Source of the DNA: Loxodes magnus | Lineage: Eukaryota; Ciliophora; Karyorelictea; Loxodida; Loxodidae | Length of the DNA stretch: 64,000 nucleotides | NCBI GenBank assembly: GCA_946699065.1 | Contig: CAMPDV010001182.1 | Coordinates: forward strand, 1-64,000 | Direction: 5' to 3' | Shown: positions 1 to 64,000 of the stretch, one piece after another | Layout: every line of letters begins with the position of its first letter | How positions within the stretch are numbered: the first letter of the stretch is position 1 | The notes under the pieces: model-generated | What the model saw: the letters and a program-made list of their open reading frames with translations, nothing else | Databases searched by the model: none | Told to the model about the DNA's origin: nothing | Made by a program: the position numbers and the translations under genes

Positions 1-191
1 ATGTTTAGAAGGATTGAGTTTTAAGACCTCCTGATGTAAGGTGGAATTCATCTATTTCTCGGTTTCTATTCTGAAGTTGACTTTATTGCATTATGGATCT
101 TTTTCTACAGTTTTCATCTCCTCGTAGTTCAACTGATTTCCGGTACTCTACTTCCTTGAAGCGGCAAAGAATTCCTTCTGAAGTCTGACAT
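1..191 (-). CDS. N-terminus of reverse-transcriptase protein (runs off left edge)
   Basis: The first about 63 codons of the RT gene of the unit to the left of the window. It starts MSDFRREFFAASRK at 191, chosen as the first ATG of the open frame, and continues through NSTLHQEVLKLNPSKHMS. TAA and TAG must be read as Gln. The same module precedes the RT in copies 1-3 and is repeated in the separate coiled-coil protein of the unit. Its presence at the left edge shows that the array extends further left. Confidence 0.75.
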
Positions 192-576
192 CTTTTTCCA
201 AATATTTATAACATAAAAATTCCAAATATTTTAATAAGCACCATTAATTGAAAACTAATTTATTAACAGAACATAAAAAAATTTCACAATATTCATAGCT
301 AATTTTATTTAATTAGAACATTCTTTTAGAAAATAAATATTTATAATTTTATTTTAAAGAAAAAAATTAAAATACTATAAATAACTCTTAAATTGTAATT
401 AAGTCAACATTTTTGATAAAATAAATAGAAATGCTTTACTTTTCTTAAATACCTTCAAAATTAGAAAATATAAAAAGCTTTTTCTTATTCTTTAATTTTT
501 ATTTAGAAAATAAAAAGACTTTTTAACTATAAATTATTTTATTAACTTTATAAATTGAAATATAAAATTTTTAAAA
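192..576. other. AT-rich spacer between RT start and kinase stop
   Basis: Almost pure A/T with no coding signal on either strand in the TAR=Gln, TGA=Trp code beyond short chance frames. It must contain the RT 5' leader and the kinase 3' end, but I see no recognisable promoter or poly(A) motif. Equivalents are 14816-15197, 29470-29853 and 44096-44467. Confidence 0.6.
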
Positions 577-2834
577 TCATTATTTTAAGATTTCCTTTTC
601 GCATTTATCAAAATTTTCATTTTTATTTTCTTCTTGGTTTATGTTTAAACTATAATTAAATTGATTCTTAATTTTCCAAAAAACAATTATCTTAATTCTT
701 TTAAATTTCCTAATCATAAACTTACTCTTATTTATTTTTTGGCTCCCATTTCTTGATATTTTAATTTTATTATTCTTGCTAAAGTTATTAATTTTTTATC
801 ATCTATATAGCTTATAAAAATTCTTAAGCACTAGGTCTTTCTTGTCAATTTAAAACTCAAGCATTTCTTTAACAATTACTCCAACTCGATATTTTGTTTT
901 ATCTCGTTACAAAACTCAGGTATTTTCTTCTCATTCAATACTTTATTTCTTAAGTTCTACATATTTAAATCATTTGGCCAAAGTTAACCTTCATTTAATA
1001 TTTCTATCGCTATACAAGCCAAAGCTCATATATCACTTTATTTGTAAAACTTATAATTAAATTACTCTGGAGCCATTCATTACACTGTCCCTCTCCCTTA
1101 TTCCGTAAAATCTATCACGCTACTTCTTGATAAACCTAAATCTGCTATTTTAGGAAGATCGTTTTCGTTAAGTAAAATATTTTATGATTTCAAATCTCTA
1201 TGAATCAAGTTAGAATTATGAATGGCATTTACTCCTTCTGCTATTTAATAAATCAATTTTAACTTTTTTAATCCTTTTATATTTTAATCTTAAGTTTCTC
1301 AAAATAGTTGCTAGTTTTATATTATGCTGTAAAGATTTCCTTTTTATTAATAGTTTGTGATAGTACAAAGAATATAATTTTCTTCATTACTTGTATCGAA
1401 AGCGACTCCTAATAATCCTAGAACTCTATGGCTATTAACAGAGAGAAGAGATTAACACTCTAAATAAAAGTCATTAATAATCTATTATTAAGTAATTCCT
1501 CGTCTTTATTTCATAACTTTGAGAGCATAATCAAGTCCTTAAATGTTTATTTTGTAAACAATAGCTTATCCGCATTTTCCAATGATTTGTAGAGAGTTAA
1601 GAAATTTTGAATTAGGAATGAGATCTTAGTACTTTCAGATTCTAATTTAAGAATTAGATTAATCACCAGCTCCATTTTTTTCCAATAAGCTAAGAATATT
1701 ATTGAATGTATATTAAATGTTTTATTTTTCAATTTATTTTTAAACAAGGTTGATTTCTTGTAACATTTTATCATTTTTTATATTTTAAATTTATTCTTTT
1801 TAAACATTTTTAGGATTTTCTTCTAATACAAGATCATATCTAAATGTTTTGCTTCTAAATATCATCTTCATTTTTTTATTTAAAATTAACTAGTTATTAG
1901 TTGAGAAATTCTATCTACTACTATTAATTTTAAATTAAAGTCTTATCTTATTTTATTTATTCATTTGATATTTAAATTTGTTATTCTTTTGCATTTAGTT
2001 GAACTTATTTTTCTCAATAATTTGATTTTTCTTATTGAATATATTTTTATTTTTGTTAATTTTAGGTATACTAAATAGATTCTTATTAATCAATTTATAA
2101 TTTATGGATTTTATTTATTTTTGTGTTTTCTTCAATATTTCTTATATTTAATTCTAAATTTTCTTATTTATCTATACTTTCATTTTTAATTATTTAATCA
2201 AATATATTTATTATTTTTGCACTTATCTTATTTAATTCTTCAATTTCGAATTCAACTTTTATCTATAATTATTCAATGCAGTTAAAATCAAAACTTTACT
2301 CTATTTATAATATATTTTCACTTTTATTTTTTATGGGCTAAGATTCATATTATTTTACCAATCAATTTCAGTTGATCTATTTACTGTTGAAGAGTGGTTT
2401 TGATTTAATTACATTTCTTAAATAAAACTTCGTCAAATAGTTTTATAACTTATTCAGTAATAAGTCTTTATTCTTATTATATCTAATTTATTATTCTTTC
2501 ATATTTTAATCTGGTAATTTATATTTTCTCTATTGTTCTTTGAAGTTTGGTTTCTCTTTATTATTCATTTTTTTTATTTTCTAATCATTCTTGTTCTTTT
2601 AAAATTAAGAAATAAGGATTGCTTTCAATTGCTAATTTGCATTAAGAACATTCTTTTGATAAAATTTCATTTCATTTATTTTCAATACAATTTTAGCAAA
2701 TATAGAGTCCACATCATCATTTTTAAGCTTTTCTCTTACTTTTATCAAATTCTTTTTTACAAAAAGAGCATTTAGGAAGATTTCCAATTACTTAGCTTAA
2801 AATATCAATAATGATTTTGAGGATCAAAATACAT
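577..2834 (-). CDS. RING-coiled coil-protein kinase, copy 1
   Basis: Same gene as the clean copies at 44468-46724 and 56046-58340, which should be used for the protein. It starts MYFDPQNHYW at 2834 and ends in TGA at 577-579. The kinase motifs IHRDLKSQN, IADLGLS and VQWMAPE read directly from about 1200 down to 1060. This copy carries small indels, for example an extra base in the kinase tail near 490-700 and in the coiled coil near 1830, so the frame is not continuous as written. It has the DFG-to-DLG change seen in all copies. Its RING has Leu where a His ligand is expected. Confidence 0.85.
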
Positions 2835-3579
2835 AAAAATAAATAAATAATATAGAATACTATTATATTTACATTAAAAATAAAATATTTTAAATTAAAT
2901 TTAAAAAACTTTTGTTTGCTTAAAATAGAAAAGAAATATCATGTTATTATTTACCAAAAATATGCTAAATACAGTCAGCTTAGTTATAGGATTTATCTTC
3001 ACCACCAAATCCTATGAACTGCAAAGCTTAGTGATGCTCTTTAATTTAATACAGCCCAATATTATGATTAAGTTCCAATCGTCCTTATCGAAGTATACTC
3101 CGATTTTAAAAACTAAATACTTATCTCCAAAAAATTATCCAAATAACTCCCATGATAAAAGATTTGAAGGGTTGAAATTCCATAAGCTTGATATTTAAAT
3201 ATTAAAAGTAATTAATTATTTAAAATAAAAGCTTATCTATATTAGATTAAAAAACTAAATTAAAACACAATTATATAAATGATAGTATTATACGTAAAAA
3301 GAATATAAATAAATATATTAATACTCAATAACTATTTTTGTGTACTTATTTTTTCTCTAATTCCTTTTAATTTTATTAAAAGTTTTTAAAAAATAAAAAT
3401 GGAATATCAAATTTTTAAAATGACTTCTTCAGTCTTAATATTATATTAAAATCTTTTATACTAAAAGATATTTAAATTAAATTAAAAATTTACTATTTTA
3501 GATTAATTAAAATATTAAATAGTACGAAGAATATCATAATCAATAAATTAAAAACGTTACACTTAAAAAATTACTTTAA
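2835..3579. other. Spacer upstream of the kinase gene, with a conserved less-AT segment
   Basis: This lies 5' of the kinase ATG. From about 2941 to 3184 base composition is more balanced and conserved in all copies. On the minus strand one frame reads SLWNFNPSNLLSWELF and then a stretch rich in Lys and Asp, and another begins MEFQPFKSFIMGVIW. Neither frame stays convincing for its full length, so I leave the product open; an upstream exon of the kinase gene is possible. The rest is AT-only. Equivalents are 17464-18211, 32115-32859, 46725-47467 and 58341-59093. Confidence 0.4.
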
Positions 3580-3598
3580 TAAGTTTAAAAATAAATAA
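3580..3598. repeat. Target-site duplication, left (unit retroelement, copy 1)
   Basis: TAAGTTTAAAAATAAATAA, 19 bp, repeated exactly at 4405-4423. The element between them ends here with its ATT-repeat tail (read on the minus strand). Matching pairs exist in copies 2-5. Confidence 0.85.
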
Positions 3599-3619
3599 TA
3601 ATAATAATAATATATACTT

Positions 3620-4376
3620 AATTGTTTAAAGTTTTTGCTCTTCCTGGGCTTTCAACCAGTACCTGCAGCCATTTTTTTTACGTGGTAGGTTATCTCTAAT
3701 AGCTATTTTTAGTTCTCGCTAAAATTTTCTATTATAAATTCCATCTTTCGTTATTCAGAGTTTATTAAGGTTTCTTCATGTTCTTCGTTCTTCCTCTTAT
3801 TTGTAGTTCCTCTCAAGCTCAGCATTTTCGTAGAATGTGATTATTCGCCTTACAGTATCAGCAGTTTTTGGTCTATTTTTCTTAAATTTTCTTCTAAAAA
3901 ACTTTTTTTCCAGTTTCTCTATTCTCATTTATAAGTTTATATCAATTTTTTCTTCTTGTTTCAATTACTAGTCAGTTAATTTATTCTTTTTCTATAATCA
4001 TGTTCTATTATTAACTAACTATGGATTGCGATTGTTCATAAAGTTATAATTCTGTTACTAAGTTATTTTAGATTAACTGACGAAGTAGTATTAATAATTC
4101 ATTATTTTTGGTCGTCAATACCGTTCATTAATTCTCTTATTTTTTCCCCTTGATTGTAAATTGTTTCTTCGTATTTTTGGATTAGTTTTTTCATTTGATC
4201 TAACTGACTTTATAGAGTTTTTATCAACTTCACTCTTAGATTCCTGAATATCGATTGGTCCGACCATAACTTTTCCTTCAGAAGAAGAACTTGAATCCTC
4301 TTTTTGCTGTTAAATTTTCCGGTTTTCTTCTTAAGTTTCTTAGTTAATTGTTTGAGAGACGAACAGATAATTCCAT
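3620..4376 (-). pseudogene. Coiled-coil protein of the short retroelement, copy 1
   Basis: From ATG at 4376: MELSVRLSNNQ, a Gln-rich stretch with a Ser run (KEDSSSSSEGK), then a long coiled coil containing YNQGEKIREL and ending near MAAGTWLKAQG over the terminal hairpin. A one-base frame change between MELSVRLSNNQ and the Ser run is shared by the unit copies and absent from the relative at 61654-62369, so the unit version looks disabled. The function is unknown; by position it is the element's only protein, comparable to an ORF1 or RNA-binding partner. Confidence 0.6.
3642..3659 (-). other. Terminal hairpin of the short retroelement, copy 1
   Basis: CCTGG-GCTTTCAA-CCAG on the plus strand. 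Copies 2, 3 and 5 have the full CCTGG/CCAGG stem (18269-18286, 32917-32934, 59141-59158), and copy 4 (47525-47541) is like copy 1. It sits just before the ATT tail, where a LINE RT would recognise its template. Related hairpins with different stems end two other elements of the unit. Confidence 0.65.
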
Positions 4377-4404
4377 TTGTTTTCTAAAATATTGCTTATA
4401 GACT

Positions 4405-4423
4405 TAAGTTTAAAAATAAATAA
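4405..4423. repeat. Target-site duplication, right (copy 1)
   Basis: Second copy of the 19-bp direct repeat flanking the retroelement 3599-4404. It marks the element's 5' end on the minus strand. Confidence 0.85.
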
Positions 4424-4695
4424 AAGTTTAATTTATTAAAATTTACTTTTTATTTTAAAAATTATTCAAGAATATGAGTGAAATCTGAATCCCTTTTGAA
4501 ATATGCTATAAAGATTAATTAATTAATCTATTATTTTTGCTTTTGAATCAAAAAAATATAGATTAAATATTAAAGAATTTGCAAAAATAGATTTCTATAA
4601 ATAGAATTTAATATAGAGGAGTTAACAGGGTGAAAATAGATAAAATCGAAATATATAATCAGGAGAGCAAATGGATTTAATATAATATAGAAAAA

Positions 4696-5385
4696 ATGAA
4701 CAAATTCTTGCAATAAGTCTCTTCTTAAAAGGATTCATCTTAGTCAAAATATGATTAATAAAAATTACTTTAAGAACTTTAAGTTATGCAATTAGAAAAT
4801 TTTAACTCCTTAAGAAAAGTATAAGAACTAGAAAGAAAAATAGAATATCTGATAATTAACTCACAAGAGAACTAAATTTAAAATAAACAGTCAGGAAATA
4901 TCAGAATAGAAAAGTTAGGAGAAAAATTCAACAATTCGCAGAGTTAACAGAAAGCATATTCTTATAAAAAATATAAGTGATGATACGATGGATGTTGAGC
5001 AACAGCCCATAGTAACTTTCGTTCCTTATCGGATAATAATGAGATCCTGGTACTGCAAGCGGCCAGAGCGCAAAGTAAGAAGATGCTTCTAATTTTAATT
5101 TAAAAAAATAATAAAAAACTAATGGGAAAATATTTTCAGGATCTATTGCAACTAAGAAGGTAAACTGTATAGAAAAAATACTACAACTAAAGAGTAAAGC
5201 TTCTTATATCTAATAGGCGGTTAATAAAAGTGACTGAGACTCGACCTATCGGAAAAGATTAGAAATAGCAATCTAAATAATCACCAAGACTTATGATAGA
5301 AAAAATCCAAACAGATTTGATACTTATACTTTAAACTTAAAGGTGATTAACCTAAAAAACGCAGAGGCACTATAATCTATTATAT
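4696..5385 (+). CDS. Coiled-coil protein with decayed zinc knuckle, copy 1
   Basis: A plus-strand frame with TAR as Gln. It starts MNKFLQQVSSQKDSS, continues as a coiled coil (VMQLENFKLLRKVQELERK), then TMDVEQQPI, a knuckle-like segment SWYCKRPERKVRRC, YCNQEGKLYRK, and a tail with KTYDRKNPNRFDTYTLN. It is homologous along its length to the minus-strand gag-like gene at 8085-8762, whose knuckle is intact (CX2CX4HX4C). Here the first Cys is Ser and the His is Arg, so zinc binding by this site is unlikely. Start is the first ATG of the coiled coil; the frame is open further upstream. Single-base indels break this copy. Confidence 0.6.
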
Positions 5386-6911
5386 ATTTATATTTCTAAA
5401 TAAAAAAAGATTTACAAAATATATCAAAAATTTTAGATTTTAAATAAATACTTAAAATGTTTATAGAGTTACATAAAAATAATAAATAAAATTTCGTAAT
5501 AAGATAAAATAATATAATTAGATAAATACATAGAATTACACAGAAGAAAAATAGCGATATGAAATCTAACTAATAATTTTGACTCAGAAGGTATAAATGA
5601 TTTACCGTAATTTAAAAAGAAATGTTTTAATTAATGCTATAAAGGCATAATTATTGATAATATTTGGTATATATTAATTTATTAAAGAATGATAATTAAA
5701 ACAATTTTGAATGTCTAATTTATAGACTCTCTTTGTAAATAAAAATATTAAATTGCAAAGATTATTTATTTATAATAAGTATGTTAAATTCTAATAAATT
5801 ATTCATATATAAAAATTTAGCAAGTAACTTATATAATTTTATTTAGACGAATAATTAAGAAAAAAGTACTAAAATGTTATAAGTAAAATAAAAGATGTAA
5901 GACAAAAGAGTAAATAAAAAGCACTATAAAATTTGCTTTTATGATGTTTTCTAATTATTTTATAAAAGTTAGTAATTAATATAAATAATGAATTAAATTT
6001 TAAATAAAAGTTAGCATTTTGATTAGAAATTTTAATTTTAACCTAATTTTAATATAAGTTTAAAGTTACTTAGATAAAAATAAATAGTTAGATTTTTTAA
6101 TTTTGTAAATTATTTTGAAAGTAAACATTAATTTTGTTTACTTTTATATCGAGATAAATTATTTTAACAGATAAAAAATTACTTTTATAGAATATAAGTT
6201 TGTCTGCAAATATTAATTAATGCTATGACAAATTTTTGATTAAACATTAAAATTAGAATTTAAAAACATTTTTTAAGTTTAACTATCTTAAATATGGTCT
6301 TATTTAAAAAAATAAAAAAGTTGTGAATATCTTTATAAATAATGGCTTTTCTAATCTAATAAATAGATTGATTTATTAAGTTTTAAATATTAATGCATTT
6401 ATTTTAATTTTGATTCCATTAATTGATTGAAATATTATTTTTGCTATTTTAATTAAGCAAATTAATTATTAGATGATTATAAATTAAAAAATATAAACTT
6501 TATAAATAATTTATAAACTTATTTAAACTTCTAAATCTATTATTCTAGTATTTAAAATTTAACTTTTTTAAATAATTTCTTATAATTGTAAATAAAATTT
6601 ATAGATTTTTTATTCTTAGAAACATTTAAACTAAACGAGAAAGTTTATCTTTTAAATGCTTTAATATACTTATAGCTAATTACAGTACGTTATAGTATAA
6701 AAACTTCTAAATATTTTTTATAATTTGTTTGTAATTGAAAATATATACTTAAATTTTAATTACTTATATCTATTTAGTTTACATATAAGCTTAGTTTCTT
6801 TAAACATTTTTATTATTAATGATATATTATTTTTATCAAAATACCACTTTTATGTTTACCTTTCTAAATCTTAAAATATCTTATATGCTTTTTTATTTTA
6901 TTATACTTAAA
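5386..6911. other. Long AT-only spacer
   Basis: About 1.5 kb of A/T-dominated sequence between two plus-strand genes. I see no ORF, RNA gene or large inverted repeat. Conservation between copies is as high as in the genes, as expected for a recent tandem amplification. In copy 5 this spacer is the target of the 840-bp insertion. Equivalents are 20025-21560, 34690-36206, 49263-50780, and 60879-61528 plus 62403-63253. Confidence 0.6.
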
Positions 6912-7264
6912 ATGGATCCAAAGAAGTTCCAATTGCATAAAGTATATAAAACTATTAACAATAAGAAAAACTCATAGACATTTACTCCTTAGAAGCATAA
7001 CTAAAAATATTAGAATATGTTGAAGATTTAGTCAATTAATAAATCGAGATAGATTCGCTGGCTAATTTGCTATTTTATCTCAAAATGAGAATACTACGAT
7101 TAAAACAGAAATCCAATCTTAAACATTATATCATCTAGTTTAACTAAAAACTGTAAAAATAAGAGTAAAAATATACAGAAATGTCAAATGCGCTCTAATT
7201 AGGAATCCTATTTTTCTAATTTTTAAAAAGATCTAAAGAAATAGTACCGCAGGTTAAAGCAGCT
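6912..7264 (+). pseudogene. MDPKKS gene, truncated, copy 1
   Basis: It starts MDPKKSIAQSIQNY (the copy 1 frame has an extra TC after the fifth codon). It is open with TAR as Gln through IVPQVKAA, where it runs into the 3' end of the minus-strand element at 7268. In copy 4 the same gene continues for another 497 bp to a TGA. Here that segment is missing, with the junction at a TA dinucleotide, so only about the first 115 codons remain. Confidence 0.6.
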
Positions 7265-7267
7265 ACT

Positions 7268-8060
7268 TTTCATGGATTTTCAAGCCATTCTAATTATCCA
7301 TTTTTATCGAGGTTAAGTTCCCGATTTATTTTTAATGTGGATTGTTATACCACTACCCTCCATCTGACTGAGACTGATTCTATATCCAATCTTTTTTTGA
7401 TTCTATTCTTATTTATGAAATTTCTTGTTATTTTTCTTCAGATTATTTAGTTCTCTTGTCTTTTAAATCTTTTAAATCTTCTATAGCCAGAACAGTGCTT
7501 TATTAGATTTTGGGAAGAATTCCAACATAAGCGTCTGTTTATTTTTAAGTTACTATTTTTATTTTGAACATTTAATACACAAATTTTTCCAATCTTCTTA
7601 CTATCTAAGTTCTTTCAAATTCTTTTAATTATCTAATTGTATAAAGTGATATCAGTCATTATTTCTTCAGTAAGCATAGAAACTTCTTCTAGTTGTTTTA
7701 TAATTAACATCACAACAGTTCTTCTGTTAAAACTTTGCTTTGAACAAGTTACTTCCATAATCATATCATTTCTAAAGACAGTTGTTTAATATTTCATTAG
7801 TTCTCTATTCTATCTTAAAGAATGTAAAATACCTCATCAAGCTTGCTGAAAGGCTTATTCATTTTGTCTTATATTGATATTTGAATTCATTTTCCTATTA
7901 TATTATTAAAATTACTCTTAGTTTCCATATAATCACTTCCTCTGATTTGATAACGAAGATTCAGTTGATTTTTGTTCTCTCCTGCCTAATTTATCTCATA
8001 GCCTTTCTTTGTATATTTTTTGGTGTTTTTTCGCTCTTTTTTTCCTTTTAATTTATGAAT
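7268..8060 (-). mobile_element. Second coiled-coil element with covarying terminal hairpin, copy 1
   Basis: Minus-strand element related to the one at 3599-4404. It has a basic/Ser-rich start (KSSESSLSNQRK, best read in copy 4), a coiled coil with DEVFYILQDRIREL (compare YNQGEKIREL in the relative), a GTGG...CCAC module near 7337-7355, and a terminal hairpin ATGG-ATTTTCAAG-CCAT (7272-7288). No ATT tail or duplication is visible; the 3' end abuts the truncated MDPKKS gene. No in-frame ATG is seen, so the 5' end near 8060 is approximate. Confidence 0.5.
7272..7288 (-). other. Terminal hairpin, second element, copy 1
   Basis: ATGG-ATTTTCAAG-CCAT on the plus strand. The loop matches that of the first family, while the stem is changed on both sides, which preserves pairing. 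Equivalents are 21917-21933, 36562-36578, 51633-51649 and 63609-63625. Confidence 0.6.
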
Positions 8061-8084
8061 GAATTAATTTACGTGATTTCACCT

Positions 8085-8762
8085 TTATTTGGTTAATCAC
8101 AAATCAAAGGTTAAAGTTAATAAAAGAGATTTCATATTTGCTGGATCTTGTTTATCATACGTTCTAAGGATTTTTAATCTTTTTTTTCATAGAGCTTCTA
8201 ATAGATCGATTCCCATTCCTTTCTTATTAAATTCGTTAATTGCAATGCTATATGTTTGGAGCTTCTTTGATTAGCTGGAGTATTTTTTTCCTGTATAGTT
8301 TACCGTCTTGATTGCAATAGATCCTGAATATATTTTCCTATTTTTTTTTATTATTTCTTTTTTTATTAGATCTGGAAGCAGCTTCTAACTTTGTGTTCTG
8401 ATATCTTGCAGTATCAACATCTCATTATTTTCCGATACGGAATATAATTTGTTGTAGGCTGTTGCTCTACATCCATGGGATCATTCATCTCCATTTTTTG
8501 CAGTAATATGCTTTCAGTTAACTCTGCGAATTGATTAAATTTAGTTTCTAATTATTCTATCCTGATAATTCCTAGCTATTTATTTCAATTTTTATGAGTT
8601 AATCATCAAGTGTCAATTTTTATTTCTAGTTCTTGCACAGTACTTAAATTAAAAAATTTTCTAATTGCATGACTTGGAGTCCTTAAAGTATTTTCTATTA
8701 ATCGTAGCTTGACTAAGATGATTCCTTTTGAGAAGAGATGTTTTGCAAGTAGTTTTCCGTTT
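8085..8762 (-). CDS. Gag-like coiled-coil protein with CCHC zinc knuckle, copy 1
   Basis: A minus-strand frame. The coiled coil YLQNISSQKESS then QVMQLENF is followed by MEMNDPMDVEQQP, then the knuckle CWYCKISEHKVRSC at 8378-8419, an exact CX2CX4HX4C whose Trp is TGA, then YCNQDGKLYRKK and an Arg/Lys-rich tail with RTYDKQDPANMKS. CCHC knuckles bind nucleic acid and are typical of LINE ORF1 and retroviral gag proteins, so an RNA-binding ORF1 partner for the RT is a fair inference. There is no ATG before the coiled coil; the first in-frame Met is MQLENF at 8670, so the true start is uncertain. Confidence 0.65.
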
Positions 8763-9224
8763 TATAAGAAAATTTTAATTTTATACTATAAGATAGATAA
8801 TATGTTTTTAAAAGGAAAGATAAAAGTGTATAAATATTTTTAATATTTAATTATTTTAGATTTAAAATACTAATAAAAACTTATTTTTATTTTATAAAAG
8901 TAAAGTTTTAAATTCTGTAAGAGGATAAAATGTATATTTCAATTTATTTTGCTTTTTTAGAAAAATTCCTTTAAATTCAAGAAAATTAAATTTGGAACAA
9001 TAAAACATTAATTAAATTTTAAAGCATTATTTTAAATTTAAATCTTAAATTATGTACTTTAAATTTAATAGTAAAAACTTTTACTATATTCAAAGCTTTT
9101 AACAAGTGTAGAAGTTTTAAATTCAATTATTTAAGTTTGTAGCCAAAATATTAAAATAATTAAAATTAAAAAGACCGCAGCATCTCAATAGTGCACAACT
9201 CTTTAAATTAAATTTTTAAAGCAT
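8763..9224. other. AT-rich spacer
   Basis: Nothing recognisable. A less AT-rich patch, GACCGCAGCATCTCAATAGT, lies near 9173-9192 and is conserved in three units. Equivalents are 23406-23872 and 38056-38522. Confidence 0.5.
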
Positions 9225-9468
9225 TTAAAAATTATCATTGAAGGTTATCCCAGAACTATCACTTCCTTTTAAATAGTGTCTTCCAATGGAGTTTGGTAGG
9301 AGTGGTCCTCTAAATCCAAAATCATCTGTCCATCTTTCGCATATAGTGTTATTTGATATCTAAGTATTTTCCTTCTTGATTTTAGGATTTTGAACTGTCC
9401 TTCTAATCCAATGAGTTTCCTTTTTCCAAAGTCTTATGATTTAATTAGGGAGGATTATTCTCTCTTTT
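9225..9468 (-). CDS. Short unknown protein, copy 1
   Basis: A minus-strand frame with TAR as Gln, best read in copies 2 and 3: KKREQSSQLNHKTLEKGNSL, then EGKYLDIKQHYMRKM, then TDDFGFRGPLLPNSIGRHY and a Ser/Gly/Asp end. The last 45 or so codons look conventional and stop at TAA (9225-9227) unless that TAA is Gln. Not recognised. It has no coiled coil and no hairpin end, so it does not look like the retroelement genes around it. Copy 1 has an extra C near 9331 that breaks the frame. Start codon not determined. Confidence 0.4.
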
Positions 9469-9842
9469 TAAATTAAAATTATATATAGAATTCCAAGTAA
9501 AATTTAAACCAATAAAGTAGTTTTTATTTTAAGCAAAATTTATAATTTTAAATTAAAAAAATACTATAAACTGAATCAATAGAACTTATTTTAAAGATAA
9601 TTTTAATCAAAAAATTTAAAATTTAATCCTTTTACTATTATGCTAAAAGAAAAAAATTAGCTAGCAAGAGACTTTTAACTTTAAAATTAATTAATTTAAT
9701 TAATAATTTATAGATTTATTTATTAAATGCATTTAGATTTTATTAGTAAAAAATTATGAATAAAACAAATAAATTAAATAATTAAAAGCAAAGCTACAAT
9801 AAAAAGATATTATAATAATATTAATTTTTAACTTTTCGTTTA
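9469..9842. other. AT-rich spacer
   Basis: No coding signal. Near its right end the sequence AATATTATTATAATATC (read on the minus strand) follows the coiled-coil gene and may be that element's simple-repeat 3' tail. Equivalents are 24118-24488 and 38767-39136. Confidence 0.5.
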
Positions 9843-10783
9843 GGAATTTCCAACCCCATCAGGAAGACAGTAGTCATGCTCCCTGCTGATTAAATATAAA
9901 AGTTGGGGTCGCCCAATTTTAGCGAGATTGGAAACTCGGATTTTCCAGGTTTTCCTCCTTTAACTTGCCTTGGTTCCATCTTAATCTTGTATATTGAACC
10001 ATCTGGATTGCAATACATTCTTTTCATTCTTGCTTCTTCTTTTTTCTTCTTTTGTTGTTCTTTTATCCATTAGTTTCTTTATTTCTCTATTAGAATTTCT
10101 AACCACTTCCGATAAAAATGTCATACGCTTCCACAGCAGAAGGCATTTCTTTTTTATTTTATAATTATTTTCCTTGATTTTTTTTGCTCTTTCTAGGCTT
10201 CAATTTCCATTTGTATAGCTCCAGTTTCGCTTTACTCTTTCTTAAAAGTTTACAATTTCTCTTCTACTTTTCCGAGTCTGTTATCCAGTTCAGTCTGTTT
10301 CTGAAGTTAATTTTAGGATTCGTTAGTTTTACTTTGTGAAATATTCCAAAAGGCGTTAAGATCTCTTTCCTAGGACATAAGTCTTGACTCAATTCCTTCT
10401 GCTAGGCCTAGCTTTGCCATCAGCATATCATTTTCCTTCTTCATCTCTTGACTTCTTCCTGGAGGTTCAGTACCACTTTGATGAGCTACTTCATGCTCAT
10501 CTGGCCAGAAGGGTTGAACTCTGATACCTCCTGGTGGAGAACAGACTTCATCTGTTCCTCGGTTTCCTCGCTTGAGGTTGGAGTTTCCGTGTGTATATTT
10601 TTCAAGGTTGGCTTTCGTTCGTTTTGCTAGATTCCAAGTTGTTAGTTCAGTGTTGGTTAAGTTTGTGATAGAGAAGATTGGTATGATTATTAAGACTTGG
10701 GTTCCTCCCTTCCTTTTTGGTTAGGAAGAGGTGGTATAGAAGCCTGACTTGAAAGCTTGGAGGATTTTGTTTATAGGAAACAT
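9843..10783 (-). CDS. Coiled-coil protein sharing its N-terminal module with the RT, copy 1
   Basis: It starts MFLQTKSSKLSSQASIPPLP at 10783. The Pro/Ser/Lys-rich, probably disordered first about 85 residues lead into EVSEFNPSGQMSMKQLIKVV and NLQEEVKRLKKENDML. This matches the RT N-terminus (EVLKLNPSKHMSIEQLIKVV, NLQEEVNKL). A second coiled coil (LKLAQKQTELDNRLGKVEEK), CFCCGS, and RMYCNPDGSIYKIK follow, and a conserved end GSMNYCLPDGVGNP lies over a hairpin. It is probably another non-LTR-type element or a duplicated ORF1-RT pair. A frame change near AFWNIS is shared by all copies. Function unknown. Confidence 0.6.
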
Positions 10784-12029
10784 AAATATAAAATGAAACT
10801 AAAAAAGTTTTGGTTTGAAGAATTTAATTAAATTTATTAAATAAGCTTAAAATATTTAAAGTATATAAGTAAGTTTAATTATTGAAAGCATTATGCTAAT
10901 TAATGATTAATTAAGTTAATTTAAAATAATTGAAGTAAAATAAGAAGAAAATCTCATTTGTTAAACTCCTCCCATATAAGTTAAAATAATTAATCTTGAA
11001 TTAATAAAGTTAAAATTAAATATAACTATTTTTTTATTTTTTAGTAGTTAAAAATAATTAATAATTGTCTCAGTTTGATTGGAAGTTAGTAAATAAAAAT
11101 ATTTTACTTTTTTTGCTATAAAATTAATTTAAAAATATTATTTAACTTCAAAAATCTACATAAAAAATGTTAAAGAAAAGGTTTTATATTAAAGCATATA
11201 TCCTTACAATAATAATTTTAATTTTATATTCTTAATAAAAAGGAAAATATTATTAAGATTAAATAATTGCTATTTCTATATTAAGCAGTTCATTTTAAAA
11301 TGTTTATAAATTTGGAGAAAATTTATATTTTAAAATTGTTTATTCATTTAAATTATGAAACAAGTTTAGAAGATAACATTTTTTAATATTGGCTATTACA
11401 TTTTATTTATTTAAAAGTTAGTTTTTTGTAACTAGCTTCTACATTTTTATGAACTAATTAATTAAAAATTATGTTAAAAATCTTATTCAAAACTTAGATA
11501 AATCAGCAAATAAAAATACAAAGAAAAGTGGAGAAAGAAAGTTTTAATTTTAGTAAAATATTGAAAATTAGAAATAGCACATAAACAAATAGGATTAATG
11601 TTTAATTATTAGTAGATTATGATGAGAATTACTAAACAATTTAAGTAATTTCCTTATTATTGTAGTCAATTATTAATTAAAAGTTTCTAAGATAAGAAAA
11701 TTATATGAGTCATTGTTTAATTATCAGAATACAAACTAGTAAAAGATAAATGTTAGTTTGGAAATATTAATTCATATAGAGTATAAAATTATTATAGTAA
11801 TTTAGTTAATTATTAAATTAATATTTTAATATAATAAATCTTAGAAAAAATACTTTAGTGTGGAAATCTTTTTATAAATAAGAAAAAATAGTATTTTTTA
11901 AATATAAAAATAATATAAATTAAAAAATATTTTAAATAACATAAAATTTTATTATTAATCCAAAAAGAATATTCTATTCAATTTAATTTTTACATAATTA
12001 AAATTTCATAAATAAAATAAATAAATTTG
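10784..12029. other. Long AT-rich spacer
   Basis: About 1.25 kb with no convincing ORF on either strand in either code. It separates the coiled-coil gene from the 3' terminus of the RT element. Equivalents are 25433-26688 and 40082-41331. Confidence 0.6.
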
Positions 12030-12066
12030 ATTATAGAGCGTGTAGCAACTCGTTGGTGCGCAGCTC
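12030..12066 (-). other. RT element 3' terminal hairpin, copy 1
   Basis: On the minus strand AGAGC...GCTCTATAAT closes the RT element. The same terminus recurs at 26689 and 41332, in a relic at 53778, and (as GAGC...GCTCCATAAT) at the end of the SINE-like element on the plus strand at 54736. Confidence 0.6.
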
Positions 12067-14815
12067 TTTCCATATCTCAATATATGTCCATTTCTTCAAG
12101 TAAGCCTTCAGGTAATAGAAATTCTTCTCTTATTAGTTACATATCTTCCTCATTTACCTCTATATTATCTCTTGTTCTTCTGTCTTCTACCTATCTACGC
12201 TTTATTAGATCTTTATTGCAAGCTTAATTTATTTTTTCTTACATATCTTACTAATTTTCATTTCTAATTAGTTTCTTCTTGATCAAACTTTTATACATTC
12301 ATTAAAAATTATCCTTTTCCTGCTCTATAATCTTTTCCTATTTCTTTTTTCCGTTCAATTTTCTTTTCTATATATCCTCTTTTCCTTTTTTTCTAATATA
12401 TTTAATCTTTTATAATCGAAATCAGCTTTAGCCTTTTTACTCTTCTTAGGGTTCTAATGAATTTCTTGAATTTGGCCGTACCTCATATTATATCAAATAG
12501 TTTCATTCCTTATTTCTCTACTCCTATTGCTCTAAGATTTCAGATACATTATTATCTTCCTTCTTTGTATTCTGAACAGTTTTATATGATATGCCTTTCT
12601 TTTTCTCTTGCATTATTACAGAAAGGGCATTGACTTGCCATAACTAGGTGTCTTTCTTTTAAGCATTCCTAGTTTCCCATTACATCTCGTTCTTATTCTA
12701 AATAGGGAAACATATTTCTTCTTTTCTATTTTTATTATATCTCAGGTAGTTGTGTGGTCCTACTACATATTCATCAAACCATGCTTTTCTATATTATAAT
12801 GTTGTTATCATTTACTCCAATCTTTCTCTATCTTCTACGTATACTCTATTTTCTCATATTGTGCAATTATGTTTTTCTAACCTTTTTAATTGTTATTATC
12901 ATCATCTATTAATATTTTTTTATCTTCAATTTTTAATTCTAATTTTATTGCTATGCAATATTATTCAAATATAAAATACTCTTCTTTACTTAGGTCGAAA
13001 ATAATCCGTCTATTGTTTTTCATTAGTTTCCTATTAATTTGCCTCTTAATCTCAACGCTTTTTTCATAGGTAATGTTTAAATTTACATAAACTGCAATTC
13101 GTATTCTAACATCTCATTTTTGCACTTAAAAAGGGGAGTCTATGATTGTTCGTAAAGATCTTCTCTATATTATTTCTAGTTGCTCCATCACTTATTTTCC
13201 TACAAATTATTCGCAATATGGGATCACTTCCGTCCAATAACTGAAAACTGAGCTTACGAAAGTTTTTATCATTGATCCTGCATTGTATGGTGTTAAATCC
13301 CTTATTCATTGTTATTTTTTCCCAATTTTCATGTTTGTATTTTTATGCTGCTTCTAGTCTATTCTTCATGCGTTTTCAAAACTGATGTTCTCTTCTATTA
13401 TATGATCTAGGTACTAAAAGGTCGTTACTCTTTATGATCCTTAGATTTCCCACCTCGATAGTATTTACAATATTTTCTCAGTTACTATTTTCTGCTGATT
13501 TTCATATCATTCATTTTGTTTTATCTTTCAATTTCCAATTTGTACTTTTCTGCCCATTATGGTTAAATTTTCGATTACTTCTTCTATATATTCCCATTCA
13601 CTTATAAAAGGCTAGGTCATCTGCGTATGCAAAATATCTTTATATATTTCTTATGTTCATCTCTCTTAGTTTTTATAGTATATCGTAGTTCCTAGCTATT
13701 AATCTTCCAAACTATGGAGAAGTCTTGCTTTATCAAGTTAAATAGTCTTGGCGACGTTATGCTTCCCTGTTTTAGTCCTTTATTTATCGCGAATTATTTT
13801 GCTATTTAATCATTGATTTTCATTTTAATTTCTTCTTCACAGTAGAAGTTTGCTAGCAGTTTAATTATCTATTCCGGTACTTTTAGATCGTTTAGGATTT
13901 ATCGTATATCCTTTTCTTTGCAACTGAGTTATAAGCTTTCTTAATAAAAACACTTAAAATTAAATTAGAATTAATTCAGATTATACAAATATAATCTTAG
14001 TTTTATTATTATTACTATAATTAAAATTGTTAAGGAGGCAGTAAACTTACGCATAAAATATATTTTCTAAATTTTATAAATCCTCAATCTGGTAATTCTT
14101 GTTTAATTCATACATTCCTTTCCTTTTAATAGTTTTTATTGCATTCCCTTCTTTAGATTTCTCCATTCTTATTGCAAAAAACTATTCTATTCTTTTTCTC
14201 TTGGATTCAATTTTTTTTGAAACTTCATGCAGTTTTTGTACAAGTGTCATGAACTATTAAGAAATAGATACTTTCTAGTCCCTTTTTTCTAGTTGCTTAA
14301 TATTCTATAATCTCTTTTACTTCAATATCCATATTGTCTCTAAGATTCTGTCAACTACAGTGGTTCTTCAAACTCTATTGGATACTTTCACCTTACTAGC
14401 TTTAGTCTTTAATACTCTATACTTAGGAACTTGTCTGACTGTATTACTCTCGCTGATAGGTCCATAAGGCGTCAATCTCCCTCTCCCAATTAGCCACTCT
14501 TTAATCAAATATATCTTAAAATCTGTGGTTGATTTACTTGTTAGCTTAATATTTTCTTAATGGAGCTTATTAACCTCTTCCTGGAGGTTCAAAACCACCT
14601 TGATGAGTTGTTCTATGCTCATATGTTTAGAAGGATTGAGTTTCTAAGACCTCCTAATGTAAGGTGGAATTCATCTATTTCTCGGTTTCTATTCTGAAGT
14701 TGACTTTATTGCATTATGGATCTTTTTCTACAGTTTTCATCTCCTCGTAGTTCAACTGATTTCCGGTACTCTACTTCCTTGAAGCGGCAAAGAATTCCCT
14801 TCTGAAGTCTGATAT
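12030..14815 (-). pseudogene. Non-LTR (LINE-type) reverse transcriptase, copy 1
   Basis: Same gene as 41332-44095, which reads more cleanly. Motif C (FAYADDLAFY, YADD at 13616-13627) and motif B (GLKQGS) are present. In motif A the catalytic Asp codon reads AAC (Asn) at 13928-13930, giving KAYNSV instead of KAYDSV, so this copy should be catalytically dead. The start codon at 14815 is also changed: ATA where the other units have ATG. The C-terminal CPFC...H...C finger lies near 12590-12630. Frameshifts are shared with the other copies. Confidence 0.8.
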
Positions 14816-15197
14816 CTTTTTCCAAATATTTATAACATAAAAATTCCAAATATTTAATAAGCACCATTAATTGAAAACTAATTTATTAACAGAACATAAA
14901 AAAATTTCACAATATTCATAGCTAAATTTATTTAATTAGAACATTCTTTTAGAAAATAAATATTTATAATTTTATTTTAAAGAAAAAAATTAAAATACTA
15001 TAAATAACTCTTAAAATTGTAATTAAGTCAACATTTTTGATAAAATAAATAGAAATGCTTTACTTTTCTTAAATACCTTCAAAATTAGAAAATATAAAAG
15101 CTTTTTCTTATTCTTTAATTTTATTTAGAAAATAAAAAGACTTTTAACTATAAATTATTTTATTAACTTTATAAATTGAAATATAAAATTTTTAAAA

Positions 15198-17463
15198 TCA
15201 TTATTTTAAGATTTCCTTTTCGCATTTATCAAAATTTCATTTTTATTTTCTTCTTGGTTTATGTTTAAACTATAATAAATTGATTCTTAATTTTCCAAAA
15301 AACAATTATCTTAATTCTTTTAAATTTTCCTAATCATAAACTTACTCTATTTATTATTTTTGGCTCCCATTTCTTGATATTTTAATTTTATTATTCTTGC
15401 TAAAGTTATTAATTTTTTATCATCTATATAGCTTATAAAAATTCTTAAGCACTAGGTCTTTCTTGTCAATTAAAACTCAAGCATTTCTTTAACAATTACT
15501 CCAACTCGATATTTTGTTTTATCTCGTTACAAAACTCAGGTATTTTCTTCTCATTCCAATACTTTATTTCTTAAGTTCTACATATTTAAATCATTTGGCC
15601 AAAGTTAACCTTCATTTAATATTTCTATCGCTATACAAGCCAAAGCTCATATATCACTTTATTTGTAAAAACTTATAATTAAATTACTCTGGAGCCATTC
15701 ATTACACTGTCCCTCTCCCTTATTCCGTAAAATCTATCACGCTATTTCTTGATAAACCTAAATCTGCTATTTTAGGAAGATCGTTTTCGTTAAGTAAAAT
15801 ATTTTATGATTTCAAATCTCTATGAATCAAGTTAGAATTGTGAATGGCATTTACTCCTTCTGCTATTTAATAAATCAATTTTATACTTCTTCTCATATCT
15901 AATTTTTTAATCTTTAGTATCTCAAAATAGTTATTTGCTTTATAGTATATTTGTAAAGATTTCCTTTTTACTAAAAATTAGTGATAGTACAAAGAATATA
16001 ATTTTCTTCATCACTTGTATCAAATGCAACTCCTAATAATCTTAGAACTCTATGGCTATTAACAGAGAGAAGAGATTAACACTCTAAATAAAAGTCATTA
16101 ATAATCTATTATTAAGTAATTCCTCGTCTTTATGTCATAACTTTGAGAGCATAATCAAGTCCTTAAATGTTTATTTTGTAAACAATAGCTTATCCGCCTT
16201 TTTCCAATGATTTGTAGAGAGTTAAGAAATTTTGAATTAGGAATGAGATCTTAGTACTTTCAGATTCTAAATTTAAGAATTAGATTAATCACCTGCTCCA
16301 TTTTTTTTCCAATAAGCTAAGAATATCATTGAATGTATATTAAATGTTTTATTTTTCAAATTTATTTTTAAACAAGGTTGAATTTCTTGTAACATTTTAT
16401 CATTTTTTATATTTTAAATTTATTCTTTTTAAACATTTTTAGGATTTTCTTCTAATACAAGATCATTCTAAATGTTTTGCTTCTAAATATCTTCTTCATT
16501 TTTTTATTTAAAATTAACTAGTTATTAGTTGAGAAATTCTATTCTACTACTATTAATTTTTAAATTAAAGTCTTATCTTATTTTATTTATTCATTTGATA
16601 TTTAAATTTGTTATTCTTTTGCATTTAGTTGAACTTATTTTTCTTAAATCGATTTAATTTGCTCATTAAATATATTTTTATTTTTGTTCATTTTAGGTAT
16701 ACTAAATAGCTTCTTATTAATCAATTTATAATTTATGGATTTTATTTATTTTTGTGTTTTCTTCAATATTTCTTATATTTAATTCTAAATTTTCTTATTT
16801 ATCTATACTTTCATTTTTAATTATTTAAGCAAATATATTTATTATTTTTGCACTTATCTTATTTAATTCTTCAATTTCGAATTCAACTTTTATCTATAAT
16901 TATTCAATGCAGTTAAAATCAAAACTTTACTCTATTTATAATATATTTTCACTTTTATTTTTTATGGGCTAAGATTCATAATTATTTTACCAATCAATTC
17001 AGTTGATCTATTTACTGTTGAAGAGTGGTTTGATTTAATTACATTTCTTAATAAAACTTCGTCAAATAGTTTTATAACTTATTCAGTTAATAAGTCTTTA
17101 TTCTTATTATATCTAATTTATTATTCTTTCATATTTTAGTCTGGTAATTTATATTTTCTCTATTGTTTCTTTGCAGTTTGGTTTCTCTTTATTATTCATT
17201 TTTTTTATTTTCTAATCATTCTTGTTCTTTTAAAATTAAGAAATAAGGATTGCTTTCAATTGCTAATTTGCATTAAAAACATTCTTTTGATAAAATTTCA
17301 TTTCATTTATTTTCAATACAATTTTAGCAAATATAGAGTCCACATCATCATTTTTTAAGCTTTTCTCTTACTTTTATCAAATTCTTTTTTACAAAAAGAG
17401 CATTTAGGAAGATTTTCCATTACTTAATTTAAATATAAATAATTATTTGAAATCAAAATACAT
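15198..17463 (-). CDS. RING-coiled coil-protein kinase, copy 2
   Basis: Stop TGA at 15198-15200, start ATG at 17463. The kinase motifs match copy 4. It has several frame-breaking indels (for example extra A/T in homopolymers near 15670, 16300 and 16560). Its N-terminal codons differ (the CCTCAAAATCAT part is reduced), and the segment near 15880-15960 belongs to the variant shared with copy 3 (TTCTTCTCATATC), not to the copies 1/4/5 variant. Confidence 0.78.
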
Positions 17464-18230
17464 AAAAATAAATAAATAATATAGAATACTATTATATTTA
17501 CATTAAAAATAAAATATTTTAAATTAAATTTAAAAAAACTTTTGTTTGCTTAAAATAGAAAAGAAATCTCATGTTATTATTTACCAAAAATATGCTAAAT
17601 ACAGTCAGCTTAGTTGCAGGATTTATCTTCACCACCAAATCCTATGAACTGCAAAGCTTAGTTGATACTCTTTAATTTAATACAGCCCATATTAATGATT
17701 AAGTTCCGCTCGTCCTTATCGAAGTATACTCCGATTTTAAAAACTAAATACTTATCTCCAAAAAATTGTCCAAATAACTCCCATGATAAAAGATTTGAAG
17801 GGTTGAAATTCCATAAGCTTGATATTTAAATATTAAAAGTAATTAATTAATTAAAATAAAAGCTTATCTATATTAGATTAAAAAACTAAATTAAAACACA
17901 ATTATATAAATGATAGTATTATACGTAAAAAGAATATAAATAAATATATTAATACTCAATAACTATTTTTGTGTACTTATTTTTTCTCTAATTCCTTTTA
18001 ATTTTATTAAAAGTTTTAAAAAATAAAAATGGGAATATCAAATTTTTAAAATGACTTCTTCAGTCTTAATATTATATTAAAAATCTTTTATACTAAAAGA
18101 TATTTAAATTAAATTAAAAATTTACTATTTTAGATTAATTAAAATATTAAATAGTACGAAGAATATCATAATCAATAAATTAAAAACGTTACACTTAAAA
18201 AATTACTTTAATAAGTTTAAAAATAAATAA

Positions 18231-19034
18231 TAATAATATATACTTAATTGTTTAAAGTTTTTGCTCTCCCTGGGCTTTCAACCAGGTACCTACAGTCATT
18301 TTTTATACGTGGTAGGTTATCTCTAATAGCTATTTTTAGTTCTCGCTAAAAATTTTCTATTTATAAATTCCATCTTTCGTTATTCAGAGTTTATTGAGGT
18401 TTCTTCATGTTCTTCGTTCTTCTCTTATTTGGAGTTTTCTCTCAAACTCAGCATTTTCGTAGAATGTGATTATTCGCCTTACAGTATCAGCAGTTTTTGG
18501 GTCTATTTTTCTTAAATTTTCTTCTAAAAAACTTTTTTTCCAGTTTCTCTATTCTCATTTATAAGTTTATATCAATTTTTCTTCTTGTTTCAATTACTAG
18601 TCAGTTAATTTATTCTTTTTCTATAATCATGTTCTATTATTAACTAACTATGGATTGCGATTGTTCATAAGTTATAATTCTGTTTACTAAGTTATTTTAG
18701 ATTAGCTGACGAAGTAGTATTAATAATTCATTATTTTGGTCGTCAATACCGTTCATTAATTCCCTTATTTTTTCCCCTTGATTGTAAATTGTTTCTTCGT
18801 ATTTTTGGATTAGTTTTTTCATTTGATCTAACTGACTTTAGAGTTTTTTATCAGTTTCACTCTTAGATTCCTGAATATCGATTGGTCCGACCATAACTTT
18901 TCCTTCAGAAGAAGAACTTGAATCCTCTTTTTGCTGTTAAATTTTCCGGTTTATCTTCTTAAGTTTCTTAGTTAATTGTTTGAGAGGACGAACAGATAAT
19001 TCCATTTGTTTTCTAAAATATTGCTTATTAGACT
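18231..19034 (-). mobile_element. Short non-LTR-type retroelement, unit copy 2
   Basis: Flanked by the 19-bp direct repeats at 18212-18230 and 19035-19053. Full CCTGG/CCAGG terminal hairpin at 18269-18286. The ORF starts at 19005; an extra G near 18987 alters the N-terminal frame relative to the other copies. One hairpin module upstream of the terminal hairpin. Confidence 0.8.
18247..19005 (-). pseudogene. Coiled-coil protein of the short retroelement, copy 2
   Basis: Homologue of the intact ORF at 61654-62369, with the same KEDSSSSSEGK and coiled-coil segments. It is frame-disrupted near the N-terminus and by homopolymer indels. Confidence 0.55.
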
Positions 19035-19325
19035 TAAGTTTAAAAATAAATAAAAGTTTAATTTATTAAAATTTACTTTTTATTTTTAAAAATTATTCAA
19101 GAATTATGAGTGAAATCTGAATCCCTTTTGAAATATGCTATAAAGATTAATTAATTAAATCTATTATTTTTGCTTTTGAATCAAAAAAATAGATTAAATA
19201 TTAAAGAATTTGCAAAAATAGATTTCTAAAATAGAATTTAATATAGAGGAGTTAACAGGGTGAAAATAGATAAAATCGAAATATATAATCAGGAGAGCAA
19301 ATGGATTTAATATAATATAGAAAAA

Positions 19326-20024
19326 ATGAACAAATTCTTGCAATAAGTCTCTTCTTAAAAGGATTCATCTTAGTCAAAATATGATTAATAAAAATTACTT
19401 TAAGAACTTTAAGTTATGCAATTAGAAAATTTTTAAACTCCTAAGAAAAGTATAAGAACTAGAAAGAAAAAATAGAATATCTGATAATTAACTCACAAGA
19501 GAACTAAATTTAAAATAAACAGTCAGGAAATATCAGAATAGATAAAGTTAGGAGAAAAATTCAACCAATTCGCAGAGTTAACAGAAGCATATTCTTATAA
19601 AAAATATAAGTGAATGATACGATGGATGTTGAGCAACAGCCCATAGCAACTTTCGTTCCTTATCGGATAATAATGAGATCCTGGTACTTGCAAGCGGCCA
19701 GAGCGCAAAGTAAGAAGATGCTTCTAATTTTAATTAAAAAAAATAATAAAAAACTAATGGGAAAAATATTTTCAGGATCTATTGCAACTAAGAAGGTAAA
19801 CTGTATAGAAATAAATACTAACAACTAAAGAGTAAAGCTTCTTATATCTAATAGACGGTTAATAAAAAGTGACTGAGACTCGACCTATCGGAAAAGATTA
19901 GAAATAGCAATCTAAAAATAACCAAGACTTATGATGGAAAAAATCCAAACAGATTTGATACTTATACTTTAAACTTAAAGGTGATTAACCTAAAAAAACG
20001 CAGAGGCACTATAATCTATTATTT
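19326..20024 (+). CDS. Coiled-coil protein with decayed zinc knuckle, copy 2
   Basis: As 4696-5385. MDVEQQPIATFVPYRI reads directly from 19622. An extra T in the knuckle (TGGTACTTGCAAGCGG) shifts the frame exactly where Cys should follow Tyr. The downstream YCN motif is partly out of frame. Confidence 0.55.
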
Positions 20025-21560
20025 TATTTATATTTCTAAATATAAAAAAGATTTACAAAATATTTCAAAAATTTTAGATTTTAAATAAATACTTAAAATG
20101 TTTATAGAGTTACATAAAATAATAAATAAAATTATCGTAATAAGATAAAATAATATAATTAGATAAAATACATAGAATTACACAGAAGAAAAATAGCGAT
20201 ATGAAATCTAACTAATAATTTTGACTCAGAAGGTATAAATGATTTACCGTAATTTAAAAAGAAATGTTTTAATTAATTGCTATAAAGCATAATTATTGAT
20301 AATATTTGGGTATATATTAATTTATTAAAGAATGATAATTAAAACAATTTTGATGTCTAATTTATAGACTCTCTTTGTAAATAAAAATATTAAATTGCAA
20401 AGATTATTTATTTATAAATAAGTATGTTAAATTCTAATAAATATTTCATATATAAAATTTTTAGCAAGTAACTTATATAATTTTATTTAGACGAATAATT
20501 AAGAAAAAAGTACTAAAATGTTATAAGTAAAATAAAAGATGTAAGACAAAAGAGTAAATAAAAAGCACTATAAAATTTGCTTTTATGATGTTTTCTAATT
20601 ATTTTATAAAAGTTAGTAATTAATATAAAAAATGAATATAAAATTTAAATTAAAGTTAGCATTTTGATTAGAAATTATTAATTTTAAACCTAATTTTTAA
20701 TATAAGTTTAAAGTTACTTAGATAAAAATAAATAGTTAGATTTTTTAATTTTGTAAATTATTTTGAAAGTTAAACATTAATTTTGTTTACTTTTATATCG
20801 AGATAAATTATTTTAACATATAAAAAATTACTTTTAATAGAATATAAGTTTGTCTGCAATATTAATTAATGCTATGACAAATTTTTGATTAAACATTAAA
20901 AATTAGAATTTAAAAACATTTTTTAAGTTTAACTATCTTAAATATGTCTTATTTAAAAAAATAAAAAAGTTGTGAATATCTTTATAAATAATGGCTTTTT
21001 CTAATCTAATAAATAGATTGATTTATATTAAGTTTTAAATATTAATGCATTTATTTTAATTTTGATTCCATTAATTGATTGAAATATTATTTTTGCTATT
21101 TTAATTAAGCAAATTAATTTTAGATGATTATAAATAAAAAATATAAACTTTATAAATAATTTATAAACTTATTTAACTTCTAAATCTATTATTCTAGTAT
21201 TTTAAAATTTAACTTTTTTAAATAATTTCTTATAATTGTAAATAAAATTTATAGATTTTTATTCTTAGAAACATTAAACTAAACGAGAAAGTTTATCTTT
21301 TAAATGCTTTAAATATACTTATAGCTAATTACAGTACGTTATAGTAAAAACTTCTAAATATTTTTTATAATATTGTTTGTAATTGAAAATATATACTTAA
21401 ATTTTTAATTACTTATATCTATTTAGTTTACATATAAGCTTAGTTTCTTTAAAACATTTTTATTATTAATGATATATTATTTTTATCAAAATACCACTTT
21501 TAAGTTACCTTTCTAAATCTTAAAATATCTTATATGCTTTTTTATTTTATTATACTTAAA

Positions 21561-21908
21561 ATGGATCCAAAGAAGTCAATTGCATAAAGTATATAAAACT
21601 ATTAACAATAAGAAAAACTCATAGACATTTACTCCTTAGAAGCATAACTAAAAATATTAGAATATGTTGAAGATTTAGTCAATTAATAAATCGAGATAGA
21701 TCGCTGGCTAATTTGCTATTTTATCTCAAAATGAGAATACTACGATTAAAACAGAAATCAATCTTAAACATTATATCATCTAGTTTTAACTAAAAACTGT
21801 AAAAATAAGAGTAAAAATATACAGAAATGTCAAATGCGCTCTAATTAGGAATCTATTTTTCTAATTTTTAAAAAGATCTAAGGAAATAGTACCGCAGGTT
21901 AAAGCAGC
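21561..21908 (+). pseudogene. MDPKKS gene, truncated, copy 2
   Basis: Open from ATG (MDPKKSIAQSIQNY) with TAR as Gln until the TA junction with the minus-strand element at about 21908. It lacks the 497-bp segment present in copy 4. Confidence 0.6.
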
Positions 21909-21911
21909 TAC

Positions 21912-22705
21912 TTTTCATGGATTTTCAAGCCATTCTAATTATCCATTTTTATCGAGGTTAAGTTCCCGATTTATTTTTATGTGGATTGTTATACCACTTC
22001 CCTCCATCTGACTGAGACTGATTCTATATCCAATCTTTTTTTGATTCTATTCTTATTTATGAAAATTCTTGTTATTTTTCTTCAGATTATTTAGTTCTCT
22101 TGTCTTTTAAATCTTTTAAATCTTCTATAGCCAGAACAGTGCTTTATTAGATTTTGGGAAGAATTGCAACATAAGCGTCTGTTTATTTTTATTTTGGAAC
22201 ATTTAATACACTAATTTTTCCAATCTTCTTACTATTTAAATTCTTTCAAATTCTTTTAAATTATCTAATTGAATAAAGTGATATCAGTCTTTATTTCTTC
22301 AGTAAGCATAGAAACTTCTTCTAGTTGTTTTATAATTAACATCACAACAGTTCTTCTGTTAAAACTTTGCTTTGAACAAATTACTTCCATAATCATGTTA
22401 TTTCTAAAGACAGTTGTTTAGTATGTCATTAGTTCTCTTATTCTATCTTAAAGAATGTAAAATACCTCATCAATCTTGCTGAAATCTTTATTCATTTTGT
22501 CTTATATTGATATTTGAATTCATTTTCCCTATTATATTATTAAAATTACTCTTAATTTCCATATAATCACTTCCTCTGATATGATAACGAAGATTCAGAT
22601 AATTTTTATTTCTTCCTGCCTAATTTATCTCATAGCCTTTCTTTGTATATTTTTTGATGTTTTTTCGCTCTTTTTTTCCTTTTAATTTATGAATGAATTA
22701 ACTTA
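21912..22705 (-). mobile_element. Second coiled-coil element, copy 2
   Basis: Same arrangement as 7268-8060, with hairpin 21917-21933. The coiled coil MNKDFSKIDEVFYILQDRIR reads in frame here. The 5' limit is approximate. Confidence 0.5.
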
Positions 22706-22730
22706 CGAGATTTTACCTTTATTTGGTTAA

Positions 22731-23405
22731 TCACAAATCAAAGGTTAAAGTTAAATAAAAGAGACTTCATATTTGCTGGATCTTGTTTATCATACGTTCT
22801 AAGGATTTTTAATCTATTTTTTCTGAGAGCTTCTAATAGATCGATTCCCATTCCTTTCTTATTAAATTCGTTAATTGCATGCTATATGTTTGGAGCTTCT
22901 TTGATTAGCTGGAGGTATTTTTTTCCTGTATAGTTTACCGTCTTGATTACAATAGATCCTGAATATATTTTCCTATTAGTTTTCTACTATTTTCTTTTTT
23001 TATTAGATCTGGAAGCAGCTTCTAACTTTGTGCTCTGGTTGCTTGCAGTATCAACATCTCATTAATTTTCCGATACGGAATATAATTTGTTGTAGGCTGT
23101 TGCTCTACATCCATGGGATCATTCATCTCCATTTTTTGCAATAATATGCTTTCAGTTAACTCTGCGAATTGATTAAATTTAGTTTCTAATTATTCTATCC
23201 TGATAATTCCTAGCTATTTATTTTTCAATTTTTATGAGTTAATCATCAAGTGTTCAATTTTTCTTTCTAGTTCTTGTACAGTAACTTAAATTAAAAAATT
23301 TTCTAATTGCATGACTTGGAGTTCTTAAAGTATTTTTTTATTAATCGTAGCTTGACTAAGATGATTCCTTTTGAGAAGAGATGTTTTGCAAGTAGTTTTT
23401 CCGTT
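22731..23405 (-). CDS. Gag-like CCHC protein, copy 2
   Basis: Knuckle CWYCKQPEHKVRSC at 23015-23056 is intact (CX2CX4HX4C), with QP where copy 1 has IS. The motif order is as in copy 1: coiled coil, NDPMDVEQQP, knuckle, YCNQDGKLYRKK, basic tail. Small indels near 22875 and 22918 interrupt the tail. Confidence 0.65.
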
Positions 23406-23872
23406 TTATAAGAAAATTTTAATTTGTAGTACTATAAGATAGATAATATGTTTTTAAAAGGAAAGATAAAAGTGTAATAAATATTTTTAATATTTAATTA
23501 TTTTAGATTTAAAATACTAATAAAAACTTATTTTTATTTTATAAAAGTAAAGTTTTAAATTCTGTAAGAGGATAAAATGTATATTCAATTTATTTTGCTT
23601 TTTTAGAAAAATTCCTTTAAAATTCAAGAAAATTAAATTTGGAACAATAAAACTTTAATTAAATTTTAAAGCATTATTTTAAATTTAAATCTTAAATTAT
23701 GTACTTTAAATTTAATAGTAAAACTTTTACTATATTCAAAGCTTTTAACAAGTGTAGAAGTTTTTTAAATTCAATTATTTAAGTTTGTAGCCAAAATATT
23801 AAAATAATTAAAATTAAAAAGACCGCAGCATCTCAATAGTGCACAACTCTTTAAATTAAATTTTTAAAGCAT

Positions 23873-24117
23873 TTAAAAATTATCATTGAAGGTTATCCCA
23901 GAACTATCACTTCCTTTTAAATAGTGTCTTCCAATGGAGTTTTGGTAGGAGTGGTCCTCTAAATCCAAAATCATCTGTCATCTTTCGCATATAGTGTTAT
24001 TTGATATCTAAGTATTTTCCTTCTTGATTTTAGGATTTTGAACTGTCCTTCTAATCCAATGAGTTTCCTTTTTCCAAAGTCTTATGATTTAATTAGGAGG
24101 ATTATTCCTCTCTTTTT
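23873..24117 (-). CDS. Short unknown protein, copy 2
   Basis: Same ORF as 9225-9468, in frame through MRKMTDDFGFRG. An extra T near 23940 interrupts the end. Not recognised. Confidence 0.4.
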
Positions 24118-24488
24118 AAATTAAAATTATATATAGAATTCCAAGTAAAATTTAAACCAATAAAGTAGTTTTTATTTTAAGCAAAAATTTATAATTTTAA
24201 ATTAAAAAATACTATAAACTGAATCAATAGAACTTATTTTAAAGATAATTTTAATCAAAAAATTTAAAATTTAATCCTTTTACTATTATGCTAAAAAAAA
24301 AAATTAGCTAGCAAGAGACTTTTAACTTTAAAATTAATTAATTTAATTAATAAATTATAGATTTATTTATTAAATGCATTTAGATTTTATTAGTAAAAAT
24401 TATGAATAAAACAAATAAAATAAATAATTAAAAGCAAAGCTACAATAAAAAGATATTATAATAATATTAATTTTAACTTTTCCGTTTT

Positions 24489-25432
24489 AGGGATTTCCAA
24501 CCCCGTCAGGAAGACACCAGTTTCATGCTCCCTGCTGTTAAATATAAAAGTTGGGGGTCGCCCAATTTTAGCGAGATTGGAAACTCGGATTTTCCCAGGT
24601 TTTTCCCTCCTTTAACTTGCCTTGGTTCCATCTTAATCTTGTATATTGAACCATCTGGGTTGCAATACATTCTTTTCATTCTTGCTTCTTCTTTTTTCTT
24701 CTTTTGTTGTTCTTTTATCCAATAGTTTCTTTATTTCTCTATTAGAATTTCTAACACTTCCGATAAAAATGTCATACGCTTCCACAGCAGAAACATTTCT
24801 TTTTTATTTTTAATTATTTTCCTTGATTTGTTTGCTCTTTCTAGGCTTCAATTTCCATTTGTATAGCTCCAGCTTCGCTTTACTCTTTCTTAAAAGTTTA
24901 CAATTTCTCTTCTACTTTTCCGAGTCTGTTATCCAGTTCAGTCTGTTTCTGAGCTAATTTTAGGATTCGTTAGTTTTACTTTGTGAAATATTCCAAAAGG
25001 CGTTAAGATCTCTTTCCTAGGACATAAGTCTTGACTCAATTCCTTCTGCTAGGTCTAGCTTTGCCATCAGTATATCATTGTCCTTCTTCAATCTCTTGAC
25101 TTCTTCCTGGAGGTTCAGTACCACTTTGATGAGCTACTCAATACTCATCTGGCCAGAAGGGTTGAACTCTGATACCTCCTGGTGGAGAACAGACTTCATC
25201 TGTTTCCTCGGTTTCTCGCTTGAGGTTGGAGTTTCCGTGTGTATATTTTTCAAGGTTGGGCTTCGTTCGTTTTGTTAGATTCCAAGTTGTTAGTTCAGTG
25301 TTGGTTAAGTTTTGTGATAGAGAAGATTGGTAAGATTATTAAGACTTGGTTCCTCCCTTCCTTTTTGGGTTAGGAAGAGAGTGGTATAGAAGCCTGACTT
25401 GAAAGCTTGGAGGATTTTGTTTATAGAAACAT
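24489..25432 (-). CDS. Coiled-coil protein sharing the RT N-terminal module, copy 2
   Basis: It starts at 25432 (MFLQTKSSKLSSQ). Domain order as at 9843-10783. It ends over GGG-ATTTCCAA-CCC (24490-24504), the third stem variant of the terminal hairpin. Extra G bases near 24555, 24595 and 25260 suggest noise. Confidence 0.58.
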
Positions 25433-26688
25433 AAATATAAAATGAAACTAAAAAGTTTTGGTTTGAAGAATTTAATTAAATTTATTAAATAAGCTTAAAA
25501 TATTTAAAGTATATAAGTAAGTTTAATTATTGAAAGCATTATGCTAATTAATGATTAATTAAGTTAATTTAAAATAATTGAAGTAAAATAAGAAGAAAAT
25601 CTCATTTGTTAAACTCCTCCCATATAAGTTAAAATAATTAATCTTGAATTAATAAAGTTAAAATTAAATATAACTATTTTTTATTTTTTAGTAGTTAAAA
25701 TAATTAATAATTGTCTTCAGTTTGATTGGAAGTTAGTAAATAAAAATATTATTACTTTTTTGCTATAAATTAATTTAAAAATATTATTTTAACTTCAAAA
25801 TCTACATAAAAAATGTTAAAAGAAAAGGTTTTATATTAAAGCATATATCCTTACAATAATAATTTTTAATTTTATATTCTTAATAAAAAGGAAAATATTA
25901 TTAAGATTAAATAATTGCTATTTCTATATTAAGCAGTTCATTTTAAAATGTTTATAAATTTGGAGAAAATTTATATTTTAATTGTTTATTCATTTAAATT
26001 ATGAACAAGTTTTAGAAGATAACATTTTTTAATATTGGCTATTACATTTTATTTATTTAAAAGTTAGTTTTTGTAACTAGCTTCTACATTTTTATGAACT
26101 AATTAATTAAAAATTATGTTAAAAATCTTATTCAAAACTTAGATAAATCAGCAAATAAAAATACAAAGAAAAGTGGAGAAAGAAAGTTTTAATTTTAGTA
26201 AAATATTGAAAATTAGAAATAGCACATAAACAAATAGGATTAATGTTTAATTATTAGTAGATTATGATGAGAATTACTAAACAATTTAAGTAATTTCCTT
26301 ATTATTGTAGTCAATTATAATTAAAAGTTTCTAAGATAAGAAAATTATAATGAGTCATTGTTTAATTATCAGAATACAAACTAGTAAAAGATAAATGTTA
26401 GTTTGGAAATATTAATTCATATAGAGTATAAAATTATTATAGTAATTTAGTTAATTATTAAATTAATATTTTATAATAATAAATCTTAGAAAAAATACTT
26501 TAGTGTGGAAATCTTTTTATAAATAAGAAAAATAGTATTTTTTTAAATATAAAAATAATATAAATTAAAAAATATTTTAAATAACATAAAATTTTATTAT
26601 TAATCCAAAAAGAATATTCTATTCAATTTAATTTTTACATAATGAAAATTTCATAAATAAATAAATTAAATAAATTTGATTATAGAGC

Positions 26689-29469
26689 ACGTAGCAACTC
26701 GTTGGTGCGCAGCTCTTTCCATATCTCAATATATGTCCATTTCTTCAAGTAAGCCCTTCAAGTAAGCCTTCAGGTAATAGAAATTCTTCTCTTATTAGTT
26801 ACATATCTTCCTCATTTACCTCTATATTATCTCTTGTTCTTCTGTCTTCTACCTATCTACGCTTTATTAGATCTTTATTGCAAGCTTAATTTATTTTTTC
26901 TTACATATCTTACTAATTTTCATTTTTAATTAGTTTCTTCTTGATCAAACTTTTATATATTCATTAAAAATTATCCTTTTCCTAGCTCTATAATCTTTTG
27001 CCTATTTCTTTTTTTCATTCAATTTTCTTTTCTATATATCCTCTTTTCATTTTTTCTAATATATTTAATCTTTTATAATCGAATCAGCTTTAGCCTTTTT
27101 ACTCTTCTTAGGTTCTAATGAATTTCTTGAATTTGGCCGTACCTCATATTATATCAAATAGTTTCATTCCTTATTTCTCTACTCCTATTGCTCTAAGATT
27201 TCAGATACATTATTATCTTCCTTCTTTGTATTCTGAACAGTTTTATATGATATGCCTTTCATTTTCTCTTGCATTGCTACAGAAAGGGCATTGACTTGTC
27301 ATAACTAGGTGTCTTTCTTTTAAGCAATCCTAGTTCCCATTACATCTCGTTCTTATTCTAAATAGGTAACATATTTCTTCTTTTCTACTTTTATTATATC
27401 TCAGGTAGTTGTGTGGTCCTACTACATATTCGTCAAATCATGCTTTTCTATATTGTAATGTTGTTATCATTTACTCCAATCTTTCTCTATCTTCTACGTA
27501 TACTCTATTTTCTCATATTGTGCAATTAATGTTTTTCTAACCTTTTTAATTGTTTATTATCATCATCTATTAATATTTTTTATCTTCAATTTTTAATTCT
27601 AATTTTATTGCTATGCAATATTATTCAAATATAAAATTCTCTTCTTTACTTAGGTCGAAAAATAATCTGTCTATTGTTTTTTCATTAGTTTCCTATTAAT
27701 TTGCCTCTTAATCTCAACGTTTTTTTCATAGGTAATGTTTAAATTTCATAAACTGCAATTCGTATTCTAAACATCTCATTTTGCACTTAAAAAGGGGAGT
27801 CTATGATTGGTTCCTAAAGATCTTCTCTATATTATTTCTAGTTGCTCCATCAACTTATTTTCCTAGAAATTATTCGCAATATGGGATCACTTCCGTCCAA
27901 TAACTGAAAACTGAGCTTACGAAAGTTTTATCATTGATCCTGCATTGTATGGTGTTAATCCCTTATTCATTGTTATTTTTCCCCAATTTTCATGTTTGTA
28001 TTTTTTATGCTGCTTCTAGTCTATTCTTCATGTGTTTTCAAAACTGATGTTCTCTTCTATTATATGACCTAGGTACTAAAAGGTCGTTACTCTTTAGATC
28101 CTTAGATTTCCCACCTCGATAGTATTTACAATATTTTCTCAGTTACTATTTTCTGCTGATTTTCATATCATTCATTTTGTTTTATCTTCAATTTCCAATT
28201 TGTACTTTTCTGCCCATTAGGTTAAATTTTCGATTACTTCTTCTATATATTCCCATTCACTTATAAAAGGCTAGGTCATCTGCGTATGAGCAAAATATCT
28301 TTATATATTTCTTATGTTCATCTCTCTTAGTTTTATAGTATATCGTAGTTCCTAGCTATTAATCTTCCAAACTATGGAGAAATCTTGCTTTATCAAGTTA
28401 AATAGTCTTGGTGAAGTTATGCTTCCCTGTTTTAGTCCTTTATTTTATCGCGAATTATTTTGCTATTTAATCATTGATTTTCATTTTAATTTCTTCTTCA
28501 CAGTAGAAGTTTGCTAGCAGTTTAATTATCTATTCCGGTACTTTTAGATCGTTTAGGATTTATCGTATATCCTTTCTTTGCACTGAGTCATAAGCTTTCT
28601 TAATAATAAACACTTAAATTAAAATTAATTCAGATTATACAAATATAATCCTAGTTTTTATATTATTACTATAATTAAAATTGTTAAGGAGCAGTAAACT
28701 ACGCATAAAATATATTTCTAAATTTATAAATCCTCAATCTGGAATTCTTGTTTAATTCATACATTCTTTTTCCTTTTATAGTTTTTATTCCATTTCCTTC
28801 TTTAGATTTCTCCATTCTTAATTGCAAAAAACTATTCTATTCTTTTTCTCTTGGATTCAATTTTTTTTGAAATTTCATGCAGTTTTTGTACAAGTGTCAT
28901 GAACTATCAAGAAATAGATATTTTCTAGTCCCTTTTTTTCAAGTTGCATAATATTCTATAATCTCTTTTACTTCAATATCCATATTGTCTCTAAGATTCT
29001 GTCCAACTATAGTGGGTTCTTCAAACTCTATTGGATACTTTCAATTTACTAGCTTTAGTCTTTAATACTCTATACTTAGGAACTTGTCTGGCTGAATTAC
29101 TCTCGCTGATAGGTCCATAAGGCGTCAATCTCCCTCTTCTAATTAGCCACTCTTTAATCAAATATATCTTAAAATCCGTGGTTGATTTACTTGTTAGCTT
29201 AATATTTTCTTAATGGAGCTTATTAACCTCTTCCTGGAGGTTCAAAACCACCTTGATGAGTTGTTCTATGCTCATATGTTTAGAAGGATTGAGTTCTAAG
29301 ACCTCCTGATGTAAGGTGGAATTCATCTATTTCTCGGTTTCTATTCTGAAGTTGACTTTATTGCATTATGGATCTTTTTCTACAGTTTTCATCTCCTCGT
29401 AGTTCAACTGATTTCCGGTACTCTACTTCCTTGTAAGCGGCAAAGAATTTCCCTTCTGAAGTCTGACAT
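26689..29469 (-). pseudogene. Non-LTR reverse transcriptase, copy 2
   Basis: Start ATG at 29469. KAYDSV (motif A) has its Asp, and YADD is at 28275-28286. Two extra bases directly upstream of YADD in translation order (GTATGAGCAAAA on plus) break the frame in addition to the frameshifts shared with the other copies. CPFCNN finger present. Confidence 0.8.
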
Positions 29470-29853
29470 CTTTTTCCAAATATTTATAACATAAAAATTC
29501 AAATATTTTAATAAGCACCATTAATTGAAAACTAATTTATTAACAGAACATAAAAAAATTTCACAATATTCATAGCTAATTTTTATTTAATTAGAACATT
29601 CTTTTAGAAAATAAATAATTTATAATTTTATTTTAAAGAAAAAAATTAAAATACTATAAATAACTCTTAAATTGTAATTAAGTCAACATTTTTGATAAAA
29701 TAAATAGAAATGCTTTACTTTTCTTAAATACCTTCAAAATTAGAAAATATAAAAAGCTTTTTCTTATTCTTTAATTTTATTTAGAAAATAAAAAGACTTT
29801 TAACTATAAATTAATTTATTAACTTTATAAATTGAAATATAAAATTTTTAAAA

Positions 29854-32114
29854 TCATTATTTTAAGATTTCCTTTTCGCATTTATCAAAATTTTCATTTT
29901 TATTTTCTTCTTGGTTTATGTTTAAAACTATAATAAATTGATTCTTAATTTTCCAAAAAACAATTATCTTAATTCTTTTAAATTTCCTAATCATAAACTT
30001 ACTCTTATTTATTTTTGGCTCCCATTTCTTGATATTTTAATTTTATTATTCTTGCTAAAGTTATTAATTTTTTATCATCTATATAGCTTATAAAAAATTC
30101 TTAAGCACTAGGTCTTTCTTGTCAATTAAAACTCAAGCATTTCTCTTTAACAATTACTTCCAACTCAATATTTTGTTTTATCTCGTTACAAAACTCTGGT
30201 ATTTTCTTCTCATTCAATACTTTATTTCTTAAGTTCTACATATTTAAATCATTTGGCCAAAGTTAACCTTCATTTAATATTTCTATCGCTATACAAGCCA
30301 AAGCTCATATATCACTTTATTTGTAAAACTTATAATTAAATTACTCTGGAGCCATTCATTTACACTGTCCCTCTCCCTTATTCCGTAAAATCTATCACGC
30401 TATTTCTTGATAAACCTAAATCTGCTATTTTAGGAAGACTCGTTTTCGTTAAGTAAAATATTTTATGATTTCAAATCTCTATGAATCAAGTTAGAATTGT
30501 GAATGGCATTTACTCCTTCTGCTATTTAATAAATCAATTTTAACTTCTTCTCATATCTTGATTTTTTAATCTTTAGTATCTCAAAATAGTTATTTGCTTT
30601 ATAGTATATTGTAAAGATTTCCTTTTTACTAAAAATTAGTGATAGTACAAAGAATTTAATCTTCTTCATCACTTGCATCAAAAGCGACTCCTAATAATCC
30701 TAGAACTCTATGGCTATTAACAGAGAGAAGAGATTAACACTCTAGATAAAAGTCATTAATAATCTATTATTAAGTAATTCCTCGTCTTTATGTCATAACT
30801 TTGAGAGCATAATCAAGTCCTTAAATGTTTATTTTGTAAACAATAGCTTATCCGCCTTTTCAATGACTTGTAGAGAGTTAAGAAATTTTGAATTAGGAAT
30901 GAGATCTTAGTACTTTCAAATTCTAATTTAAGAATAAGGTTAATCACCAGCTCCATTTTTTTCCAATAAGCTAAGAATATTATTGAATGTATATTAAATG
31001 TTTTATTTTTTCAATTTATTTTAAACAGGTTGACTTCTTGTAACATTTTTATCATTTTTTATATTTAAAATTTATTCTTTTTAAACATTTTTAGGATTTT
31101 CTTCTAATACAAGAATCATTCTAAATGTTTTGCTTCTAAATATCTTCTTCATTTTTTTATTTAAAATTAGCTAGTTATTAGTTGAGAAATTCTATCTACT
31201 ACTATTAATTTTAAATTAAAGTCTTATCTTATTTTATTTATTCATTTAATATTTAAATTTGTTATTCTTTTGCATTTAGTTGAACTTATTTTTCTTAATC
31301 GATTTAATTTGCTCATTAAATATATTTTTATTTTTGTTCATTTTAGGTATACTAAATAGCTTCTTATTAATCAATTTATAATTTATGGATTTTATTTATT
31401 TTTGTGTTTTCTTCAATATTTCTTATATTTAATTCTAAATTTTCTTATTTATCTATACTTTCATTTTTAATTATTTAAGCAAATATATTTATTATTTTTG
31501 CACTTATCTTATTTAATTCTTCAATTTCGAATTCAACTTTTATCTTTAATTATTCAAATGCAGGTTAAAATCAAAACTTTACTCTATTTATAATATATTT
31601 TCACTTTTATTTTTTATGGGCTAAGATTCATATTATTTTACCAATCAATTTAGTTGATCTATTTACTGTTGAAGAGTGATTTTGATTTAATTACATTTCT
31701 TAAATAAAACTTCGTCAAATAGTTTTATAACTTATTCAGTAATAAGTCTTTATTCTTATTATATCTAATTTATTATTCTTTCATATTTTAATCTGGTAAT
31801 TTATATTTTCTCTATTGTTCTTTGCAGTTTGGTTTCTCTTTATTATTCATTTTTTTTATTTTCTAATCATTCTTGTTCTTTTAAAATTAAGAAATAAGGA
31901 TTGCTTTCAATTGCTAATTTGCATTAAAAACATTCTTTTGATAAAATTTCATTTCATTTATTTTCAATACATTTTTAGCAAATATAGAGTCCACATCATC
32001 ATTTTTAAGCTTTTCTCTTACCTCTATCAAATCCTTTTTACAAAAAGAGCATTTAGGAAGATTTCCAATTACTTAGTTTAAATATCAATAATTATTTCTA
32101 AGATCAAAATACAT
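29854..32114 (-). CDS. RING-coiled coil-protein kinase, copy 3
   Basis: Same gene. Frame breaks here include an extra C in the activation segment (near 30440), an extra T just before MAPE (near 30361), and GCAGG for GCAG near 31563. The length of 2261 bp is not a multiple of three. The variant block near 30540-30600 matches copy 2. Confidence 0.78.
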
Positions 32115-32878
32115 AAAAATAAATAAATAATATAGAATACTATTATATTTACATTAAAAATAAAATATTTTAAATTAAATTTAAAAAACTTTTGTTTGAT
32201 TAAAATAGAAAAGAAATCTCATGTTATAATTTACCAAAAATATGCTAAATACAGTCAGCTTAGTTGCAGGATTGATTCACCACCCAATCCTACGAACTGC
32301 CAAAGCTTAGTGATACTCTTTAATTTAATACAGCCCATATTATGATTAAGTTCCAATCGTCCTTATTGAAGTATACTCTGATTTTAAAAACTAAATACTT
32401 ATCTCCAAAAAATTGTCCAAATAACTCCCATGATAAAAGATTTGAAGGGTTGAAATTCCATAAGCTTGATATTTAAATATTAAAAGTAATTAATTAATTA
32501 AAATAAAAGCTTATCTATATTAGATTAAAAAACTAAATTAAAACACAATTATATAAATGATAGTATTATACGTAAAAAGAATATAAATAAATATATTAAT
32601 ACTCAATAACTATTTTTGTGTACTTATTTTTTCTCTAATTCCTTTTAATTTTATTAAAAGTTTTAAAAAATAAAAATGGAATATCAAATTTTTAAAATGA
32701 CTTCTTCAGTCTTAATATTATATTAAAATCTTTTATACTAAAAGATATTTAAATTAAATTAAAAATTTACTATTTTAGATTAATTAAAATATTAAATAGT
32801 ACGAAGAATATCATAATCAATAAATTAAAAACGTTACACTTAAAAAAATTACTTTATAATAAGTTTAAAAATAAATAA

Positions 32879-33710
32879 TAATAATATATACTTAATTGTT
32901 TAAAGTTTTTGCTCTTCCTGGGCTTTCAACCAGGTACCTGCAGCCATTTTTTTTACGTGATGAATGCCAATACCTTTTTTTTTATACGTGGTAGGTTACC
33001 TCTAATAGCTATTTTTCTTTTCTCGCTAAAAATTTTCTATTTATAAATTCCATCTTTCGTTATTCAGAGTTTATTGAGGTTTCTTCATGTTCTTCGTTCT
33101 TCTCTTATTTGGAGTTTCTCTCAAACTCAGCATTTTCGTAGAATGTGATTATTCGCCTTACAGTATCAGCAGTTTTTGGTCTATTTTTTCTTAAATTTTC
33201 TTCTAAAAAACTTTTTTCCAGTTTCTCTATTCTCATTTATAAGTTTATATCAATTTTTCTTCTTGTTTCATATTATTAGTCAGTTAATTTATTCTTTTTC
33301 TATAATCATGTTCTATTATTAACTAACTATGGATTGCGATTGTTCAATAAAGTTATAATTCTGTTACTAAGTTATTTTAGATTAACTGACGAAGTAGTAT
33401 TAATAATTCATTATTTTGGTCGTCAATACCGTTCATTAATTCCCTTATTTTTTCCCCTTGATTGTAAATTGTTTCTTCGTATTTTTGGATTAGTTTTTTC
33501 ATTTTATCTAACTGACTTTAGAGTTTTTTATCAACTTCACTCTTAGATTCCTGAATATCGATTGGTCCGACCATAACTTTTCCTTCAGAAGAAGAACTTG
33601 AATCCTCTTTTTGCTGTTAAATTTCCGGTTTTCTTCTTAAGTTTCTTAGTTAATTGTTTGAGAGACGAACAGATAATTCCATTTGTTTTCTAAAATATTG
33701 CTTATAGACT
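32879..33710 (-). mobile_element. Short non-LTR-type retroelement with doubled hairpin module, unit copy 3
   Basis: Direct repeats at 32860-32878 and 33711-33729. Terminal hairpin 32917-32934. Between hairpin and ORF this copy has two T-run/ACGTG modules (ACGTGATGAATGCC and ACGTGGTAGGTTACC) where copies 1, 2 and 5 have one, making it about 30 bp longer. Confidence 0.8.
32895..33682 (-). pseudogene. Coiled-coil protein of the short retroelement, copy 3
   Basis: ATG at 33682. Same shared frame change after MELSVRLSNNQ; the coiled coil is in frame downstream. Not recognised outside this family. Confidence 0.55.
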
Positions 33711-33997
33711 TAAGTTTAAAAATAAATAAAAGTTTAATTTATTAAAATTTACTTTTTATTTAAAAATTATTCAAGAATTATGAGTGAAATCTGAATCCCT
33801 TTTGAAATATGCTATAAAGATTAATTAATTAATCTATTATTTTTGCTTTTGAATCAAAAAAATAGATTAAAATATTAAAGAATTTGCAAAAATAGATTTC
33901 TAAATAGAATTTAATATAGAGGAGTTAACAGGGTGAAAATAGATAAATCGAAATATATAATCAGGAGAGCAAATGGATTTAATATAATATAGAAAAA

Positions 33998-34689
33998 ATG
34001 AACAAATTCTTGCAATAAGTCTCTTCTTAAAAGGATTCATCTTAGTCAAAATATGATTAATAAAAATTACTTTAAGAACTTTAAGTTATGCAATTAGAAA
34101 ATTTTAAACTCCTAAGAAAAGTATAAGAACTAGAAAGAAAAATAGAATATCTGATAATTAACTCACAAGAGAACTAAATTTAAAATAAACAGTCAGGAAA
34201 TATCAGATATAGAAAAGTTAGGAGAAAAATTCAACCAATTCGCAGAGTTAACAGAAAGCATATTCTTATAAAAAATATAAGTGAATGATACGATGGATGT
34301 TGAGCAACAGCCCATAGCAACTTTCATTCCGTATCGGATAATAATGAGATCCTGGTACTGCAAGCGGCCAGGGGCGCAAAGTAAGAAGATGCTTCTAATT
34401 TTAATTTAAAAAAATAATAAAAACTAATGGAAAATATTTTCAGGATCTATGCAACTAAGAAGGTAAACTGTATAGAAAAAATACTACAACTAAAGAGTAA
34501 AGCTTCTTATATCTAATAGGCGGTTAATAAAAAGTGACTGAGACTCGACCTATCGGAAAAGATTAGAAATAGCAATCTAAAAATCACCAAAGACTTATGA
34601 TAGAAACAATCCAAACAGATTTGATACTTATACTTTAAACTTAAAGGTGATTAACCTAAAAAAACGCAGAGGCACTATAATCTATTATT
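33998..34689 (+). CDS. Coiled-coil protein with decayed zinc knuckle, copy 3
   Basis: As 4696-5385. The knuckle-like segment is changed further (CKRPGR, with an extra G), which moves it further from CCHC. Confidence 0.55.
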
Positions 34690-36206
34690 TATTTATATTT
34701 CTAATAAAAAAAGATTTACAAAATATTTCAAAAATTTTAGATTTTAAATAAATACTTAAAATGTTTATAGAGTTACATAAAATAATAAATAAAATTTCGT
34801 AATAAGATAAAATACTATAATTAGATAAATACATAGAATTACACAGAAGAAAAATAGCGATATGAAATCTAACTAATAATTTTGACTCAGAAGGTATAAA
34901 TGATTTACCGTAATTTAAAAAGAAATGTTTTAATTAATGCTATAAAGCATAATTATTGATAATATTTGGTATATATTAATTTATTAAAGAATGATAATTA
35001 AAACAATTTTGATGTCTAATTTATAGACTCTCTTTGTAAATAAAAATATTAAATTGCAAAGATTATTTATTTATAAATAAGTATGTTAAATTCTAATAAA
35101 TATTTCATATATAAAATTTTAGCAAAGTAACTTATATAATTTTATTTAGACGAATAATTAAGAAAAAAGTACTAAATGTTATAAGTAAAATAAAAGATGT
35201 AAGACAAAAGAGTAAATAAAAAGCACTATAAAATTTGCTTTTATGATGTTTTCTAATTATTTTATAAAAGTTAGTAATTAATATAAAAATGAATTAAAAT
35301 TTAAATAAAAGTTAGCATTTTTGATTAGAAATTTTAATTTTAACCTAATTTTAATATAAGTTAAAGTTACTTAGATAAAAATAAATAGTTAGATTTTTTA
35401 ATTTTGTAAATTATTTTGAAAGTAAACATTAATTTTGTTTACTTTTATATCGAGATTAAATTATTTTAACATATAAAAAATTACTTTTATAGAATATAAG
35501 TTTGTCTGCAAATATTAATAATGCTATGACAAATTTTTGATTAAACATTAAAATTAGAATTTAAAAACATTTTTTAAGTTTAACTATCTTAAATATGTCT
35601 TATTAAAAAAATAAAAAAGTTGTGAATATCTTTATAAATAATGGCTTTTCTAATCTAATAAATAGATTGATTTATTAAGTTTTAAATATTAATGCATTTA
35701 TTTTAATTTTGATTCCATTAATTGATTGAAATATTATTTTTGCTATTTTAATTAAGCAAATTAATTTAGATGATTATAAATAAAAAATATAAACTTTATA
35801 AATAATTTATAAACTTATTTAACTTCTAAATCTATTATTCTAGTATTTTAAAATTTTAACTCTTTTTAAATAATTTCTTATAATTGTAAATAAAATTTAT
35901 AGATTTTTATTCTTAGAAACATTAAACTAAACGAGAAAGTTTATCTTTTAAATGCTTTAATATACTTATAGCTAATTACAGTACGTTATAGTAAAAACTT
36001 CTAAATATTTTTTATAATTTGTTTGTAATTGAAAATATATACTTAAATTTTAATTACTTATATCTATTTAGTTTACATATAAGCTTAGTTTCTTTAAACA
36101 TTTTTTATTATTAATGATATATTATTTTTATCAAAATACCACTTTTAAGTTTACCTTTCTAAATCTTAAAATATCTTATATGCTTTTTTATTTTATTATA
36201 CTTAAA

Positions 36207-36553
36207 ATGGATCCAAAGAAGTCAATTGCATAAAGTATATAAAACTATTAACAATAAGAAAAACTCATAGACATTTACTCCTTAGAAGCATAACTAAAAA
36301 TATTAGAATATGTTGAAGATTTAGTCAATTAATAAATCGAGATAGATCGCTGGCTAATTTGCTATTTTATCTCAAAATGAGAATACTACGATTAAAACAG
36401 AAATCAATCTTAAACATTATATCATCTAGTTTAACTAAAAACTGTAAAAATAAGAGTAAAAATATACAGAAATGTCAAATGCGCTCTAATTAGGAATCTA
36501 TTTTTCTAATTTTTAAAAAGATCTAAGGAAATAGTACCGCAGGTTAAAGCAGC
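36207..36553 (+). pseudogene. MDPKKS gene, truncated, copy 3
   Basis: Open from ATG to the TA junction at about 36553; the 497-bp continuation is missing. Confidence 0.6.
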
Positions 36554-36556
36554 TAC

Positions 36557-37345
36557 TTTTCATGGATTTTCAAGCCATTCTAATTATCCATTTTTATCGA
36601 GGTTAAGTTCCCGATTTATTTTAATGTGGATTGTTATACCACACTTCCCTCCATCTGACTGAGGACTGATTCTATATCCAATCTTTTTTGATTCTATTCT
36701 TATTTATGAAAATTCTTGTTATTTTTCTTCAGATTATTTAGTTCTCTTGTCTTTTAAATCTTCTATAGCCAGAACAGTTGCTTTATTAGATTTTGGGAAG
36801 AATTGCATACATAAGCGTCTGTTTATTTTTAAGTTACTATTTTTATTTTGGAACATTTAATACACTAATTTTTCCAATCTTCTTACTATTTAAATTCTTT
36901 CAAATTCTTTTAATTATCTAATTGAATAAAGTGATATCAGTCTTTATTTCTTCAGTAAGCATAGAAACTTCTTCTAGTTGTTTTATAATTAACATCACAA
37001 CAGTTCTTCTGTTAAAACTTTGCTTTGAACAAATTACTTCCATAATCATGTTATTTCTAAAGACAGTTGTTTAGTATGTCATTAGTTTCTCTTATTCTAT
37101 CTTAAAGAATGTAAAATACCTCATCAATCTTGCTGAAATCTTTATTTCATTTTGTCTTATATTGATATTTGAATTCATTTTCCTATTATATTATGTAAAA
37201 TTACTCTTAATTTCCATATAATCACTTCCTCTGATATGATAACGAAGATTCAGATAATTTTTATTTCTTCCTGCCTAATTTATCTCATAGCCTTTCTTTG
37301 TATATTTTTTGATGTTTTTTCGCTCTTTTTTTTCCTTTTAATTTA
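36557..37345 (-). mobile_element. Second coiled-coil element, copy 3
   Basis: As 7268-8060, hairpin 36562-36578. Small indels near 36648, 36780 and 37088. Confidence 0.5.
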
Positions 37346-37385
37346 TGAATGAATTAACTTACGAGATTTCACCTTTATTTGGTTA

Positions 37386-38055
37386 ATCACAAATCAAAGG
37401 TTAAAGTTAAATAAAAGAGACTTCATATTTGCTGGATCTTGTTTATCATACGTTCTAAGGGATTTTTAATCTATTTTTTCTGAGAGCTTCTAATAGATCG
37501 ATTCCCATTCCTTTCTTATTAAATTCGTTAATTGCATGCTATATGTTTGGAGCTTCTTTGATTAGCTGGAGTATTTTTTTCCTGTATAGTTTACCGTCTT
37601 GATTACAATAGATCCTGAATATATTTTCCTATTAGTTTTCTACTATTTTCTTTTTTTATTAGATCTGGAAGCAGCTTCTAACTTTGTGCTCTGGTTGCTT
37701 GCAGTATCAACATCTCATTATTTTCCGATACGGAATATAATTTGTTGTAGGCTGTTGCTCTACATCCATGGGATCATTCATCTCCATTTTTTGCAATAAT
37801 ATGCTTTCAGTTAACTCTGCGAATTGATTAAATTTAGTTTCTAATTATTCTATCCTGATAATTCCTAGCTATTTATTTTCAATTTTTATGAGTTAATCAT
37901 CAAGTGTTCAATTTTTCTTTCTAGTTCTTGTACAGTACTTAAATTAAAAAATTTTCTAATTGCATGACTTGGAGTTCTTAAAGTATTTTTTATTAATCGT
38001 AGCTTGACTAAGATGATTCCTTTTGAGAAGAGATGTTTTGCAAGTAGTTTTCCGT
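37386..38055 (-). CDS. Gag-like CCHC protein, copy 3 (cleanest)
   Basis: It reads without a break from MEMNDPMDVEQQP through the knuckle CWYCKQPEHKVRSC (37671-37712; the Trp is TGA), YCNQDGKLYRKK, and INEFNKKGMGIDLLEALRKN. The intact knuckle with many TAA/TAG Gln codons around it supports both the code and a functional past. An RNA-binding ORF1-type role is inferred from the CCHC knuckle plus coiled coil. The upstream coiled coil has no ATG; MQLENF is the first Met. Confidence 0.68.
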
Positions 38056-38522
38056 TTTATAAGAAAATTTTAATTTTATACTATAAGATAGATAATATGT
38101 TTTTAAAAGGAAAGATAAAAGTGTATAAATATTTTTAATATTTAATTATTTTAGATTTAAAATACTAATAAAAACTTATTTTTATTTTTATAAAAGTAAA
38201 GTTTTAAATTCTGTAAGAGGATAAAATGTATATTCAATTTATTTTGCTTTTTTAGAAAAATTCCTTTAAATTCAAGAAAATTAAATTTGGAACAATAAAA
38301 ACTTTAATTAAATTTTAAAGCATTATTTTAAATTTAAATCTTAAATTATGTACTTTAAATTTAATAGTAAAAACTTTTTACTATATTCAAAGCTTTTAAC
38401 AAGTGTAGAAGTTTTTAAATTCAATTATTTAAGTTTGTAGCCAAAATATTAAAATAATTAAAATTAAAAAGACCGCAGCATCTCAATAGTGCACAACTCT
38501 TTAAATTAAATTTTTAAAGCAT

Positions 38523-38766
38523 TTAAAAATTATCATTGAAGGTTATCCCAGAACTATCACTTCCTTTTAAATAGTGTCTTCCAATGGAGTTTGGTAGGAG
38601 TGGTCCTCTAAATCCAAAATCATCTGTCATCTTTCGCATATAGTGTTATTTGATATCTAAGTATTTTCCTTCTTGATTTTAGGATTTTGAACTGTCCTTC
38701 TAATCCAATGAGTTTCCTTTTTCCAAAGTCTTATGATTTAATTAGGAGGATTATTTCTCTCTTTTT
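38523..38766 (-). CDS. Short unknown protein, copy 3
   Basis: Reads cleanly: LNHKTLEKGNSLDQKDSS, EGKYLDIKQHYMRKMTDDFG, then FRGPLLPNSIGRHYLKGS, to TAA at 38523-38525. Not recognised. Confidence 0.42.
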
Positions 38767-39136
38767 AAATTAAAATTATATATAGAATTCCAAGTAAAAT
38801 TTAAACCAATAAAGTAGTTTTTATTTTAAGCAAAATTTATAATTTAAATTAAAAAATACTATAAACTGAATCAATAGAACTTATTTTAAAGATAATTTTA
38901 ATCAAAAAATTTAAAATTTAATCCTTTTACTATTATGCTAAAGAAAAAAATTAGCTAGCAAGAGACTTTTAACTTTAAAATTAATTAATTTAATTAATAA
39001 ATTATAGATTTATTTATTAAATGCATTTAGATTTTATTAGTAAAAATTATGAATAAAACAAATAAATTAAATAATTAAAAGCAAAGCTACAATAAAAAGA
39101 TATTATAATAATATTAATTTTAACTTTTCCGTTTTA

Positions 39137-40081
39137 GGGATTTCCAACCCCATCAGGAAGACAGTAGTTCATGCTCCCTGCTGTTAAATATAAAAGTTGG
39201 GGTCGCCCAATTTTAGCGAGATTGGTAACTCAGATTTTCCCAGGTTTTCCTCCTTTAACTTGCCTTGGTTCTATCTTAATCTTGTATATTGAACCATCTG
39301 GGTTGCAATACATTCTTTTCATTCTTTCATTCTTGCTTCTTCTTTTTTCTTCTTTTGTTGTTCTTTTATCCAATAGTTTCTTTATTTCTCTATTAGAATT
39401 TCTAACACTTCCGATAAAAATGTTACGCTTCCACAGCAGAAACATTTCTTTTTTATTTTTAATTATTTTCCTTGATTTGTTTGCTCTTTCTAGGCTTCAA
39501 TTTCCATTTGTATAGCTCCAGCTTCGCTTTACTCTTTCTTAAAAGTTTACTATTTCTCTTCTACTTTTCCGAGTCTGTTATCCAGTTCAGTCTGTTTCTG
39601 AGCTAATTTTAGGATTCGTTAGTTTTACTTTGTGAGATATTCCAAAAGGCGTTAAGATCTCTTTCCTAGGACATAAGTCTTGACTCAATTTCCTTCTGCT
39701 AGGTCTAGCTTTGCCATCAGCATATCATTTTCCTTCTTCAATCTCTTGACTTCTTCCTGGAGGTTCAGTACCACTTTGATGAGCTACTTCATGCTCATCT
39801 GGCCAGAAGGGTTGAACTCTGATACCTCCTGGTGGAGAACAGACTTCATCTGTTTCCTCGGTTTCTCGCTTGAGGTTGGAGTTTCCGTGTGTATATTTTT
39901 CAAGGTTGGCTTTCGTTCGTTTTGTTAGATTCCAAGTTGTTAGTTCAGTGTTGGTTAAGTTTGTGATAGAGAAGATTGGTAAGATTATTAAGACTTGGTT
40001 CCTCCCTTCCTTTTTGGGTTAGGAAGAGGTGGTATAGAAGCCTGACTTGAAAGCTTGGAGGATTTTGTTTATAGAAAACAT
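39137..40081 (-). CDS. Coiled-coil protein sharing the RT N-terminal module, copy 3
   Basis: It starts at 40081. A 71-codon stretch is open even in the standard code (39230-39445), but in another frame near the RMYCNPDGSIYKIK segment because of an extra 8 bases (TTTCATTC repeat near 39325). Ends at the GGG-ATTTCCAA-CCC hairpin (39137-39150). Confidence 0.58.
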
Positions 40082-41331
40082 AAATATAAAATGAAACTAA
40101 AAAGTTTTGGTTTGAAGAATTTAATTAAATTTATTAAATAAGCTTAAAATATTTAAAGTATATAAGTAAGTTTAATTATTGAAAGCATTATGCTAATTAA
40201 TGATTAATTAAGTTAATTTAAAATAATTGAAGTAAAATAAGAAGAAAATCTCATTTGTTAAACTCCTCCCATATAAGTTAAATAATTAATCTTGAATTAA
40301 TAAAGTTAAAATTAAATATAACTATTTTTTATTTTTTAGTAGTTAAAATAATTAATAATTGTCTCAGTTTGATTGGAAGTTAGTAAATAAAAATATTTTA
40401 CTTTTTTGCTATAAAATTAATTTAAAAATATTATTTAACTTCAAAATCTACATAAAAAATGTTAAAAGAAAAGGTTTATATTAAAGCATATATCCTTACA
40501 ATAATAATTTTAATTTTTATATTCTTAATAAAAAGGAAAATATTATTAAGATTAAATAATTGCTATTTCTATATTAAGCAGTTCATTTTAAAATGTTTAT
40601 AAATTTGGAGAAAATTTATATTTTAAATTGTTTATTCATTTAAATTATGAACAAGTTTTAGAAGATAACATTTTTTAATATTGGCTATTACATTTTATTT
40701 ATTTAAAAGTTAGTTTTTGTAACTAGCTTCTACATTTTTTATGAACTAATTAATTAAAAATTATGTTAAAAATCTTATTCAAAACTTAGATAAATCAGCA
40801 AATAAAAATACAAAGAAAAGTGGAGAAAGAAAGTTTTAATTTTAGTAAAATATTGAAAATTAGAAATAGCACATAAACAAATAGGATTAATGTTTAATTA
40901 TTAGTAGATTATGATGAGAATTACTAAACAATTTAAGTAATTTCCTTATTATTGTAGTCAATTATAATTAAAAGTTTCTAAGATAAGAAAATTATATGAG
41001 TCATTGTTTAATTATCAGAATACAAACTAGTAAAAGATAAATGTTAGTTTGGAAATATTAATTCATATAGAGTATAAAATTATTATAGTAATTTAGTTAA
41101 TTATTTAAATTAATATTTTATAATAATAAATCTTAGAAAAAATACTTTAGTGTGGAAATCTTTTTATAAATAAGAAAAATAGTATTTTTTAAATATAAAA
41201 ATAATATAAATTAAAAAATATTTTAAATAACATAAAATTTTATTATTAATCCAAAAAAGAATATTCTATTCAATTTAATTTTTACATAATTAAAATTTCA
41301 TAAATAAAATAAATAAATTTGATTATAGAGC

Positions 41332-44095
41332 GTGTAGCAACTCGTTGGTGCGCAGCTCTTTCCATATCTCAATATATGTCCATTTCTTCAAGTAAGCCTT
41401 CAGGTAATAGAAATTCTTCTCTTATTAGTTACATATCTTCCTCATTTACCTCTATATTATCTCTTGTTCTTCTGTCTTCTACCTAATCTACGCTTTATTA
41501 GATCTTTATTGCAAGCTTAATTTATTTTTTCTTACATATCTTACTAATTTTCATTTCTAATTAGTTTCTTCTTGATCAAACTTTTATACATTCATTAAAA
41601 ATTATCCTTTTCCTGCTCTATAATCTTTTCCTATTTCTTTTTTCGTTCAATTTTCTTTTCTATATATCCTCTTTTCCTTTTTTCTAATATATTTAATCTT
41701 TTATAATCGAATCAGCTTTAGCCTTTTTACTCTTCTTAGGTTCTAATGAATTTCTTGAATTTGGCCGTACCTCATATTATATCAAATAGTTTCATTCCTT
41801 ATTTCTCTACTCCTATTGCTCTAAGATTTCAGATACATTATTATCTTCCTTCTTTGTATTCTGAACAGTTTTATATGATATGCCTTTCATTTTCTCTTGC
41901 ATTATTACAGAAAGGGCATTGACTTGCCATAACTAGGTGTCTTTCTTTTAAGCAATCCTAGTTCCCATTACATCTCGTTCTTATTCTAAATAGGTAACAT
42001 ATTTCTTCTTTTCTATTTTTATTATATCTCAGGTAGTTGTGTGGTCCTACTACATATTCATCAAACCATGCTTTTCTATATTATAATGTTGTTATCATTT
42101 ACTCCAATCTTTCTCTATCTTCTACGTATACTCTATTTTCTCATATTGTGCAATTAATGTTTTTCTAACCTTTTTAATTGTTATTATCATCATCTATTAA
42201 TATTTTTTATCTTCAATTTTTAATTCTAATTTTATTGCTATGCAATATTATTCAAATATAAAATTCTCTTCTTTACTTAGGTCGAAAAATAATCCGTCTA
42301 TTGTTTTTCATTAGTTTCCTATTAATTTGCCTCTTAATCTCAACGTTTTTTTCATAGGTAATGTTTAAATTTCATTAACTGCAATTCGTGTTCTAACATC
42401 TCATTTTGCACTTAAAAAGGGGAGTCTATGATTGTTCGTAAAGATCTTCTCTATATTATTTCTAGTTGCTCCATCACTTATTTTCCTAGAAATTATTCGC
42501 AATATGGGATCACTTCCGTCCAATAACTGAAAACTGAGCTTACGAAGGTTTTTATCATTGATCCTGCATTGTATGGTGTTAATCCCTTATTCATTGTTAT
42601 TTTTCCCAATTTTCATGTTTGCATTTTTTATGCTGCTTCTAGTCTATTCTTCATGTGTTTTCAAAACTGATGTTCTCTTCTATTATATGAGCTAGGTACT
42701 AAAAGGTCGTTACTCTTTAGATCCTTAGATTTCCCACCTTGATAGTATTTACAATATTTTCTCAGTTACTATTTTCTGCTGATTTTCATATCATTCATTT
42801 TGTTTTATCTTCAATTTCCAATTTGTACTTTTCTGCCCATTAGGTTAAATTTTCGATTACTTCTTCTATATATTCCCATTCACTTATAAAAGGCTAGGTC
42901 ATCTGCGTATGCAAAATATCTTTATATATTTCTTATGTTCATCTCTCTTAGTTTTTATAGTATATCGTAGTTCCTAGCTATTAATCTTCCAAACTATGGA
43001 GAAATCTTGCTTTATCAAGTTAAATAGTCTTGGTGAAGTTATGCTTCCCTGTTTTAGTCCTTTATTTATCGCGAATTATTTTGCTATTTAATCATTGATT
43101 TTCATTTTAATTTCTTCTTCACAGTAGAAGTTTGCTAGCAGTTTAATTATCTATTCCGGTACTTTTAGATCGTTTAGGATTTATCGTATATCCTTTCTTT
43201 GCACTGAGTCATAAGCTTTCTTAATAATAAACACTTAAATGAAAATTAATTCAGATTATACAAATATAATCCTAGTTTTATTATTATTACTATAATTAAA
43301 ATTGTTAAGGAGCAGTAAACTACGCATAAAATACATTTCTAAATTTATAAATCCTCAATCTGGAAATTCTTGTTTAATTCATACATTCTTTTTCCTTTTA
43401 TAGTTTTTATTCCATTTCCTTCTTTAAATTTCTCCATTCTTATTGCAAAAAACTATTCTATTCTTTTTCTCTTGGATTAAATTTTTTTTGAAATTTCATG
43501 CAGTTTTTGTACAAATGTCATGAACTATCAAGAAATAGATATTTTCTAGTCCCTTTTTTCAAGTTGCATAATATTCTATAATCTCTTTTACTTCAATATC
43601 CATATTGTCTCTAAGATTCTGTCAACTATAGTGGTTCTTCAAACTCTATTGGATACTTTCAATTTACTAGCTTTAGTCTTTAATACTCTATACTTAGGAA
43701 CTTGTCTGGCTGAATTACTCTCGCTGATAGGTCCATAAGGCGTCAATCTCCCTCTTCTAATTAGCCACTCTTTAATCAAATATATCTTAAAATCCGTGGT
43801 TGATTTACTTGTTAGCTTAATATTTTCTTAATGGAGCTTATTAACCTCTTCCTGGAGGTTCAAAACCACCTTGATGAGTTGTTCTATGCTCATATGTTTA
43901 GAAGGATTGAGTTTTAAGACCTCCTGATGTAAGGTGGAATTCATCTATTTCTCGGTTTCTATTCTGAAGTTGACTTTATTGCATTATGGATCTTTTTCTA
44001 CAGTTTTCATCTCCTCGTAGTTCAACTGATTTCCGGTACTCTACTTCCTTGAAGCGGCAAAGAATTCCCTTCTGAAGTCTGACATCTTTTTCCAA
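41332..44095 (-). pseudogene. Non-LTR (LINE-type) reverse transcriptase, copy 3 (reference copy)
   Basis: RNA-dependent DNA polymerase of a LINE-type retrotransposon. It starts MSDFRREFF at 44095. The N-terminal coiled-coil module (about residues 45-90) is shared with the protein at 39137-40081. RT motifs: KAYDSV (motif A, 43202-43219), GLKQGSITSPRLFNL (motif B), FAYADDLAF (motif C, 42898-42909), then VTTFQYLAHII, TEVIPY and QRRSLRTIIDSP of the thumb/C-terminal domain, ICYLFRIRTRCNGNQD, and a finger CPFCNNARENERHIIQNC (from 41907). The frame changes between motifs B and C, right after YADDLAFYK, and again further on, at the same places in all copies. No endonuclease domain is seen in the roughly 290 codons before motif A, where the RT fingers are also missing or interrupted by AT-rich sequence. 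Confidence 0.85.
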
Positions 44096-44467
44096 ATATT
44101 TATAACATAAAAATTCCAAATATTTTAATAAGCACCATTAATTGAAAACTAATTTATTAACAGAACATAAAAAAATTTCACAATATTCATAGCTAATTTT
44201 ATTTAATTAGAACATTCTTTTAGAAAATAAATATTTATAATTTTATTTTAAAGAAAAAAATTAAAATACTATAAATAACTCTTAAATTGTAATTAAGTCA
44301 ACATTTTTGATAAAATAAATAGAAATGCTTTACTTTTCTTAAATACCTTCAAAATTAAAAAATATAAAAACTTTTTCTTATTCTTTAATTTTATTTAGAA
44401 AATAAAAAGACTTTTAACTATAAATTATTTTATTAACTTTATAAATTGAAATATAAAATTTTTAAAA

Positions 44468-46724
44468 TCATTATTTTAAGATTTCCTTTTCGCATTTATC
44501 AAAATTTTCATTTTTATTTTCTTCTTGGTTTATGTTTAAACTATAATAAATTGATTCTTAATTTTCCAAAAAACAATTATCTTAATTCTTTTAAATTTCC
44601 TAATCATAAACTTACTCTTATTTATTTTTTGGCTCCCATTTCTTGATATTTTAATTTTATTATTCTTGCTAAAGTTATTAATTTTTTATCTTCTATATAG
44701 CTTATAAAAATTCTTAAGCACTAGGTCTTTCTTGTCAATTAAAACTCAAGCATTTCTTTAACAATTACTCCAACTCGATATTTTGTTTTATCTCGTTACA
44801 AAACTCAGGTATTTTCTTCTCATTCAATACTTTATTTCTTAAGTTCTACATATTTAAATCATTTGGCCAAAGTTAACCTTCATTTAATATTTCTATTGCT
44901 ATACAAGCCAAAGCTCATATATCACTTTATTTGTAAAACTTATAATTAAATTACTCTGGAGCCATTCATTACACTGTCCCTCTCCCTTATTCCGTAAAAT
45001 CTATCACGCTATTTCTTGATAAACCTAAATCTGCTATTTTAGGAAGATCGTTTTCGTTAAGTAAAATATTTTATGATTTCAAATCTCTATGAATCAAGTT
45101 AGAATTATGAATGGCATTTACTCCTTCTGCTATTTAATAAATCAATTTTAACTTTTTTAATCCTTTTATATTTTAATCTTAAGTTTCTCAAAATAGTTGC
45201 TAGTTTTATATTATGCTGTAAAGATTTCCTTTTTATTAATAGTTTGTGATAGTACAAAGAATATAATTTTCTTCATTACTTGCATCAAAAGCGACTCCTA
45301 ATAATCCTAGAACTCTATGGCTATTAACAGAGAGAAGAGATTAACACTCTAGATAAAAGTCATTAATAATCTATTATTAAGTAATTCCTCGTCTTTATGT
45401 CATAACTTTGAGAGCATAATCAAGTCCTTAAATGTTTATTTTGTAAACAATAGCTTATCCGCCTTTTCCAATGATTTGTAGAGAGTTAAGAAATTTTGAA
45501 TTAGGAATGAGATCTTAGTACTTTCAGATTCTAATTTAAGAATTAGATTAATCACCAGCTCCATTTTTTTCCAATAAGCTAAGAATATTATTGAATGTAT
45601 ATTAAATGTTTTATTTTTCAATTTATTTTTAAACAAGGTTGACTTCTTGTAACATTTTATCATTTTTTATATTTTAAATTTATTCTTTTTAAACATTTTT
45701 AGGATTTTCTTCTAATACAAGATCATTCTAAATGTTTTGCTTCTAAATATCTTCTTCATTTTTTTATTTAAAATTAGCTAGTTATTAGTTGAGAAATTCT
45801 ATCTACTACTATTAATTTTAAATTAAAGTCTTATCTTATTTTATTTATTCATTTGATATTTAAATTTGTTATTCTTTTGCATTTAGTTGAACTTATTTTT
45901 CTTAATCGATTTATTTTTCTTATTGAATATATTTTTATTTTTGTTAATTTTAGGTATACTAAATAGCTTCTTATTAATCAATTTATAATTTATGGATTTT
46001 ATTTATTTTTGTGTTTTCTTCAATATTTCTTATATTTAATTCTAAATTTTCTTATTTATCTATACTTTCATTTTTAATTATTTAATCAAATATATTTATT
46101 ATTTTTGCACTTATCTTATTTAATTCTTCAATTTCGAATTCAACTTTTATCTATAATTATTCAATGCAGTTAAAATCAAAACTTTACTCTATTTATAATA
46201 TATTTTCACTTTTATTTTTTTTTATCGGCTAAGATTCATATTATTTTACCAATTTATTTAGTTGATCTATTTACTGTTGAAGAGTGGTTTTGATTTAATT
46301 ACATTTCTTAAATAAAACTTCGTCAAATAGTTTTATAACTTATTCAGTAATAAGTCTTTATTCTTATTATATCTAATTTATTATTCTTTCATATTTTAAT
46401 CTGGTAATTTATATTTTCTCTATTGTTCTTTGCAGTTTGCTTTCTCTTTATTATTCATTTTTTTTTATTTTCTAATCATTTTTGTTCTTTTAAAATTAAG
46501 AAATTTGAATTAATTTCATTAGCTAATTTGCATTAAGAACATTCTTTTGATAAAATTTCATTTCATTTATTTTCAATACATTTTTAGCAAATATAGTATC
46601 CACATCATCATTTTTAAGCTTTTCTCTTACTTTTATCAAATTCTTTTTTACAAAAAGAGCATTTAGGAAGATTTCCAATTACTTAGTTTTAATATAAATA
46701 ATGATTTTGAGGATCAAAATACAT
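44468..46724 (-). CDS. RING-coiled coil-protein kinase, copy 4
   Basis: About 752 codons. Residues 20-65: RING-like finger CSFC...C-G-Y-Y-I-CQNC...ECSQC; the position of the usual His ligand is Tyr. About 70-400: Gln-rich coiled coil. About 410-680: kinase with GKGGQAIVYK (Gly loop), YALKVM (ATP-binding Lys), FYLEC (alpha-C Glu), LIHRDLKSQNILL (catalytic loop), IADLGLS (DLG for DFG), GTVQWMAPE, SDIWALACIAIEIL, NWQERPSA. The Trps of WMAPE (44966-44968), DIWA (44915-44917) and NWQER (44735-44737) are TGA. The only frame error is one extra A in a run near 46462. All catalytic residues are present, so it should be an active Ser/Thr or TKL-type kinase; with a RING it may couple ubiquitination to phosphorylation (inference). 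Stop is TGA after AAATAA. Confidence 0.9.
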
Positions 46725-47486
46725 AAAAATAAATAAATAATATAGAATACTATTATATTTACATTAAAAATAAAATATTTTAAATTAAATTTAAAAAACT
46801 TTTGTTTGCTTAAAATAGAAAAGAAATATCATGTTATAATTTACCAAAAATATGCTAAATACAGTCAGCTTAGTTACAGAATTTATCTTCACCACCAAAT
46901 CCTACGAACTGCAAAGCTTAGTGATACTCTTTAATTTAATACAGCCCATATTATGATTAAGTTCCAATCGTCCTTATCGAAGTATACTCCGATTTTAAAA
47001 ACTAAATACTTATCTCCAAAAAATTGTCCAAATAACTCCCATGATAAAAGATTTGAAGGGTTGAAATTCCATAAGCTTGATATTTAAATATTAAAAGTAA
47101 TTAATTAATTAAAATAAAAGCTTATCTATATTAGATTAAAAAACTAAATTAAAACACAATTATATAAATGATAGTATTATACGTAAAAAGAATATAAATA
47201 AATATATTAATACTCAATAACTATTTTTGTGTACTTATTTTTTCTCTAATTCCTTTTAATTTTATTAAAAGTTTTAAAAAATAAAAATGGAATATCAAAT
47301 TTTTAAAATGACTTCTTCAGTCTTAATATTATATTAAAATCTTTTATACTAAAAGATATTTAAATTAAATTAAAAATTTACTATTTTAGATTAATTAAAA
47401 TATTAAATAGTACGAAGAATATCATAATCAATAAATTAAAAACGTTACACTTAAAAAATTACTTTAATAAGTTTAAAAATAAATAA

Positions 47487-48283
47487 TAATAATATATACT
47501 TAATTGTTTAAAGTTTTTGCTCTTCCTGGGCTTTCAACCAGTACCTGCAGCCATTTTTTTTACGTGATGAATGCCACTAATAGCTATTTTCAGTTCTCGC
47601 TAAAATTTTCTATTTATAAATTCCATCTTTCGTTATTCAGAGTTTATTGAGGTTTCTTCATGTTCTTCGTTCTTCTCTTATTTGGAGTTTCTCTCAAGCT
47701 CAGCATTTTCGTAGAATGTGATTATTCGCCTTACAGTATCAGCAGTTTTTGGTCTATTTTTCTTAAATTTTCTTCTAAAAAACTTTTTTTCCAGTTTCTC
47801 TATTCTCATTTATATGTTTATATCAATTTTTTCTTCTTGTTTCAATTATTAGTCAGTTAATTTATTCTTTTTCTATAATCATGTTCTATTATTAACTAAC
47901 TATGGATTGCGATTGTTCATAAAGTTATAATTCTGTTACTAAGTTATTTTAGATTAACTGACGAAGTAGTATTAATAATTCATTATTTTGGTCGTCAATA
48001 CCGTTCATTAATTCTCTTATTTTTTCCCCTTGATTGTAAATTGTTTCTTCGTATTTTTGGATTAGTTTTTTCATTTGATCTAACTGACTTTAGAGTTTTT
48101 TATCAGTTTCACTCTTAGATTCCTGAATATCGATTGGTCCGACCATAACTTTTCCTTCAGAAGAAGAACTTGAATCCTCTTTTTGCTGTTAAATTTTCTG
48201 TATTTCTTCTTAAGTTTCTTAGTTAATTGTTTGAGAGACGAACAGATAATTCCATTTGTTTTCTAAAATATTGCTTATAGACT
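47487..48283 (-). mobile_element. Short non-LTR-type retroelement, unit copy 4
   Basis: Direct repeats 47468-47486 and 48284-48302. The module upstream of the terminal hairpin is the ACGTGATGAATGCCA variant only, directly joined to CTAATAGC, so this copy has lost the GTAGGTTATC part seen in copies 1, 2 and 5. Confidence 0.8.
47503..48255 (-). pseudogene. Coiled-coil protein of the short retroelement, copy 4
   Basis: ATG at 48255. After the shared N-terminal frame change it reads QEEIQKIQQQKEDSSSSSEG and on through a coiled coil with YNQGEKIRELMNGIDDQNNE. The low noise in this copy supports the frame change being real. Confidence 0.58.
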
Positions 48284-48571
48284 TAAGTTTAAAAATAAAT
48301 AAAAGTTTAATTTATTAAAATTTACTTTTTATTTTAAAAATTATTCAAGAATTATGAGTGAAATCTGAATCCCTTTTGAAATATGCTATAAAGATTAATT
48401 AATTAATCTATTATTTTTGCTTTTGAATCAAAAAAATAGATTAAATATTAAAGAATTTGCAAAAATAGATTTCTAAATAGAATTTAATATAGAGGAGTTA
48501 ACAGGGTGAAAATAGATAAAATCGAAATATATAATCAGGAGAGCAAATGGATTTAATATAATATAGAAAAA

Positions 48572-49262
48572 ATGAACAAATTCTTGCAATAAGTCTCTTC
48601 TTAAAAGGATTCATCTTAGTCAAAATATGATTAATAAAAATTACTTTAAGAACTTTAAGTTATGCAATTAGAAAATTTTAAACTCCTAAGAAAAGTATAA
48701 GAACTAGAAAGAAAAATAGAATATCTGATAATTAACTCACAAGAGAACTAAATTTAAAATAAACAGTCAGGAAATATCAGAATAGAAAAGTTAGCAGAAA
48801 AATTCAACCAATTCGCAGAGTTAACAGAAAGCATATTCTTATAAAAAATATAAGTGAATGATCCGATGGATGTTGAGCAACAGCCCATAACAACTTTCAT
48901 TCCGTATCGGAAAATAATGAGATCCTGGTACTGCAAGCGGCCAGGGCGCAAAGTAACAAGATGCTTCTAATTTTAATTTAAAAAAATAATAAAAAACTAA
49001 TTGGAAAATATTTTCAGGATCTATTGCAACTAAGAAGGTAAACTGTATAGAAAAAATACTACAACTAAAGAGTAAAGCTTCTTATATCTAATAGGCGGTT
49101 AATAAAAAGTGACTGAGACTCGACCTATCGGAAAAGATTAGAAATAGCAATCTAAAAATCACCAAGACTTATGATGGAAAAAATCCAAACAGATTTGATA
49201 CTTATACTTTAAACTTAAAGGTGATTAACCTAAAAAACGCAGAGGCACTATAATCTATTATT
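48572..49262 (+). CDS. Coiled-coil protein with decayed zinc knuckle, copy 4
   Basis: MNKFLQQVSSQKDSS, coiled coil, DPMDVEQQPITT, SWYCKRPGRKV (no His ligand), YCNQEGKLYRK (49022-49054), KTYDGKNPNRFDTYTLN. Homologous to the CCHC gene on the opposite strand. The Ser-for-Cys and Arg-for-His changes are in every copy, so they predate the amplification. Confidence 0.6.
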
Positions 49263-50780
49263 TATTTATATTTCTAAATAAAAAAAGATTTACAAAATAT
49301 TTCAAAAATTTTAGATTTTAAATAAATACTTAAAATGTTTATAGAGTTACATAAAATAATAAATAAAATTTCGTAATAAGATAAAATAATATAATTAGAT
49401 AAATACATAGAATTACACAGAAGAAAAATAGCGATATGAAATATAACTAATAATTTTGACTCAGAAGGTATAAATGATTTACCGTAATTTAAAAAGAAAT
49501 GTTTTAATTAATGCTATAAAGCATAATTATTGATAATATTTGGTATATATTAATTTATTAAAGAATGATAATTAAAACAATTTTGATGTCTAATTTATAG
49601 ACTCTCTTTGTAAATAAAAATATTAAATTGCAAAGATTATTTATTTATAAATAAGTATGTTAAATTCTAATAAATATTTCATATATAAAATTTTAGCAAG
49701 TAACTTATATAATTTTATTTAGACGAATAATTAAGAAAAAAGTACTAAAATGTTATAAGTAAAATAAAAGATGTAAGACAAAAGAGTAAATAAAAAGCAC
49801 TATAAAATTTGCTTTTATGATGTTTTCTAATTATTTTATAAAAGTTAGTAATTAATATAAAAAATGAATTAAAATTTAAATAAAAGTTAGCATTTTGATT
49901 AGAAATTTTAATTTTAACCTAATTTTAATATAAGTTTAAAGTTACTTAGATAAAAATAAATAGTTAGATTTTTTAATTTTGTAAATTATTTTGAAAGTAA
50001 ACATTAATTTTGTTTACTTTTATATCGAGATAAATTATTTTAACATATAAAAAATTACTTTTATAGAATATAAGTTTGTCTGCAAATATTAATTAATGCT
50101 ATGACAAATTTTTGATTAAACATTAAAATTAGAATTTAAAAACATTTTTTAAGTTTAACTATCTTAAATATGTCTTATTTAAAAAAATAAAAAAGTTGTG
50201 AATATCTTTATAAATAATGGCTTTTCTAATCTAATAAATAGATTGATTTATTAAGTTTTAAATATTAATGCATTTATTTTAATTTTGATTCCATTAATTG
50301 ATTGAAATATTATTTTTGCTATTTTAATTAAGCAAATTAATTTTAGATGATTATAAATAAAAAATATAAACTTTATAAATAATTTATAAACTTATTTAAC
50401 TTCTAAATCTATTATTCTAGTATTTTAAAATTTAACTTTTTTAAATAATTTCTTATAATTGTAAATAAAATTTATAGATTTTTATTCTTAGAAACATTAA
50501 ACTAAACGAGAAAGTTTATCTTTTAAATGCTTTAATATACTTATAGCTAATTACAGTACGTTATAGTAAAAACTTCTAAATATTTTTTATAATTTGTTTG
50601 TAATTGAAAATATATACTTAAATTTTAATTACTTATATCTATTTAGTTTACATATAAGCTTAGTTTCTTTAAACATTTTTATTATTAATGATATATTATT
50701 TTTATCAAAATACCACTTTTAAGTTTACCTTTCTAAATCTTAAAATATCTTATATGCTTTTTTATTTTATTATACTTAAA

Positions 50781-51566
50781 ATGGATCCAAAGAAGTCAAT
50801 TGCATAAAGTATATAAAACTATTAACAATAAGAAAAACTCATAGACATTTACTCCTTAGAAGCATAACTAAAAATATTAGAATATGTTGAAGATTTAGTC
50901 AATTAATAAATCGAGATAGATCGCTGGCTAATTTGCTATTTTATCTCAAAATGAGAATACTACGATTAAAACAGAAATCAATCTTAAACATTATATCATC
51001 TAGTTTAACTAAAAACTGTAAAAATAAGAGTAAAAATATACAGAAATCTCAAATGCGCTCTAGTTAGGAATCTATTTTTCTAATTTTTAAAAAGATCTAA
51101 AGAAATAGTACCGCAGGTTAAAGCAGCTAAAATTAATAAAAAAATTAAAATGCTAACCCTGAAGAAAAATTTAACATATCTCTAGAATATGCAATATAAA
51201 ATGCTGATTTTGTGAAAGGATTGAGCATATATCTAGCAATTACAGATACTTTTAGAGGAAATAATAATATGAAAACAAAAATCTATGAAGGAATATACTA
51301 AAATATACTGCATTCCAGAAGGAAATGTTTACAGGAAGAAAATATTTGTTGGGGATCAATCGCCTCTGAAAATTATTAATGCATAAAAAGTAGAAAAACA
51401 CAAACTTTTGGTAAATACTGAGATTGAAGTGAAATTCCTACAATTGAGAAAAGTTAAATTTACTCATGCCGACATTTCAAAGAAGGAATTGATTCAGATG
51501 ATAACCAGAACTATTGATTTAAATGCAACAACTTTTAAACTCTTTGATTCGTAACAAACCAAATGA
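50781..51566 (+). CDS. MDPKKS gene, full-length copy
   Basis: The only complete copy. It starts MDPKKSIAQSIQNY and runs about 262 codons to TGA at 51564-51566, with TAR as Gln and a few TGA as Trp. Motifs seen: a long helical N-terminal half, KIYCIPEGNVYRKKIF (51302-51346) that matches YCNQDGKLYRKK of the gag-like genes, then a helix and FKLFDSQQTK. From base 51130 on, the sequence is absent from the other four copies. It is probably a fourth member of the YCN-motif family; its function is unknown. TGA as the terminator is chosen because the coding quality drops after it. Confidence 0.6.
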
Positions 51567-51626
51567 AGGTAGCCCTACATTAATAAATAATGCTATGTTA
51601 TCAACTAAAAATTTAAGTAAATGTTA
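51130..51626. other. 497-bp TA-flanked segment present only in unit copy 4
   Basis: Copies 1, 2, 3 and 5 read GCAGCTACTTTTCATGG across this point. Copy 4 reads GCAGCTAAAATT, then 497 bp, then AATGTTACTTTTCATGG. The segment is bounded by TA on both sides, one of which remains in the short copies. It encodes the C-terminal half of the MDPKKS gene, so the short copies are better explained as a deletion. TA-bounded loss is also how some ciliates excise internal eliminated sequences. Confidence 0.75.
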
Positions 51627-51627
51627 C

Positions 51628-52385
51628 TTTTCATGGATTTTCAAGCCATTCTAATTATCCATTTTTATCGAGGTTAAGTTCCTGATTTATTTTTAATGTG
51701 GATTGTTACACCACTTCCCTCCATCTGACTGAGACTGATTCTATATCCAATCTTTTTTTGATTCTATTCTTATTTATGAAAATTCTTGTTATTTTTCTTC
51801 AGATTATTTAGTTCTCTTGTCTTTTAAATCTTCTATAGCCAGAACAGTGCTTTATTAGATTTTGGGAAGAATTGCAACATAAGCGTCTGTTTATTTTTAA
51901 GTTACTATTTTTATTTTACATTTAATACACAAATTTTTCCAATCTTCTTACTATTTAAATTCTTTCAAATTATTTTAATTATCTAATTGAATAAAGTGGT
52001 ATCAGTCTTTATTTCTTCAGTAAGCATAGAAACTTCTTCTAGTTGCTTTATAATTAACATCACAACAGTTCTTCTGTTAAAACTTTGCTTTGAACAAATT
52101 ACTTCCATAATCATGTTATTTCTAAAGACAGTTGTTTAGTATGTCATTAGTCCTCTTATTCTATCTTAAAGAATGTAAAATACCTCATCAAGCTTGCTGA
52201 AAGCTTTATTCATTTTGTCTTATATTGATATTTGAATTCATTTTCCTATTATATTATTAAAATTACTCTTAATTTCCATATAATCACTTCCTCTGATTTG
52301 ATAACGAAGATTCAGATGATTTTTGTTTCTTCCTGCCTAACTTATCTTATAACCTTTCTTTGTATATTTTTTGATGTTTTTTCTC
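51628..52385 (-). mobile_element. Second coiled-coil element, copy 4 (5' end at the array break)
   Basis: Hairpin 51633-51649. The frame reads RLQDKLGRKKQKSSESSLSN on the 5' side, matching the Ser-rich part of the 61546 element, and DEVFYILQDRIREL downstream. The match to other units stops at about 52385, near the 5' end of this element, so the break may coincide with an element boundary. Confidence 0.5.
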
Positions 52386-53075
52386 TCTTTTTCCCTAATT
52401 TGTTATTTTTTCCTTTGATATTTATAATATTTATTATAAAAAGTATTAAAATAAATTAATTAAGAAATATTAAAACTATTATTTGAATTAGATTTCTAAT
52501 TTATTAGCAAAAATATTAATTAACTTTAAAGAAATATATTTAGCTTAAGCTTTAAAGTATTATTTTATTATCTTAGAAAAATTTATTTTCTAAATAAAAA
52601 TTATATAGACTAGTTTTCTAATTTATAAAAGCTTTAAAATAAGTTAGATATTTTTTGTAAATTTTAAAATATTTACTATTTAAAAAATTTTATTAAATAG
52701 AATTAAATTTTGATTTAAAAGATAAATTCCAAAATTAATTTTATTATAGAAATTTTATATTAAAAAGGTTTAACTACTATAATTATTGTTAATAGATCTT
52801 AATAGAATAAATTAATTTCGATATTCAAAATAATTTTAAGATAATAGATTAATAAAATGAGCTAAAGATAAAATTTTCTTATATATCTTTAAAATAAAAT
52901 TACTTTTTAAATTATATTTTTATTTAAATTTACAAAATCACTATACCAATAAAAATTATTTTATAATTTTTTTTAAATAATATTAACGTTTATAAACATT
53001 TTAAAAGATTAATTAAAAAAGAGATAACTGAAGATTTTTTCAATAAATAAAACTAAATTAATAATTGCTTTTTAA
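52386..53075. other. Non-unit AT-rich sequence
   Basis: Start of the 3.8-kb block that is not part of the unit. A/T-dominated, no ORF or RNA signal that I can support. Confidence 0.5.
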
Positions 53076-53083
53076 GTAGATCA

Positions 53084-53612
53084 GTATTTTCCATCGATTT
53101 TCAGAGTCATTCACCTGTTTAATACAAAAAATTTATTTCTTTTAGCCGTTTTTAAAAATTCTTGCTTTATCCAATTCACTTTTTTCCTTGCTGATGATGA
53201 TATTTTACTCTAAAAATTTATTTTTATTCTTTTTTTGTAGTAAAAATGAAATTAAGAACTTAGTCTTGTGACAAGATTCTCGAATCATTTTTTTAATGTT
53301 TTAAAGATAATCCTTTAGTTTCTCACTGTCTTTCTCAAAATTAAAAGCTCATTTTTTAAATTAAATATATCTTAAATATTTACACAAATCTTGCATATTT
53401 ATTTTAAAATTTTATTCCTTTTTTTGAGTAAATACCAATTTATATTATTTTATAGTTTTATCTTCACTGATTAAAGTTGCAATTGGTATATTGCTGAATT
53501 TTCCTTTTTAGAATTATTATAATATCAATTGCTTATTCTCTCAGAATCTTAGAAAAATACCTTTCATATTCATTAACATCTTGATTAAATAGCATTTTTT
53601 GCCAAATGAATA
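53084..53612 (-). pseudogene. Possible relic of a hairpin-ended coiled-coil element
   Basis: A minus-strand frame, open with TAR=Gln and TGA=Trp, from MLFNQDVNEYERYF to a Lys/Gln-rich tail ending GEWLWKSMENTD. The end resembles the last codons of the second coiled-coil element (MAWKSMKSS), and the DNA there (CCATCGATTTTCAGAGTC) resembles its hairpin with a broken stem. No RING, RT or knuckle motif. Weak call. Confidence 0.35.
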
Positions 53613-53777
53613 ACACTAAAACGAATAATAGAGTATGCTTATAGATTATTATTTAATTAAATAAAGCATAAACTCTTTTTTATTTAACTTTTATATCATA
53701 TATCTTCAAATAATTTAATGTTCAATATTTTCTGATAAAATATAATTAATTTTTTAATTTTTAAATAGAAATGGCAG

Positions 53778-54000
53778 ATTATAGAGCGTTTAGCTCTGTA
53801 ATGACGTGAGTTATTATATTTTAATATATCTTAAACTCTTTAGGAAACGCTTCTTCAATCTTGCCCATAATTTCATTTTCTTCTATGTTCTCTTTCTTAA
53901 AGCGTCTATGTTCTCTTTTCCTTCTTTTTATTTGTTCATTTTATTGGTCTTAAAACATTTTCTTTTTCTAATCTGATATTCTCTTTCTTATAGAGCAAGA
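53778..54000 (-). pseudogene. Relic of an RT-element 3' end
   Basis: On the minus strand the sequence reads EEAFPKEFKIYQNIITHVIT and ends in AGAGC-TAAAC-GCTCT followed by ATAAT (hairpin 53783-53797). The unit RT ends EEMDIYWDMERAAHQRVATR over the same AGAGC...GCTCTATAAT. The upstream Lys/Glu-rich codons also resemble the RT tail. A 5'-truncated LINE copy is the simplest reading. Confidence 0.5.
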
Positions 54001-54324
54001 AATAGACTAATATTAGAGAGAGGTTAAATAATAATTTTATGAGACTATCAGATTCTAGTCTCAATAAAACTTTTTTACTCAGCTGACACTAAATCTTCAG
54101 AAAGTTGCAGTAAAAAGGGTATAGATATGATAAAGTAAAATATAAATTCACATTTCATGAAAGATAATAGACACTCAATAATAATTGAAAGCAAAACTTA
54201 AATCTTTATTTTTAATTATTTTTATTCAAATGATTAAATTATTTAATTTATATCTAAAATACTTTTTTTAATATAAAATACTTTTAGACGTAATCATTAT
54301 TAAGTTTTATTAAATCATATAATA
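54001..54324. other. Short gap with one strong hairpin
   Basis: Mostly AT. TGAGACTA-TCAGATTC-TAGTCTCA at 54040-54063 is a perfect 8-bp stem with an 8-base loop. No gene is seen around it. Confidence 0.5.
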
Positions 54325-54736
54325 AGAGGTATCGGCTGTGCTTGGAGAACTAGTGGGCAATCTGGTGTAATTTATACTGTATTGCGAGTAATCTCGTACT
54401 AGATGCTACCACGGAAAAGGATAGACAAAATCGGAAGAGACAAGCCTAACTTGCCTGATGGTTCTCACTGGTAGTATGAACGTTAGACTGAGGAGTCTTC
54501 TAACTAATGACTTAATAACTAATTCTTATTTGGACCTTATTCAAGAAGACAGGAGCATTTTATTCAAGATTCGAGAATAATCTTTAATAAGTAGATTTCC
54601 ATTTAGAGAAGAAGATGTGGCTCATTGGACTACTAGAATTTAAAAAAGAAGTATGAGAACATTCTTTCTTAATATTTAATATTAATATTAATATTGAAAG
54701 AGCTGCGCGCCAGCAAGGTGTCATGCGCTCCATAAT
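54325..54736 (+). mobile_element. SINE-like element with GC-richer head and RT-type 3' end
   Basis: About 410 bp, clearly richer in G and C than anything near it (starting GAGGTATCGGCTGTGCTTGG). An AATATT repeat (54671-54695) follows, then AAAGAGCTGCGCGCCAGC...GCGCTCCATAAT, which matches the 3' terminus of the unit's RT element (AAAGAGCTGCGCACCAACG...ACGCTCTATAAT) on the opposite strand. A short non-coding head joined to a LINE-type 3' end is the SINE design. The head is not a tRNA, 5S or 7SL that I can recognise; box A/B matches are poor. One frame gives DKPNLPDGSHWQYER, so a decayed coding origin is possible. Confidence 0.5.
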
Positions 54737-55212
54737 AATCTTTAATAATTTATAAGGAATCATAATTTTCTTTATTAAAAATTGAAAAGTATTTGTTAAA
54801 TATTATGTAAGTAAAATATAAAAAATTATATAAAAATAGCTTACAAAATTAATCAAAAAATACTTAATTAAGAATAAAATATTTTTAATATACAAAAACT
54901 AACTATTTATTGATAATGATATATAAGTTAAATATATAAATTATGATATAAAATATTCAAAATTACTTTAAGATCATTTTTAATATCAATATATGCAAAA
55001 ATTCATAAAATAATCGAAATTCATCAATTGATATAAGATGTTCATTATTTTAACTTTATGTATAGTACTTTTTCTAAAATTTATTATTTTTACAATTCCA
55101 AGAAATTTCAATATAATACAATATTTTTTTAGAATTTTGAATACTAAAATAAATTAAAAAAAATTAAAATAATACTATTTATGCTTTAAATTTGCAATTA
55201 ATTATATTTAAA
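54737..55212. other. AT-only spacer
   Basis: No coding or structural signal except that the frame of the next gene remains open into it until a TGA near 54985. Confidence 0.5.
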
Positions 55213-55234
55213 AGTTAAAGTTAAAGTTAAAAAG
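55211..55234 (-). repeat. (AACTTT)n short tandem repeat
   Basis: Three and a half AACTTT units on the minus strand at the 3' end of the preceding gene. Comparable in position to the ATT tail of the short retroelements. Confidence 0.6.
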
Positions 55235-56074
55235 CTTTGTTAAAGCCTTAGTAGTCAGCCATATGACCTATTCTATCAGCTTGTCTCCATTAGTTTGTCT
55301 TGAATTTCTACTAGGCTTAGTTAGGCGGTGTAGCATTTCATTAGCGCACCATCCTTTAATATTCTGAATAGTTTTCATCTTGCAAGTAGCTTTCCTAATT
55401 ATTTCTCCAAGGATTAAGATTTGAATTAAAGAATTTTTTTCTATAAATTTTTCCGCTTTATGTTGGATATATCCTAAATAGTTTTCTAAAAATATCTTAT
55501 TTATTCTCTCTTTAAATTTCGCTTAGTTAGTAGCAGTATTTTCATTGGTTTTATGATTTCACACGTAGCATTTTATTCTTCTTTTAGCCTATTATTCCTG
55601 TAACACTTATTTAATTTAAATTTACTACTTATTTTAAATAAACGTTTACTGTTTATTTTAATTTGAGGCTTCATTTTCTATTTCCATAGGATCTGATTAA
55701 TTCTGTTAAATCGAAAATGGCGTAACCTGAATTTATTATTAAATTTAAAGAATTCTTTGTTCCAGTTTGTTTTCTATTTCTTATGATAATTAATATTGTT
55801 TCTCAAGTAAAGACGTTATTAGTTTTTCTAATTTTTCTACTTTATCAGTGAGGTATCTATTTTTAAATATAAACTCTTTTAATGACTTAGATAATATTTC
55901 TATTTGAGTTTGTGTCGGAAGTTTTTTTAATTCTGGATTTCCAAGTGGTTAATGCTCGTCATATCAATCATATTTCTCACTTTCACTCATTGTAATTATT
56001 TAGCTTTTTTATTTTTTAGAGAATTTTCCTGTTTAAATGTTTTGCTCAAAGTTCTGTTATTTCTTAGAAGCCAT
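55213..56074 (-). CDS. Diverged gag-like coiled-coil protein
   Basis: An uninterrupted minus-strand frame of about 287 codons, MASKKQQNFEQNIQ (56074) or MSESEKYDWYDEHQPLGNPE (55990). It has a coiled coil (about SKSLKEFIFKNRYLTDKVEK), SDPMEIENEAS (compare NDPMDVEQQP of the gag-like genes), then RRIKCYVWNHKTNEN at the place of the zinc knuckle (one Cys left), and WCANEMLHRLTK. The DNA for that last segment resembles the RT element terminus (GCGC...GAAATGCTACACCGC). It ends at a (AACTTT)n run, a possible simple-repeat tail. TGA is Trp at YDWYD and YVWNH. It looks like a distant member of the same retroelement protein family. The stop is undetermined; TAA in the tail or a TGA near 54985. Confidence 0.6.
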
Positions 56075-58340
56075 TTTATTATATATATAATATTATATAT
56101 ATTTAATAAAAAAGAAATAAATCATTAAAGATAGTTTATCCTTTTATGATTCTTTTAAATAATAAAAAAGTTGATTTTTTATTTTACAAAAAACAATTAT
56201 CTTAATTCTTTTAAATTTTTTAATCATAAACTTCCTCCTATTTATTTTTTGACTCCCATTTCTTGATATTTTAATTTTATTATTCTTGCTAAAGTTATTA
56301 ATTTTTTATCTTCTATATAGCTTATAAAAATTCTTAAGCACTAGGTCTTTCTTTTCAATTATAACTCAAACATTTCTTTAACAATTACTCCAACTCAATA
56401 TTTTGTTTTATCTCGTTACAAAACTCTGGTATTTTCTTCTCATTCAATACTTTATTTCTTAAGTTCTACATATTTAAATCATTTGGCCAAAGTTAACCTT
56501 CATTTAATATTTCTATTGCTATACAAGCCAAAGCTCATATATCACTTTATTTGTAAAACTTATAATTAAATTACTCTGGAGCCATTCATTACACTGTCCC
56601 TCTCCCTTATTCCGTAAAATCTATCACGCTATTTCTTGATAAACCTAAATCTGCTATTTTAGGAAGATCGTTTTCGTTAAGTAAAATATTTTATGATTTC
56701 AAATCTCTATGAATCAAGTTAGAATTATGAATGGCATTTACTCCTTCTGCTATTTAATAAATCAATTTTAACTTTTTTAATCCTTTTATATTTTAATCTT
56801 AAGTTTCTCAAAATAGTTGCTAGTTTTATATTATGCTGTAAAGATTTCCTTTTTATTAATAGTTTGTGATAGTACAAAGAATATAATTTTCTTCATTACT
56901 TGCATCAAAAGCGACTCCTAATAATCCTAGAACTCTATGGCTATTAACAGAGAGAAGAGATTAGCACTCTAGATAAAAGTCATTAATAATCTATTATTAA
57001 GTAATTCCTCGTCTTTATGTCATAACTTTGAGAGCATAATCAAGTCCTTAAATGTTTATTTTGTAAACAATAGCTTATCCGCCTTTTCCAATGACTTGTA
57101 GAGAGTTAAGAAATTTTGAATTAGGAATGAGATCTTAGTACTTTCAAATTCTAATTTAAGAATAAGGTTAATCACCTGCTCCATTTTTTTCCAATAAGCT
57201 AAGAATATCATTGAATGTATATTAAATGTTTTATTTTTCAATTTATTTTTAAACAAGGTTGACTTCTTGTAACATTTTATCATTTTTTATATTTTAAATT
57301 TATTCTTTTTAAACATTTTTAGGATTTTCTTCTAATACAAGATCATTCTAAATGTTTTGCTTCTAAATATCTTCTTCATTTTTTTATTTAAAATTAACTA
57401 GTTATTAGTTGAGAAATTCTATCTACTACTATTAATTTTAAATTAAAGTCTTATCTTATTTTATTTATTCATTTGATATTTAAATTTGTTATTCTTTTGC
57501 ATTTAGTTGAACTTATTTTTCTCAATAATTTGATTTTTCTTATTGAATATATTTTTATTTTTGTTAATTTTAGGTATACTAAATAGATTCTTATTAATCA
57601 ATTTATAATTTATGGATTTTATTTATTTTTGTGTTTTCTTCAATATTTCTTATATTTAATTCTAAATTTTCTTATTTATCTATACTTTCATTTTTAATTA
57701 TTTAATCAAATATATTTATTATTTTTGCACTTATCTTATTTAATTCTTCAATTTCGAATTCAACTTTTATCTATAATTATTCAATGCAGTTAAAATCAAA
57801 ACTTTACTCTATTTATAATATATTTTCACTTTTATTTTTTATGGACTAAGATTCATATTATTTTACCAATCAATTCAGTTGATCTATCTACTATTGAAGA
57901 GTGGTTTTGATTTAATTACATTTCTTAAATAAAACTTCGTCAAATAGTTTTATAACTTATTCAGTAATAAGTCTTTATTCTTATTATATCTAATTTATTA
58001 TTCTCTCATATTTTAATCTGGTAATTTATATTTTCTCTATTGTTCTTTGAAGTTTGCTTTCTCTTTATTATTCATTTTTTTTATTTTCTAATCATTTTTG
58101 TTCTTTTAAAATTAAGAAATAAGGATTGCTTTCAATTGCTAATTTGCATTAAGAACATTCTTTTGATAAAATTTCATTTCATTTATTTTCAATACAATTT
58201 TAGCAAATATAGAGTCCACATCATCATTTTTAAGCTTTTCTCTTACTTTTATCAAATTCTTTTTTACAAAAAGAGCATTTAGGAAGATTTCCAATTACTT
58301 AGCTTAAATATCAATAATGATTTTGAGGATCAAAATACAT
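56046..58340 (-). CDS. RING-coiled coil-protein kinase, copy 5 (fully open, exchanged C-terminus)
   Basis: 2295 bp, exactly 765 codons from ATG at 58340 to TGA at 56046-56048, with no frame break in the TAR=Gln, TGA=Trp code. The RING reads CSFC...C-G-L-Y-I-CQNC...CSQC, with Leu at the His position. The kinase domain is as in copy 4: GKGGQAIVYK, YALKVM, LIHRDLKSQN, DLG, VQWMAPE, SDIWAL, WQERPSA. After QDNCFL the tail differs from the other units because the unit homology ends at about 56187; the new tail reads QNKKSTFLLFKRIIKGQ and overlaps the start of the next gene by 29 bp. The kinase core is unaffected, so the product may still work. Confidence 0.88.
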
Positions 58341-59112
58341 AAAAATAAATAAATAATATAGAATACTATTATATTTACATTAAAAATAAAATATTTTAAA
58401 TTAAATTTAAAAAACTTTTGTTTGCTTAAAATAGAAAAGAAATATCATGTTATTATTTACCAAAAATATGCTAAATACAGTCAGATTAGTTATAGGATTT
58501 ATCTTCACCACCAAATCCTATGAACTGCAAAGCTTAGTGATGCTCTTTAATTTAATACAGCCCATATTATGATTAAGTTCCGCTCGTCCTTATCGAAGTA
58601 TACTCCGATTTTAAAAACTAAATACTTATCTCCAAAAAATTATCCAAATAACTCCCATGATAAAAGATTTGAAGGGTTGAAATTCCATAAGCTTGATATT
58701 TAAATATTAAAAGTAATTAATTAATTAAAATAAAAGCTTATCTATATTAGATTAAAAAACTAAATTAAAACACAATTATATAAATGATAGTATTATACGT
58801 AAAAAGAATATAAATAAATATATTAATACTCAATAACTATTTTTGTGTACTTATTTTTTCTCTAATTCCTTTTAATTTTATTAAAAGTTTTAAAAAATAA
58901 AAATGGAATATCAAATTTTTAAAATGACTTCTTCAGTCTTAATATTATATTAAAATCTTTTATACTAAAAGATATTTAAATTAAATTAAAAATTTACTAT
59001 TTTAGATTAATTAAAATATTAAATAGTACGAAGAATATCATAATCAATAAATTAAAAACGTTACACTTAAAAAATTACTTTAATAAGTTTAAAAATAAAT
59101 AATAATAATATA

Positions 59113-59899
59113 TACTTAATTGTTTAAAGTTTTTGCTCTCCCTGGGCTTTCAACCAGGTACCTGCAGCCATTTTTTATACGTGGTAGGTTATCTCTAATA
59201 GCTATTTTTAGTTCTCGCTAAAATTTTCTATTTATAAATTCCATCTTTCGTTATTCAGAGTTTATTGAGGTTTCTTCATGTTCTTCGTTCTTCTCTTATT
59301 TGGAGTTTCTCTCAAGCTCAGCATTTTCGTAGAATGTGATTATTCGCCTTACAGTATCAGCAGTTTTTGGTCTATTTTTCTTAAATTTTCTTCTAAAAAA
59401 CTTTTTTCCAGTTTCTCTATTCTCATTTATAAGTTTATATCAATTTTTCTTCTTGTTTCAATTATTAGTCAGTTAATTTATTCTTTTTCTATAATCATGT
59501 TCTATTATTAACTAACTATGGATTGCGATTGTTCATAAAGTTATAATTCTGTTACTAAGTTATTTTAGATTAGCTGACGAAGTAGTATTAATAATTCATT
59601 ATTTTGGTCGTCAATACCGTTCATTAATTCCCTTATTTTTTCCCCTTGATTGTAAATTGTTTCTTCGTATTTTTGGATTAGTTTTTTCATTTGATCTAAC
59701 TGACTTTAGAGTTTTTTATCAGTTTCACTCTTAGATTCCTGAATATCGATTGGTCCGACCATAACTTTTCCTTCAGAAGAAGAACTTGAATCCTCTTTTT
59801 GCTGTTAAATTTTCCGGTTTTCTTCTTAAGTTTCTTAGTTAATTGTTTGAGAGACGAACAGATAATTCCATTTGTTTTCTAAAATATTGCTTATAGACT
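59113..59899 (-). mobile_element. Short non-LTR-type retroelement, unit copy 5
   Basis: Direct repeats 59094-59112 and 59900-59918. Full CCTGG/CCAGG hairpin 59141-59158, one hairpin module. A low-noise copy. Confidence 0.8.
59128..59871 (-). pseudogene. Coiled-coil protein of the short retroelement, copy 5
   Basis: ATG at 59871; same shared N-terminal frame change as the other unit copies, coiled coil otherwise open. Confidence 0.57.
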
Positions 59900-60187
59900 T
59901 AAGTTTAAAAATAAATAAAAGTTTAATTTATTAAAATTTACTTTTTATTTTAAAAATTATTCAAGAATTATGAGTGAAATCTGAATCCCTTTTGAAATAT
60001 GCTATAAAGATTAATTAATTAATCTATTATTTTTGCTTTTGAATCAAAAAAATAGATTAAATATTAAAGAATTTGCAAAAATAGATTTCTAAATAGAATT
60101 TAATATAGAGGAGTTAACAGGGTGAAAATAGATAAAATCGAAATATATAATCAGGAGAGCAAATGGATTTAATATAATATAGAAAAA

Positions 60188-60878
60188 ATGAACAAATTCT
60201 TGCAATAAGTCTCTTCTTAAAAGGATTCATCTTAGTCAAAATATGATTAATAAAAATTACTTTAAGAACTTTAAGTTATGCAATTAGAAAATTTTAAACT
60301 CCTAAGAAAAGTATAAGAACTAGAAAGAAAAATAGAATATCTGATAATTAACTCACAAGAGAACTAAATTTAAAATAAACAGTCAGGAAATATCAGAATA
60401 GAAAAGTTAGCAGAAAAATTCAACCAATTCGCAGAGTTAACAGAAAGCATATTCTTATAAAAAATATAAGTGAATGATCCGATGGATGTTGAGCAACAGC
60501 CCATAACAACTTTCATTCCGTATCGGAAAATAATGAGATCCTGGTACTGCAAGCGGCCAGGGCGCAAAGTAAGAAGATGCTTCTAATTTTAATTTAAAAA
60601 AATAATAAAAAACTAATTGGAAAATATTTTCAGGATCTATTGCAACTAAGAAGGTAAACTGTATAGAAAAAATACTACAACTAAGGAGTAAAGCTTCTTA
60701 TATCTAATAGGCGGTTAATAAAGAGTGACTGAGACTCGACCTATCGGAAAAGATTAGAAATAGCAATCTAAAAATAACCAAGACTTATGATAGAAAAAAT
60801 CCAAACAGATTTGATACTTATACTTTAAACTTAAAGGTGATTAACCTAAAAAACGCAGAGGCACTATAATCTATTATT
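60188..60878 (+). CDS. Coiled-coil protein with decayed zinc knuckle, copy 5
   Basis: Nearly identical to 48572-49262, including DPMDVEQQPITT and SWYCKRPGRKV. The YCNQEGKLYRK motif is intact. Confidence 0.6.
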
Positions 60879-61528
60879 TATTTATATTTCTAAATAAAAA
60901 AAGATTTACAAAATATTTCAAAAATTTTAGATTTTAAATAAATACTTAAAATGTTTATAGAGTTACATAAAATAATAAATAAAATTTCGTAATAAGATAA
61001 AATAATATAATTAGATAAATACATAGAATTACACAGAAGAAAAATAGCGATATGAAATATAACTAATAATTTTGACTCAGAAGGTATAAATGATTTACCG
61101 TAATTTAAAAAGAAATGTTTTAATTAATGCTATAAAGCATAATTATTGATAATATTTGGTATATATTAATTTATTAAAGAATGATAATTAAAACAATTTT
61201 GATGTCTAATTTATAGACTCTCTTTGTAAATAAAAATATTAAATTGCAAAGATTATTTATTTATAAATAAGTATGTTAAATTCTAATAAATATTTCATAT
61301 ATAAAATTTTAGCAAGTAACTTATATAATTTTATTTAGACGAATAATTAAGAAAAAAGTACTAAAATGTTATAAGTAAAATAAAAGATGTAAGACAAAAG
61401 AGTAAATAAAAAGCACTATAAAATTTGCTTTTATGATGTTTTCTAATTATTTTATAAAAGTTAGTAATTAATATAAAAAATGAATTAAAATTTAAATAAA
61501 AGTTAGCATTTTGATTAGAAATTTTAAT

Positions 61529-61545
61529 TTTAACCTAATTTTAAT
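61529..61545. repeat. 17-bp target-site duplication, left
   Basis: TTTAACCTAATTTTAAT, repeated exactly at 62386-62402. The other four units have this sequence once, uninterrupted. Confidence 0.92.
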
Positions 61546-61589
61546 AATAATAATAATAGTAAACTAAAAGTAATTAAAGTTTAGCATTC

Positions 61590-61607
61590 CCTGGATTTTC
61601 AACCAGG
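61590..61607 (-). other. Terminal hairpin of the recent insertion
   Basis: CCTGG-ATTTTCAA-CCAGG, 5-bp stem and 8-base loop, 44 bases from the insertion end. Followed by the two GTGG/CCAC hairpins at 61628-61646 and 61657-61672, each preceded by a run of T. Confidence 0.7.
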
Positions 61608-61653
61608 TTTTTGCTACCATTTTTTTAGCGTGGATGGATACCACGCCATTTTT

Positions 61654-62369
61654 TTATGTGGATGGAACCACAGAGGATCTTCTGTCTTTTATGTGAATAG
61701 TTTTCTCTTGTAAATCCCTGTTTAGGTTATTCAGAGTCTGCTGAGTATGCTTAACGTTCTTTATTGTTCTTTTATCTAAATTTATCTTCACTAATCGCAA
61801 TTTTGTAATAAGTGTCACTTTGATTTGCAATAATAGCATTGTTTGCCTTGTTTTTTCTTGAATCTCTTCAGAAATACTTTTTTTTCAAGTTAATCGATTC
61901 TTTTGATTAAATCTATATTAATCTTTTAGTCATTCTATTTTTCTTAAACGTTTGCTTATGTAGAAACATTTTCGATAATCATATTTTGTTCTTGCTTAAA
62001 ATTCGATTGAGATTATTCATATAGTTACTATTCCGTGACTAGATTATTCTAAATCAATTATCGTCTAATTATTAGAAGCTCGTTATTTTAATCTTCGATA
62101 GTATTCATTAGTTCTCTTATTTTTTCCCCTTGGTTGTAAATTGTTTCCTAATAATTTTGTATTATTGTTTTCATTTGGTCAAGCTATATTTATATTTCGG
62201 ATTATTTTTATACCTTTACTGGATTCGATTCTATTGTTCCGATTATGATTTTTCCTTCAGAGGAGGAACTTGATTTATCTTCTTCTTGTTGTTGTCTCTG
62301 CATTTGTTTCGCAGCTTTCCTTTTTGCGTTCTTAATTTGGTTTTTGGAAAGGCGAATAGATTATTCCAT
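61654..62369 (-). CDS. Coiled-coil protein of the recent insertion
   Basis: MEQSIRLSKNQIKNAKRKAA, a Gln run, EEDKSSSSEGKIIIGTIE, coiled coil with QLDQMKTIIQNYQETIYNQG and EKIRELMNTIEDQNNE, and a basic end KDRRSSVVPST. It is 716 bp, one short of 239 codons; the missing base lies in an eight-A run after QLEK, so this is likely a read error and the gene intact. TAA ends it at 61654-61656 if TAA can stop; read as Gln, the frame continues through VVSIHAKKMVAKTWLKIQG over the hairpins. The basic Ser-rich head and coiled coil suggest an RNA-binding trimer- or dimer-forming protein, by analogy with LINE ORF1 proteins; no domain is recognised. Confidence 0.7.
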
Positions 62370-62385
62370 TTTAGATACTTTATTA

Positions 62386-62402
62386 TTTAACCTAATTTTA
62401 AT
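62386..62402. repeat. 17-bp target-site duplication, right
   Basis: Second copy of TTTAACCTAATTTTAAT; unit homology resumes directly after it. Confidence 0.92.
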
Positions 62403-63253
62403 ATAAGTTTAAAGTTACTTAGATAAAAATAAATAGTTAGATTTTTTAATTTTGTAAATTATTTTGAAAGTAAACATTAATTTTGTTTACTTTTATATCG
62501 AGATAAATTATTTTAACATATAAAAAATTACTTTTATAGAATATAAGTTTGTCTGCAAATATTAATTAATGCTATGACAAATTTTTGATTAAACATTAAA
62601 ATTAGAATTTAAAAACATTTTTTAAGTTTAACTATCTTAAATATGTCTTATTTAAAAAAATAAAAAAGTTGTGAATATCTTTATAAATAATGGCTTTTCT
62701 AATCTAATAAATAGATTGATTTATTAAGTTTTAAATATTAATGCATTTATTTTAATTTTGATTCCATTAATTGATTGAAATATTATTTTTGCTATTTTAA
62801 TTAAGCAAATTAATTTTAGATGATTATAAATAAAAAATATAAACTTTATAAATAATTTATAAACTTATTTAACTTCTAAATCTATTATTCTAGTATTTTA
62901 AAATTTAACTTTTTTAAATAATTTCTTATAATTGTAAATAAAATTTATAGATTTTTATTCTTAGAAACATTAAACTAAACGAGAAAGTTTATCTTTTAAA
63001 TGCTTTAATATACTTATAGCTAATTACAGTACGTTATAGTAAAAACTTCTAAATATTTTTTATAATTTGTTTGTAATTGAAAATATATACTTAAATTTTA
63101 ATTACTTATATCTATTTAGTTTACATATAAGCTTAGTTTCTTTAAACATTTTTATTATTAATGATATATTATTTTTATCAAAATACCACTTTTAAGTTTA
63201 CCTTTCTAAATCTTAAAATATCTTATATGCTTTTTTATTTTATTATACTTAAA

Positions 63254-63602
63254 ATGGATCCAAAGAAGTCAATTGCATAAAGTATATAAAACTATTAACA
63301 ATAAGAAAAACTCATAGACATTTACTCCTTAGAAGCATAACTAAAAATATTAGAATATGTTGAAGATTTAGTCAATTAATAAATCGAGATAGATCGCTGG
63401 CTAATTTGCTATTTTATCTCAAAATGAGAATACTACGATTAAAACAGAAATCAATCTTAAACATTATATCATCTAGTTTAACTAAAAACTGTAAAAATAA
63501 GAGTAAAAATATACAGAAATCTCAAATGCGCTCTAATTAGGAATCTATTTTTCTAATTTTTAAAAATATCTAAAGAAATAGTACCGCAGGTTAAAGCAGC
63601 TA
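63254..63602 (+). pseudogene. MDPKKS gene, truncated, copy 5
   Basis: Open from ATG to the TA junction; the continuation present in copy 4 is absent. Confidence 0.6.
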
Positions 63603-63603
63603 C

Positions 63604-64000
63604 TTTTCATGGATTTTCAAGCCATTCTAATTATCCATTTTTATCGAGGTTAAGTTCCCGATTTATTTTTAATGTGGATTGTTACACCACTTCCCTCCAT
63701 CTGACTGAGATTGATTCTATATCCAATCCTTTTTTGATTCTATTCTTATTTATGAAAATTCTTGTTATTTTTCTTCAGATTATTTAGTTCTCTTGTCTTT
63801 TAAATCTTCTATAGCCAGAACAGTGCTTTATTAGATTTTGGGAAGAATTGCAACATAAGCGTCTGTTTATTTTTATTTTGGAACATTTAATACACAAATT
63901 TTTCCAATCTTCTTACTATTTAAGTTCTTTCAAATTCTTTTTAATTATCTAATTGAATAAAGTGATATCAGTCTTTATTTCTTCAGTAAGCATAGAAACT
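63604..64000 (-). mobile_element. Second coiled-coil element, copy 5 (runs off right edge)
   Basis: Hairpin 63609-63625 and the 3' half of the coiled-coil ORF, as at 7268-8060; cut by the window end. Confidence 0.5.

Follow-up and report, generated by a model that had tools for sequence, protein, structure and literature searches.

The karyorelict ciliates, Loxodes among them, are described as using NCBI table 27, in which TAA and TAG encode glutamine and TGA either encodes tryptophan or signals stop (PMC11441545). As set out in the text of the same report, UGA is the sole stop codon and is read as tryptophan where it lies sufficiently upstream of the poly(A) tail, and the genomes of Loxodes are rich in LINEs and tandem repeats (PMC11441545). 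The word 'tRNA' does not occur in the main text of that report. Elsewhere, a shortened, 4-bp anticodon stem is reported to let tRNA-Trp(CCA) read UGA; this form has been described for Blastocrithidia and Condylostoma, and is reported too in Blepharisma and Loxodes (PMC13092985).

Here, a 64,000-nt stretch of Loxodes magnus DNA (the window; bases 1-64000 of contig C1182) was analysed, with tRNA and gene searches extended to the entire assembly of 705,730,643 bases in 7,843 contigs. At the DNA level, the residue assignments of the three codons are established, as is the ending of histone H4 genes in TGA, and the nuclear DNA of this organism, as represented by the macronuclear assembly, almost certainly uses table 27, with TAA and TAG as Gln and TGA as Trp internally and as stop terminally. 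The code is already known, table 27 having previously been stated for Loxodes, and the karyorelict-type code suggested by the original prediction fits that statement (PMC11441545). Mechanistically, TAA and TAG would be decoded as Gln, and TGA as Trp within coding sequences and as stop at their ends, where the terminal UGA may act as a stop owing to its closeness to the poly(A) tail, a step taken from the literature.

Under the standard code, the window contains no open frame of at least 120 codons. An unbroken frame under table 27 is by itself no evidence, because that table has no stop-only codon; a domain match is. Translated with table 27 and searched for domains, the region proved to be a protein kinase, matching Pfam Pkinase with E-values of 4.5e-39 (copy 4) and 1.4e-40 (copy 5). 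The kinase reading frame drew 2490 matches in a Protein Data Bank search, and a six-frame Pfam scan of one 14.6-kb unit under table 27, at a threshold of E 0.01, returned no families other than those of kinases. An exact stretch of the kinase was sought in viral contigs and was absent from them.

The 14.6-kb unit is arranged in tandem, with starts near positions 1, 14623, 29276, and 43894 and a partial unit from 56154. Besides the kinase gene, the unit carries a reverse-transcriptase-like region and two segments of the CCHC type, and identity among the long blocks of the array ranges from 96.5 to 98.3%. An inverted repeat of about 500 bases, with 77% identity between its arms, is also seen in each unit (4692-5190 and 8271-8763). 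The kinase copies, all on the minus strand, are 96.0 to 98.0% identical to copy 4: copy 1 (580..2878) is 98.0% identical, with indels that break the frame, while copies 2 (15201..17507; 96.0%) and 3 (29857..32158; 96.2%) carry many one-base indels. Compared pairwise, array copies 1-3 (1-43893) differ by 149 to 189 one-base indels over 14.5 kb; between array copies 4 and 5, 7 indel events and 82 substitutions were counted over 5.4 kb. The dense indels among copies 1-3 probably reflect, for the most part, assembly error within the repeat, perhaps through weak polishing.

Copy 4 (44468..46768, minus strand) runs for 766 codons (44471-46768) up to a terminal TGA (44468-44470). A single base upstream of its kinase domain sets it apart from the other four kinase copies. 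The end of the gene can be made out in this copy alone, where it is probably TGA. Its frame holds 5 in-frame TGA and 2 TGG codons, and the conserved kinase tryptophans of WMAPE (44966..44968), SDIWA (44915..44917), and WQERPS (44735..44737, all minus strand) are indeed encoded by TGA, exactly where they had been placed from inspection of the letters. Copy 5 (56154..58340, minus strand) consists of a zinc-finger-like start, a Gln-rich middle, and a kinase domain, with its 3′ end outside the array repeat. It had been credited with 765 codons and about 13 TGA; both counts were slightly high, the frame comprising 729 codons with 75 TAA, 17 TAG, 15 CAA, no CAG, 12 TGA, and 2 TGG. Ahead of the copy 5 kinase domain lies a FYVE-like zinc finger (58180-58290, minus strand; E 1.2e-4), whose 22.6 bits fall under the cut-off of 27.8.

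Other parts of the unit carry TGA in comparable settings. The reverse-transcriptase-like region (41300..43500, minus strand) is spread over several frames and has TGA in CIWNLRAIG (41831) and FDIIWG (41774); its zf-RVT match, at 17.8 bits, is below the cut-off of 27.5. The CCHC knuckle beginning CWYC (47733..47744, minus strand) has TGA at the Trp position. This codon is TGA in all eight occurrences of CWYC and in all three of CIWNLRAIG, where it would probably be read as Trp.

The meaning of each codon was assessed against a kinase profile built from 113 of the 120 listed homologues (1,161 found). From 5,592 candidates in the genome, 136 kinases were scored and listed; the first 42 of these, unselected, were tallied together with copy 5 of the window (n=43). 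TAA, TAG, and TGA were masked before alignment, columns with a posterior symbol of 7, 8, 9, or * were kept, and the background was taken from the profile itself, yielding 10,313 well-aligned codons for scoring, with results reported for codons seen at least 15 times. As a control, the standard residue was recovered for all 58 scored sense codons. For TAA (187 codons), Gln was the best residue at 94.5 bits, followed by Glu at 75.4; for TAG (98 codons), Gln again led, with 54.9 bits over 39.0 for Glu; and for TGA (33 codons), Trp scored 38.9 bits and Tyr 34.3. The original prediction, that TAA and TAG are read as Gln and TGA as Trp, is thus borne out by the best residues over 43 kinases.

The lead of Trp over Tyr for TGA, 4.6 bits, is narrow because the key columns of the profile allow both residues. 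An earlier and partly selected set of 29 loci, 20 of which had been picked mostly for containing TGA and in which two genes entered the count double (L004/L039 and L007/L040), gave Tyr 35.0 and Trp 33.7. At the column of the conserved kinase tryptophan (DxW), the 43 kinases have TGG in 28 cases, TGA in 12, TAT in 2, and TAC in 1. Of the 33 TGA codons, 8 fall in a single column where the profile prefers Pro. CAMK-type kinases often carry Trp at that column. The proposal that TGA is the main tryptophan codon holds for the window kinase and fails over the 43 kinases at large, where 33 TGA stand beside 54 TGG.

How genes end was examined in histone H4, for which the genome gave nine matches, each covering residues 1-103. 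In all eight of the genes read, TGA follows immediately after GFGG, and the invariant Gln of NIQGITKP is encoded by TAG in two and by TAA in one. Within one small gene, then, TAR encodes Gln and TGA terminates. The dual role claimed for TGA is accordingly seen, as Trp within kinases and as terminator in histone H4.

The 3′ flanks of the kinases provide a second view. Beyond the kinase domain, GC content over 45 bases dropped at the first in-frame TGA (0.340 to 0.243; 39 loci). The drop was smaller for the first TAA (0.332 to 0.285; 43 loci) and the first CAA (0.311 to 0.291; 43 loci), and there was hardly any for TAG (0.301 to 0.299; 43 loci). Among ten kinase loci read further, chosen for their similar end distances, six show EF-hands, recognised by eye, and then an immediate TGA. 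At another locus (L061), the sequence beyond the first TGA is still coding-like, as expected of a sense TGA.

It is on these gene ends that table 27 parts from the Condylostoma code, NCBI table 28, in which all three codons are at once sense and stop. The sense meanings of the two tables are identical, and some of the GC fall does occur at the first TAA after the kinase domains; yet none of the eight H4 genes read, from one family read closely, ends in TAA or TAG, all eight end in TGA, and UGA is given as the only stop in Loxodes (PMC11441545), all of which makes table 28 very improbable here. A reading of the three codons as real stops, lying in pseudogene copies or removed by introns or editing, could appeal to the many one-base indels and broken frames of kinase copies 1-3 and to the scattering of the reverse-transcriptase-like region over several frames, but it has next to no likelihood and was rejected, given that these codons turn up again, at positions where the residue fits, in 42 further kinases and in histone H4, where single in-frame TAA or TAG codons sit at an invariant Gln. 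Table 31, which assigns TAA and TAG to Glu, was likewise rejected, with Gln placed above Glu for each codon in the kinase profile.

With table 27 as the favoured code, UGA within genes calls for a tRNA-Trp able to read it. The two forms that such a tRNA might take fared differently. A tRNA-Trp(UCA) was not found: an anticodon-loop and T-arm pattern gave four matches in the assembly and eight in the reversed control, and ARAGORN called none of the four as a tRNA, with the qualification that such patterns fix the spacing between loop and T-arm, so that an unusual tRNA-Trp(UCA) could escape them. An earlier UCA pattern, with a D-loop layout that was doubtful, had given no matches, as had its control, and carries no weight. 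The same loop and T-arm pattern set for CCA identified 128 tRNA-Trp(CCA)-like sites, against six in the control, and their places are known for the first 100.

The tRNA-Trp(CCA) genes include two arrays. On contig C67, 48 genes were read, spaced mostly 186 to 190 bases apart, and on C148 a further 33 were read, with a spacing of mostly 241 bases. In every one of the 81 array genes read, the anticodon stem is reduced to 4 bp, position 27:43 being unpaired, with A opposite C in one array and T opposite C in the other; it is in this form that a putative UGA-reading tRNA-Trp is present. Dispersed CCA matches among those with known places lie on C12, C110, and C143, and the one that was read, on C110, has five stem pairs. 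Of the 63 matches scored with the general tRNA family, the 30 loci cut out (L009-L038) are solely tRNA-Lys(UUU) and tRNA-Ala(UGC). Some of these genes are themselves regularly spaced in arrays, and amplification is therefore not peculiar to Trp.

On the side of termination, a search of the genome with PF03463 returned three matches. Two are eRF1-like genes (L095 and L096) situated 35 kb apart on contig C196, scoring 51.4 and 51.2 bits, and both contain GRAQNIKS and FLCENTF, with the Q encoded by TAA in each. Human eRF1 has GTASNIKS and YLCDNKF at these motifs, in comparison with which the NIKS loop of the two Loxodes genes appears to be changed. The third and best match, on C2 at 100.7 bits, looks like Pelota.

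How sense and stop readings of UGA coexist is a matter on which these components permit a tentative and rather doubtful suggestion, namely, that gene dosage sustains UGA as Trp, the choice between sense and stop being set by the balance of tRNA to eRF1, and partly by way of copy number. The tandem amplification of the putative UGA-reading 4-bp-stem tRNA-Trp(CCA) in two arrays (A27 and T27) would supply one side of such a balance, alongside a rare 5-bp form of tRNA-Trp; both eRF1 copies, with the seemingly altered NIKS loop (RAQNIKS), may make up the other. Whatever its fate, the arrays of tRNA-Trp genes, together with the loop of eRF1, offer a concrete handle on sense/stop discrimination in codes of this kind, and the occurrence of 4-bp and 5-bp tRNA-Trp forms in one genome means that the two can be compared for UGA reading. 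More broadly, the present analysis amounts to a confirmation, from raw DNA, of one of the few nuclear codes that lack a dedicated stop codon.

Among the described systems, the locus stands closest to the karyorelict code of NCBI table 27, as given for Loxodes magnus (PMC11441545) and Parduczia (PMC4967479), with the same sense meanings and the same TGA gene ends, and without any difference seen from what those reports describe. Its tandem repeats and LINE-like elements also fit the published description of the Loxodes genomes (PMC11441545). Condylostoma magnum, under table 28, similarly has sense meanings for all 64 codons, and its nuclear tRNA-Trp(UCA) is reported as not found (PMC4967479), as none was found here by pattern; there, however, all three codons terminate as well, whereas the eight H4 genes read here end in TGA. 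Blastocrithidia, under table 31, shares the reading of TGA as Trp, but decodes TAA and TAG as Glu (PMC12153298), where in Loxodes Gln outscores Glu for both. The tRNAs invite a parallel comparison: the array genes have the same CCA anticodon and the same broken top stem pair, 27:43, as the 4-bp-stem tRNA-Trp(CCA) already described (PMC13092985), and beside the tRNA-Trp of that report, the Loxodes set is distinguished by separate A27 and T27 arrays and by a dispersed gene with a stem of five pairs.
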